Shown: one piece after another, positions 1-61,481 of the stretch
Position numbering within the stretch: position 1 is the first letter of the stretch
How the letters are laid out: each line of letters begins with the position of its first letter
DNA from: Zarea fungicola
Taxonomy: Eukaryota; Ascomycota; Sordariomycetes; Hypocreales; Cordycipitaceae
NCBI GenBank assembly: GCA_900169235.1
Contig: FWCC01000383.1
Coordinates: 1 to 61,481 of the forward strand
Direction: 5' to 3'
DNA: 61,481 nucleotides
Made by a program: the position numbers and the translations under genes
Notes under the pieces: model-generated
Seen by the model: the letters and a program-made list of their open reading frames with translations, nothing else
Told to the model about the DNA's origin: nothing
Databases searched by the model: none

Positions 1-3514
<3,514 letters not shown>

Positions 3515-4523
3515 TCAGATGGGCCACTTGCCACCATTTGCCGAAATTGTGCTTCCTGTTATCCAGCGAGACTCTTCACTAGCAACGAAAGCCACTATTT
3601 GAGCAATGTCATCCGGTGTACCAGCCCTTGGAGCGGCCGCAGTGACCCTAGTATACTCCTTGCGGTACGCATCGAGCTGTTCAGGTGTCATGCTTTGAAG
3701 GATCTCAGTTTCCACAGAGCCGACTGAGAGTGCTATTAGAGAGTTTTAGCAACTTTTCTTTCTAGTCCGCAATATATTACCCGAACTAGGAGAGCCATGC
3801 ATACTAACCATTAACGGTTATGCCTTTAGAATGTCCAAACTAGTTTTGTGTCAATATACATCGGAAGTGTGGAAATTTGTAAGAACCAGGGACATACTTC
3901 GACGGCCCAGCCTCGAGCTAATGCTTCCACAGCAGCCTTACTCGCACCATAGACAGTTTGGGCCATACCAAAGGTATATCGACGGGCGGCGATGGACGAA
4001 ATGAGGATAATTCGCCCACTTTCGGGTATGTAAGGGAGTAACGCGCGTGTAAGAAAGAATGGAGCTCGAACGTTTGTGTTCATGATTCTATCGTAGAGCT
4101 CTTCAGTTGTTTGGTCGGTTGGGAGTGGGCCACCGACCGCGGCATTATGTACTAGGAGAAGGAAAGTTAGCTACTCGGTAGTTGAAATCACTTGTATTCT
4201 TCATATAATGACTTGTCAACAATATCAATTACTGTTGTATTAAACGCTTGTAGAGTCTGATGGACGATTTTCTCATAAATATCAGCAATAGCCAGGTCAG
4301 CCAAAATACTCACGGCCTTTGCACCGGAACCCAGCAACATGATCTCGTTGACCGCTTGCGTTGCTGTTTCGCTACGAGATGGATCAGCATAAACCATTGC
4401 AATATTAGCTCCCCTTTTAGCAAGCTCCATAGAGATGCCTCGACCGATACCTCTGATGCCTCCAGTCACCAGGGCAGTCTTGCCTGCTAATGGTAGTCTT
4501 GTGGATGTTATGGCGTTCTTCAT
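3515..4523 (-). CDS. Short-chain dehydrogenase/reductase (SDR)
   Basis: Classical NAD(P)-dependent SDR. The start is ATG 4523. It shows the cofactor motif TGGIRGIG, the HNAAVGG stretch (NAG motif position), the catalytic YGASK (YxxxK) and a C-terminal [14 protein letters not shown], which is typical of 3-oxoacyl-reductase-like SDRs. There are four exons. The last three fit well: 3898 donor, 3839-3809, then 3732-3515, giving [15 protein letters not shown]. The first junction is awkward. A donor GTAATT at 4232 with acceptor at 4171 keeps the frame and gives about 270 residues, but the more typical branch point plus pyrimidine tract ends at 4152 and would need a GT donor that is not there. Substrate unknown. 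It is not visibly linked to its neighbours. Confidence 0.85.
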
Positions 4524-5380
4524 ATTGCTCAAACTTGGACAGTACGGATTTGCTAGCGTGGTAGGATTTCTATGAGTCTCCTGGTATGAAAGCCAGCGGT
4601 TTATATACTTGAAATTTGGCGTGAATTATCTTTGTTGGATACGCAGGTCTTCATACCTTGCTGAAGACCGGGCGGTTAGAACGTCAGCACTAGTCTGGAA
4701 ATCGAAGTATCGACGAAGAGGATGGCCGACGCTATGACTTAAAATAGCAAGCCTATTAAGCTCAAGGCTCACTCCTGGCCGTCATGAACTCCCTAATAGC
4801 TCCCATTCTCACTACAAGACCCTGCCTCCGCCTTTTACTCCATACTTTTGCGTACAAATAAAAGGGTAGCTGCGGCTGACGTAAGTGGATCAACAATAGA
4901 GCGACACTTTGTCCAGGAACGGTGTTTTGGACTGTGTCTCCGGCTAAAGCGGGCCAAGTGACATAGTGGTGGCTCGACATCCCGGTTGCTCCGCATCAGT
5001 CAAGCTATTGATCGGCAGATTACTATTTGGGTCGATGGCGACCAGCGAGCCCTGGCTACTGTATGGTTTTATTTTTCGTTATTTGTTCCAATTAACTTTA
5101 TAGCGGCACCCTATGGTTGAGTGTACCACACCGTTGCGTTTAGATAGCACTCCATATCACGACCAGCAGGGCATCCAATGTTACACCTAGCATTGTCTTG
5201 GCTTGTAAATCTAACTCTTAACTGAACCGCGAACCAATACATCTAGATAACTTGAAGACCTAGCGGAAGATGAGCTTATAAATTCCATTCCCGTCAGAAG
5301 ATCCAATCCTGCCGCAGCTAATAGTTTCCAACTGGACAGGCTTCTAGCGTACTCAGATCCGGATGGATAGAAGACTCGAC
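4524..5380. other. Intergenic, SDR promoter side
   Basis: This stretch holds the SDR promoter and the 3' flank of the acetyltransferase gene. No recognisable gene or repeat was seen. Confidence 0.5.
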
Positions 5381-6034
5381 TCACATGAGCCCTTGATTCT
5401 TGCGCAAGTCTTCCCACTCGTGCACAAGCAAAGACATGTTAATTAAGTCATATCTCTTACGGCAAAGAATTATCCGTTCTCTCTCTCTGCCTTCAGTAAT
5501 AAACCCAAGTTTCTGATACAAAGCAATGGCACGTTCATTAAATGAATATGCGGCAATGTGAACTCGATGAAGATTCCCGTGCAGGAATGCCCAGTCAACT
5601 AGCCAATTGACAGCTTCGCCACCGTAACCTTTGCCTTGATACTGCTGAGCAATCGTAATTCCCAGCGTGGCGGCCTGATGTTGAACCATGTATGGGACTT
5701 CTCTGAGTCCCATGTATCCAATAATCTCGTAGTCGGGTGATGACCCGTCTCCTCCGTCGCCTTTATCGGAGTCCGCCGGGCTTTGCGTTGGTGTCTTTGC
5801 CAAGCAGATGCACACTGTCAACATACATTGACCCAACACGCTGATGAAATCCGCATTGTCTTTTTCTGTACATGGTTTAGGAGTCTTTGCCATGTAGAAA
5901 GAATTGTTGACGGGGTCACTTGCTATATTTTCAAGAATCCAGGCCTGAAGACTCTTGTCCTGGTCGTTAAAAGCCCGGTATTCAAGTCGTTCAGACTTAA
6001 ATGCCTTGCTCATGTTGCGGATCATAGAATCCAT
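5381..6034 (-). CDS. GNAT-family N-acetyltransferase (RimJ/RimL-like)
   Basis: 217 residues, single exon, start ATG 6034. The acetyl-CoA-binding signature is visible as QQYQGKGYGGEAV (motif A, Q-x-x-G-x-G/A). It is followed by a helix-strand region with HRVHIAAYSFNERAIALYQKLGF, read as the usual N-x-x-A-x-x-x-Y-x-K-x-G-F motif B. The fold is Acetyltransf_3-like, so the target is probably an amine of a small molecule or of a protein N-terminus. A short acidic insert (about residues 85-100, GDGGDG) looks like a loop. It is divergent from the alpha/beta hydrolase, with about 650 bp between the starts. The specific substrate cannot be read from the sequence. Confidence 0.85.
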   Translation of the reverse strand: MDSMIRNMSKAFKSERLEYRAFNDQDKSLQAWILENIASDPVNNSFYMAKTPKPCTEKDNADFISVLGQCMLTVCICLAKTPTQSPADSDKGDGGDGSSPDYEIIGYMGLREVPYMVQHQAATLGITIAQQYQGKGYGGEAVNWLVDWAFLHGNLHRVHIAAYSFNERAIALYQKLGFITEGRERERIILCRKRYDLINMSLLVHEWEDLRKNQGLM

Positions 6035-6690
6035 GATGACCAGGTATAGCGATATATATATATATAGGTAAATAGATGTATAGAGAGAGTGTATGGTTAA
6101 GGTCTGCGTGTTTTAACTTTGGCTGGTTCTTTTATGTAAATGAGACCAACACAGTCGCTCAGCTACGAGATAGTGATAGCCTCTGATAAGCGCCAGGAAG
6201 GTATGTGGGCCGATGAGGAAAGTCGGGCCTCCAAAGCGTACCTTTGCCCCAATTTGCTAGTAGCGTCTGGTGGAATAATCGTGCTGGTTTATTGCTGCCC
6301 CGCTGTGCTGCAAAGCTGCACGCCTTGGCTGGTTGAGACTGCCTTTTTTGGCTGTGTCAGCACTCGTCGAATGGCTGCGAGAGTCATGCAAGGAACCTTA
6401 TTGTACAAATTGATTTGACACATGATTTCAATTGTTTACGATAAGATCATGATATGACTTGCCCACTGACTCGTATGCATGTGGCCAAAGCAACGACCAT
6501 TGCCCTATTCCGAATCTAGCGCTGATGTAGTAGCTACCTTCCACAGTGTAGATTGCACTAGCTCCGGCTTCTTGAATCCGAGTCGATGAGCAATGTCAAT
6601 CGACAGCGCTATAAAAGGAATGACGGCGCGCTAACATGCCAGATACACGCAGGCGGCAGGAAGAGTTTCTCATAGGAAATCAAGCATTAG
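6035..6690. promoter_or_regulatory. Shared divergent intergenic region, GNAT / alpha-beta hydrolase
   Basis: Divergent promoter region of about 650 bp. A TA dinucleotide run lies at about 6047-6066, next to the acetyltransferase start. No other element was recognised. Confidence 0.4.
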
Positions 6691-7662
6691 ATGACCATGT
6701 CCGCCAAAATATACGCGCTGGACCTTCCGGTTCATCCGGATGGAGGGCCTGAACATGTTAAGAAGGCTCTTAGCGGCGAAAGTACACCTCCTGCAAACTA
6801 CAATTTCGCCGCGCAAACTGACGCTATTGACATCATCTATCATGTCTGCGGAAAGGGCCCTCAGCTTCTTGTTGCCGTCTCCCCTGGTTGGGGTGGTGGC
6901 ATAAATTATTTGCCCAATATTCTGAAGCCCATTCTTGATAGCGGGAGAATCACGCTTGTATGCCTTCAGCCTCGAGGTACACTTCCATCTGGCCGACCAG
7001 ATGAAGCCAACATGAGCTCCAAGCACATGGCAGCAGATATAGACGAGCTTCGGCGCCAATTAGGCCAGGAGACTCTGACTATATTCGGGCATTCGAATGG
7101 CGCGACCATTGCGCTTGCATACGCCTCGGCTTTCCCATCCCGAGTTAGCAAGTGTATTCTGGTCAATACACAATTTATCCAGTATAAGAATGAAAGCGCT
7201 ATTATTGCGGGACAACTTGAGTGGCGAAAGAGCGACGCTCGCTTTGCCAGCTCTGTCGCCGCTCTCAAGACCTGGGGCGCAAGGGACATTAAGACGGATG
7301 AAGACGCAACGCATTATCTCAAAGATATCATCAACCTATACTTTGTCAACCCAGATATTAGCGCACAAATTTACGCCGACGATAAAGGACCAACTATGGT
7401 ACAATGGTGGCCCATGGCGAAACAATACGCCATCGACAAACAGCCGGAATACGACGTGCTCCTTGGTGCCAGCAAGGTGACGGCGGAGACGATTCTATTT
7501 ACTGGTCGTGATGATTGGGTTTGCAGCGTTGAATCAAGCACTTATGCCAAAGAGCTAATTGGTGCTAATGTTAAACTTGTTGTCTATGAGAACTGTGCCC
7601 ACATGCCATGGCTCGATAACAAGGACCAATTCTTTAAGGATTTAATGGAATTTATAGGTTAG
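6691..7662 (+). CDS. Alpha/beta hydrolase (proline iminopeptidase-like)
   Basis: 323 residues, intron-free. The nucleophile elbow is GHSNG (serine at about residue 135), preceded by a region like the oxyanion hole (SPGWGGG). The catalytic Asp is probably in FTGRDDWVC and the His in CAHMPW near the C-terminus. The cap region between about residues 160 and 240 resembles prolyl iminopeptidase-like hydrolases common in fungi. There is no signal peptide, so it is cytosolic. The reaction could be peptidase, lactonase or esterase. A complete triad suggests an active enzyme. Confidence 0.85.
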   Translation: MTMSAKIYALDLPVHPDGGPEHVKKALSGESTPPANYNFAAQTDAIDIIYHVCGKGPQLLVAVSPGWGGGINYLPNILKPILDSGRITLVCLQPRGTLPSGRPDEANMSSKHMAADIDELRRQLGQETLTIFGHSNGATIALAYASAFPSRVSKCILVNTQFIQYKNESAIIAGQLEWRKSDARFASSVAALKTWGARDIKTDEDATHYLKDIINLYFVNPDISAQIYADDKGPTMVQWWPMAKQYAIDKQPEYDVLLGASKVTAETILFTGRDDWVCSVESSTYAKELIGANVKLVVYENCAHMPWLDNKDQFFKDLMEFIG

Positions 7663-8131
7663 CTCATTTCATACTTGGCACTTTTAATACAATTACCTTG
7701 GTTACTCTATAGTCATCATATTCGTTATTGCGCGACAACACAAACAGCCATGTCTCCGCCGCTTCCGGAAGTGAGTTTAATAGATATATTGCTGGTTGTG
7801 GGCTTGTAATATCTTCCCTCCGCGGGCCACCGCTTTTAACTGGCAGCCAAGCTTGAAGTCACAGATCCGCGGCTGTAGTCTTGTCAGTTCGAGAGAGTTG
7901 TTGCTGTATTCAATTGCAGCAACAGTAATGCGATTCTCGGCTATGCCATTCTCCGACTGCAAAGCAGCTTGTTCGTCTATGCCTTACTCAATACTATTCT
8001 CGATTCTTTTCATACCAGCTTCGTTGCTTGTTAGTGGATTCTTGTGCAGCTTTTTAATAATGTCCCCGGCATTATAGTAAGTCTCTCTTCAATATGGCGG
8101 ACGTCTCATAGCTGATAAAAATCAAAGGGGA
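7663..8131. other. Convergent 3' intergenic
   Basis: 3' flanks of the hydrolase and of the NLR gene. No gene was seen. Confidence 0.45.
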
Positions 8132-11100
8132 CTATTGTTCTTCTTTCTTCCACCAGCTCTTTTCTCGAGCCTGCAGTACAGCAACTACTTGGTCGTGGCT
8201 GTTGGCGAGAGCGATTGTTAACGGCGTGTTCCCGAAGTCGTCAACAACATCGAGTCTCGCGCCCCTGTCGGCCAACAACTCAACCAGAACCTGGTTTCCA
8301 GTAGCTGAAGCAACAAAAATTGATGTACGATTGAATGGCCCAGTAGCTTCAATATTTGCTCCATTCTCTAGAAGCAGAAGCATCATCTGACAACAGCCTT
8401 CTCTAGCTGCCACTAGCAACGGTGTGCGGCCGTCGCTGTCTTTTGCCTCTATATTTGCCCCATTTGCAAGCAGGATAGTCGCAGTCATTGAACAAGGATC
8501 AGTGGACGTGTGCTGTGGTCGAACGCTGGCAAGCGTATCTGTAGTCTCTATCCAATGATTATCGATCTTGTCGGTTGCCTCGAGAACCGCAGTCCCGTCC
8601 TTCGTATCGGTCACTTTGATGCTGGTAGCGATTTGCATTATACTCCTGCTTCTCTGTGGGATGTGGTTAAGCCAAACCGCAATTAAGAGTGGCGTGTTGC
8701 CCCTAACATCTTTTATCTCCGTGTTCGCACCCCTAGCAAGTAAAAGTTGAGTTATTTTGCTGCTATCCGCCGCGATCGCAATGGAAAGAGGAGTGCGGCC
8801 GCTACTTTTCCCGGCGTCTGCGTCTGCGCCGTTTTCCAGCAAGGCTTTGGTTATGTCTTCCTCTCCCCGTCTCACTGCATGACAGAGCGGCGTTTCACTC
8901 CATTCATTCTTTGCATTAGAAAGTGCACCATACTGGAGTAGCAATTTCACAACAACAAGGTTCCCTCCAATGGATGCAACATGCAGTGGAGTGGTGCCCG
9001 TACAGTCCCTTGCATTTGGATCGGCACCATTCTCGAGCAGTAATGATGTTAGAGATGTAGAGCCCCTGATAGCAGCCCAAAACAGCGGCGTCTGGCCACC
9101 ACCGTCCCTTGAATCAATATCGTCTCCTCGCTTGAGCATCAAATCTGCGGTTACTGAATGTCCAAGGTATGATGCAACTAAAAGGCTTGTTGGTTGCCGC
9201 AGCCTCTCTGCGATTGGCAGCCCCAGATTCTGTACAGGGCGTTTCTTCCACACCAAGCTATACACAAACCAGATTTTGTAGCTCTTGGATGACGAATCGC
9301 AAATTTGCAAAGTGAAAGGTAAAATCGGGCTTCCAATCTTCATATCTGCTAAGCGAAAATGGTCGTCCCAGTTTAATGCGGAATAGTGGAAGAAATTGCC
9401 ATATGTTACGTAGATTGATTCGATTCCATTCTCATAGTAGGTCCCTTCGATGCAACTAGTTGAATTGAGCAAGGCTAAATAGAGCACACAGATTTGGGCA
9501 AGGGTGGAATGCGCAGTCGTGACTGCAATCGAATGCTGCCAGCAACATTCAGGTAGAGCTGTTGTGCCAAGATGTGAATCTGCCAGAAGGAATTCGCGAG
9601 CAGTTTGGTGTAAAAGGTAAACCTTGTTGTTGTGGATAGAAATGAAAAGGCCGCACCAATCTCGAAGTCTAGCACGAAAATCGTCCTCCTCCTCCAAATC
9701 AAGACTTTCGATCGACTTTGAGTCATAGCTGACATTCATGGCAGTATTGAGTTCCGAAACACTCAGCGGCCTGCTTGCTGCTAGTATTATAGATAGCACT
9801 CTTTGCACCACCGAACGATCCTTCGATTTTCGCAGTATTTGTTCATAGGCATCGCTGACACTTTTTGGAAGCGTGTTTATGGCTGAATCAAGGCCAGATG
9901 TTGTCTTCTTGAATCCCTCCCGGTCCAGATACTCAAAAACGAGGTGTACCCACAGATAAGTGCGGTGTGTAATCATTTGCAAATGTTCATATAGGTGATC
10001 CTTGAGGCTCACCGTCAGACTTTTCAACTTGGCGAATTCGTTCGCGCGATACATAATCACTTGATTCACCTCTTTACAGATATCTTCTGACTTGTCGTCG
10101 CCGGGGATATGGAGTTGCGGGCAAGTCAGGCGCAGCTTGGAGAATCTGCTCATGATTTGATCGTATGGACGGCAGGTGAGCAACCACTTCAGTCGAGAAC
10201 TGGCGTTCTGGCCACAGGAAACTCCGCCTTCTATATTTGAAACGAGCGTTTTAAGATCACCCTCTGTACATTCGTCAAGAGCATCCAAGACGATAATGAT
10301 AGAGCCCGCTTGAGGATCCTTTATAGAGGCTTCAAATACTTTCCATAATGAAGCTGTAGAGTTTCTCAAGCTCTCGCCGTCCGCCTCAAACTGCGGCAAG
10401 GCATGTTTTATCAGAGCCGGCTGCCGATGAAATAGCTGATGAAGTAACGCACAGAGCGCTTGCCGCATTGTGCTCTGGTCCTGGTCCTTGAAAAAGAAGT
10501 AGCAGATGCAGGATTCCCGTGGTAAGACCACATCCACAAGATACTTTGCAAGGACGGATTTCCCACACCCAGGATCTGCGGACACGAGTAGCGGACCAGA
10601 TTCCTGAGCTAGCCAATCCTGGAAATAGGTGTGTTGTGTAAACCATGAGCATGTGCCCTCAACTCGGTTGGCAATCCGGTCTTTGTACCATTCATATGTT
10701 ACGTCTCGGTCGCCAGCTGACAGGCGGAATATCTGATGACAGGCTTGCTCCTTCTTGGACATGGCTTGATCTCTGTGATATTGGTGCTGTTTCTTGGTGA
10801 GATTGAGATGCTCATGAATACTCGTCGAAATATCTAACGAGAAATTTAGTATCCAATTCCAACTCTAGTTTGTCTAAAGGTTACCTGAGTACAAATCTCC
10901 AATTGTTCTCTCAGCTTCGACTCGACTAGGTGCAATTCGGCCGAGGAGGTCTCTTGCATATGCTGCTGCGATCATTGACGCGTAGCCTTGCCACTTTTTG
11001 TTTTTATGTGAGTCCGAGTAGTCACAGATGCCACGAATCACGAGACAGGGAAAATGATTTAATAGCCCCGCAGCTTCCATTTCAAAGCACAGCATGCCGT

Positions 11101-11863
11101 TCTTTTTGACAAGGTCATCGCGAATATGTGCGTCCTTCATCAAGGAATTTGAGGAAGCAATTAGCCCGTAATGTACAGTTGGGCCGTCATTGTCCCATTT
11201 TTCACGCTGCGATAGCCTTGACTTGCAATCGCCACAAGCGAGTGTACAATCCAGATCAGGGTCTGGGTGAATAAAGCTTGATCGATAGAGTCTATCCGTA
11301 GAAGCATCTGGCCGTTGGTATTTCTGTTTCATTCGAGGTCGCTTCTCCAGTGCCGACTTGACTGCTTCTTCAAGACATTCTCCTTCCACCTCGTAGAATG
11401 CCCTTAGGCCATTGACAGCAGTGAGCAAAATCTGTGGTGGCTGGTTGATGAACCCAGTTGTCTGGAAGCCATGGCCTTGTATCGCCTTTCCATAGTCGTA
11501 TTGGAACACAGCTGGGCTTCCATTGCATGCAACACCGACAACAACATCTCCGAGATGCACCTCGCTTCGTGAGTTGGGAGCACCGCCAGCGATGCCCACC
11601 ATTAAACCAATTCTCACGTTTGGAAAACTGTGAGCCAAATCTCTTGCGACAGTTGCCGCAGCGACTATGCCATACTGATTTGAGGGTAGGACACAGATGA
11701 CCACGTTGTGTTTGCCTATCCTGCCGAGCGTATAGTCGTTGTTGTCATGTGTCGATATGTATTCTGGACCATCATGCCTGGCGTCCAGAAATGCCTGTAG
11801 AGCAGCGCTCTCTTCGGGCAAGGCACAAATGCAGCCCACTGTGTAGTCTAATGGATTAGACAT
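8132..11863 (-). CDS. NLR-type protein: nucleoside phosphorylase-NACHT-ankyrin repeats
   Basis: Two exons (11863-10885 and 10833-8132) join across a 51-nt intron to give about 1226 residues. Residues 1-315 are a PNP/UDP-phosphorylase domain (CALPEESAAL, MVGIAGGAP, FEMEAAGL, VIRGICDYSDSH). The NACHT P-loop is SADPGCGKS at about 411-419 and Walker B is IIIVLDALDEC at about 505-515. From about residue 870 to the C-terminus there are some eight ankyrin repeats (GxTPLxxAxxxG...LLLxxGA). This is the fungal NLR architecture linked to non-self recognition and heterokaryon incompatibility. The N-terminal domain is the presumed effector, the NACHT the switch and the repeats the sensor. The repeats are diverged rather than near-identical, and one is broken by a long insert, so rapid repeat turnover is not evident. 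Confidence 0.93.
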
Positions 11864-13423
11864 GATACGAGATATTTGGAAATGTGGATAGTGCGATTGT
11901 TAATTAGCGGGCCAGCGCAAAATAATATGTCACTGTCAACTTCACAAAAGTACCAACGGGGCGGGGTGAAATCCTCATAGGAGCGGCGCTTAATAAATGA
12001 CCTTTATTGGCTGCGAGCCGCCACAAATGTGCGGCGGCCTCGTAGTGTGTGTGAGAAGAACTTGCAGCATTCTTCAGTGCAAGGATGCAAACAATGGTTC
12101 AAAATTGAAACATCTTTGTGCATTCATGGATAACAGAACTCGCGGGATCCGTGTAGCTCCGCGTAATAAGTCGGGATGTTGACTTGTATATTAAAAATTG
12201 ACTGCAATGAGCATTGCGAAGTTGAGTTTTTTTTTTTTTTTTTTAAATATGAAACTTAAATTTGTGTTTGTTTTCCTTGAATCAACGACTTCAGAAAGCC
12301 ATTGCTTCCGAGTTCAAGTTTCTCCTTGGATCTAAAGCCGTTTTGCCTATCCACTTGACCAGATGCGAGATTCGAACCGCGAAGCTTCCCGACATTCCTC
12401 GCTAGATTACAAACAGCTGTATATAGTGTCCCTGTTTGTCGTTGGATTTTGTGTGATTCCGAATTCCTATATATAAAAGAGGGATTCCTGCCTTTGTTGT
12501 GGCTTCCTTTTCAATATCACCCGCTTACCAATTGCATACCAGCTGACGAAAACACGTAGAAGCACCGTATTAGCCCATGCGTCGTAACTATCTCGTGATC
12601 GTACCAACAACTGCCGCTGGGTGGTCTACAGCCATGATTCCTGTTGTTACCTACTGAGTCAGGTCGAGCAGCTGTTCCTGTGTGGCCTGACTCCTGCCGC
12701 TGATACGAGGTCATCACGGCAACCGTGAAGGAAAGAGGGATTTTGCCTGTTTATTGTTTGCTTTTCCTGCTTTTGATCTTCTGTATGTAAAAGAGGAATT
12801 CCGCCTCTATCCGTAGCTGGATTTCTTTCATCACAACTAACTTACAACTGGCATACATACTGGGAGACACTTCTCTCAGTACCGTGCGACGTAACTGCTC
12901 GTGATAATACCAACAGTACTGGAACTTCAGCCCTTGAGTCACTCCGGTGATTCACAATCTGAGGACATTGGCTTCCCGGTGCTGAATGAAAGACTTAAAA
13001 TTATAAAATAGCTTTTGCCAGGTCATGGCTGGGCCATATTGATCCTCCCTTGAATCCAGAGATGCTGTCATACATGATGCGTCACCGTTGTCAGGCCAAT
13101 TCTGCTTGCAGAGAAAAACAAGCAGGTGATACAAGCCATGCTTCAAGATAGGATGCTAACTTTTGCGAATTCCGAGTCACTTTTGAGTCACTTTGTAGCT
13201 GGCTTGCAGTCATCCTCCAATTTCGGCCAAGTTTGATGAGAACCGTTGGCGCTATCGAACCTTGTTGGCTGGAGCGCAGGCTTTCCAAGCCACACGACCG
13301 TCGATTACATACAGATTGCCAGCTTGATCGCTGTTTGACGGAGTCATTGTATATGCTAGCTTGACTCCTGTTTGATAAGAGTCATATGTAAGTACTGGCT
13401 TGGTGTTGGTAGCTAATAATGTG
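11864..13423. other. Repeat-rich intergenic region between NLR and AAA ATPase genes
   Basis: It contains an 18-nt poly-T tract (about 12227-12244) and two diverged copies of one sequence (see the repeat entry). No coding sequence with family support was seen. A sequence like a tRNA B-box at 12370 does not fold as a tRNA. Confidence 0.5.
12455..12935. repeat. Two diverged tandem copies, about 313 bp apart
   Basis: Blocks in the first copy (about 12465-12610) recur in order in the second (about 12778-12925). They are a TATATAAAAGAGGGATTCC-like block, then an ACCAATTGCATACCAGC-like block, then a CGTCGTAACTATCTCGTGAT-like block followed by ACCAACA. Divergence is high, so this is an old duplication of a non-coding or decayed unit. 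Confidence 0.55.
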
Positions 13424-13603
13424 AATAAGAAATCACTAGTAATGAGAGAATTACTGCTAATAAGAGAATCACGGCTAATAAGAAAATCAACAGAAATATG
13501 AAAATCAATAGAAACATGAAAAGCAATAGAAACAGGAAAATGACTAGAGATAAGAAAATTAGTAGAAATAAAATAATTGCCAGAAGTAAAATAACCAAAA
13601 ATA
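13424..13603. repeat. 18-bp minisatellite, about 10 units
   Basis: About ten imperfect units with consensus ataagaaaatcaatagaa. Because the unit is a multiple of three, the complementary strand reads as a hydrophobic open frame. That frame is a by-product, not a supported protein. The array ends about 190 bp upstream of the AAA ATPase start. Confidence 0.85.
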
Positions 13604-13792
13604 AAACAATCACTAGCAGCAGCAACATCCCAATTCCAGAGGTGGCAGGCGGTCAAGCGGGGGCGGCTCTGGGTGGAGGGGTGGCTGCGGCAAGGTTCCG
13701 TTTGTGGGGGCGGCAGAATTGCACAAAAAGTTGGTCGAGCCGCACTTCCATCAGTCCCATTACCATTTCACGACTGGCCAAACGTCTATAAA

Positions 13793-16057
13793 ATGGTGTC
13801 GGGTCTCCAGACCAAACTTGACCGCGACGTCTACCATGTCGTGGTCAAGCTAATGCGTGATAACGAAGATAGGCCGTTCAAAGGCGTACATGACGCCTAC
13901 GAGGCCCTCAAAAACTCAAACTCCAGCCTCAGTCGGCAGAAGAAGCGGCCGCTGCAGGATTCCCTCGATCGCGTGCTTTTAGTCCTGCGCAGCGAGGCAG
14001 AAGACGACGACGACGACGGCGAAATCGATATTGATATCGACATTGCTACACCCGAGACAAAGGACGACGAGCGAGACGAGCGAGACCTGATCAACCGGCA
14101 GATTATCAAGCGTTGGGGCATTGAGCCTGCCAACATGCGCCCGAAATCAACAGCAGCGAAATCAACAGCAGCAGCAGCGCCAGCGGCAGCTGCAGCCGCA
14201 AAAACAAACGGCGATCACCCAACCAAAAAGAAGCGCAAAGCTGCCCCGGAGAGCGAAGACGAAGCCCTCACCGCCGTTACCACGCCCAAAGAGGCGCAGA
14301 ATAATGACAGCAAAATGCCGGATGGCCTCAAGGCGCTGAAGAAGACGTCCCGGCCGGCACTCTACACAGTCGAAGCGGGCATTACTCCCCCGCGATTGGG
14401 TGGCCTCGGTTCATGGTACTTGGCCCTTCGGAGTCAAGTTGAACGCTGGCTTATAGAGCACGAGATACACCAGACAAATTCGTTACATCGAGTATACGGC
14501 ATCACGCTCTCTGGCCCCCCGGGCGTTGGCAAGCGCTCCATCATCCGCAGACTTGCCTCGGAGCTGGAAGTAGGCATTGTCAACCTCACAAGGTGTTTTA
14601 CCGAGCCGGAGCGTATGGAGAAGAGTATTATGGAAGCATTTGATGCCGCGCTGGCTGCTGCGCCGTGCATCATCTGTATAGAGAATCTCGACCGGTACTT
14701 GGGACGGCCTGGCGAGTCCAACCAGGAGCATCAAACACGCGCGCTGTCCATTTTCCAGCTACAGATGGAGCGCATCAAAACACCAGACTCTGGAGTTCTC
14801 GTCATGGCAACTACAGCACGGGCTACAGATATCAGTCCTGACATTGTCAGGTTTGGCATGTTTGGACAAGAGGTGCAAGTGCGGATACCAGACAGCGACG
14901 CACGCCTCTCCATTCTTCAGACTATAACCGAAGACATTAGGCTGAGTGCCGAGGTGATACTCGCCGATTTGGCCAAAAAGATGCACGGCTTTGTGGGCGA
15001 TGATATTGCGCTTCTTGTACAGCATGCCACAGAGCTTGCCGCTGAGCGCTTTGCGGTTCTCAAATACAGCAGATCTAATCCCAACCCAGATTCAATGGTT
15101 GTCGCAGATGATGTGATGCCAAACAATGAGTTTTCTGTCACGCTTGAGGACTTTCAACTGTCAATGAAGAGCTTCGTGCCCTCGCTCCGAAAAGAAGGCT
15201 TCACAGTCATGCCCGACGTGAGCTGGGACCAGGTTGGCGGATTGGCCGAGGTGCGTAACAGGCTACATACGTCCATCATTGGACCGATCCGACACCCGGA
15301 GCGCTACCAGGCCTTTGGTCTCCATCTCCCCGCGGGGTGTCTCCTCTGGGGCCCGCCCGGCTGCGGCAAGACGCTCGTCGCGCAGGCCGTGGCCAACGAG
15401 GCGCAGGCGAGCTTCATCCTGGTCAACGGGCCGGAGCTGCTCAACAAGTACGTGGGCGAGTCGGAGCGGGCGGTGCGGGAGCTGTTCAAGCGGGCGCGGT
15501 CGTCGGCGCCGTGCATCATCTTCTTTGACGAGATGGACTCGATTGTGCCGCGGCGCGACAACACGTCGACGGACGCGGGGGTGCGGGTGGTGAATACGCT
15601 GCTGACGGAGCTGGACGGCGCGCAGGGCAGGGAGGGCGTGTTTGTGATTGGCACGACCAACAGGCCGGACATGATTGACGCGGCCATGCTGCGTCCCGGG
15701 CGGCTGAGCGTGCTCCTCTTCCTGGACCTGCCGACGGCGGAGGAGCGGCTGGACATTCTGCGCACGATTTACAGGACGCGGCACCCCAATGCCGTCGAGG
15801 CCGAGTACGCGCGGCTGCCGGCCGTTGCGTTGGACGGGCGGTGCAGGGACTTTTCGGGCGCGGATCTGGCGGGCCTGCACACGCGGGCGGCGGAGTTTGC
15901 GGTGGAGCGGTTCCTGCAGAGCGGCGCGGACGAGACCATGGCCAAGGAGATTTGTCCCGAGGACTGGGAGCAGGCGCTGGCGGAGGCGAGGCGGAGTGTG
16001 CTGAACCCGGAGACGTATAGAAAATTGAATGCCAAGTTGGCGAAGGAGGGTCCGTAA
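13793..16057 (+). CDS. RIX7/NVL-like AAA ATPase with degenerate first ATPase domain
   Basis: 754 residues from ATG 13793, intron-free. An upstream in-frame ATG at 13673 is less likely because conservation starts at MVSGLQTKLDRDVYHVV, the RIX7-type N-terminal domain. Acidic and Ala/Lys-rich linkers follow. D1 (about residues 225-430) has lost key residues: P-loop GPPGVGKRS in place of GKT, IENLD in place of the Walker B DEID, and no Arg-finger motif. D2 (about 500-690) is canonical: GPPGCGKT, FFDEMDS, GTTNRPD, LRPGRL. RIX7 removes Nsa1/Rrp-type factors from pre-60S particles in the nucleolus. The degenerate D1 suggests a diverged paralogue or a form that hydrolyses ATP only in D2. The D2 half is much richer in GC than the first half. 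Confidence 0.85.
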   Translation: MVSGLQTKLDRDVYHVVVKLMRDNEDRPFKGVHDAYEALKNSNSSLSRQKKRPLQDSLDRVLLVLRSEAEDDDDDGEIDIDIDIATPETKDDERDERDLINRQIIKRWGIEPANMRPKSTAAKSTAAAAPAAAAAAKTNGDHPTKKKRKAAPESEDEALTAVTTPKEAQNNDSKMPDGLKALKKTSRPALYTVEAGITPPRLGGLGSWYLALRSQVERWLIEHEIHQTNSLHRVYGITLSGPPGVGKRSIIRRLASELEVGIVNLTRCFTEPERMEKSIMEAFDAALAAAPCIICIENLDRYLGRPGESNQEHQTRALSIFQLQMERIKTPDSGVLVMATTARATDISPDIVRFGMFGQEVQVRIPDSDARLSILQTITEDIRLSAEVILADLAKKMHGFVGDDIALLVQHATELAAERFAVLKYSRSNPNPDSMVVADDVMPNNEFSVTLEDFQLSMKSFVPSLRKEGFTVMPDVSWDQVGGLAEVRNRLHTSIIGPIRHPERYQAFGLHLPAGCLLWGPPGCGKTLVAQAVANEAQASFILVNGPELLNKYVGESERAVRELFKRARSSAPCIIFFDEMDSIVPRRDNTSTDAGVRVVNTLLTELDGAQGREGVFVIGTTNRPDMIDAAMLRPGRLSVLLFLDLPTAEERLDILRTIYRTRHPNAVEAEYARLPAVALDGRCRDFSGADLAGLHTRAAEFAVERFLQSGADETMAKEICPEDWEQALAEARRSVLNPETYRKLNAKLAKEGP

Positions 16058-16729
16058 TAATTTAGGGAACGATTAAGTGGATGAATTATTTTCATGGAAA
16101 CAAGTAATAACGAAGGGAAGAAACGAAAAAGAGGTAATAGAATTATGAAGGGAAAAAAAAGTCGTATCCTATTAGCCAGCAACAAATACCATGTCTGACC
16201 CCAACGTCCTCCTACCTTGAGCATTTTGATGATGCTTGGCGACACGCGATGATCGTCAGGGTTCGTGGAACCAACCCCAGGCACGTACGGGGCGCGCCAA
16301 CTGAGTTTGCTGTTGGCCGCGGGCCGATGAGTTTGTCTCAGAGACAAGCGATGCCGTTTGCGGCCGTTTGCGGCCGTGTGTTGCTTACTCTTGTTTTTCC
16401 TTGGGAATTTCCATCCTGTTATCTATTCTCATTTTCCCCCTTTTTTACACGTCTCTGTCCCTAATCGGCCAATGAAAACAGTTGGTCCTGCACGTGCACG
16501 GTTATACAGACTTATGCCTTGTAGTATAAAGTGTAGGCAGGCCGTGCTCCAAAACCCCCAGCGACTAATTTATTTCTGGGCCCTGAGCTAGCCCCGCGGC
16601 CCCTGTAAAGTAAGTTGCATCGCGTGCATCGCCAGTACCCGTAGATCTTTCTGCATCTATATTAAACAAGACTATTTTTTTTTAACTAATTTATATAATG
16701 TAGCATCAGGTAAAACCCCTCTAGCAACA
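16058..16729. other. Intergenic, 3' of AAA ATPase and promoter of small secreted protein
   Basis: No gene was recognised. It holds a direct duplication gcggccgttt at about 16358-16375 and a short T-rich tract before the downstream gene. Confidence 0.4.
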
Positions 16730-16978
16730 ATGCAAGTCAGGCTGTTGGCCCTCTTCTTGTTCCTGGTGACAGTCGCCTCTGCGAATCAGTGCGCGTGCAT
16801 CAAAAACGAGCACATTGCGTATCTGACGACGGGCGAGTGCTGCTTCAATGCCGGACGGACAGGGAATCCCATCATTGGGCTGAGCTCGTGCGAGTTGGAG
16901 AGGAGAGAAGAAGAGTTTAATTTTGAGGGCTGCTGTCGTGAATTTGGTTTGAAACTGAACTGCACGTCATCGTCATAG
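16730..16978 (+). CDS. Small secreted cysteine-rich protein
   Basis: 82 residues. Residues 1-19 form a clear signal peptide (MQVRLLALFLFLVTVASA). The mature part of about 63 residues holds eight cysteines in the order CxC, CC, C, CC, C, which suggests four disulphides. No family was recognised. The pattern resembles small secreted fungal effector-like or hydrophobin-sized proteins, but the spacing is not that of a hydrophobin. It is an isolated gene between two housekeeping genes. A secreted, disulphide-rich product is well supported; any function is not. Confidence 0.6.
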   Translation: MQVRLLALFLFLVTVASANQCACIKNEHIAYLTTGECCFNAGRTGNPIIGLSSCELERREEEFNFEGCCREFGLKLNCTSSS

Positions 16979-17540
16979 CAATCATGAGGACATTTGTTTT
17001 TTAGCATCTCTTTGGGCAAAGGCAGGCAAAGGCAGGCAAAGGCAGGTTCGTGTATTTTTATACATACATTGTTTACACCATATTTAGACAGCAAGTGTTT
17101 TATTCTCTAGACCCAAGACATTTATTGGAGTTGTGAAGCAAAACCAAACCGCTTCAGGGGCTTGTGTTGGTTCACGCGAATTACGACTCCCAGCCAGAAA
17201 TATGTAGCCCGAAATATGTTTTGTCGGCGCTTGAAATCTTGCGTGACAAATTCCCTACAGTGCAAGCAAGACGGGACTAGTTATACGCAAGCAGTGCTCG
17301 CAAAGAGGAGTTTCTGTTGAGCCATGGGCGCACCGTCCAGTGGTATTCGGCGCAAGCCCTCTAACTTTGGTCTATAATACACTATCATTTCGCCCAACGA
17401 TTTTTCGCTCCGTCCCTCCCAGTCTATCAAGAGAAAAAAACGAAACAAAGTCTTTTTATATCATGTTACAATTAGGTTGTAGTTGGTTGTTGTGTTGTGT
17501 TTGGTGCCGAGTGTGGTGCCAAGTGTGGAAATCATGTCGC
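16979..17540. other. Convergent intergenic
   Basis: 3' flanks of the small secreted protein and cytochrome c genes. Three copies of a 10-bp unit (ggcaaaggca) lie at 17015-17047. Nothing else was recognised. Confidence 0.45.
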
Positions 17541-18415
17541 TTAAGCGGTCGACTCCTTGAGGTAGCTGTTTGCGAGTTAGCATTTAAATCTTTTCTTTTC
17601 AAGACACAGTACATGTGTGGTTGTGTCATTTGACTTACGCAATGAGGTCGTTGCGCTCCTTCTCCTTCTTGAGACCACCGAAAGCCATCTTGGTACCGGG
17701 AATGTACTTCTTGGGGTTCTCGAGGTAGGCAAAGAGCGTCGTCTCGTCCCAGGTGATGCCCTTTTGCTTGTTGGCGTCGGTGTACGAGTAGCCCTCGACG
17801 GAACCAGTCTTGCGGCCAAAGAGGCCGTGCAGGGCAGGGCCGATCTTGTTGGCACCGCCCTTCTCGACGGTGTGGCACTGCGCGCAGCGGGTCTTGAAAA
17901 GGTTGGCACCCTTCTTAGCGTCGCCTGTGAAGAATAGCCATGTTAGTCATGTGCTGTCCAATTGAGTTGATGCGAGTTGTCATGGTGTGGTCATGCTGGC
18001 CAATCCGCGGCTGACTGAGGCTGCGAGAAAAAACGTGTAGGGCTGACGCGGCGCAACAGCAACGCAATGCAAGCGTCACAGGACAGACACGTATTCTCAA
18101 GCCGACGAAGCGATTTCTTTGGACTGGAGCTCAGTTGCGCATTGCCATTTCGGAAGCCGCTCATTTTTTGCTGCTCGGGCCGCGGCAAAGGGGGCTAGCA
18201 ACAATGCGACATTTTGCTCAATCGATCAAAGGCCCATATTGAATGAATAATTCAGTCGGGGCAGCAAATCTCGTAGCGTCCTCGACCTCGACCTCATCTG
18301 CGATTGCCTGCATTGCCTGCAGAGAGTGTTGCGTGCGTTTGTCCACACAGCGTCCAACCTCGGGTTGACCATGACGACACCGCGAACCAGGAGACGTGTA
18401 CTTACCACCAGCCAT
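17541..18415 (-). CDS. cyc1: Cytochrome c
   Basis: 106 residues, three exons: 18415-18406, 17924-17639 and 17565-17541. Exon 1 is only 10 nt (MAG plus one base), followed by a 481-nt intron. Joining gives [17 protein letters not shown]. The haem-attachment motif CAQCH, the axial Met in PGTKMAFGG and the C-terminal YLKESTA are all present. The protein is an electron carrier between complex III and IV in the mitochondrial intermembrane space, and an apoptosis factor in some fungi. The long first intron is unusual beside the 50-90-nt introns elsewhere and may carry regulatory sequence. Identity is certain. Confidence 0.97.
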
Positions 18416-19662
18416 TGTGATTGAATGTGTTGGAAAAAAGAGACAAAAGTGTCGTGTAGTAGAAAGTATGAATCAGAGAATCCAAAAAAGAGCCTCGTGA
18501 GGGTAGTCTTCTTTGGTTGAGTGTGATGATTGGAGTCGTTGGATAGGGAATAAGAAAAGGAAGAAAGGGAAAAGGGAAAAACAGGATTAAAAGAGAAGAA
18601 AAAAAAATTATGACAGCATGTGGACGAAAACATGCTAGCTCGGGGGGGCAACCCCTGCAAATTCCCTCTAAATTCGCTGTAGACTGGCTGCCATTCGCTG
18701 TAACGGACAATTCTCCAGTGGGCAGCCCGCCGGACGAGCCACCTGTGGCGGGAGCACCGGGGTGGATTGGGCTGCTGCGGCCAATCACGGGCAGAGTATT
18801 ACGCAAGTAATGTGGCCGCAAGGTGGCCGCAACTGGGGCGCAATCGGGTGACTGGCGGCGTTTTTTGATCCGTGAGCAGTGAGCACTGAGTGAGCTCATT
18901 CCCACCCGGCTTTATCCGGCGCCGATGTTTTTTTTTCCTTGGTACCTGGGTGCCTGGCCCGAGGACGCCTCTCTGTAAAACGGTGCATAGCCCACCTGTA
19001 CACCATGTGTGGCATGACTACCTTGTTCAGTACGGAGTACTCGTATTCAAGGTGCAGTTATAAATTCAAAATATATTCGTTCATAACAAAAGAGAGTGAA
19101 AGTAGATGGAGGTTTCGAGTAAGCCCTAGAGCTCTATGAGATTCAATAAATGTCGGAGCCAACGCAGCCAACAGGCTATTCTACATGGCCACTGGGGATG
19201 ACTTGAATTCTACCTGCTTGTTTCTCTCTCTTATCAGTGGAAACGCTCTTGATTTATACTTGTATATCCAATTCTCCAGTATGTAAGACGAAGCCATCAC
19301 GCCTTGAGTTCACTACACTTGTCCCGGAGGAGAGCCACCAAATAGAACCTCGGTCATCTTTCGCCCAGGTCTGAAAACATTGGCATGCCAAGTCCCATCA
19401 CAAAGGGCTCATTGACCTACTTTTTTTGTTTATTTTTATTCGCAACATGAGAAAATAGCAATGTAAAAAGATTGTCCTTGCATACTCCGTACATATTATG
19501 GCAATCCAGGATGAGGCTGCGACTAGATTAGGCTTAGCGCTGAATCACCAGCCACATCCAGGGAATTTCCTTCGCCGAAGCTTCTTTTTGGGCATCTCCA
19601 ACGCAAACACACAGCTTCACCTCAAGGTTCACTGTGCAAAGGGCCCTTCGCATCCTCTCACA
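18416..19662. other. Divergent intergenic, cytochrome c / mitochondrial membrane protein
   Basis: About 1.25 kb between divergent start codons. It contains the cytochrome c promoter and a pyrimidine-rich 5' leader (on the minus strand, about 18430-18610). No gene was recognised in the remainder. Confidence 0.45.
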
Positions 19663-20478
19663 ATGGCCGCTTCTACCAGTACCAGCGTTATACCACGCTT
19701 CTTACTGCCCCTCCAGAGCCCCCTCTGGCGCGGCATCCGCCTCCCCCTCTCCCAAAGCGTCCGCGTCCGATACTCATCCTCATCAACACAGGCCGACGGC
19801 AAGCCCATTGTCCTCGAGAAGCCCGCCCGATTCAATCCGCCCTCCCACGGCTCCCGCCTCAAGCGCAATGCCATCCCCAAGCATTGGAGCCCGCCCCTGA
19901 CCGATGCCGAGATCAAGGTTCGCAGCCAGCGCAGTTACCCGGGCATGATGGCGCCCCAAGGGTCCTGGCAGCACTGGTTCTGGCACAGCAAGCTTCTTCA
20001 CACCTTTATCACCATGGTGCGTTATTCCTAAAAAGGAAGAAAGGAAAAAATGAAATCAAAAAAATAGTAAATCAAAAGTAGCTAACAAACGTAGGGCACC
20101 CTCCTCGCCATGGGCATCTACACATTCTTCATGAACTACGCCTACAACTCCCCCTACAAGGAGCTCGTCCCCCCCACCTCGGACCTCTGGCGCAATCCGG
20201 GCTACTTCTTCGCCGCCTGGAAGGAGGTCATTTCCTCGCACGAGCGCGACAAGGCCAACAAGGCCGGCGAGCACCGCACTCGCCACCTCGACGACGTCGC
20301 CAAGCGCCGCTACTACATGAAGACGCACGGCATCGAGACCAAGGACCCCATTGCCATGGTCTTTGGCAAGGGCAACGAGCGCTCCGACGAGGAGATTGAG
20401 GCGCTGGCTCTGGGCAAGGAGATGCCCCCCAAGCCGGACCAGGACGTGCCCAGGAAGAAGTGGCTTGGCATTTTTTAG
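19663..20478 (+). CDS. Conserved mitochondrial membrane protein, function unknown
   Basis: Two exons (19663-20016 and 20095-20478; 78-nt intron with GCTAAC branch point) give 245 residues. The N-terminus is Ser/Arg-rich with no acids (RGIRLPLSQSVRVRYSSS), which is typical of a matrix-targeting peptide. One hydrophobic segment lies at about residues 112-135 (FITMGTLLAMGIYTFF), followed by a charged C-terminal tail rich in Lys, Glu and Asp. The topology suggests a single-pass inner-membrane protein. It resembles small conserved fungal proteins of mitochondria, but I cannot name it. Its neighbours (cytochrome c and RRP42) are housekeeping genes. Confidence 0.75.
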
Positions 20479-20766
20479 CTCAATGTACTGTATCTCATTG
20501 TACAGTGCATCTCAATTGTACAGTATATCTTGTAACCGTCCATAGCATGGCATGTACATTCATCTTTATTCTCCACGCCGCATCAAACATGTAATCATTC
20601 ATGGCTTCAGCAGTTTTATTCACTCCGCATTTCAACATGTAATTATGCATGACTCGGCAGTTTTATTTTCTTGTACCAAATTCCGTGTATACCTACACAA
20701 TCCCAATGCAAATCCGAGCAGTCTATTCTTATATTTTGTTTTCGACCATGCCCTTGCACACCTAAT

Positions 20767-22000
20767 TTACGCCAGCTCAACCCCCTCCAGCCCATCCAGC
20801 ACCTCGTCCGCCACACCGCCCTTCTCCAGCACCGCCTGAATAATCGCATCCAGAACCCCAAACTTGGTGCCCCCCAGCGGCGCTTTCCACACTCCCTCCA
20901 CCGGACCCTGCTGCTCCGTCGCCGTCTGCGTCTGCTGGTCCTGCTGCTGCACGTTGCCCGCCACCGTGTTCGCCGAGTGCGCCACGCCAGGCGGCGTCAG
21001 CCTCGAGGGGGGATCGACCGTTCTCATGGACAGCAGCCGCAGCGACCGACCCGCGCCCTCCACCTCCATGTCATTGTCCCCCTTTCCTTTGCTCTTTGTC
21101 TTCACTTCGGCTACGGACACGGCGAGTGCCGTTTCTGCGACGGCGAGCTCCTCCTTGGCTGGGTCGAAAATGACATTGTCGCCAATGGCCACGACGAGAA
21201 GCGTGATGGGTGGTCTTGATGATGTTGATGATGAGGAGGATGAGGAGGATGTGGTGTCGTCGTCGCGGGGGTAGAGAAACGTCGAGGCGTCCCAGTCGTC
21301 GTCAAACATGGGATCCTCATCGCCCTCGGATTTCAGCTTTGGTAGGCGCGTCGAGAGGAGGGCGAGATGTGTGGTGAGGGAGAGGAGGGGGAGGGGATAT
21401 GAGAGGGGTGGTGATATCAGCAGAATCTAGTAATCGTTAGCATTTTAAAGAGTGTCAAAATAATTCCATATACATATGCGTATGTGTCCATGTAAAGCAG
21501 GGTGAGGATTGACTCACATCAAGGTATAGACGCCAGTGAAAGCGCCGGTTAATCCACAACTTGCCCTGAAACTCCCCATCCGCCAGCAGCGCCTCCCTCA
21601 GCATCTCGGCCAGAAACACCGTCGACGCCTCGTCGTCGCGCTGGCCCGGAATCTCCACCGTCATCTCCAGCCAGTCCTCCCTCCCCTGGCGCGCGCGCTC
21701 CAGGTCCTCGGCATCCCGCCCGGCCTGCTGCGTGCGCGACTCGGCGAGCTGGTCCTCGGCGCCCACGCGGCTGTCGACGGTGCGCTCAATCTCGGCCTTG
21801 ACGCCCACAATCGCCTCGGTGCCGTCGGCGAAGCACACCCGCGCGCTGCCGTTGGTGCCCGGCAGGATGCCCGTCTCGGCCGTCAGGGGGCGGAACTGCG
21901 TGGGAGAGCGGCCGTCGGGGCGGATCGGCGGGTGCAGGGAGAGGGAGCTGTGCAGGTAGGCGAGCTCGGCGGGCGAGAAGAGGGCTTGATGGGCTGCCAT
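20767..22000 (-). CDS. RRP42: Exosome complex RNase PH-like subunit RRP42
   Basis: Two exons (22000-21518 and 21426-20767; intron 21427-21517) give about 380 residues. The N-terminus carries the RRP42 signature of an RNase PH fold: IRPDGRSPTQFRPL, then ARVCFADGTEAIVGVKAEIE. The C-terminal part (LLVVAIGDNVIFDPAKEELA) fits the second RNase PH half. Low-complexity inserts (Ser run, Gln/Thr run) make it longer than the yeast and animal proteins. RRP42 is a catalytically inactive ring subunit of the nuclear and cytoplasmic 3'-5' exosome. Confidence 0.88.
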
Positions 22001-22857
22001 GATGATTTTTTTTTTTGCTGTTCAGAATCTGCACGCCGGCAGGCGTTGGGTATCGGGACGTAGTTGATGCGCCAATCGGTATGTTTTCAAGACAGTATCG
22101 TCGGGACGTATATGCTCGGAAGAGAATTGCTAGGCAATTGACGTTGGTGTCGTGATTGTAGATGTTTGATCAAGCTTGTTTGGCTGGAGGGGTCCAAAAG
22201 TTTTTGGCAAAGTTTCAATGGAGCTGTCCCGATTCAGGTTGCGCTAAACTTGTCGCGGGGCAGATCCTACGTCTGCGCCAAAGACACAACAGGAATGCAA
22301 AAGAAACACAAGCTTTATATTTCTAAGAGCAATTTCAGAGTATTGAAAAAGAAATTTCTATTTACACAACTCACAAGTTGCATTTTTTTTTTCGGCCATC
22401 ATGATCGTTTGCAATGGCAGTACACTGAGTATGTGTACTCACAAAGCTCTGCCTTACCCTATACCTTTACATAGCATGTTGATGCTGACGGATTCAACAT
22501 CTGTGAAGCAATATTTGGACTCGTATCAGTTCATAAGTAGCACTAATGGTCATCCCCAGTGATTCGGGGTAGTAGAGTTGGAATTATGGATTTTACGGCT
22601 GAAGCGGCGACGTGTGCGGTGAGACTGCCTATGAGAGGCAATAAGGCTCCAAGTAAAGCATATAGACTCTGGATATTTCCACGTTGTATAACAATAATGA
22701 CATGAAACCCTGAACAATTCATCTGCTCAGATTATGAAATGGTACAATCTCACCTGCTAGCACTGCTAAGCGATCTAGCCTTGACGGATAACATCTCGAC
22801 TGTAATACGGCTTCTGGCTTCAAATACTGTTGTAGTAAAGGTCAGATTGCCGAGCCC
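22001..22857. other. Divergent intergenic between RRP42 and the catabolic cluster
   Basis: RRP42 promoter and distal 5' flank of the acyl-CoA dehydrogenase gene. No gene was recognised. It marks the left edge of the cluster. Confidence 0.45.
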
Positions 22858-22872
22858 CGGAAGTTGCACCCG
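22858..22872. promoter_or_regulatory. CGG-N9-CCG palindrome upstream of acyl-CoA dehydrogenase
   Basis: CGG aagttgcac CCG, about 170 bp upstream of the ATG. It is an inverted CGG pair of the type bound by Zn2Cys6 dimers. The same spacing recurs in every promoter of the cluster. Confidence 0.7.
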
Positions 22873-23042
22873 AAATCCTCGGAGACTAACTAGTTACTCT
22901 GTCAAAGACTTGGCTCACCTGGGTTCCCGGCAGCCGAACACACCGAGTATGCGCCCGGCACCACTATTCTGATCAACATCTTAAATTAAATGATTAAAAC
23001 GTTACTTCACAATACCAATTGCCGGGACCTATCATTCAATTC

Positions 23043-24398
23043 ATGATAAAATCCTCAGCAAAAATGGCACGACCAATCCCGAAGGCCCTAACTCAACTGA
23101 GCCTTCTTTCCTGCAAGTCAGTAGGGCGACATAGGCGGCCGCATACCAGCCGCTTCTTCTCAGTCACCTGCGCAAGACGCCTCATGGAAACAAGCGGCTT
23201 CTCGGAGACGCAATTGACAGTTCGCGAAGCTGTCAACCAGCTATGTTCCAACTTTCCCAACACATACTGGCAAGAGAGAGACGAAACAGGGCAAGATCCT
23301 AAAGAATTTCACGCCGCCGTAGCCCAGGACGGATGGCTGGGCATAGCACTTCCCGAAGCCATAGGCGGCTCCGGCCTGGGTATTTCCGAGGCAGTGATGA
23401 TGATGCAAACTATTACCGAGAGCGGCGCCGGCATGGCAGGCGCCCAGGCCATCCATGCCAACGTCTATGCAACCCAGCCCCTGGCAAAATTTGGCACAAA
23501 GGAGCAGCTGGAGAACACCATTCCAAACATTGTCCAAGGAAAGTGGCGAGTCTGCTTCGGTGTCACAGAGCCCAACAGCGGTCTCGACACATTAAGGCTT
23601 ACCACGTCGGCCACCAAGCAGCCGGATGGGTCCTATCGTGTAAGTGGCCAAAAGATCTGGATTACCTGTGCGCAGGTTGCGTCCAAGATGATTCTCCTGG
23701 CGCGAACGTCTGCCCTAGATCCCAAGAAGCCGAGCCAGGGTCTATCGCTTTTCTGCATCAGTCTCGACCGCGACCAGCCGGGCTTGGATATGCGCAAGAT
23801 TAAAAAGATGGGAGGAAAGGCGGTCGATGCAAACGAAGTCTTTTTTGACAATTACAGAATTCCCGCCGATAGCCTCATCGGCACCGAGGGACAAGGTTTC
23901 AAGATTATCCTGCATGGTATGAATGCCGAGCGCTGTCTCCTAGCCGGCGAGGCTCTTGGACTTGGCTACGCGGCTTTGAAAAAGGCAGCAGAGTACGCGC
24001 GGGACCGGACAGTGTTCCAACGACCCATTGGCCAGAACCAGGCAATAGCGCACCCGTTGGCAGATGCCTACATGAAGCTTGAAGCCGCCAAGCTGGCCAC
24101 GTACCACGCCGCCAGGCTCTACGATGACAGCAGCAAGGAAGGTGACGCCTCAGGGAGCAGGATCAGCCAGGCGTCGGTGGGTGTTGCATGTAATAGTGCA
24201 AAGTACATGGCAGCGGAAGCGGCCTTTACAGCATGTGAGCGCGCTGTTCTTACGCATGGCGGGATGGGATATGCGGCCGAGTACGACGTGGAAAGATTGT
24301 TCAGGGAGTGTCTTGTTCCGCGCATCGCCCCAGTCAGCCGCGAAATGATCCTAAACTACATCAGCGAGAAGGTCCTTGAGCTTCCTCGTAGCTACTAG
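23043..24398 (+). CDS. Mitochondrial acyl-CoA dehydrogenase
   Basis: 451 residues from ATG 23043 (an ATG at 23064 is also possible), intron-free. The first 40 residues are basic and hydroxylated with no acids (a mitochondrial presequence). The acyl-CoA dehydrogenase core follows: CFGVTEPNSGLDT (FAD/substrate loop), GQKIWITCA, the GEALGLGYAAL helix, DRTVFQRPIGQNQ, and a C-terminal GGMGYAAEYDVERLFRE. Flavoprotein alpha,beta-desaturation of an acyl-CoA, electrons to ETF. The usual YEGT catalytic-base motif is replaced by IAPVSREMI, as in a subgroup of fungal homologues, so the base may lie elsewhere. It is the first gene of the cluster; a short- or branched-chain dicarboxylyl-CoA substrate is inferred from its neighbours. 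Confidence 0.9.
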   Translation: MIKSSAKMARPIPKALTQLSLLSCKSVGRHRRPHTSRFFSVTCARRLMETSGFSETQLTVREAVNQLCSNFPNTYWQERDETGQDPKEFHAAVAQDGWLGIALPEAIGGSGLGISEAVMMMQTITESGAGMAGAQAIHANVYATQPLAKFGTKEQLENTIPNIVQGKWRVCFGVTEPNSGLDTLRLTTSATKQPDGSYRVSGQKIWITCAQVASKMILLARTSALDPKKPSQGLSLFCISLDRDQPGLDMRKIKKMGGKAVDANEVFFDNYRIPADSLIGTEGQGFKIILHGMNAERCLLAGEALGLGYAALKKAAEYARDRTVFQRPIGQNQAIAHPLADAYMKLEAAKLATYHAARLYDDSSKEGDASGSRISQASVGVACNSAKYMAAEAAFTACERAVLTHGGMGYAAEYDVERLFRECLVPRIAPVSREMILNYISEKVLELPRSY

Positions 24399-24517
24399 AA
24401 ACAAACATGGAATTTATATAGACTATGTATAATATAACCAGTTCTTCGGCCCGGTTAAGAAAACTTAGAAAATGAAAATAAATAAAACAATGAAAATAAA
24501 AAATAAACCAGACTTTC

Positions 24518-24532
24518 CGGCTCTGGCAGCCG
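24518..24532. promoter_or_regulatory. CGG-N9-CCG palindrome upstream of MaoC-type hydratase
   Basis: CGG ctctggcag CCG in the 263-bp gap between the acyl-CoA dehydrogenase stop and the hydratase ATG, 130 bp upstream of the start. Same spacing as the other cluster sites. Confidence 0.65.
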
Positions 24533-24661
24533 ATCCCGAGATGGTGAAGCCGGAGCATGAGCTAGCTCGATACTATTCTACCCGAATAAAGTTCCACATA
24601 AGATTCAGGCGGCTGCTCACTACATTGGATTCCCCCCTCGTCTCTGAGTAGCTGCAAGTAG

Positions 24662-25864
24662 ATGGATTCCGCCGTCCACGGAATCATGAAACCGTTTATC
24701 CGGCCCTATTTCGGTGTATCTCACCTCGCATGCCGCCATTCACACAAGCGGTTTTCTAGCACGTCGAGTCGGGATGTTGTCCAGCAGCTTTTGAACCAAC
24801 AAAAAAGCCGTGTCACGACCCGTCGACAAGTTTTAGACGGCAACCAGCTCCAGAAACTGAGTCTCACGCTCAACCGACGACATCTTTACCCGGGGCTTGA
24901 CGTATCAGAAGTAGCCCCGGTGGATGGCACGGCTCTACCACCAGGTTATCATTTAGTCTATTTCACGCCAAATGGGACGGAGCTGGATCTAGGTGCTGAT
25001 GGAACTGATCGGAGCTTCAATGCGCCGGCGCCATTCACTCGACGCATGTGGGCTGGAGGACGCATGAAATGGACCAAAGACTGCCCTTTGCGTGTTGGTG
25101 AGGAAGTCGAAGAGCGCACCGCTTTGCTCGCTGCGGAAGCGAAGAAGAGTCGGGACGGGAGCGACATGATTGTCGTGACTGTCGAGAAGGAGTTCTGGGG
25201 TGCGCGGGGACTCTCCGTCGTAGATCAAAGGTAATGAACATGCACCAATCTAAACTTTCAATGACGCATGTTACTAATTAAAGATCAATAGGTCTTGGAT
25301 ATTCCGCAATGAGCTTTCAGAGCCCGTGAAAAACACAAATGTGCCTTTGCGTTTGATCACTACACCGACAACTATCGAGACTCTGCAGGACTCAACAACA
25401 GGTGAGATAATGTTTTGTGGCTTCTACTCGAATGTCTCACTAAGATGAGATAGGTTTTCCGGAGCGACAAGTGATAATGTCACCGATATCACTTTTTCGA
25501 TTCTCAGCATTGACATTTAACGCACATCGAATACACTACGACGCAGCTTGGAGTCAAGGGGTGGAGAACCATCGAGGTGCATGGACCGCTTAATCTGATC
25601 AACATGCTCGACTACTGGCGTGACGTTCATGCTTCTGATGGTACAGAGGCTGGGGAGATTCAGTACAGAGCATTGTCACCTCTTTTTGCAGGCGAGCGTT
25701 ACTGCATTAGGACTGGCCCTGATTCTCCTGACGAGCGGTCAAAAGGGACTGTCGAGGTTTTGATTGCGAGGGATGACGCGCTGTGCATGAAGGCGGTGAT
25801 TAAAAAGCATAAAGGAGACCGCGACCCTCGGATGAGAATGCTTCCCGCCATTTATCTACACTAG
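24662..25864 (+). pseudogene. MaoC / mesaconyl-C4-CoA (itaconyl-CoA) hydratase-like gene with frameshift
   Basis: Three exons (24662-25230, 25292-25401, 25454-25864) encode a mitochondrial double-hotdog hydratase. There is a basic presequence, an N-terminal hotdog half (LPPGYHLVYFTP, RRMWAGGRMKW) and a C-terminal half with FRFSALTFNAHRIHYD, where the conserved HYD is the catalytic motif region. Between about 25565 and 25580 the frame breaks. ENHRG is read in one frame and VHGPLNLINMLDYW in another, where relatives read RG-x-x-VHGPL. A deletion of 2, 5 or 8 nt would explain it, and the downstream frame is open to the stop. It is either a recent pseudogene or an assembly error. The role is hydration of an enoyl-type dicarboxylyl-CoA. 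Its stop overlaps the 3' end of the convergent regulator gene by 9 bp. Confidence 0.85.
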
Positions 25865-28546
25865 TTGATTCTCTAAAAGCTCCCAGTCTGCTTGTTCTAC
25901 GCCAGTCAGCGAAAGAGACGGATTGTGATAAATCCAGTATAAATCATCTTCGCCTTCGAGTATAATGTCACCCAAGTCTTCGACAGCGGCTGTAGCTGCA
26001 TCTTGACCCTCAAGTACGTTCTCATCCGTCATGTTTTGAGCGGAATCGCCCTGGCCATTCGGCGCCCTGGCCACATCACTAGGTGCAGGCTGACTTTCTA
26101 AATAGAGTGAAAACGGCTGCATGAGCATCTCTGGTTGTGCAATGTCCACGTCTGGCATTTCTGTTTCAAGAGTCAGACTGGAACACATCATATCAATCTC
26201 AGCCAGTCGCTTCGCGGCGGCTCGATTGCCCAGATTGGAAAGGTGCATGAGGATGCTCCGGACGCGCTCGATGCCTTCGTACGCTCTACCCTTGTCTGAG
26301 TTAATTATGACAGCAAGCACAAAGATGAAACCGGCGGAAAAGAGGCAGTCTAGGTCAAGGAAGGCATGCTTGGCTGAATTATTAAACGCCAAGTATTAGC
26401 CAAGAACGGATTCAGAAAGGTGAAGAACGTACCGATAATGTCTCGCTGGCGAAGACCGTGAAGAATAACCAAACTTTTCCGAGCTGCTTCGACGCAAGTA
26501 TCTGCAAGCCGGCGGAGAGTGGGACTCATAGATGTGTGCACATCGTTTCCCCCATTTAGGCTGCTGCGAGCGAGGTACAGCAGGATTGGTCGCACCGCGT
26601 ATATGATATTCTGTAACAGTTAGCAAACAGGACCCGAATAACAATCTAAAGGCCCTCATACTTGATTAGTTGTCAAATGAAGAGACGCAATCGTCCTCGC
26701 CGATGACAATTGTGAGCTGGATAACGGCGCTTCATTGAGTAAGAGGTCCGCTGGGTGCGACCCGCCTGCGATTTCGACTGGCATCTCATTCTCTATTTTA
26801 TGGAGCGATTGTAGGATATCCTGTACCTCTTTGATGAAGGTGGCCTCCGAGTCATTGTTTTGTGAGTAAATGGCTTGTAACGGTCAGTATACTGTATCCA
26901 GACTTATGTGTCTGTGACAAGAGAGACCAACTTGTCGTGATGCGACCAGTGATTTGAGCGAGCTGCACATTGACGGCAATACTGGCGGCAGAGGGATAAC
27001 CAACTTGATCTGCGGGCAGGACTGCGGTAATAGCCGTGTCTGCAATCGACACCGAAAAGCCTACGGCAGCAGCAAGTCTCCTATCCCGGAATCAGCCCAT
27101 AAGCTCAACATTTATTGTCGAGGTCGACCAACCGTTCTTGCATATAAATGGACCACCAAAGTCGGTTTCGGTGCACTGCTTCTGAGCGTTTGAGACCTCT
27201 ATGCGATCTAGATTTGTGAAAGGAGAGGCCGAGCGATAAACGGAGCGCCATACTCGCCTGCACCAATGTTAGCTACTTTGTCGCCAGGTATGTTTCGAGG
27301 TAGCTACTCACGTAGAGATAGGCATCCTCTTTTCGGTCTGCTATCTGTAGGTAAAGAGCGATCAACCCCATCAACTCAACCCCCAAAACTCCCTGCTTTC
27401 GCAGGCTACTAAAATCGGGTATCCGTTTCAGTGCCTCCCGGAAGAACTCGTCACCTGGCGGTTTAGACATGTCATCCCACTTTGCTTGAAGAAGCCTCCC
27501 AATGGCGAAAACCAAGAGGCACTCAGCATACCACAGCTCCGGCACGGTACCATCGGGCGCATTGTCATCAAAGAGGGACGATAAACGGTCCAAGAAGGTT
27601 CTAACATCAAAAAGATGCTGCGAAATACCCACGTTGAGGACGACAATGTCTAGCATGCTATACGCATCACCTTCTGTGGGCCAGTATTTGATCTTGTCGA
27701 CACCTAGCTGGCAGGCAGACCTCGGCGTAGCATCGGCAGCATTAGCGGAACCCGGGTCTTCGCCTGCGTTCGCACGTGTTCGTTCAGTCAATAAAGTCCT
27801 CAGCTCAGAGCTAAATGTCTCACTGGACGAGAGAGACGTCGCAGGCGCAAGAGCTAGAGAAAGGCAGTGAAATCATTAGCAAGCTGTGATAGAGGTAGGA
27901 ATATTCATCGGCAATGTCGCGCTCACCTCGCAGCGGCCGGTCCGTCTTTGGGCTCGAGGTCGCGGTCGGCGAGCGGAGCACATTGTGATGTGGCGAGTGA
28001 GCTACTAGCGACGGCTGCTTCTGTTGCTGCGTATCCCGGCTACTTCCTCCAGCACTATCATCTGGCTGGCTCTCGGATAGCGATGGTGTCCTCGGAGCTC
28101 CTGGCGATGCTAGGTTTTGCGCCGAGGTAGGTCGCTCAGAGTGTGGCCGAACAGCTTTTATACGCGACGTTAGCAGCTTGTCTTGCGTGGTTCAAAAGAC
28201 CCGATAACACGTACTGTCGCGATTCTCGTATTGTGCTACCTTCTCTTCTAGAGTGCGTATATGGCTGGTGGCGAGTTGGTCAGCGAACATAACGGGAGGG
28301 TGACCACGCATGTTACCCAGCGTACTTGATTGGGTAGAGTCTCCGCCTCGATGGCCGCGTAAACACACAATCCAGGCCGCGCTTGACACAATACACGCAA
28401 GGCTGCGTGCCGGAGCACTTAACCTTCTTGTCACGGCACATGACACATGCTGTCGACGTGCGCGGGCCGATGCCGAGCCCGTCACCGCGTCTGGGACGGC
28501 GTGGTGCCTGTCCCGTCCTTTGACCCGAGTCTGGGCTAGTCTGCAT
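25856..28546 (-). CDS. Zn2Cys6 transcription factor, likely cluster regulator
   Basis: Nine exons give about 740 residues: 28546-28326, 28264-28215, 28154-27927, 27853-27312, 27257-27133, 27080-26932, 26873-26662, 26610-26433, 26373-25856. The phases agree across all junctions. The zinc cluster at residues 34-62 is C-x2-C-x6-C-x5-C-x2-C-x6-C. A short coiled-coil segment (HIRTLEEKVAQYENRD) follows and should set dimer spacing. The middle homology region (fungal_trans) includes RNRLWWSIYMQERRLAAAVGF. The C-terminus is acidic and probably activating. It is divergent from the CitE-type gene; the shared promoter contains a CGG-N9-CCG site, so autoregulation is plausible. Confidence 0.93.
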
Positions 28547-28705
28547 AGGGAAATATTTGAGCCGGGTTTATGTCATTGGCAACCGCTTCCGAGGTATCGG
28601 TTATAAAATGCGGGCAGCTGCAGGTCAGAGAATTGCATTGAAGGGTGACGGGTCCTTTTGCAAGTTGGAATGCACAGCGAGGTTGTGGAGGCCGGCCCGG
28701 AACCT

Positions 28706-28720
28706 CGGATGTAATTACCG
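28706..28720. promoter_or_regulatory. CGG-N9-CCG palindrome in the regulator/CitE divergent promoter
   Basis: CGG atgtaatta CCG, 160 bp from the regulator start and 183 bp from the CitE start. It is nearly the same sequence as the site upstream of the E2 gene. Confidence 0.75.
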
Positions 28721-28902
28721 AAATAATTGCCGGATTTGTTCCTGTGAGTTTGGCTATTCCAAAACTAGTACTGACGATCCCGGAGGTGATGGAGTACCGG
28801 CCGGCCATGTACTTCTCCTTGTGGACGCCGCATTGAACTGATCTTGAATTATATTATTGATATGAATGTTTTCGCCAATGCCCCTTGTTAGAGTTTTCCA
28901 TC

Positions 28903-30054
28903 ATGTCACTTTCCACGTACCTTCGTCGGGCGTTACTTTACGGTATGAGACAGTGACAGCATCACGCTAGTGTCGCGTAGTGGTAGAAGGAAGTGCTGAG
29001 AAAAATGCTGAGAAAAATGCAGTGCCTGGATCTTCACAGAAAATGCTGACCAAGTCAAGCACTTACTCCGTTGATTCAGTCATATATGATCTTGAAGACT
29101 CTGTGACCGCTGACTCCAAGGAACAAGCCAGGCAGCTAGTTGCGAATCACATAGCTGGGGACACGATGCAAAAGTCTGCGCGAAAACCTGGTGAGGTATG
29201 CGTGCGCATCAATGCAGTAGAAACTGGCCTGGCTTTACAAGATATTACTGAATTGGTATGAAAATGAGGCCGATTCATCATCTTACGTATGCTGAATGTC
29301 AATTGGGAAGATACGAACTGGCAGAAATAACCTCGATACAGTCGTTGTACCAAAGGTTCAGTCGGCAGCAGATTTGCATTTTGTCGCAGATTTTATTCGT
29401 CATATTGCCCCAGAGAGGAACATTTTTAGACCTGGGACGAACAGTCTTACTGAACAGTCGGGGAATGCGTCTCAGCTGCGGCCTCTTCATGTCATCGGGC
29501 TGATCGAATCCGCCATGGGCCTTGCCAATGTATTGGAAATATGCCGAGCAGGCCAGAAGTTGGGATTGGCAGGACTCGGATTCGCTGCCGAGGATTTCAT
29601 GGCCAGTGTCGGGCTGTCAAAGCTGCCAGATCGACGGGAGGTGCTATTTGCACGGTCTACAATTGTCAATGCTTGCAAGGCATATAATCTTCCTTCCATT
29701 CTTGACATGGTGTCAGTCGATGTGAGCCAGAAAATCGATGATACGGCTTTGGAAGACGAAAGCAGGGAGGGCCGAAGCCTTGGCTTTACTGGCAAACAAG
29801 CTATCCACCCTTCTCAGATTGAGATTATTCAGCGCGCTTTTGGTCCAACCGCAAACGAAGTGACATGGGCAACACAGGTCTATTTGGGCGATATTGAATC
29901 ACAGAAACAGGGCAAGGGATCTTGGAAACTGAATGGACGCATGATTGATGCACCTGTGGTTAAATCAGCTATTTCTCTGCTTGAGAGAGCTCAGGCCTGT
30001 GGCATAAATCTCGATGACCGGGTTGCAAGATTAAAACCAGAAAGGGGAGATTGA
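28903..30054 (+). CDS. HpcH/CitE-family lyase, citramalyl-CoA lyase-like
   Basis: Three exons (28903-28942, 29023-29255, 29311-30054) give 338 residues. Joining restores the family start RRALLYVPGSSQKMLTKS. Other landmarks are the YDLEDSV metal/CoA region, VRINAVETG, VVVPKVQSA, HVIGLIESAMGLAN (the Mg-binding Glu) and GFTGKQAIHPSQIE near the C-terminus. CitE-like enzymes cleave (S)-citramalyl-CoA to acetyl-CoA and pyruvate, or malyl/beta-methylmalyl-CoA to glyoxylate and an acyl-CoA. The N-terminus is short and basic and could be a weak mitochondrial signal. The context (hydratase, dehydrogenase, 2-oxoacid dehydrogenase) fits the last step of a dicarboxylyl-CoA pathway. Confidence 0.92.
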
Positions 30055-30210
30055 ATGGGTTTCTATGATGATTTAAGCTGATGTTACATGGGCTCACAGT
30101 AACAACGGGAAGATGAGTCACAGCCATGATTCGCGCGCCATGCAGTAGATATAGCCATCGGTAATGCTGGACCGGACATATGGAAGCAAACATGTAATGC
30201 ATTGTATTTT

Positions 30211-33200
30211 CTACTCTTCAATGTTAAAAATATCATGAAGTAGCTGATCTTCTTCCGCATAGTGAAGGCTCTTGATACCTGTAGCGGAACTGGCGCTCGG
30301 TCCGCGACCTGCATAGAGCACCCGACGGCCAACATGATGCTTTGTCTCACTCAGGACTGTGTCTAACCGATCGCGTACATAATGCCACGCCCCGCCATTG
30401 TAGTGTTCCTCCTGTGCCCAAACAATTGTTTTCGCATTCTTGTACCGGTCGAGGTTCGCCCTCACCTCTTCCCAGGGGAAGGGATGAAGCTCCTCTATTA
30501 GCGTAATGGCCACGTCCTTGAACCCTAGCACCTCTCTGTGCTTTTGAATTGCGGCGTAGACTTGGCCGGAGCAGAGAATTACACGTTGAATTGCCTCCGG
30601 ATCGGCGACGGTGCGTCCGTGCTCAGGATCCGTAATGACTGGTTGGAAGGTTGAAGAGCCAGTGAAGTCAGAAATATCGGAACGAGTTAATGGGTGCCGA
30701 AGAAGAGACTTGGAGAAGAAGACGATGAGCGCTATATGCAGGTTAGCAAGTCGGGTCTACATATTTGCCTTCAGGAATAACAGCAAAGTTTGGAGACTGT
30801 CTGGAAACGGTCCAGACACTCATATATCCAATGGTGGAGCGGAAGGACTGGGTTAATACATACGCTTTCTGTATTCTCTTCGCATCTGTCGACGTAGGAC
30901 ATGAAAATAGTTGGCAGGTGTAGTGATGTAGACTACTGACATATTTTCACATTGATGTGCACGCTCGGGTTTGGTCGGATATTTCCTGCCCTCCTCGGAG
31001 CACAGCATCAAGAAGCGCTCGATGCGAGCAGAAGAATGCTCGGCTCCTTGGCCATCGTATCCATGAGGTAAAGAGAGGACGATTCCAGATCGGTCAATCC
31101 ATTTAGTTTCCCCGCTGGCGATAAAGTTGTCAATCATGACTTGGGTGTTATTTGCAAAGTCTCCAAACTGAACCTCCCACATGACAAGCGAGTTCGGATC
31201 AGCCAAGGTCATGCCATACTCGAAACCCAAGGCACCAAACTCGCTCAGTGGTGAGTTCTCAACCTCAAATGGTGCCTGGTTTGCGGCAAGATACTTCAAA
31301 GGTGTCCAAGATTCGCCGTTTTCTTGGTCATGTAGTACAGCATGACGCTGCGAAAAGGTTCCTCTCTGGACATCCTGTCCCGTAAGACGTACAGGATGGT
31401 CTTCGAGACACAAAGTTCCGAAAGCCAAAGCCTCTGCAGTTGACCAGTCAACAATTCCACTTTCTAGGGCCCTCAGCCGCCCTGTAAGAATTCGCTCCAG
31501 ATTTGCATGTAGCTGAAAGCTATGTGGAACGCTCAGAGCCTTGGTTGCCACCTGCTTAATAGTCGATTCATTGACGGCTGTCGTCGCAAGGGGCAATGTT
31601 TTGGCCTTGAGGCTCTCGGGAGACTTCAGTGCATGCCAGGGTTCTGTAAATGTGTGTCGGAACGAAACGAAGTCTTTGCTGCTCTCGTATACCTCGGTGA
31701 GGCGGTTCCATACGCTTTCGCGCAAATCGTCAATCTCTGTCTTGGTAAAAGAACCCTCGGCCACCAGCTTCTGAATGTACTTTTCTAGCGTAGGTGTTTG
31801 TGAGGCGACTTTCTGATACATCAACGGCTGCGTAAAGCTCGGCTGGTCAAACTCGTTGTGGCCAACCTTGCGGTAACAGATGATGTCTACAACGCAATCA
31901 CTATGGAAAATGGCCCGCCAGTCGGCTGAAAGTTTGCAGAGAAATACCAGAGACTCTGAATCGTCCGCATTGACATGAAAAATTGGTGCGTTGACGACTT
32001 TGGCGACATCCGAAGCATACGTGGTCGACCTAGACGAGTGCACATCCGTCGTGAACCCGACCTGGTTGTTAACAATAAACCGAACAGTGCCGCCCACATC
32101 ATAGGCTGGCAATCGAGACAAGCCCAAGGTCTCGTATACAACGCCCTGACCCGCTATAGCAGCATCACCATGCAGCGTGACACACATGTTTCTCTTCTTT
32201 TCTGGGTCGTTGTGCAGCCGTTGGTTTGCAAATGCCTTTCCTGTGGCGACTGGGTCAACGGCTTCCAGGTGCGACGGATTTGCAAGGACAGAAATGTCTA
32301 CAGTGCGGCCTGCAGGAGACACCCGCTGGCCGTCGTGACCGAGATGGTACTTGACATCACCTGCCATATTTCGAATCATGTCTGAGCGGACGCGTCCGGC
32401 AAACTCGGCAAAGATTGCCTCCGGTTCTTTGCCATAGACAGTCCCTAGCATGGTGAGCCGCCCGCGGTGACAGCTTCCGATGGTGATATTTTCAACGCCA
32501 TGGACGTCGACGCTGTGATCAATCATGGACATGACACCGGGCACAAGGCCTTCGGAACCGTCCAACCCGAAGCGCTTCTCGTTCGGGAACTTGCTGGCAA
32601 GAAAACGTTCAAAAGCCGTCGCCCAGATAAGCCCATTCAGAATCTGACGCTTTTCTGCCTGCGAAAAATTGAACGGGCGCGGTATCTCAAGGCGATCTCG
32701 GAGCCAGTCACGTTTGGCGCGATCCGGGATGTGTTGATATTCAACTCCATAGCTACCGCAGTACCTCTCCTCACAGGCTGCTATAATTTCACGGAGCGTC
32801 ATTGATTGACGGTCTTTGGTAGCATAGCGAGGAAGTATGCCGGGGCCGAGTTTGAGCCGGCGATCCAAGTCCCGCTCCGTGAAGCCGTAATGGGTTGGCT
32901 GAAGCTCGACGGGGCACTCGGAACCATCGTTGCCAGAAATACCGTCCAGGGCGTTCAAGTTTGTGCCTAGGGGGTCTGTCTTGGCATAGTAATGTCCTTG
33001 AGACTGGTACGCGCGCACTAGATTCTGAACGTTGAGGTGAAATGGAACGTCGCCAGTTTGATCGGAATTGAGCGACGTGACCGGGGGTTGGCGGGAAGAT
33101 ATTAGACCTGGAGGTAGCTGGAAGGTTTCAGATGCAGGGCGCGACCGATCTTCCATGTTACGAAAATATGTTCCCCAAGAAACATGTACTGAATCTGGGT

Positions 33201-33535
33201 TACGTTTCCATGCTGTGAACATCTCATCAATGTAACTGGCTGAGCCGCCGTGGAGGAAAGACTCTGCACTGTTCTAGGCAAAGTAGGTATTAGTACATTG
33301 CACATGTTCTCTCTGTGCCTCTGAACTTATTTACCGGATGACTATTCTCATCCAGATTAGACAATCCAGTCTCGAATGAAGGATTTTGAAGACGGTAGTT
33401 GTCAGCAGTACGGCCCCTGTTCTCAGCCAATGCCTCCGCAGCAGATGCAAACATCCTTTGAGTGCATCGTCTGTTTAGTGACTTCATGCAGGGGAACTTG
33501 AGAACGTGGCCACAGTTAGCCATCTGGCGCCGCAT
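30211..33535 (-). CDS. 2-oxoglutarate dehydrogenase E1-like (paralogue in cluster)
   Basis: Three exons (33535-33335, 33273-30864, 30731-30211) give about 1043 residues, the normal E1 length. It has a basic mitochondrial presequence, the FLHGGSASYIDEMF N-terminus, the ThDP region LHGDAAIAGQGVVYET and IVNNQVGFTT, the conserved NPSHLE, FGDFANN and a C-terminal RGPSASSATG. One active-site loop differs from the classical MPHRGRLN: here it reads SCHRGRLT. Oxidative decarboxylation of a 2-oxo acid to an E2-bound acyl group. Finding a second-type E1 inside a cluster with its own E2 points to a substrate other than 2-oxoglutarate. E3 would be shared with the housekeeping complexes. Confidence 0.93.
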
Positions 33536-34303
33536 TCTCAAAGGATCCCTAACGATCAGCGTACTCCGAGAACGGAACACTGTCTTGAATTCGATTTTTC
33601 AAAGTTTGCGGGCTCTTAAACGTCTGGTGATTATCGGTAATGCCCAGCGCGGATTAGACGCAGGTACTGAGCGCCACAAGAAGAGTAAAAAAGTAACCTA
33701 GATGATATTGCAATGATACTCCAGTGTTCTATACATGTTTCAACATCCGGAATTAATCTTTCTCCGAAATCCAAGCTGACGATAAGAAATATCTTTACTT
33801 CTCCATTGTAAAAGTCAGAACTCGGACCGAACGATGGTCGGCACAGGCTGTGTTAGTCGTAGGCTGGGGTCGCCCGGAATTTGAAGCCGAGACCTGTCCT
33901 AAGGCGGAGACCGCTGTAATGGCCCCGGTCTTTGGCGTATTGGACACTAAGAACTTAGGCTATGAGTTAACGGCGCATTATGCTTGTGGCCGGACGATTC
34001 CATCAGAAGGAGGGCAGGGGGGGAGTGAGAGTGCTCTGACATGTAGAGGAGCTACAAAGCCTACGGCGAAGGTCTCAAAGACTATTGGGTCACCGGCGAT
34101 ATACATTTGAAAAGTTCCTGAACATTAAGTAGATAGACCTGTATTCAAATGTGACCTTTTAATTAATCGTGGCGAAAACAGATATTTACTGGTTCTTTTT
34201 AATACAAATTTCTAAACGTCTATGTTCTTTTCATACTCTAGCAATCAAATCGTGCGTTCTCAAGATACCACATAAAATTTGCTCTACTTCTCCTCTCCAC
34301 CCC
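33536..34303. promoter_or_regulatory. E1 promoter region / E2 3' flank
   Basis: 768 bp. Apart from the CGG-N9-CCG site at 33875-33889, I see no gene or repeat. Confidence 0.5.
33875..33889. promoter_or_regulatory. CGG-N9-CCG palindrome upstream of E1
   Basis: CGG aatttgaag CCG, about 340 bp upstream of the E1 start. Confidence 0.65.
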
Positions 34304-35841
34304 TTACTCGAGGAGCATTCGAGCAGGGTCCTCTATATAGGTTTTGACAATATTGAGGAAAGTTACGGCTTCTCTGTCGTCAATCAATCTGTGGTCATAT
34401 GTTACAGTAATGTACATCATCTACCAAAGTCATCATCAGCTCGGGCATCTCCTGCAGCCATTTAGGGAGCACTTACAGGCCGGATTTCGGGCTTGCCGTG
34501 GACCGCAATTACACGGTCCTTGATGGTATTCATGTTGAATACCGCTGCCTGCGGGAAATTGATGACTGGTGTTCCAAACAGAGAGTTGAAAATACCAGGA
34601 TTGCTGATAGAGAAGTTGCCACCGTTGAGATCTTCCATGGTCAATTTGGATTCACGCGCCTAGAGGCGAAGCCAGATGTTAGTAAAAATAAAAAAAGAAT
34701 AAGAGAATCGCTTACCTTTTGTGCCACAACAGCAATCTGCCTTTCAAGTTCGACGATGCTTAACAAATCACAGTCCTTTACAACCGGCGTTACCAGACCT
34801 TTAGGAGAAGAGACAGCGATGCTGATGTCGACGTGGTCTCGATAAGTAATGATCTCCCGCTCTGAATCAATGCTGGCATTGATCTGAGGGACTTGCTTTG
34901 CAGCAAGAGCTGTAGCCTTTGCAAATGCTCCCATATAGCCTAGCCTTACACCGTGCTTCTCTGCCACCTCGTCCTTAAACTTTGCTCGCCACTGAAGTAG
35001 AGCGGTCATGTCTATTTCTTGAACCGTTGTTACCGAAGCACATGTGTCCTGAGATTGCTTGAGGCGTCGTGCGATCGTCTTGCGCATTCTTGACATTTTC
35101 TCCTGTCGTAATGGTTAGTAGCTTCAAAGAGATCCGAGATCACCTCAGCGCTGGCAGACACTGGAAACTCACTTCCCGCTCACCTCGAAGAGGCGGCTCA
35201 CGGTTCACTGCTACAAGCTTGTCGGCTATTTGTGGTGATTGACTTGCCGGTGAGTTGTTTGCTCGGATTGCCGGCTCGGTCTGGCTTGCTTGTTTGATTG
35301 CCGAATTTTCTTGCATTGTATACTCGCTTTCTGTTGCCTTCTGAGGTGCGGGCACCGGAGTAGATTCTGATGCTTCCTTGGAAGGTTTTGTGCATTTCTC
35401 ATGAAGTATAGCTGCACCCGCAATTGGAGTCTTTTGTATGCGCGCGATGGACTGGCCGACCGTAACTACATCACCCTCTGCGGCCAGCAGCTCAGCAATG
35501 AATCCCCCTTCGGCCGCGTTGACTGGCACGTCAATCTTATCTGTCTCGATGTTTGCAAACTCTTCATCTTCTTCGACTCTGTCTCCGATTTGTTTATGGA
35601 TGTTTGCGATTGTGCCCTCGCTGATGGACTCTGCCATTCGAGGGACATTGATGATGTAGTCTTGATATGGAGCTGAACTACAACTTAAATGACGTCGGCA
35701 CAGTATGGTCGGAGATTCGGTACTTTGGTTTTCATGCTTCAATTGCATTGCTGTTATGGCAGAAGGTGCGTGACGCATTGCCACAGACCGTATTGGTCGA
35801 AGGTGGACTGCCATCCATCGGCATCCTGTTTTCGGGGGCAT
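34304..35841 (-). CDS. Dihydrolipoyl acyltransferase E2 of a 2-oxoacid dehydrogenase complex
   Basis: Four exons (35841-35173, 35102-34716, 34659-34477, 34420-34304) give 451 residues. After a presequence, an N-terminal lipoyl domain begins at about residue 62 ([12 protein letters not shown], lipoyl Lys in ETDKIDVPV). A Pro/Ala/Glu-rich linker follows with no obvious E3-binding subunit domain, as in KGD2. The catalytic domain starts at [13 protein letters not shown] and contains [20 protein letters not shown]. The active-site motif is [11 protein letters not shown]; relatives have DHRxxDG, so His and Asp are kept but Gly is Asp. It works with the adjacent E1 to make an acyl-CoA. Confidence 0.93.
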
Positions 35842-35983
35842 CTTGGTGTTGGACGCAGAATTGAACACGAAGATAGTTTTTCAAAAATGGAAAATGAATG
35901 GGCTCATCAGCAGAGTAAATGGTTCCACTACGTTGGAGCCATCTTTCTCTCTCGGTTGTGACACCGGGCCATGTAAGGTCCTT

Positions 35984-35998
35984 CGGATGTTTCTTCCG
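35984..35998. promoter_or_regulatory. CGG-N9-CCG palindrome upstream of E2
   Basis: CGG atgtttctt CCG, within a perfect 6-bp inverted repeat TTCGGA-N7-TCCGAA (35982-36000), 143 bp upstream of the E2 start. The rest of 35842-36285 shows no gene. Confidence 0.8.
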
Positions 35999-36285
35999 AA
36001 AACTTGGCCCGGTTTCGGGTCTGCATGTGGGCTAACCTCTGTGGCCCGGCTCTTACAATCTGAGTGTCATGTAAGTCCGGGTCTTCAAACTACAATAACC
36101 ACATTTGTCTGGGTGCCAGGTTATACGATGATTATCTTTCGATAACATTATTGCAAAACTTATTCCCCGGTCATCAGTTACACGACTTGGCAGTGCAAAA
36201 ATGAGAACGACTAAAACAACAAGATTTATTGGCATCTACAACTAACTAGATGGGGCTGTGAGTGTGCCATATTCTTGGCACTGAA

Positions 36286-37713
36286 CTAAAGAATGTATCG
36301 GAATGCCTTGTCCTGCCGATCGGTCAAGTCCGAATCAACAGAAACGCCGCTCTGAGTGCCAGAAGCGTCCGCTTGGCTATCAACTGCGTAGTCAATATTG
36401 CCCTCTGCTGCCTTTTTGTCTCGTAAGTTGTTTTCTCTGTTCCTCAAGAACATATAAAGAGCCAAAGTAGCCATGAGGTAGACCAAAGACGCAATGCTGA
36501 GAATGCAGCCCTTGACGTAGCGGGGCGCTTCATGCTCAGTCCAAGCCTGGGGCGAAATGATACAGCCAATGCAATAAGCCACAAAAAAGATTGTGGTAGT
36601 TACAGACTTTTTGGTGTTTCCTTTAACGTTGCTGGCGATGAGTACCGAGCAACTGCTGAGCAAACAAGTAACGGCATTGGCCATCCAGGTCGAAACAACG
36701 ATGCCCCAAGGTTTCGATGCCGGTACGGTAAGAAGCAATATCACTCCGATGAGGGGTATACAAGTCAGAAATAGGGCGGTACATGTGCAACTGTACTTTC
36801 CCTTGATGAGGCGCGGGACAGAAGCTCCAAGCCAGGTGGTCAGGATGTTGATCGCACCCCCGGGCAGTCCCACAAGCATTGTGGTGTACTTATCGTGACC
36901 GAAGCCATTAATGACAATTGAAGAGAACTTGTAGACAGTATTAGCAAAATATACGATTATGCGCTGCAGATACATATTACTCGCCTTGATGATGGCCGCC
37001 GTGAGCGTGATACCAATTGCCATGGACACATAAAGCCAGGTGTACGGTGATTTGAGTGCTTCTTTAACTTGAGCCCGGTTGAAATCTGCACGATCGCGAG
37101 TGCTTCGATCTATCGCGAGCCTTTTGGTGGCGATGTCCCGCTGGCGTGGTGTCAGAAACCAAGCCGTTGTGGTATCTGCTGGAAGCAGGAAGTAGAACAG
37201 GAACCCCGAGATGATGGTTATACCACCAATAAGGAAGAAGAGCACCCGCCAGGGAGCGATCGAGAGTTTGGCACGGCCAATGCCATACATGATAAGTGCG
37301 TCGATGATTTGAGCAAAACCATTCATGGAATACCATGCAGCAACGCGAACTGGATGCTCTCGACGCTTGTACCATACTGACGTTAGCATCACAAAAGATG
37401 GAGAGACAGCACCTTCGGTCAGCCCAAGAAAAAATCTCGCAGCCATAAGGCCGGCGAAGCTATGCGGAAGTCCAACACAGACACACGTCACACCCCAGAC
37501 AGCAATACTGCAGCCTATAAAGGATTTCAAAGGCAGTCTACTGAGAAGGTATGCAGCGGGCCAATTGGATAGCAGTTGACCAAGGTAAAAAATCGAGACA
37601 CACCAACTGTATTGCTCCCCGGTCAGGTGTAAGTCAGAACGCAGCCCAAAGATGGCAGCGTATGTGATCGATTGTTTGTCCATCAATGGTGTCAAAAGTG
37701 ACATGAATTTCAT
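36286..37713 (-). CDS. Dal5/allantoate-permease-like MFS transporter, damaged or misassembled N-terminus
   Basis: About 475 residues from the in-frame ATG at 37713. Most of the 12-helix MFS fold is present: GEQYSWCVSIFYLGQL, the ARFFLGLTEGAVSPSF motif, FFVAYCIGCIISPQ, and the family C-terminus DLTDRQDKAFRYIL. Dal5-type anion:cation symporters import carboxylates and ureides at the plasma membrane. Helix 1 is abnormal. After MKFMSLLT the sequence jumps to PLMDKQSITYAA, without the 6-8 hydrophobic residues usual there. A plausible start at 37774 (MGSLRKKEELV) is in another frame. So the 5' end has a small deletion/frameshift, or an error. It is the probable importer for the cluster. Confidence 0.85.
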   Translation of the reverse strand: MKFMSLLTPLMDKQSITYAAIFGLRSDLHLTGEQYSWCVSIFYLGQLLSNWPAAYLLSRLPLKSFIGCSIAVWGVTCVCVGLPHSFAGLMAARFFLGLTEGAVSPSFVMLTSVWYKRREHPVRVAAWYSMNGFAQIIDALIMYGIGRAKLSIAPWRVLFFLIGGITIISGFLFYFLLPADTTTAWFLTPRQRDIATKRLAIDRSTRDRADFNRAQVKEALKSPYTWLYVSMAIGITLTAAIIKASNMYLQRIIVYFANTVYKFSSIVINGFGHDKYTTMLVGLPGGAINILTTWLGASVPRLIKGKYSCTCTALFLTCIPLIGVILLLTVPASKPWGIVVSTWMANAVTCLLSSCSVLIASNVKGNTKKSVTTTIFFVAYCIGCIISPQAWTEHEAPRYVKGCILSIASLVYLMATLALYMFLRNRENNLRDKKAAEGNIDYAVDSQADASGTQSGVSVDSDLTDRQDKAFRYIL

Positions 37714-37774
37714 CCGGGAATTCGATTTCACTAGAAGCAGTGACTAATTCTTCCTTCTTTCGTAATGATCCCAT

Positions 37775-38231
37775 TGTATTCGTCCTGTTTTCGCGCTTGG
37801 CGACGAAAATGAATACTTGAATGGGAAGAGGAAGGACCAGAGGGGTACGTAATAAATGAAGCAGACCAAAAGAAACTTGGTGGCCTGTATATTGTATATT
37901 GAGTAAAAGAGATTTAGATGGAAACTCCGGGATATCCACAGCTAACAACATTGTCAATTTGGAGGACGCCGTCTTTATGAACACATTTATGTCTGGCGGA
38001 GAGTCCCCGGATTCCAATGCCGAATTTACAACTGCGGGGTGGCGGCTCGTAGTCTGGGGAACCTGGCTGAAAAGATCAGGTCTTGCAATCAGACCAAAAG
38101 ACCCAGTGAAATGAAGTGGCGAAAATGTCCATGCGGAGGACAACCAAAGGACACATTCCGCTGTTGTGCCACTACTCCAGCACTACTCCGGCGCCATGGC
38201 AGTGCAACCCCACGAAGACATCTGCCGCTTA
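37775..38231. promoter_or_regulatory. MFS transporter 5' region
   Basis: Holds the CGG-N9-CCG site at 38008-38022. No gene was seen. Confidence 0.45.
38008..38022. promoter_or_regulatory. CGG-N9-CCG palindrome upstream of the MFS transporter
   Basis: CGG attccaatg CCG, about 230 bp upstream of the original-looking start (37774). Confidence 0.65.
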
Positions 38232-38798
38232 GGGCCTGATCATGAGATTCAGTCTCAGTCCCATTACCGGGAACCCCACTGTAGCATTAGTTAGCGTAAG
38301 AGGTGGGAATGTTACTTCGTATCCCTTTGCTTCTTGACATCCCTTTAGATGGCATCAACCAGGGTATAGCCAGGCCATTTTAGCTCGCCGCCTTGACCTT
38401 AGAATCTCCATCTATACGCTACCAATAGAAGAGGTTCAACTATCTAATACTAAGAGGTAATTTTCTTATTATTAATAACCTAAAATGAAATAAAGTATTT
38501 ATCTTTTAAAAGCCATTTATAATAGCTTTAATTTATACCCTCTTTTTAGCTAGTAAAATGGTAATAGAAGCTTCATTTTTACTCTATTTTAATCTAATCC
38601 TAGTTATATAGTGAGACTAAGACTGAGTCCCAGCCATTTTGACTAAGACTTGATCTTTCAAAAAACGGGTCAAAAGATGGTAGAAAACCTCGTCACTATG
38701 CCTATTTAGGAGCCTCTTATACTAAACTAGGTAATGATTGACTCTCCGCGAGACTGAGTCTCTAGGCGTCTCATGGACTCAATCTTATGATCTGGCCT
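38232..38798. mobile_element. MITE-like element or DNA-transposon relic with terminal inverted repeats
   Basis: Ends match as inverted repeats. gggcctgatcatgagattca at the left pairs with the reverse complement of the right end at 38776-38798 (19 of 23 positions by eye, mostly transition differences). The interior is strongly AT-rich without coding capacity and has further copies of the motif gagactgagtc. TA dinucleotides lie at or near both ends but the duplication is not exact. RIP-like decay is plausible. Confidence 0.45.
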
Positions 38799-39147
38799 TT
38801 ATGGTCCAGACCTTGACGCCGTGTTCTTATTCACCAGGTCATTGGCTTGAGGAGGTCAGTAATGGAGCTAAAAAATCAACTTTTCCGACCGGGTTTTCTG
38901 GATGGGACTGGCAACAAATCCCGAACCTCATAGCCCAAATAAAAATCACTCCATTACCGAATCTTTGGATCCGAGCCAATCCGCTGATCGGCGAAAAATT
39001 GGTATAATTCAGATTCATTCAGTGCAGGTACCTTTTGCTTTTATAGCGAGATAATAGAGAATGAAATCATCTTCCATGTCTATACCTATTACATGAGCCT
39101 CATTCAATACCTCTGTTGAGTTGCACCTTCTTTTACCCCGTTAAAGA
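38799..39147. other. 5' flank of the carrier pseudogene
   Basis: No gene was seen, and no CGG-N9-CCG site. Confidence 0.4.
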
Positions 39148-39795
39148 ATGAATCAAAAATGTGCTGAAAGTGGCTCTCCGTTGGTCGCAGCTCCCGTCTC
39201 CTGTAATGTGGTCCAGAAGCCACAGTCTCAAGCTCCTCGTACTGTTAATTCACCTCTTTTGAAAAATACGCTTCCCTTCATTAACGTAGGTATTTCCGGG
39301 ATGATTGCAACCCCTGTAATACAACCCATCGATATGATCAAGGTTAGTGGTGGCCGAAGCTGTTGCATAGTGACTGAATCCTGATCACGCGGTCAAGGCG
39401 CGCTTGCAGCTACACGACATTACTCATTTGAGTGTGCCCAAACCTACACCACTGTCGGTAGCTAAGAGTATTCTGATTCGCGGTAGAGCTCTTGACTTCT
39501 ATACAGGCATATCCGCCGGTCTCTTCCGTCAAGGTATCTACACCGACTGGTTGACGCCTACCCAATCATTCGTATCCAGTGCTATCGCTGGTTTTAGCTC
39601 TGCTGTTATAGGTATACCTTTTGATTTTGTAAAAACGAGACAACAACGATAGGCACGGTGCCCTGATGGCAAGCTGGTTGGAAATATCACTCCATGATTC
39701 ATTGTTTCAAAAAAATAGCCGCGGAGGAAGGCTGGTCGCGATTTTATCGCGACTTTGGCACGTTTTATTTCTGAATTGCACCGCACACGTAAGTT
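39148..39795 (+). pseudogene. Mitochondrial 2-oxoglutarate/dicarboxylate-type carrier, decayed
   Basis: Exon 1 (39148-39342) reads PLLKNTLPFINVGISGMIAT and PIDMIK, the first P-x-D-x-x-K carrier signature of the oxoglutarate/malate carrier group. After an intron, exon 2 starts at 39398 (ARLQLHD, PTPLSVAKSILIRG, YTGISAGLFRQGIYT). The frame then skips part of a repeat, shows a second signature PFDFVKTR and stops at 39650-39652. Beyond the stop, homology continues through two more stops (DGKLV, KKIAAEEGWSRFYRDFGT, IAPH at about 39795). The third carrier repeat is missing. So this is a truncated pseudogene. Its likely substrate class (mitochondrial 2-oxo-dicarboxylates) fits the neighbouring 2-oxoacid dehydrogenase cluster. 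Confidence 0.85.
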
Positions 39796-40372
39796 ACTGT
39801 ATATCTGGGTCGGATAGTTGTATAAGACTAACATATTCCAAGCATGATAACGTTGCTAATCGCAGACGACCTTGGTTGGATAACGAGTGGAGGTATCTGG
39901 ATACTAGACGATGTTACGAGTTGCCATTTTGAAAAAAAAAACATTTGAATGTAGCGAGCTTGTAAAGCCCATTGGTATCTAAAAACCCAAGCCGTAAGTT
40001 GCGTCAACAACTTTTGACATCCCTAACAAGAGCGGCCGAAGATGGCGATGCTGGAATGATATCATGGTCTGGCTGATAAGCTGACTTGTTGGTATTCCGC
40101 TCTCTTTGCTGAATTTCATAGCAGTGGCTTTACGTTTTAAGCAGTAAGTATACGTCATTATAATATAGGACCTCTTGTAATAAGGAGTATAATCTTTCTT
40201 CGGAGTCGTTAATGCTATATTAAGCCCACAGACGCGGTTCTAATTTACTCTGCTGACTGGGAAGAGGCTGAGTGACGCGAGGCGAAACTGAAAAGTATCG
40301 ACGCGGCCCAACAGGGTATTGATTAAGCAAAGGTAGGCAGATGACCCTAAACGTTTATCTCAACCAGGTTGC
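39796..40372. other. Intergenic, right edge of the catabolic cluster
   Basis: AT-rich, with no recognisable gene. It may contain further unreadable carrier remains. Confidence 0.4.
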
Positions 40373-41176
40373 CTATTCTTGTCGGAAATGACCAAAAATG
40401 GCGGCGTTCCGCATGGCGCCGGAGCTTGACCGAGGTCCTTCCACAGCAGATGACTGCAACGCCGGCATCCTGGCGGATGAAACCGTACTAGACGTGTCGG
40501 CAGTCGTGGTTGGAGCTTGAACTGGGCCTGTATTTCGATAAGCCTCAAAGACGTTGATGAGATCCTTGCCACCGCAGATGGTGGCCTTGTCACCCGTGCA
40601 AGGCAAGTTGCAATCAGCCTGGTTCTTGGCGTGGTCTCCGATTACATAGTTGCTGCACCAGCACTGATTTCCATTCTTGAGACCAGCGAACCGGCTTCGT
40701 TCTCGGTAACATAGATCCTTGCACTTAGGGATGGTGAGGGCATCGTCGCCATCGCCGCTCATGAGCTTATCAAGAATATTCTTGTCTGCCCTCTCTGCAT
40801 AGCAACCCTTGTCCTCCCAAGACGTTGGTGATGGGCCAGGGTCCTTTGTGGTAGATGTTGGTGTGGTGCTTTTGGTTGCCGACGTCGTGGTGGGCGTATG
40901 CGTCCTCGAGTATTCCTCGTTCCTCTCCCTTGTCACGATACAGTAAGACTGGAACTTCCAGGGCTTGCAGTCAAGGCCAATTGAGGGATTCCAGCTTGAA
41001 AACTGCTCCGGAGTGATGCCAAAGGAGTCTCTGACGTACTCGCATGTTTGCTCCATGCCATTATTGTACCACTCGACGCAGGATTGGACAGTATTCGGGT
41101 CCCAGTCCAACAGAGGGGTACGGGTGGCTCTTGTTAATGCTGCCCCGAGAGCAAGGATGGACAGTGACTTTACCAT
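40373..41176 (-). CDS. Secreted LysM-like + WSC-domain protein
   Basis: 267 residues, intron-free. A signal peptide (about 1-18) is followed by a LysM-like module at about 30-80 (CEYVRDSFGITPEQFSSWNPS, ending in YCIVT). A Thr/Ser-rich linker leads to a WSC domain at about 118-215 (GCYAER, CKDLCYRE, GNQCWCSNYV, CTGDKATICGG). A Ser/Thr-rich tail follows, without a clear GPI site. WSC domains bind glucan or other cell-wall carbohydrate and LysM binds chitin oligomers, so a wall-associated or secreted carbohydrate-binding role is likely. A LysM-WSC pairing is known among fungal secreted proteins. Confidence 0.85.
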   Translation of the reverse strand: MVKSLSILALGAALTRATRTPLLDWDPNTVQSCVEWYNNGMEQTCEYVRDSFGITPEQFSSWNPSIGLDCKPWKFQSYCIVTRERNEEYSRTHTPTTTSATKSTTPTSTTKDPGPSPTSWEDKGCYAERADKNILDKLMSGDGDDALTIPKCKDLCYRERSRFAGLKNGNQCWCSNYVIGDHAKNQADCNLPCTGDKATICGGKDLINVFEAYRNTGPVQAPTTTADTSSTVSSARMPALQSSAVEGPRSSSGAMRNAAIFGHFRQE

Positions 41177-41881
41177 TTCTGAGGAAGCCGAGAGTTGTGT
41201 GATATTGCCAATTGGGAAGAGATGGACAACTGGCGCTGCCGACGAAAGGTTCCGTGGATTGAGTTCTTAGGTGTAAGAATTCATTTGTATTTGCAAAGTA
41301 TTGTTTTGCGGTGTTTCGTCAAAAACTTTTAGCCCTCTCCTTTTCTGGGGACTGAATTTTTTGATGGATCAATTTCATGTAAGGCTGTCAATGCCAAGCC
41401 CATGATTATACGCACCGCCACAACGCCAAGGCAATGGTCCACAGGCAATGTTATGAAGCGAATTCCGTAGCGGTTTAAGCCTGTGGTGTGGGGGACTTGC
41501 GGATCGGTCACACGACGGTGAAAGACTCATCTCGCGTACAGATTACATCGACAGTTGGCAAGCTTGGACATGGAAAAGGACAGCCACACTTGGGCCGCTA
41601 TTGAAGAGTCACATACTGGGTCCACGGCCTTGGCACCCGGATCAGCAGGCTTTTTCCCTCTTTTCCTGTATGATCCAATTATCCTACTGATTATTTCATA
41701 TACTTAATTTTAAGGCTCTTCCTCCACCACCATTATTGCGACGCCAAGAGGGCCAAGGCAGGGGTTCATTCCGCAAGCAAGCTGAACACAAAAGCAACTA
41801 CACAAACCACACACAACAAGCCATCCATTTCATACATACACTCAAAAGCAAGGCTTTCTATTCATATCACACAAGGGAGAA
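41177..41881. other. Divergent intergenic, LysM/WSC and 2EXR genes
   Basis: About 700 bp of promoter sequence for both genes. No gene or repeat was recognised. Confidence 0.45.
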
Positions 41882-42526
41882 ATGACCGCATTTCATCTCT
41901 TTCCAAAGCTTCCAGCCGAGGTCCGCGCCCTGATATGGGCCAACTCCATCGAGCCTAGAACAGTCGACGTAAGGGCCTTTCAGGGGTCAAGGGGGCCACG
42001 GCTTGGGGCAAGGATATGGGGCCAACCTCCAGATCCGTACACACCAGTCCCTGTGCCAGGCGTTATGCACGCTTGTCGGGAAAGTCGGTGGCAAGGACTC
42101 TATGAAAAACTTGAGTATACGCATCCGGCGCCGCCCAAGCAACGCTACGCCTGGATCAATTTTGACATGGACATGATCGATCTCGGGGCCGCTTTCCTTG
42201 AGACTGTGAAGCACATTGCATCCCGGATACGACGACTCAAGTTTGAGCGTAGCAATGTGAGCGAGTATTGGTATCGCGAGGAGGCGCACTATCTCACCTG
42301 GTTTGACAATGTGGAGATGTATCATGTTGTGGTGCCCGACTACCTATATGTGTGGTTCGCGGCTTGGGAGGAGCACTACTGGGCATGCAAAAAGGAGAAT
42401 CTCATATATATCGACAAGAAATCAGGACAGATTGTTAATGCGGTTGAGTTGCGAGAGATCGAAGACGCCGAAATTGCGGAGGGCGAGCGAGAATGGGAAA
42501 TGGAAGAACAACGAAGAAAGAAATGA
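41882..42526 (+). CDS. 2EXR-domain protein
   Basis: 214 residues, intron-free. The N-terminus has the 2EXR family pattern FHLFPKLPAEVRALIWANSI followed by EPRTVDV, and later PVPGVMHACRESR. The C-terminus is highly charged (Glu/Arg-rich helix). 2EXR proteins are a large fungal-specific family of unknown biochemistry, often expanded and variable between strains. No signal peptide or membrane segment is seen, so it is intracellular. Confidence 0.85.
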   Translation: MTAFHLFPKLPAEVRALIWANSIEPRTVDVRAFQGSRGPRLGARIWGQPPDPYTPVPVPGVMHACRESRWQGLYEKLEYTHPAPPKQRYAWINFDMDMIDLGAAFLETVKHIASRIRRLKFERSNVSEYWYREEAHYLTWFDNVEMYHVVVPDYLYVWFAAWEEHYWACKKENLIYIDKKSGQIVNAVELREIEDAEIAEGEREWEMEEQRRKK

Positions 42527-43709
42527 ACAATTAACACATGGCTACTGGGGAGACATAGATTTGTTTATATTCAGATAGACGGACTATACTCAGACAGACG
42601 GACCAAACCGCTGCGCTTGACATACTAGGTCCGGGGACTCTGACACAAAATGCCACCACTGCGCTATCTTCGGTGAACCTTCCTCTACATGACACTATCT
42701 GTGAATCTGTCAAAGCAGCACTGAAGATGAAAGACAAGTGGTGGTATATATGGAGAGATAGGTTCGTCATGAAAGCGGCCAAACCCAGAGAGCAAGCTGA
42801 GTGTCCTCCTTCCTGGCTGCGGACATTTGCTCTCTGACTGCAGCAAAGACCTGGAAGAGGCCATGATAACATAATGGGGCCAGGCTACTGATGCCACCAA
42901 CAACTTCATTTGTTCATGACGCGTATGGATACCATTCAAGAAGGGTAATAAGACCGCGTTGGCCTGGTCCGACAGAAATGTTGCAGGTACGGGGTTTCCA
43001 TTCTGGCGGCATAATACGTTGTTGTAATGAAGCTAGCAAGGAAGTCAATGCTCGACGCCTCTGTGCTGAACGACAAATGACGGTGCATACCTCTTCTCCA
43101 AGAAGCAGGTTCAGTGCAAATAGAGAATGAGAGCTGGATACTCATTCTAGTCGATACTAGTCCGGCTGAGGCGGCAGCGAACCGGCTGGACATGCGTGGT
43201 CTGAAACGCGTATATATACGACAAGGGCATCGCGTCCGCTGTGAACAAGCCATCGAAGACGCTTTTTCAGTGGCCTCAGCATGCCACATCCCCTTGCTAC
43301 ATCTTGGTCATCCTATTACTAGTACGAACATCACTAATGTTGCCGTTCCCGCCACTATTGCGGCGGCCTCCTGCACAGCAACAACGGCTATACACTACTG
43401 CACCGTCCACACGGCGGAAAATGTAACTTGTCTAATTGCTGGAATTGGTTTAAAAACTAGAGTAATAAATCACAAATATTTTCCTCCCCTTCTTTAGCGG
43501 GGAGGAATGAGAATCATGCACGTGATACGGGCCTGAGGACGGCCAATATTAATTGATCCAACTTGGCCACTTTGGTTGGCAAGTTGACTCACCCACATCC
43601 ACATCATCGCACAGCCCAGAAAGCGCGGCTTAAAATTTGGAATCAAACAAAGAGCACTCAAAGTTTTTGAAAATTCATCAATATAGAACATTTCAACGAC
43701 AGGAATAAC
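42527..43709. other. Intergenic, no gene recognised
   Basis: About 1.2 kb. The open stretches have no family match or codon pattern that I would trust. Confidence 0.45.
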
Positions 43710-45290
43710 ATGGAAAATATGTCGTCACTTGCAGCGAGCCTATCAGAGGACCTGGAAGACGACCGAGGGCTATCTGACGACCAACTTAAAGCCATCTGTG
43801 AGCCCATCCTAAGAGGCGAGCAGGCATCTCGTGAGCTCATTCTGCGGGTACGCGATAGCGACTACTGGAGACCGCGCTTCTGCTTCATCCACGCGGTCCG
43901 GTACTGTCGCGAGTACGTCGCGCTACCTGAAGTCGTGTCTCTGTGCACTGAGCTGCAAGATCCCAGCGACGCCGTCTTTGCGCGAACATATTATGCCCGG
44001 CTCATTATGAACGACATTGTCCCAGACATGGACACGGCAAAACCTGAAACTTTGCCCTACTGCATCTGGTACCCAGACGTGGCCAGCGAGCAGACATACC
44101 GCGAGGTGGCGGGCCGCTACCCACAGCTAAGGTACCAAGTTGCTCGTGCTTGTGCTGTCGCGGGTTATGATACGCTCTACCAGGAGCTCGATGTCCTACC
44201 AGAAGTTGCTGTGGCCGAGGAGGCTCGCACCTCATTCACAGGTGAGCAGTCAAAAATTTTCCAACTCATTATGAAGTCGCCCGTGAGATACCGCGTCATG
44301 GACGACTACGAGAAAAGGATCATTCCCAACCCACAGCATGGCTTTCTTAATGCAGACACCGCTACTGTCGCCGAACTCAAGACAGTCATTCCCTACTGGG
44401 CCGTAACCTGGTACCTAGGGGACCCCATGGTATTCGACGTCCTGGAAGATCGGCGGCTGGGGCTCGAAGCTGTCGAAGACGACCGAGACACGTCCTTTGG
44501 CCGGGAGCATCAGTCGCTTCTCTATATGCCGCTGCTGGGCGATCTACCCGCCATGCCTGATAAGAATATGTTGGTCGTCATGGCGGCATATCACGGCAAC
44601 GTGGATCGCTACGTGCGGCTGCGCCGGCCACGCATGGTGCCAGGTGAACTGGACTGCTGCATCCGCGGCATCTATCACAGCACGCCATTTGCACGATGGT
44701 GGTTCGAGCAAGATGACGTTACCGTGCCCATTATTGAAGCCTGTCATGCCCGATTCACAATGATGAATGACTTGTCTTGGCTGCCCTCGAGAACCCTCCC
44801 GTACCTGATTTGGTGGCCGGTAATGCCACACCTGGCGACACTAGAGGCTCTCGTGCGCAAGGAGCCCAAGATGGCGCAGGCTGTCGGGCACGCTTGCGTT
44901 TTCGGTGACTACCGGGATCTATATGACCGGATTAAACCTGAGCCTACGTCTGAAATTAGGCGAGAGGCTCGTTGCATTCGTGAGAAATACTATTTGGAAG
45001 ACTTGCAAGCGCGAAGAGAGCAACTCCCGGCGGGCTGGAGGGAAATTGACTTTCCACCGGGAATGGATGTGCAAGTATCACCCACATACTTGACAGAGCG
45101 TACAGAGCCAGTACTTTTTGGAAGACTTGAGGCTTCTATTGTGCTTGGATCTTATCCGGGAGCAGGATTGTATGCCGGCTCTGACCCGAATGGTGGTTAT
45201 GTTGACCTGTTCATGTGCGCATCGCAGGAGCTCATCAAAAAGGCTGAGGATGAAGATGGTATTATGCTCCCAGAAGAGGAGGATGAGTAG
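43710..45290 (+). CDS. Fungal protein of unknown function with internal duplication
   Basis: 526 residues, intron-free, no signal peptide or membrane segment. Two halves are related. Near residues 95-175 the order is ARLIMNDI, TLPYCIWYPD, YREVAGRYPQLRYQVARACA, YDTLYQEL, EEAR. Near residues 345-420 it is ARFTMMNDL, TLPYLIWWPV, LEALVRKEPKMAQAVGHACV, YRDLYDRI, REAR. This points to a tandem helical domain repeat. The termini are acidic (EDLEDD, PEEEDE). The long uninterrupted frame and even codon use support a real gene. No function can be assigned. Confidence 0.75.
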   Translation: MENMSSLAASLSEDLEDDRGLSDDQLKAICEPILRGEQASRELILRVRDSDYWRPRFCFIHAVRYCREYVALPEVVSLCTELQDPSDAVFARTYYARLIMNDIVPDMDTAKPETLPYCIWYPDVASEQTYREVAGRYPQLRYQVARACAVAGYDTLYQELDVLPEVAVAEEARTSFTGEQSKIFQLIMKSPVRYRVMDDYEKRIIPNPQHGFLNADTATVAELKTVIPYWAVTWYLGDPMVFDVLEDRRLGLEAVEDDRDTSFGREHQSLLYMPLLGDLPAMPDKNMLVVMAAYHGNVDRYVRLRRPRMVPGELDCCIRGIYHSTPFARWWFEQDDVTVPIIEACHARFTMMNDLSWLPSRTLPYLIWWPVMPHLATLEALVRKEPKMAQAVGHACVFGDYRDLYDRIKPEPTSEIRREARCIREKYYLEDLQARREQLPAGWREIDFPPGMDVQVSPTYLTERTEPVLFGRLEASIVLGSYPGAGLYAGSDPNGGYVDLFMCASQELIKKAEDEDGIMLPEEEDE

Positions 45291-45954
45291 AATAACTGTT
45301 AGTACAAGGCACACTAGTCAGAATGTAAAGGAAATGTTTAGACGACTCGTTCTAAAGGGTGAATTCGCAGGTCACCATCATGAGTATCTATGCTACTGAT
45401 TGACGGTAGATAGATATAATATTCTACGGAGTCCTTTTTAGAAGGTTAGAAAACAATTATTATTTTTTAGTTTTTGCTACTTTATGTTGCGGTATTTCTT
45501 TGCCCAAATTTTGCGTTTCTTTGTTCATGGAGTGCACCGGCACACGGTCATTAACAAAGTTTAACCCGTCAAAATAGAGAACTTAACAGACATAGAGACC
45601 CTCTGCTAAGCAATTTATAACACGCAGGAAGCGGAGAAGTAGCACCAGTCATGCCTTGATTATTGGGTTTATATAAAATATGGAGATATTATACGCTTAC
45701 TTTCATCATGTAATTTATCTCTCTCGTATAACTTGGCTAATCAGTGTTAGTTTACTAATAAATAATGGTGGCATTAATAGTAAGTGTATCAGCAAGCGGA
45801 GAACTAAGTAGATGTCTCATCTCAGTAGCGTTCATTGAAGCCTATAGTTTTCTGGTTGAAAATAGCCTACTCTTTGACGCCAATATCCAATCAGAGATTG
45901 GGAGAGGACGGACTTGTACCGCGGCCCGAGATGCGCCGGTTCAGTCTGCAAATT
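45291..45954. other. Intergenic between unknown gene and chitinase relic
   Basis: AT-rich. No gene was recognised. Confidence 0.45.
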
Positions 45955-46095
45955 TAAAGCTCTTAGGCATGATATTGACCGTGGATCTCGTACAAGTACT
46001 GATGGATCATCTAGGAAGTCGGTGTTGAAGTCGGTGTTGAAGTCGGTGTTGAAGTCGTAATTGCGGCCGTGCATAACGTAGCTGAGACCATGCCA
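45955..46095 (-). pseudogene. Relic of the 3' end of a second chitinase-PLC-like gene
   Basis: Read on the minus strand, GLSYVMHGRNYDFNT and, further on, DDPSVLVRDPRSISC line up with GLNYVMLSRNCDFNT and NDPPTGAARSKVSSM near the C-terminus of the intact gene at 48.1-52.2 kb. The DNA also aligns (e.g. gaccgtggatctcg against gactttggatctcg). Between the two blocks a 12-bp unit (gaagtcggtgtt, 46015-46056, 3.5 copies) has expanded. Only about 140 bp survive. Confidence 0.7.
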
Positions 46096-46130
46096 ACACC
46101 AAAAGCGGCATTATCCAGTCTTCTCGTGGG

Positions 46131-46275
46131 TAAAGCGCCTAAAAAGGCAGCTGTTCTTATCTTAGTGGCTGATACATATCGACTCTATTATTGGGGAGTT
46201 GTCTTAATTGGGTACGAGATTAGAAACGCGCTAAAAATAAGGCCCAAAACTAGCTTAACATTCCTTGGTTCTCAT
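46131..46275. repeat. Collapsed copy of the chitinase/membrane-protein promoter
   Basis: 46138-46200 resembles 52717-52780 (gcctaaaaaggcagctgttcttat against gcctaaagaggcaacagttcttat, shown in part), and 46208-46268 resembles 53154-53218 (attagaaacgcgctaaa against attagacacgcgctaaa). In the intact locus these blocks lie about 370 bp apart in the divergent promoter; here they are adjacent. Confidence 0.65.
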
Positions 46276-46491
46276 CTCTTCGCCGGCTGTCGCTGTCTTC
46301 CTTGCACCACTTTTTTAAGCTTTTCTTTTTCTTCCTAGTAGATGTTGCTTCTTTTTCTTGCGCCATATTCATAGATAATAATGTGAAGCAGTAATATTGC
46401 ACGTATTATTATTATTCTTATTATTACATGTCTCAACGTATATACCTTCCTTTCGCTTACGTGCCCACAAAAGCCAATTTGTATCAATTTG

Positions 46492-47318
46492 CTAGTTAGC
46501 GGCACCATCCTTACCCACCTGGCCAGTAAGTTCTTGCCGGCGCTTACGTCTCCTGCTTTTTATGATACAAAATGCACAGAAGCCGGTGCAGAGGGCCACG
46601 ACGACAATTGGAATGACAATTACGGCAATCATAGATTGATAATACTGGCTGTTGTGGTGCGACTCGTTACCATCCACCGGACTGAGTGCTGCAGACTGAC
46701 CAGGCAGCCAGGAATAAACAATGGACCCGGTGGGCAGGTTGGGTAGAGAGATAGGAAGCTTGTCAGATGACTGCCATTTGATGAGCCAAGCGTCGTGTAG
46801 CCGAGTCTGGCTCTGATTGCCGTCATTTCTGACTTGCTGGCATTGCCGAGTGCCAGTGTCGTCTGAGCTTCTACCATGAAGAAGGTAGTCCCTATAACCT
46901 AGCGATTAGCTTTTTATAACACCCTAATATTTACGTGGCCAGACATTTTAGCAACAAGGATAGATAAGGGAACTTACGGTGCACAACAATAGGCCTGCGA
47001 CACAGTGGCGGTGCTCGTGGTCATCGCCCATAGCGATGTATAAACCCAACCGCTTGGGCAGAGACCAGGACTAAAGGTAAAGTGTGCCTTGTCCCATCCT
47101 GAAGGCTGGCATGAGGAGAAATGGTTGTCGCTGCTGTCTGAGGTGAAGAGGGCGCTGGTCAAGGTAAGCGCTGGGGCAGATATGATTGTGTGCACTGCTG
47201 TTGTCTCTGACACAAGCTGAAATAGATTCGTGCACTCAGAAGGCTGCGAAAATTGCGTGACGATACTTGGCAGCGGCGCTGCCTGCGTTGCGCCCGGCGA
47301 AGGAGTAGCAGCAGACAT
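46492..47318 (-). CDS. Single-pass membrane protein A, paralogue of gene at 53.3 kb
   Basis: Two exons (47318-46978 and 46891-46492) give 246 residues. No signal peptide. The N-terminal region has QFSQPSECTNLFQ, then the Cys-rich motif FSSCQPSGWD, FTFSPGLCPSGW and YCCAP at the exon junction. After the intron comes HDAWLIKWQSSDKLPISLP, a strong membrane helix (about 195-220, MIAVIVIPIVVVALCTGFCA), then a basic tail KSRRRKRRQ. The topology is probably a Cys-rich outer domain and a short cytosolic tail. It is oriented away from the chitinase gene, with about 740 bp between its start and the chitinase stop. Function unknown; a wall-sensing or accessory role is only a guess. Confidence 0.82.
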
Positions 47319-48055
47319 AGCCTTTTTAAGCGTCGCTCTTGGCTGTGAAGAAGTATCTGGCAGAGGCGGTGGTGCACGATGATCAGTGGAGATGGTTTGC
47401 TGTCGGCGCTTCCAAGAAGATCGAGAGAGGAGCGAGGAACAGTCGCGTGATCCAGGTGAGAAGAGGATCACAGACTCTCTCAGGGGGGAGAGAAACAACT
47501 ACAGTATGAATTGCAGGCTCGCTCAAAGCGACGGGGGGGCGGGGCGCAAACTTTTCTTGACAGTCGAGGGGCTATTTTAAGAGACAGAACTCCATCGTAT
47601 CCGCCACACCTTGGATGATGGAGTTTTGTAGTATACAAGCATAATGCCCGATAAAGCTCTATCCTCCAGGGTTAAATTATAAAAATATCAAAGTGAAATA
47701 GGACTTGATGTATTTGAATTATGGCGCAGTGGTGGTGAATTGTGTTGAATGTTGCACTCCAATCAATGCTGTCACGCCCGCCCCTCCGACTCGACTGTCG
47801 CCCCGCTAGACCCAACCGCATTTTTGAACTTGGCTAGGACTTTTCCATGCAGGTCATTCTTGCAATTGGTCATTAGAGTGAAAGAAGTCAAGAAAAATAG
47901 AGTACAACTATATACAATATGGAAAAGTAAAAGAAAGAAAGTGAAAAGAAAGAAAGCAACAACTATATCCAGGGTAAATACATAAATGCAACTATCAACT
48001 AGGCTTAGCCTTACTGATGAATTATGTTGGTATCAATACCAGTTGTAGTAGTAGC
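47319..48055. promoter_or_regulatory. Membrane-protein A promoter / chitinase 3' flank
   Basis: A G/A-rich leader lies next to the membrane-protein gene. No further gene was seen. Confidence 0.4.
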
Positions 48056-51000
48056 TCAGATATTGATTGGAGCTTTTGAAGTAGTGGCGTTGGTTGAAGA
48101 CGTGTTGGTTGTACTTGTAGTTGTCATGTTGAGAAGAGCGTACTCTGGGATGCCAGTGTACACCAAGGCGTCGGGAAGGGGCTCGTCGTAGACGGTGCCG
48201 TTACCCGAGATGAAGCCATTCCAGTTCATGTAGTAGTCTGAATCTTTGGGGCTCTTGGACATGCTACTGACTTTGGATCTCGCGGCACCGGTGGGGGGAT
48301 CGTTCATCAGGGGCGGAGCAACGGTGTTGAAGTCACAGTTGCGGCTGAGCATGACGTAGTTGAGACCAATGACAAGAGTGACAACATCCGGAGTGAGGCT
48401 GTCCCAGCTGCTGTCGCTCATCTCCTGGCCAAAGTAGTCCAGAAGAATGACGTTCGGGAAGTCATGGGGGCTCATTTGATTGACGCCTTTGGAAAATAAT
48501 GAGGGAGCCGCTGACTCAATGGCATTCTTTGCAATGTTCCAGTATTCAAACAGAACATCCTGTACCGTAGAGGTGATGATCCATTGCGCAATATGCACTT
48601 GATTGAGCCTTGTAGCGGACTGCCAGTGTGCAGTCTCTTTATTTACAACTTCGAACATTTTGTCGCTATTAGCCCAGTCGTCCGTAATGTTCAGCATATC
48701 TTTGGTGTACACGCCGTCCGCTGGGAAATGGTACTTAACGGCGGGCTCTTTTCCAAGCTCAAGAGAAGGATCAAGCAGGAAAAATACGCAGCCCTTGCCC
48801 TGGTTTTGATCCATAAGTTGCCCCATCTTAATTGTACCAATATCTTCGTTAAGGTTCAAGCAGCGGTTATTGACGCCGCGTAGCTTGCCAACAAACTGAT
48901 CCATGCGAGCCTGGTCCCAGTAGATAGGTCCTAAGCTTGGTGTGCTGCGTATACCGATGAGATACCTAACCTTGAAGACGATGACTTCTCCAGGATTTTC
49001 TGAGGTAAAGCGATTAATCTCATCAATAATCTCGTCAAGCATTTCGCCTGAATTACCAGTGCACACCTCAGCACGCTCATTATTGACGTGCGCGCCCCAA
49101 AAGTCGGCGTTACCCGTTACTATGTGGTGAACGCTGGCAATGCGCAGGTCAAACCAGCGGGCACCCATACGCAGCTGATTATAAATGGTTTGCCCTTGCG
49201 TCTGAGTGTTGGAAGCGCTCGAGCCAACGCCGGCGATCATGCCACTGATGCGCGACATGGCGGAATCGTGGGTGCCAGGAACGATCATTTGTCGAAGGGT
49301 GCGGTTCGCGATGGTGCTCTTGATGGACTGCATCCAGCCGCTGTGCCAGGGTGTAGTTCGCAGCGAGGTGCGGAAACCAGTCGCCTTGCTGCCGAGGATG
49401 ACAAGGTTGGAACCGCCCAAAGGCCAGGTCTCGCGGCTGCCAAGCCCCATGTCGGTGAGATCCCAGATGATGGACGGCTGGTCCTTGGTGTGCGTTCTCA
49501 ATAGCACGGAAAACTTGAGACCCGTACCTTCAAGCTCGTAGTAGACTTCGGCCTTGTCATCGACGGGGTTGTCGGCGAACAGCGCCCGACTGAAGTGATT
49601 CGGTGCTGTCGTCCATGGCTCCACATTTGAAGAGAAAACACTGTACTGATATTCATGGTGACCGACTATGACAAACCTGTGCGGTGTCAAGTTGATGATG
49701 TTGAATAAGCGGTAGTGCGCACTGTCGCCAAGTGGCGGAATTATTCCTCCGAATACGCCTTTGCTATCAGGCCAATCCTTGCTATCCTTACACTGTAAAG
49801 GTGTAGGATCTCCTGGGTGGCCACCATCGCTACCGCCGTCGCCAGGCTGGAAGGCGGCCAGGTCCACGGCCCAATCGGTCGTGCCACCCATGTTGTAGCC
49901 CTTGAATTGAGAAGTGCGGCGGGCCTTGATATCGTCATCCATGTAGGCGACCCAGTCTAGCTGGCCACCGTTGCCATAGACCATGAGGTTGGAGTCAGAA
50001 GCCTGATCGTACCAATAATTGACCGTACTGTACATCCGGCTAGCTTTGATCTCAGCTAGCTCTGCATTGGAAATATAGCCGGAAGTGTCGGTGCAACGGC
50101 CTTTGTAGGCATCAGAGTGTATCGGGCTACCCGTGAACAGGCACATGGGGCCCGTACACCCACCATCATGCAGGCGGAAGCTCCGGCCGTAGCTTGACAG
50201 ACCAACAATGACCTTATTGGATGGCACACCGGCTTTGGTAATCATGGCCAGAGCCGTTTTGGTCTCGGTGATATTGACGTGCGACCGAATGCAGTTGCCC
50301 GTGGCGCATCCTGGAGAAGTCCATTTATTGCCATAATCCCACTGACCGTGCAAGTCATATGTCATGTATATGAAGTAATCGACCGTCCTAGACATGAGGG
50401 CAACGGGGTATGGGCGCAGGTACCAGAACGACGAGGGCAGTGCAATGGACAGGGACTTGCCAGCAGGCAGCAGCTTCTTGAGAGTCACTAGGAATTTGAG
50501 ATAGTTTGGACCCTCCTCGCTGCCACCTGGTGGGACGTTAGGGATATCCGGGGCTCCAGGGTACTCCCAATCAAAGTCGAGGCCGTCAAGGTTGTTATCC
50601 GCAAGGAACTTGGCGGCGTTTGCAGCAAATGCGTCACGGTTCTCGGGCTTAGTTGCGTCACGGAAACGCTGAAAGGTTCCGGACTCGGTAGAGAAGGCCC
50701 AGCCGCCAAATGAAAGGATTTTCTTGACGTTCTTAATCTGCTTAAACTTTTCAAATTGTCCCTTGATCTTGTCGTCAATGACAACATTCCAGTCAGGCGA
50801 AACTGTGGCGAAAGCAAAGTGAACATGGGTGAAGCCGCTGGGTAAGTTGTCAACGCTCATATGTAGGCAGGATCGCTGGTAATTCCAAGACTCAAAGTAT
50901 GCCACCTTTTTGAACTCAACTGGCGGGTCACTTTGTTTGATATCCATGCCACAGTTTGATATGCAGCCGTTAGTGCCTTTTGCAGCTGTACCTGGCGCAC

Positions 51001-52225
51001 CTGAACTGGAGGCTGTCGGCGTGCAAAACTCCTCAGTCATGCCGCAGTATCCCCAAACGTCGCAGCACGCATTAAGAGGGCACGGGTTAAGGCTGTTGAA
51101 GTCGAAGGAACCTTCTGGTTTGACTGTGCCCACCTTTTGCGGCCCGCATTGGACATCAGGAAGGGTTGGAGGCATGGGAGGGTTACCCTTGCTAACGCAG
51201 ATAACCTGATGTAGCTGTATATTTCCATCGTCACAGCCTGGCCACCCCCAAGTTTTCTTGTTAAAGTCCTCTATGTCTTGTTTCGTAATACCAAACTTAG
51301 TGGCAACGTCCCAGCAGCCCTCACCCGGCTGGAAGGAATATATCTGACAGTCGCCACCCGCACGACGAGACACCTCAGAAATAGCGTGCGTATTGTTGCG
51401 GACCAAAGTAGCGTTGCCAGTCCCATTTCCAGAGACATTAGAAGCAGATGAGCTACCCCTAGATACATTGAGCTGGATCTCGATGGTTTTGACATCAGAA
51501 CCCTTGGTTTCGACGCAGCCACCCTTAACCCATGAGCGAACAGTTAGATGGATAGTCTCAAAGCTTTCCATAGTACCACGAACGATACCAATGGTGGTGT
51601 CAACCTTGAGTTTTCCATTGGGCTCGCATGCTTGGAGGAAAGACGCCGAGGTATCATTGCGAAAACTTTGAAACAAAGTGGTAGTACTGGCTTTCTGCAC
51701 ACCAGCACCTGAGTAGAAGCCTACAGCGGCGCCATTTGCCTTGGCAAAGATAATTTCAGTGCCACAAGTAGAGAATCGTGAGAGAAAACTGTTGAGGGCA
51801 GCGGTGGCGGTGTCCTCGGCATCGGGGTCGGTTCTCTTGGCGGATGAGCCGCCAGATGTCAGTATGGTGTTGATTTTCTCCGTGTCGGCACCGCAGCCAC
51901 TCTGCACGCCCAGGTTGCTACGACGAACGGGAATGGTCGAATGGTCCTCTTGGGGGGTGGACTGAGCACTGGGGCTCATGGAGCAGGCGCGGATAATAAC
52001 AGGAGCCTCGAGCTTCTCCTTGTCCATGTTGTACCGGAAAACAATAGGATCTTGGCATGCATCCAGTTGATCCAAGCCAATGTAGCGTGTCCACTGCTCT
52101 GACTGCGGAGAACATGCGATAGGGCACGGGTCAGGAAACTGGCCAAACTTGTTAGAGACGACTGCGGCGGCAATTGGTACCTGCGCCAGAGTGGCGGCAG
52201 CCGCCAGCATATCACGGAGTCTCAT
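48056..52225 (-). CDS. Secreted multidomain chitinase (LysM-CBM18-GH18) fused to PI-PLC X-like domain
   Basis: 1389 residues, intron-free, ATG 52225. Signal peptide about 1-24. Residues 25-290 match the N-terminal region of killer-toxin-like subgroup C chitinases (CPIACSPQSEQWT). Then LysM (about 295-345), CBM18 chitin-binding (about 358-410, CPLNACCDVWGYCG) and GH18 (about 440-790) with catalytic DGLDFDWE and the conserved GWAFS, MTYDLHGQWD and WVAYMDD. After a linker and a beta-rich segment comes a PLC X-like domain (about 965-1290): PGTHDS, RWFDLRIA and WGAH. These place the His, Asp, Arg and second His of PI-PLC-type enzymes. The tail is Thr/Ser/Asn-rich. It probably degrades chitin outside the cell; the second activity may target a lipid or a phosphodiester. 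Flanked by two related membrane-protein genes. Confidence 0.93.
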   Translation of the reverse strand: MRLRDMLAAAATLAQVPIAAAVVSNKFGQFPDPCPIACSPQSEQWTRYIGLDQLDACQDPIVFRYNMDKEKLEAPVIIRACSMSPSAQSTPQEDHSTIPVRRSNLGVQSGCGADTEKINTILTSGGSSAKRTDPDAEDTATAALNSFLSRFSTCGTEIIFAKANGAAVGFYSGAGVQKASTTTLFQSFRNDTSASFLQACEPNGKLKVDTTIGIVRGTMESFETIHLTVRSWVKGGCVETKGSDVKTIEIQLNVSRGSSSASNVSGNGTGNATLVRNNTHAISEVSRRAGGDCQIYSFQPGEGCWDVATKFGITKQDIEDFNKKTWGWPGCDDGNIQLHQVICVSKGNPPMPPTLPDVQCGPQKVGTVKPEGSFDFNSLNPCPLNACCDVWGYCGMTEEFCTPTASSSGAPGTAAKGTNGCISNCGMDIKQSDPPVEFKKVAYFESWNYQRSCLHMSVDNLPSGFTHVHFAFATVSPDWNVVIDDKIKGQFEKFKQIKNVKKILSFGGWAFSTESGTFQRFRDATKPENRDAFAANAAKFLADNNLDGLDFDWEYPGAPDIPNVPPGGSEEGPNYLKFLVTLKKLLPAGKSLSIALPSSFWYLRPYPVALMSRTVDYFIYMTYDLHGQWDYGNKWTSPGCATGNCIRSHVNITETKTALAMITKAGVPSNKVIVGLSSYGRSFRLHDGGCTGPMCLFTGSPIHSDAYKGRCTDTSGYISNAELAEIKASRMYSTVNYWYDQASDSNLMVYGNGGQLDWVAYMDDDIKARRTSQFKGYNMGGTTDWAVDLAAFQPGDGGSDGGHPGDPTPLQCKDSKDWPDSKGVFGGIIPPLGDSAHYRLFNIINLTPHRFVIVGHHEYQYSVFSSNVEPWTTAPNHFSRALFADNPVDDKAEVYYELEGTGLKFSVLLRTHTKDQPSIIWDLTDMGLGSRETWPLGGSNLVILGSKATGFRTSLRTTPWHSGWMQSIKSTIANRTLRQMIVPGTHDSAMSRISGMIAGVGSSASNTQTQGQTIYNQLRMGARWFDLRIASVHHIVTGNADFWGAHVNNERAEVCTGNSGEMLDEIIDEINRFTSENPGEVIVFKVRYLIGIRSTPSLGPIYWDQARMDQFVGKLRGVNNRCLNLNEDIGTIKMGQLMDQNQGKGCVFFLLDPSLELGKEPAVKYHFPADGVYTKDMLNITDDWANSDKMFEVVNKETAHWQSATRLNQVHIAQWIITSTVQDVLFEYWNIAKNAIESAAPSLFSKGVNQMSPHDFPNVILLDYFGQEMSDSSWDSLTPDVVTLVIGLNYVMLSRNCDFNTVAPPLMNDPPTGAARSKVSSMSKSPKDSDYYMNWNGFISGNGTVYDEPLPDALVYTGIPEYALLNMTTTSTTNTSSTNATTSKAPINI

Positions 52226-53322
52226 GACTGCAGCCAATATATGGAGAGAGTTTAGTCTAGGAATTGAATGAATGAATGTAAGAAAGACAAAGAAGATATA
52301 GGAAGTCTATTGACAGGCCATCTAGCGAATTTTATACATCGACATGCCCTTGGTGACGCTAATCTTAGTTATAGCAGGCTCAGCCGAGTTCCATTTACAG
52401 TAGTGGAGAAAGGAAAAGGAATTCCTTACATTCCTCTAGTTTACTTTCTACCATGCAGGTTGGGTTGGTGTTGGCAGTCGGATAGCAGAGCTGTGTACAT
52501 GGACTCTGAAGGAAACCGGCCCGTCCGGGCCGGAAATGCACAACCGTGCAAGAGTCGCACTGTGGATTGGCTAACCTTGTACAGGAAACTACCCATATTC
52601 TCAAGCAGTTAGACTTGGCTATTTTCTCATTTTGACCGCGCAGGTAGCATGATAACAGTTCCTGACCCTGGAACTCCCATCTGGCGCAAGCTGCGCTGTT
52701 CTATTGGGACTAGATGCCTAAAGAGGCAACAGTTCTTATTTTGGTTTAGCGGCCGATATGGACCCTCTGTCGGAGAGTTACCGAATCAGGCAGTGGATTC
52801 TCCCTGAATAGTCACTTGTGCTGCTGGCTGCCTACCTGAGCAGCGGCTAGCTCTGCCACGCAGAGCAGTAATTGGGCATTATTACGGGATAAGGTTGATT
52901 GATTGAATAGTTTGATCTAGCACGTGTGTGATGGCACGCTTTAGGCTGCCTTTTTTATTATCCTGTGTTGTTTACATGTAAATGCTTAGGATCCATGCGA
53001 GTCGCCGTGTCAACTCGTAACTACAAGTAGTCACTGGTACGCCACCACCTGGCGCACCAAATTTAGCGTGTATGTTCGTTGAATTAGGGGAGACACCCCT
53101 AGGAGTGTAGCCAGTGCCTTTTGTTCCTTCAATCATGACGGCCCCGCGTAACCATTATTAGATACAAGATTAGACACGCGCTAAAGGGAAAAGGCTCACG
53201 GCTAGCTTATAATTCTTTGGCACTAACTAGTTTGTCCGTGTTACTTGAATCTGGACCATCTTCCAAAGAGCCTCGCCTCGCCTTTCATTCTCATTCTTCA
53301 TTCACCCACCAACGCAGATCTG
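52226..53322. promoter_or_regulatory. Divergent promoter, chitinase / membrane protein B
   Basis: About 1.1 kb between divergent starts. Two blocks within it recur at 46.1-46.3 kb. No gene was seen. Confidence 0.55.
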
Positions 53323-54126
53323 ATGGCATCAACAACAAACGCAGCGATGGCCTCACAGTCGGGCTCGCCGCAACAGTCGCCTACTGGCCAACTCCCACAT
53401 CTAACTACGCGGTTCTCCCAGCCCGCCGACTGCACTGCTCTGTTCCGCACAGCCAACCCTACGCCAGCAGCAGCTAGGGGGGACTATTACACCGTCACGT
53501 CGGACGAGTCTAACCCACGCTTTTCATCGTGCCAGCCCTCAGGATGGGACCAGGCACAGTTCACTTTTAGTCCAGGTCTCTGTGCCAGCAGTTGGACATA
53601 TTTTTCACTGTCCGCGACCGTATCTGGCACAGCCACTGTATCCAAGGCGTTGTGTTGTGCCCCGTAAGCTATCTCTCCTTTCAACTGATTTTATTCTGCT
53701 TTACAATTAATTTCTAATAGGTCTTTCTCACCGCGGGATGCAATCGAAGGCCGACCTATCCAGTGCGCCCGCTCCAATGGTACTATGAGCGATGGCATTG
53801 GCGCCGAGCTACGACACAATGCATGGTTTGTTGAGTGGCAGCCATCTGATAAACTACCTCTTTCCCTTCCTGATCTCGGCGCCTCGCGCACCATAGGACG
53901 CTGGGAGCCTGGGACTACAGCACCCCCTGATGGCGGCGTGCCCCAAGAACAGGATCACGGCAACAACGGCCTCTTGATTCAAATGATTCTTGCCGTCGTC
54001 CTGCCCGTCTTTTTTGTTAGCCTCTTAACAACTGCGGGTATAATCGCCTGTCGCCGCCGCCGACGCGAGAAGAGGAGAAATCTGCTAGCGCAACAGGAGC
54101 AGCAGCGGGAGCAGCAGCTGGAGTAG
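53323..54126 (+). CDS. Single-pass membrane protein B, paralogue of gene at 46.5 kb
   Basis: Two exons (53323-53663 and 53721-54126) give 248 residues. Exon 1 is exactly as long (341 nt) as in the paralogue and the intron has the same position and phase after CCAP. Shared motifs: RFSQPADCTALF, FSSCQPSGWD, FTFSPGLCASSW, HNAWFVEWQPSDKLPLSLP. A membrane helix (about 195-220, MILAVVLPVFFVSLLTTAG) precedes a basic tail (CRRRRREKRR) ending in Gln/Glu repeats. Divergent from the chitinase-PLC gene, so probably co-regulated with it. Confidence 0.85.
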
Positions 54127-55189
54127 TGTTACGCAAGGGGAAGGTATACATGCATGCCAGAAGGTATTTTAAGTTTGCGTTCTTTTTACCTAATATTTTC
54201 TACTATAATATTAATATTTGCATCTATCTTAGCTATTTTTACTTCTTATAATATTGCTATTTGCGCGTTAATGTTAGTTATAATAGTTCCCTGGATAAGC
54301 ATTGAGCATGGTGACAAGTTAGCACGAGAAAGCTTTACCCTACACGAATTCGACGCAAGCAAAAACTCTGTGACGGTCAAGGAAAAGTTTTTATGAACGG
54401 GCTCTAACAAACTCTGAGCCCTGATTAATCGCATCCTTGTGCTGGACGAGGAGCCTGCACCAGAAACAATACCTGACTCAGACAATACAGCCAGTTCTAC
54501 GAACTCTAGTCCACATCGTGACAACATTAGATTTACCGGCTAAGACCCCACAACCATTGTTAACAGATGACGAGTCTCGGTAGATGGGCCTGTATTGCTC
54601 TTGCGGAACGGCGGTATACAAATCACACTGTGCAGGCGCTTGACAAGCCCCCTTCAAAAGGAGGTATAACATTCCAGATTTGGCATCACCCATGTATTAA
54701 GCGAGCATGCAGCAAGCTCTGAGAAAAATCAACGATTAAACCGCTCAGCCAGTCGTACGCAGACTCAACAAAGTCGTTCATATTCCACGCTAGGCCTAGA
54801 CTGTACCGATTACTGCATTAGGCCAACACGGGAATGCTCTCCCGCCTAAAGCACAGCCCAGCAAGTACAACATAATAGGATTAGGTAGAGCGGACAGTAA
54901 TAAACTCCTCGATTCTTTAATTTGTTTTCCTTTATGGGCTTAGCTTATACCCAATGTGGACTGTATCCCGACTCAGATTAGAATAACCGGCAATTCCCGC
55001 TTCAAGCAACAGCCCACTTGAAAGAAGGCAGCCATGACGAAAGGGGAAAGTAAACCTATAGTTTGCAAACAGATTTGGCAAAATGAAAGATGTATCACGA
55101 AGGGCGAAGAGCATCTCATATAAAAGGTATATGGGGATTGAATAGTGACCTGCAATCATCTCAGTTGGAAGCAAGATACAGAGATCATC
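54127..55189. other. Intergenic between membrane protein B and LysM gene
   Basis: The first 150 bp are very AT-rich. 54300-54540 reads as a possible decayed coding relic (KLARESFTLHEFDASKNSV, then a stop), which I could not identify. The LysM promoter is at the right end. Confidence 0.4.
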
Positions 55190-56566
55190 ATGGCTGCCCA
55201 GAAGACTCTAATCCTTGCCTTGATGGCCACAGTCGTCGTGGGAGACGGTGCTTTCCCAGGCTTCAAGACCGACCCAAACACGACCAAGTATTGCACCTTC
55301 TGGTTCGACAATGACGGCACTATATCCTGCCAAGATATCGTCGACAACTTTGTGTCAGGCACCAAGGCTGACTTTTTACGCTGGGTAGGTGGACATTTGG
55401 CCTACCTGCCCATCAGAAAGAAGCCACTAATATCAAAGCATAATAGAACCCTTCTGTTACTACCTCTTGCGGAAATTTTCTAAAAGACCAGTCCTACTGC
55501 GTCGAGGCCCGCAACGAGCCCAAGACTACAATCACGACAGCGCCAAGCTCGACGACGACGACGACGACTTTCGTTACTACCACGACAACAAAACCCAGCA
55601 ACGGTGCGTCAGTTTGCAAGAGCTAATATTTGTCATTCAAGATTATGCAAGTCTAACAAGAGACGGTTAGGAGTCACTACTCCTCTGCCTATCCAGCCTG
55701 ACATGGTGAGCAACTGCAACAAGTTCCATCATATCTTCCCAGGCAACACTTGCGACCAAATCACATCCTTTGAACACATCTCAATGGAAGACTTTATAAA
55801 GTGGAATCCCAAGGTTGGGTCACAGTGTACAGGTCTAGTGGTGGACGCGAATGCCTGTGTCGGTGTCTTGGGCGGCGGGACTCCCACCAACCCAGGCAAC
55901 GGGATTCAGACACCCCAGCCAACGCAGCCTGGCATGGTTGGTAACTGTAACCAGTTCCACCATATCTTCCCTGGCAATACCTGTGACCAAATCGCAGCTT
56001 TCCATCACATCTCGCTACAAGACTTTGCAACGTGGAATCCCAAGGTTGGGCCACAGTGCACTGGGCTAGTAGCTGATGCCAATGCCTGTGTTGGTGTCAT
56101 AGGTGGCGGGACACCCACCAACCCAGGTAATGGGATTGAGACGCCACAGCCGACACAGCCTGGCATGATTGGCAACTGTAATCTGTTCCACCACATCTTC
56201 CCCGGCAATACCTGCGACCAAATTACGTCCTTTCGTGGCATTTCCATGCAGGATTTCATAACATGGAATCCCAAGGTTGGGGCACAGTGTACTGGGCTAG
56301 TAGCTGATGCCAATGCCTGTGTTGGTGTCATAGGCGGGACTCCCACCAACCCAGGTAACGGTGTTCAAACACCACAGCCGACACAGCCTGGAATGGTTAA
56401 AAATTGCGCCCTATTTCACCATATCTTCCCTGGCAATACCTGTGACCAGATCGCAGCTTTTCATCACATCTCGCTACAAGACTTTGCAACGTGGAATCCA
56501 CAAGTCGGACCCCAATGTACAGGGCTTCTGGCCGACGCCAACGCCTGCGTTGGCTTGATACATTGA
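55190..56566 (+). CDS. Secreted protein with five LysM domains
   Basis: Three exons (55190-55384, 55447-55603, 55671-56566) give 415 residues. Signal peptide about 1-20. The first LysM is distinct (YCTFWFDNDGTISCQD to CVEARNEP). After a Thr-rich linker come four tandem LysMs of 76-77 residues each (NCNxFHHIFPGNTCDQI, DFxxWNPKVGxQCTGLVADANACVG) with near-identical linkers (GGTPTNPGNGI). Each has two or three Cys. No catalytic domain. LysM effectors bind chitin oligomers and either hide them from host receptors or protect the fungal wall. Subgroup C chitinase genes are often neighbours of LysM genes in filamentous fungi, which fits this locus. Confidence 0.92.
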
Positions 56567-57000
56567 ATACCCGCACATCACTGTTTTAGGCATAACTGCA
56601 AGGACGGAATTTCCAACCAGTAGGGGTTTTTTTTCTCAGAGATGATCAGTTTTGCGCCTAGAGTCGAATGTCAAAGCAGATAGCACCTTAGGTGGCAGAA
56701 AGGCTCAGCGTCAACTCGTAACTATCCTTGAATTTATCTAGCGCTCGCATTTGTCTTGCTGCTCTTGAGTTACGATTCGTTATTTTTTTTTCTTTTTTTC
56801 AAATGACCAAGTAGATTTGATCACTGTATTGACTTGGTACAGGTAGTACGCAAATTTGGTATCCATCCATAGCTAAATCCTGATGTATGTGTGCATGAAA
56901 AGTGAGACTAAAGTCCCTACAGCACCTCTGACAATCCATCCGACAACATGGGTTGCAACTATTGGAGGGGCAACAACACATCCTCCACGGCGACTGCGTA
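56567..57000. other. Intergenic, 3' of LysM gene
   Basis: A T-rich tract lies at about 56785-56802. No gene was seen. Confidence 0.4.
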
Positions 57001-57815
57001 ACTAGCTGAGAACGACAAGGCTCGGGGCTGTGTGGAGATGTGGCCCGCTAGTTAGAGGTGGCCATCCAGCTGGACGAAAAGGGCGGGCTTCTAGTTACGT
57101 TACTAGTGACTTGGCAGAGAGGGAGTGGCACTATCGACAGCTGCACGGTCACAGATCGTCCTTGTCGGGCGGTGGCAGCACCGCCTGCTTGAAACGCAAC
57201 GGGGACAAGTACGAGATTACGCAAAAGGACGAACGATGATGCCAAGATCTCCATCACGGATCCCAAGGCACAGATCGAGGGGTGCATGGCCAAGATTACG
57301 ACTGCAGCTCGCCATGCTGTCCAACTAACACTACCTTGAGAATAGGGGTGCAGCCGGTAACTGACAGCCGGGACGACGGAATGGGTCTGTGACGGCGTTG
57401 TCGATGCCAGTGCTGTAACTCCAGTCGATCCTGGACAACATGAAGGATATTAAAAGATTGGGTAGAAGTTTATTGACAAGGATAAGAAGAGCCTCATCTT
57501 CAAGATCCTCAACATCGTCTTGGCCGTGGCTTCCCCTGTTGGCGAAGTCATTCGCTTGGCAGTCGGTGTCGGGGCACAGATTTCGCGAATATTGCTCTTC
57601 TTGTTGGTGGATAGTGCCAATGTTAGCCCCCTCTGCCATTATGGGTCTGCCAGCGGGTGTAGCCGGGATGTTGTGGCTGCGGCAAGATTTTAGCCCAAGG
57701 CACAACCATCCGCAAGGCCATGGCGTTGGAGAAGCTAGCTAAGATTCCCTTAGCATGTCGTGATCAGAATACTCTGCTGCAAAAGAGACTATGCGGAGAT
57801 GTAAACAAGTAGATG
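57001..57815 (+). pseudogene. C-terminal remains of a large subgroup C (killer-toxin-like) chitinase
   Basis: Fragments in different frames of the plus strand resemble the long C-terminal region of these chitinases. They are TACLKRNGDKYEITQKDER (about 57180), DAKISITDPKAQIEGCMAKI (about 57239), KFIDKDKKSLIFKILNIVL (about 57464) going on to SPVGEVIRLAVGVGAQISR, and KILAQGTTIRKAMALEKLAK (about 57688) ending in TLLQKRLCGDVNK and a stop. At least two frameshifts and several stops separate them. No GH18 domain remains upstream. It is unrelated in this part to the PLC-fused chitinase, so it is a second type of chitinase gene lost from the locus. Confidence 0.7.
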
Positions 57816-58090
57816 CATCGACTATCCAGACTAGTTGGCATAGTACTTGTAGTGTTTTATGTAGACAGGGGGCAGATGTCTGGTTTCAAGCATCCGGCCT
57901 GGGGTAGACCACGATGGTCAGGGACGAGCCTAGCCGAATCGCCAAGCACGCGCATCAATTCCCCTGTTTGGACAAGCAGAGGCACACTATTCCTTTTATA
58001 AAAAAAAATGTACAAGGGCCAGTAAATTCTACTGTCGTGCGAAAGTTTGCAGATTTTCTTTTAAACTAAAGGAAATACAAAGGGCTACAC
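57816..58090. other. Short intergenic
   Basis: No gene was seen. Confidence 0.4.
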
Positions 58091-59280
58091 TCAGAGACGA
58101 AGTTTTGTTTGCATACGCATCAGCGCAATTCTGGCCACTGACAGGTTGTCTATTTGAGCTGTCCAGCCCTTGTCATGAATCACCGGCCCAAGCCGGCTCA
58201 GGATATCCAGCATGCCCTGCAGGCTTGTCCTTAGCAAGGCAGTAAAGATAGCGGTGACCTCCTCCGGTGAGCTTGCCTCGAAGCAATTGCCCACACGAAT
58301 TGTTGTACGGTCGCGCCAGAGGGAAGAGAACGCCTCGCGAGAGTCCGCCTTTCCGATGAGCCGCTGGAAACGCCGCACCAGCTTGCCCACAATCACAAGG
58401 AGCAGCATGACCGACTTGCGTGACGAAAGACAGTCGATGCAGCTGCTGAGGCTTCGAAGCATCTCGATGTTGTGCCGGATCCGCGCCAGACGCCGAAACA
58501 AGGCATTGCCATCCTCGTGTTCGTCGTCGCCGCTGTCGTCGTCCTGCGCGTCACCATCGTTTTTTGCGCCAAGCGCCATGGCAATGATATCGTTACATCG
58601 ACACGACTCGCTCGAGATACGAGGAAGGCCAACGTCTGTCACTTGTAATGTACTTGGGGGAACGACTAGCGACTGTTGTGCAGATGAGGGCGACGGGAGC
58701 GCGAGTATGGAGAAATCGGGCGACGCTTCAAATTGCACGCCGCTCACAGCCAGTGTATTGCTTGATGACAGGAAGACACACGTATTGTCAGTCAAGTTAT
58801 TTTGCGAGTACTCTGCGTCGTGAAAAAAATCCCCGATAAAGTCAAAGCCATCCAATATGGCGGAGAGGTCGCCGCCGGGGGATAGGCTCGAGCTGGGAGA
58901 GGGAAGACCACCTGTGGCTGCATCGGCACATGAACCATGGTCTGTTGGTGACGGCAGAATTGTGGCCGAGGTGCAAACTTCTGGCAAGAATTGCGTCGCG
59001 CGTCTCTTGCTCAAGCCAATACGGGCCGCCGACGGTCTAGAGCGAAATGTGGGTGTGAGAGATGGGTAGTAACAAGTCGCATTGTTATCAGCGGCCATGC
59101 ACCTACGGCACGTTGGCTGTTCCTTGGAGCAGTTGACCTTAGCCCAGCAATATATGTCAGATATGGAAAAAGATTGTGCCTTGCAATTTTGGACATACCT
59201 TTTTCCTGCGGCACTCGAGGCAGGCAGTGGCATTGTGTGGCCTTGAGGGAACTGTGGGAGTATCGTCCCGCGAGTTAAAC
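58091..59280 (-). CDS. AflR-type Zn2Cys6 transcription factor (N-terminal exon unresolved)
   Basis: The zinc cluster is split by a 61-nt intron (59138-59198). Exon 1 gives CHCLECRRKK and exon 2 (59137-58091) continues VNCSKEQPTCRRCMAADNNATC. The pattern is C-x2-C-x6-C-x6-C-x2-C-x8-C, the AflR arrangement. The rest is about 340 residues: a Ser/Pro-rich region, an acidic stretch (DDDSGDDEHEDG), and a helical C-terminus typical of AflR-like proteins. The frame is closed upstream at about 59275 without a clear ATG. A further upstream exon is likely, but no junction I tried keeps the frame. It may regulate the chitinase/LysM locus or a gene cluster beyond the window; there is no direct evidence for either. 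Confidence 0.78.
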
Positions 59281-61160
59281 TGATGAAACATCAAGTTAGT
59301 CGAACTTTTTGGTCCAGCACACAACTCCTACCTGGAAGGTGAACATACTACGGCAGCGCGGCTTCTTAAAAGAACCGCTCCGAATATTAAAACGCACGCG
59401 CCGCTTCTGACTCTACTGCCGCCCTCTTCACCCAACCACAAACTAGAGCATGTTTGTTCGGCCACTCTTTACTATTAGTACAGTGACATGCTGCATGCTC
59501 AACAGTAGCGCGTATGCAGGTACTATGTGTAGTGGGGAAGCTGCACCCCTCCATCGGGCAGACTTTTGTAGCTCTGTATCCTGGTAATACTAGATGCTTT
59601 TCAACCCTGCTAGTGTGCTTGATAAACTTGCCAGTCCTTGCAGGGGTTGTTCGGCCGAGCCAAATAGAATGCGCTCTTGACGACCGAAGGCGCTGTGGCT
59701 TCGCCATGTTACCACATAGGCCCTCAAAGACTGAAGATTTGCATGGGTTGTAGTTCACTACAACTTGTAAAAGTGCATGCCCCTTGTCAGTTCACACCTT
59801 TTGATATCCCCGACAAGCCAATGGTATGCAAGTTCTCGAGGGATGGGCTATGCCCGCTTACAGGGAACAGCCCAACCTTTACAGGCCACGAACCCCCCAC
59901 TGCAAAGGCGAAAACACGAGCGGCTGCATCTCATTTGTTGAAGGGTCCATTTTTTGCGACATTAATGTCACAGTATAGTAGAGTTTTTATGCTTATTATG
60001 CTTAGATGTTCATTTCGGACCGTTCCCCTCCGTTCCGCCCCAATCTGCTGCCATCTTCGCCTCCCTCAGGTGTACTGCGAGATTCTAGGACGCAGCACCT
60101 TACAAGCTAGCGTTGCTATTTCGGCCCACCGAGGGAATTAATACATTCTTGAGCTCCGTACGCATGATGTGGATTTTTGCCTAGCTAGTTCTGGCTCGGG
60201 CATTGAGGAGAACCCGTTCAAGCTGGCTGCTCCGAGTCTGTACCGGGGCTCGCTGAAGATGAAAAATCCTCAACGTAAGAGGACAACTTTCAATAACGAA
60301 CTCGAAATCACGGTCACATAATTGCGGGCGCCGACTATAGTTGGTGTTGCATGACTATCACGAGAAACATAAACCTTCTACCGACAAATAGCTGTAACTA
60401 CTCTGCACCATCTGCACCACGTGGTGCCCACAGCAGGCACTCTTCACATCGGACAGAAGTAGCATGCGACGGTCGCATCGCATCTAGCGGCTACTGTGGA
60501 GGTTCCGTTGCGAAGGGAACTTGTGTCTTCTGCGTGGGGCGTAGATAGACAGTTCACAACCCACTCCTTCCTTTTCTCAGGGAGAGAGTTTGCAACAGAG
60601 AGGAGGTAATTGATTACACAGTGGTAATTTACACCGAGTTAATTTATGTACACGCGCCAGGGTATGATACCACCTTCCAAATTGGTATCCGCCTGCAGAC
60701 GCCCCGCCCAGGCAGATTTTGAATGAGAAATGGGCGGCTCATAGCACTTAAAGTGGCTAGTTTGCTCTATGTGGCATTCGGCCGCTGAGAATAAACATGC
60801 ATGGTCGCCCGCCCAGAGCAGCTTTTGAGAAGACAGCGGCTCATAGCACTTAAATGGGCTAGTCTGCTCTGTGCAGTATTCTGCCCTGGAGAATAAGCAT
60901 GCATGGTCGCAATATATACAGGGACAAATGCATCTTACAAGGCCTCGGCTCCAGCTGGCTTATTAGTTTTGTTGCAGCGCATTCTTAGTGATGCTGCCTG
61001 CTCCATTCGGCGTCGCGATTGATGGCCGATATGGACGGCTTCAACGCTCAACGAGTTTCAGACCCTGAACCTAGCGTGACAGCCCCGTCCAGATGTATCT
61101 GGGCTAATATCTGTGTGTTCGATATTGTCGGTCATGCCCTAGGCATGCCCCGTTGACACT
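59281..61160. other. Non-coding 1.9 kb
   Basis: 5' flank of the regulator, then sequence without a supported gene. It contains a 102-bp tandem duplication. Confidence 0.45.
60734..60918. repeat. 102-bp tandem duplication
   Basis: gcggctcatagcacttaaa starts at 60734 and again at 60836. Both copies end in gcatgcatggtcgc. Roughly 85% identity by eye. Confidence 0.75.
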
Positions 61161-61163
61161 TGG

Positions 61164-61481
61164 TACAGTTACCCACAAAAAGTCTGGGTACACACCGCGT
61201 CGCGACCGCGCCATCGCGAAATCTTCCTCCAACACACTACTTTTTGTAAAATCCATAACTTATGCCAATTACGCCAGAAAAACGTGCTTTTAGCACTAAA
61301 TTATCGGTAAATCGTCAAAGAAACCATAAACTTAGCCCTAAGGCTCGTGCGGCAATTATTACAGCTGTAGAGGCCGGGACACCTAAAACTACTATTACAC
61401 GCAATTTCAACACGTCCCATGGCGTAATCTACAAGATACTTTAAAGTTATAAAGAAACTAGTGTGTCGGGCCGGCGTGCCA
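61164..61481 (+). mobile_element. Tc1/mariner-like element, 5' end, with mutated transposase
   Basis: An open frame from 61262 gives an N-terminal helix-turn-helix of fungal Tc1-type transposases (HKLSPKARAAIITAVEAG, then ITRNFNTSHGVIYKIL). A TAA stop at 61442-61444 follows, after which the homologous-looking frame goes on (SYKETSVSGRRA). The stop could come from a C-to-T change (CAA to TAA), as produced by RIP. The upstream sequence from 61164 (TA, then acagttacccacaaaaag) is a candidate terminal inverted repeat next to a TA target, but the other end is outside the window. Confidence 0.6.

Follow-up and report, generated by a model that had tools for sequence, protein, structure and literature searches.

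Six CGG-N9-CCG dyads in the promoters of a catabolic gene cluster of Zarea fungicola are predicted to be the operators of a pathway-specific regulon, and in all likelihood they are bound by the Zn2Cys6 regulator whose gene lies inside the cluster. The cluster is part of a 61,481-nucleotide stretch of DNA, here called the window. What distinguishes the dyad is its intergenic placement in six regions together with an extended core, not its raw count.

Six promoter sites and their background

A sequence-only reading of the window had reported six CGG-N9-CCG sites (Table 1), all of them intergenic and 130-340 bp from a start codon. Each is exact when checked against the sequence, and by the present gene models all six are intergenic, at 129-339 bp from a modelled ATG: 191 bp for the acyl-CoA dehydrogenase gene, 129 for MaoC, 159 for the regulator, 182 for CitE, 339 for E1, 142 for E2 and 233 for the MFS gene. 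Also borne out were the CCGA right half of all six, the CGGA left half of five, and the perfect TTCGGA-N7-TCCGAA palindrome at the E2 site, a sequence with three occurrences in 43.1 Mb; near the third of these (C417, L003) no recognised gene was found. A seventh CGG-N9-CCG of the cluster interval, at 32465, is within the E1 coding sequence. The six promoter sites are oriented the same way on the plus strand while the genes lie on both strands, an arrangement expected by chance about once in 32.

Table 1. Genes and putative operator sites of the cluster (window coordinates)
Feature	Position	Strand	Sequence	Remarks
Acyl-CoA dehydrogenase	23064..24398	+		One exon; Pfam PF02771/PF02770/PF00441
MaoC/FAS1_DH-like hydratase	24662..25864	+		With introns; PF13452
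Zn2Cys6 regulator	25856..28546	-		740 aa, nine exons; PF00172 + PF04082; gene model made here
CitE / citramalyl-CoA-lyase-like (CLYBL-like) lyase	28903..30054	+		Three exons; PF03328; nearest PDB chain CLYBL
2-oxoglutarate-dehydrogenase-type E1, cluster paralog	30211..33535	-		Signature GSCHRGRL
SucB-type E2	34304..35841	-		Lipoyl + catalytic domain; 3' end placed by visual inspection
MFS transporter	36286..37774	-		Best NCBIfam match TIGR00893, below cut-off
Site 1	22858..22872	+	CGGAAGTTGCACCCG(AAA)	Acyl-CoA dehydrogenase promoter
Site 2	24518..24532	+	CGGCTCTGGCAGCCG(A)	MaoC/FAS1-type hydratase promoter; weakest of six
Site 3	28706..28720	+	CGGATGTAATTACCG(AAA)	Between divergent regulator and CitE genes
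Site 4	33875..33889	+	CGGAATTTGAAGCCG(AGA)	E1 promoter
Site 5	35984..35998	+	CGGATGTTTCTTCCG(AAA)	E2 promoter; within TTCGGA-N7-TCCGAA
Site 6	38008..38022	+	CGGATTCCAATGCCG(AAT)	MFS transporter promoter
Possible degenerate second regulator-promoter site (uncertain)	28595..28614	-		CGC for CGG, right half CCGATA; PWM score 17.2

When each site was scored with a model built from the others, those at 22858, 33875, 35984 and 28706 scored strongly, that at 38008 moderately, and the MaoC site poorly, with 40 other window positions ranking ahead of it and 110 equal or better matches in 181 kb. The preferred sequence would be about YCGGAWGT-N5-CCGAA, which is exact in three sites and approached in two, with the MaoC site as the outlier. 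The earlier statement that the palindrome occurs in every promoter of the cluster is right as to presence (6/6) but goes a little too far, given the weakness of the site at MaoC.

That such dyads might fall in six short regions by chance and be picked out post hoc is very improbable. In favor of chance, the raw count in the window is ordinary (16 CGG-N9-CCG, versus 7-23 for the other spacers from 0 to 24), enrichment over the whole 15 kb was not significant (P 0.14), and one site is weak. Against it, among 20,000 dinucleotide shuffles only one placed any of 75 CGG/CCG dyad types (three arrangements by 25 spacers) in all six regions, none did so when the regions were capped at 400 bp, and none had the inverted N9 dyad in at least five regions. 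The extended core, moreover, is concentrated in the cluster and recurs beside a paralogous regulator on contig C83. The claim that six of six promoters are unlikely by chance, even after allowing for the choice of spacing, is upheld by the shuffles corrected for motif choice. The background frequency of CGG-N9-CCG was 0.23/kb across 186 kb sampled from elsewhere in the genome, falling to 0.09/kb in the 54.5 kb of this sample that lack long ORFs; some of the sampled stretches had been fetched around motif matches, with the match itself cut out. The earlier estimate of one site per 4-6 kb is accordingly about right overall but too high for non-coding DNA. The proposed comparison with random promoters, in which an equal frequency would count against the motif, was made with these stretches and the shuffles, and the motif survived it.

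The geometry of the site was also considered. Inverted CGG-N10-CCG was found in none of the six regions. Direct CCG/CGG-N10 repeats are present in all six, and the element might be real but have as its relevant unit a direct CCG-N10-CCG repeat, or a combination of triplets in both orientations, with a different binding geometry. We think this improbable, though somewhat less so than chance. In four of the six regions the direct repeat is the same site read from one base earlier, as CCGG, and in the regulator/CitE and E2 regions a nearby triplet supplies one half. At C83 the sequence is TTCGG, so that a CCGG reading is not available there. The CCGA half present in all six sites, like the palindromes at E2 and C83, agrees with an inverted repeat. 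The direct repeat was set aside as the main reading, since it largely describes the same sites one base off.

The regulator, its paralogs and the extended core

The modelled regulator matched PF00172, the six-cysteine binuclear zinc cluster, with 39.3 bits (cut-off 21), and PF04082, the fungal-specific middle domain, with 42.8 bits (cut-off 23), both over the whole protein. In an alignment of 12 such factors, all six zinc-cluster cysteines are invariant, and the distance from the zinc cluster to the heptad region is unchanged, a linker of constant length being followed by the heptad-like IRxLExxVAxYE, which may be a coiled-coil dimerisation element. The cluster promoters carry CGG triplets in pairs with a single spacing, as do the targets of Gal4-type Zn2Cys6 proteins.

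Put3 sites are CGG-N10-CCG, whereas Gal4 and Lac9 use a spacing of N11 and Ppr1 one of N6. Among solved structures, Put3 gave the best match to the DNA-binding region, gapless through the zinc cluster and linker; Gal4, Lac9 and Ppr1 belong to the same structural class and also recognize inverted CGG triplets, but match less well in sequence and differ in spacing. Put3, which governs proline utilisation in budding yeast, is likewise a Zn2Cys6 protein that acts on inverted CGG triplets to control a catabolic pathway. The present case differs from Put3 in the spacer of 9 rather than 10, the extended YCGGAWGT...CCGAA, the pathway, and the location of the regulator gene inside the cluster of its presumed targets. 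A text search of the PMC literature with unbracketed spellings of CGG-N9-CCG found no paper, and titles and abstract beginnings of matching literature held nothing on such sites or such a cluster in Fusarium. In the portion of a fungal binding-site review that was available, CGGN8CGG, CGGN11CGG and others are listed, and inverted N9 is not among them (PMC5468973).

A paralogous regulator on contig C83 shares 49% identity with that of the cluster over 47 aa of the zinc cluster. Between its gene and an HpcH/HpaI aldolase gene lies TTCGGAAGTTACATCCGAA, which differs at two positions from the acyl-CoA dehydrogenase site over the 17-mer CGGAAGTTGCACCCGAA, and a second CGG-N9-CCG is found 53 bp away. 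Because the same site stands beside a sister regulator, it is very probably where the cluster's own regulator binds. The proposal of the sequence-only reading that this regulator is the candidate binder gains support from the shared core at C83 and from the zinc cluster being nearest to that of Put3. In the C112 paralog, TCGGGTTCTGAACCCGA precedes the zinc cluster by about 455 bp; no CGG-N9-CCG was found in 1.5 kb upstream of the paralogs on C113 and C359.

The same observations allow that the sites are bound chiefly by some other zinc-cluster protein, such as a global regulator or one of the paralogs at C83 and C112: related factors whose zinc clusters resemble one another might recognise one site, and the core lies upstream of the C83 paralog. 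This reading, too, is unlikely, although we rate it above the direct repeat. For the target of a global regulator, the core is uncommon: CGGAWGT-N5-CCGAA has 13 strand-places, or 12 sites, in 43.1 Mb, three in the cluster and one at the C83 paralog. The in-cluster regulator has a core site before its own gene, and neighbouring locus tags (FSARC_5863/5864/5865, FPRO06_03185/03184, ACHAPI_007558/007557 and TPAR_08800/08796/08797) suggest that regulator, CitE and E1 remain neighbours in related fungi. A scan of viral contigs with CitE found no orthologous DNA.

The looser CGGAWNT-N5-CCGANA has 42 strand-places in 43.1 Mb, four of them in the cluster, versus 39 for its backward reading. Genome-wide patterns generally showed no excess over their backward readings (13 v 19 for CGGAWGT-N5-CCGAA; 6 v 8, 75 v 136, 1,164 v 1,926 and 4,626 v 8,296 for others), and most matches elsewhere are therefore probably due to chance. 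Eight best-core sites lie outside the cluster and C83. Examination covered the four that read CGGAWGT-N5-CCGAAA (C105, C113, C142 and C210), the other four being C65, C112:147512, C208 and C361. The C105 site is inside an Exo5 ORF. Two ORFs near the C113 site and one near the C142 site were run against Pfam, and none gave a match. The C210 site lies between ABC-transporter and RabGAP genes; an ORF about 500 bp beyond it has half a zinc-cluster match (24.3 bits) with no clear tie to the family of the cluster regulator.

In the regulon that we favor, the in-cluster regulator would bind the CGG-N9-CCG sites, most likely as a Put3/Gal4-type homodimer with one zinc cluster per CGG triplet. It would activate, rather than repress, the genes for the acyl-CoA dehydrogenase, hydratase, CitE-type lyase, E1, E2 and MFS transporter and, through the site shared with CitE, its own gene. 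The inducer would probably be a pathway acid or an acyl-CoA.

The enzymes and a putative acid-degradation route

The main exon of E1 exceeds the cut-off of the equivalog TIGR00239 (889.7 bits versus 770). At the active site, the window protein has GSCHRG(R/K)L in common with 13 relatives, and the four standard fungal E1s aligned have GMPHRGRL; the alignment used 17 of 120 listed homologues. The CitE-type lyase, as a partial protein, scored 96.9 bits with the RipC_Ccl model (cut-off 375). The first exon of the MaoC gene matches PF13452 (22.4 bits, cut-off 22), the last exon has no match, and the reading frame seems to shift somewhere from about 25542 to 25577. The acyl-CoA dehydrogenase has an earlier in-frame ATG at 23043.

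The substrate of the cluster may be a 2-oxoglutarate-like acid, which a dedicated 2-oxoacid dehydrogenase would oxidise, with a citramalyl-CoA-type lyase as the last step. The cluster resembles fungal itaconate degradation by IctA-IchA-CclA (A. terreus, A. niger) in having a hydratase and a putative citramalyl-CoA lyase, with acetyl-CoA and pyruvate as presumed end products; unlike that pathway, it yielded no match to a CoA transferase in the 10 of its ORFs run against Pfam. In place of such an enzyme it has E1 and E2 of a 2-oxoacid dehydrogenase, together with an acyl-CoA dehydrogenase. The A. niger genes are said, in the part of the source available, to be unclustered (PMC6320622). Bacterial itaconate/methylsuccinate clusters of C. 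necator and P. aeruginosa, as far as the accessible text goes, combine a methylsuccinyl-CoA dehydrogenase with hydratase and lyase, and in this respect are like the present one. That text proposes a CoA transferase to activate the free acid and contains no "2-oxo", hence no mention of a 2-oxoacid dehydrogenase (PMC12290011); the regulation there is bacterial.

A bolder proposal, which we offer tentatively and consider rather doubtful, is an undescribed fungal route. A specialised 2-oxoglutarate-dehydrogenase-type complex would convert a branched 2-oxo-dicarboxylic acid (e.g., 3- or 4-methyl-2-oxoglutarate) to methylsuccinyl-CoA, and acyl-CoA dehydrogenase, hydratase and citramalyl-CoA-type lyase would carry this to acetyl-CoA and pyruvate; in addition, the C83 sister regulator, through the same operator, would control an adjoining set of genes, for an amino-acid permease, an aminotransferase and the HpcH/HpaI aldolase, that would serve a hydroxylated branched acid of related kind. 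Titles and abstract beginnings of literature matching a fungal methylsuccinyl-CoA/2-oxoglutarate-dehydrogenase link held nothing on the cluster, and the matches listed for methylglutamate-type substrates gave no fungal lead. If the proposal is true, one Zn2Cys6 family and one CGG-N9-CCG code serve several branched-acid routes in Hypocreales.

In sum, the cluster would be a further example of a known regulon type, one whose enzymes make an unusual combination. Its E1 points to a separate group among the 2-oxoglutarate-dehydrogenase-type E1 proteins, with an altered active-site sequence and a tie to a putative acid-degradation route. For the regulator family, which is uncharacterised and has members in Fusarium, Trichoderma, Colletotrichum and other fungi, the sites provide a candidate DNA code and a target list, and the identity of the inducer would name the substrate of the pathway.

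CGG-N9-CCG sites at the cluster promoters

The sequence-only reading claimed that exact, intergenic CGG-N9-CCG sites are shared by the promoters of a catabolic gene cluster, with a right half of CCGA in all six sites and a left half of CGGA in five. We confirmed this observation. All six sites were exact and intergenic, lying 129-339 bp from the modelled starts, and both half-site counts (6/6 and 5/6) held. The E2 site was, as claimed, the perfect palindrome TTCGGA-N7-TCCGAA, which has three copies in the genome. The six asymmetric sites between 22858 and 38022 (CCGA rightward) share + strand orientation; the genes are on both strands. CGG-N9-CCG occurs 16 times in the whole window, once (32465) within the E1 coding sequence. 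Thus the triplet dyad by itself is common, and placement is the unusual feature.

Cluster genes, left to right, assigned by Pfam/NCBIfam, and positions of their CGG-N9-CCG sites in the window
Gene	Place in cluster	Stretch in window	Strand	Model	Site
Acyl-CoA dehydrogenase (ACAD)	leftmost		+		22858
MaoC/FAS1-type hydratase	second		+		24518
Zn2Cys6 regulator	third		-	nine exons, 740 aa as modelled	28706 (shared with CitE)
CitE/CLYBL-like lyase	fourth		+	three exons as modelled, frame checked	28706 (shared with regulator)
2-Oxoglutarate-dehydrogenase-type E1	fifth	30856-33273	-		33875
SucB-type E2	sixth		-		35984
MFS transporter	rightmost		-		38008

We shuffled the six intergenic regions, 3,892 bp in total, 20,000 times with dinucleotides preserved, and counted 75 dyad types (inverted, everted and direct, with spacers of 0-24). 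Any of the 75 types appeared in all six regions in 1/20,000 shuffles and in at least five regions in 54/20,000, and inverted N9 itself reached at least five regions in 0/20,000. When the regions were limited to 400 bp upstream (2,219 bp), the corresponding any-type counts were 0/20,000 and 17/20,000. When 54.5 kb of non-ORF sequence from elsewhere in the genome was resampled, six regions were hit in 0/2,000 draws and five or more in 0.85%. The shuffles and resampling uphold the earlier claim that six of six is unlikely by chance, even allowing for choice of spacing. The shuffles are the fair test, because the Poisson values are uncorrected for the patterns having come from the sites. In the real data two dyad types reached 6/6 regions, inverted N9 and direct N10; the latter was rejected as the main reading, since in four regions it is a CCGG reading of the same site and in two it uses an adjoining triplet. 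Reversed-pattern counts were mostly similar or higher genome-wide, so the motif is without genome-wide enrichment but is concentrated in the cluster.

Motif matches on both strands of the 43.1 Mb genome
Pattern	Matches	In cluster	Reversed pattern
CGG-N9-CCGA	4,626		8,296
CGGA-N8-CCGA	1,164	5	1,926
CGGA-N8-CCGAAA	75	3	136
CGGAWNT-N5-CCGANA	42	4	39
CGGAWGT-N5-CCGAA (core)	13	3	19

The 13 core matches are 12 sites, because one on contig C83 scores on both strands. Each cluster site was also scored from the other five, with those five excluded from the competing window positions. No other position beat the held-out ACAD or E1 site, one beat the E2 site, three the shared regulator/CitE site and four the transporter site. 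The MaoC site is questionable as an operator on sequence alone, because 40 other window positions outscore it.

The regulator and its paralogs

Among solved structures, the regulator's DNA-binding region matched PUT3 best (E 6.6e-7), then LAC9, GAL4 and PPR1. Across 12 aligned regulator proteins, no insertion or deletion interrupts the segment that runs from the zinc cluster via the linker to the heptad region, as a conserved spacing in the regulator family would predict. The closest relatives among 80 listed were from Fusarium (74-76% identical); protein relatives and gene structure suggest that the source is a filamentous ascomycete close to Fusarium.

Another of the three perfect palindromes, at C83 position 13996, has an HpcH/HpaI aldolase gene on one side and the gene for a paralog of the cluster regulator on the other; the paralog is 49% identical to the cluster regulator across 47 residues of the zinc cluster and 26-35% identical in the body. 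This site, CGGAAGTTACATCCGAA, matches the ACAD site, CGGAAGTTGCACCCGAA, at all but two positions, and an additional CGG-N9-CCG 53 bp beyond it makes two sites in all between aldolase and regulator. The set at C83 5000-24800 also includes an aminotransferase and an amino-acid permease past the aldolase. The aldolase-regulator pairing extends beyond this genome, since a Fusarium kuroshium gene model (P0072) fuses the same kinds of aldolase and regulator. Three further paralogs were considered. On C112 (37895), TCGGGTTCTGAACCCGA, a CGG-N9-CCG site forming a 17-base palindrome except at its centre base, lies about 455 bp ahead of the zinc cluster; no CGG-N9-CCG was found within 1.5 kb upstream of the paralogs on C113 and C359. 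On C210 (174874) a core site, flanked by ABC-transporter and RabGAP genes, lies about 500 bp ahead of an ORF that matches half of a zinc cluster; it may be chance, or a different regulator may have the site.

Gene content, neighbours and a candidate pathway

The window spans the entire contig C160 (61,481 bp) of a genome of 43.1 Mb in 456 contigs. The cluster is flanked on the left by an RNase-PH-like ORF scoring slightly under the Pfam cut-off and on the right by a mitochondrial-carrier fragment, in a stretch of low GC (38001-40000; 0.436) that is possibly a gene relic. Start codons, other than those of the regulator and CitE, were taken from the sequence and confirmed as ATG. The MaoC-type hydratase is the least certain cluster gene, its first exon matching marginally (Pfam 22.4, cut-off 22). 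At 25542-25577, FNAHRIHYD and VHGPLNL, which we take to be typical stretches of the MaoC/FAS1-type family, lie in different frames with 35-60 bases between them, a gap too small for an intron; hence the apparent frameshift, from real damage or assembly error. The same gene has the weakest of the six sites, and its frame and the convergent regulator frame, as modelled, share 9 bp at their stop codons (25856-25864). Elsewhere in the window, a PNP_UDP phosphorylase ORF adjoins an NPHP3_N ankyrin-repeat ORF (8132-11899, -), possibly as a single NLR-like gene, and an ORF for a GH18 chitinase that carries a chitin-binding domain lies about 3 kb from a LysM-matching ORF on the opposite strand (48056-56566).

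Conservation was judged from locus tags in protein names, close numbers being read as adjacency. The pairs are by-eye examples, not a species count, from lists of 80, 120 and 120 proteins, the latter two the best 120 of 4,968 and the best 120 of 2,512. Regulator, CitE and E1 are close in F. sarcochroum (5863, 5864, 5865) and Tolypocladium (08800, 08796, 08797; the regulator entry is a partial protein, 43% identical), and CitE and E1 in Neonectria (QQX98_001341, 001340) and F. torreyae (NW762_011082, 011081). Further pairs are FPRO06_03185 and 03184 in F. proliferatum and ACHAPI_007558 and 007557 in F. lateritium.

A search of the genome turned up one further E1 (C68, 56% identical) and one further CitE (C246, 42% identical); those in the cluster therefore appear to be specialised paralogs. 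The window E1 was aligned with 17 homologs chosen from the best 120. It and 13 relatives, including Tolypocladium, Neonectria and Trichoderma, have GSCHRG(R/K)L, versus GMPHRGRL in four standard E1s, and the KYH motif is retained in all 18 rows; the substrate of the GSCHRG(R/K)L group may have shifted. PMC12290011 identifies the acyl-CoA dehydrogenase of bacterial itaconate clusters as methylsuccinyl-CoA dehydrogenase, and PMC6320622 gives a hydratase and citramalyl-CoA lyase for itaconate degradation in fungi. Judging by protein families, a route from methyl-2-oxoglutarate through methylsuccinyl-CoA to citramalyl-CoA would fit the enzyme set.

Well-studied Zn2Cys6 members typically bind paired CGG triplets as homodimers, in inverted, direct or everted order, according to PMC5559640. 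From the sequence evidence, the CGG-N9-CCG motif is very probably a genuine operator, and the cluster's own Zn2Cys6 regulator is the likely binder. The class of such regulators on paired CGG sites is already known; new are the operator-regulator assignment and the tie to a sister regulator, as well as the set of enzymes.
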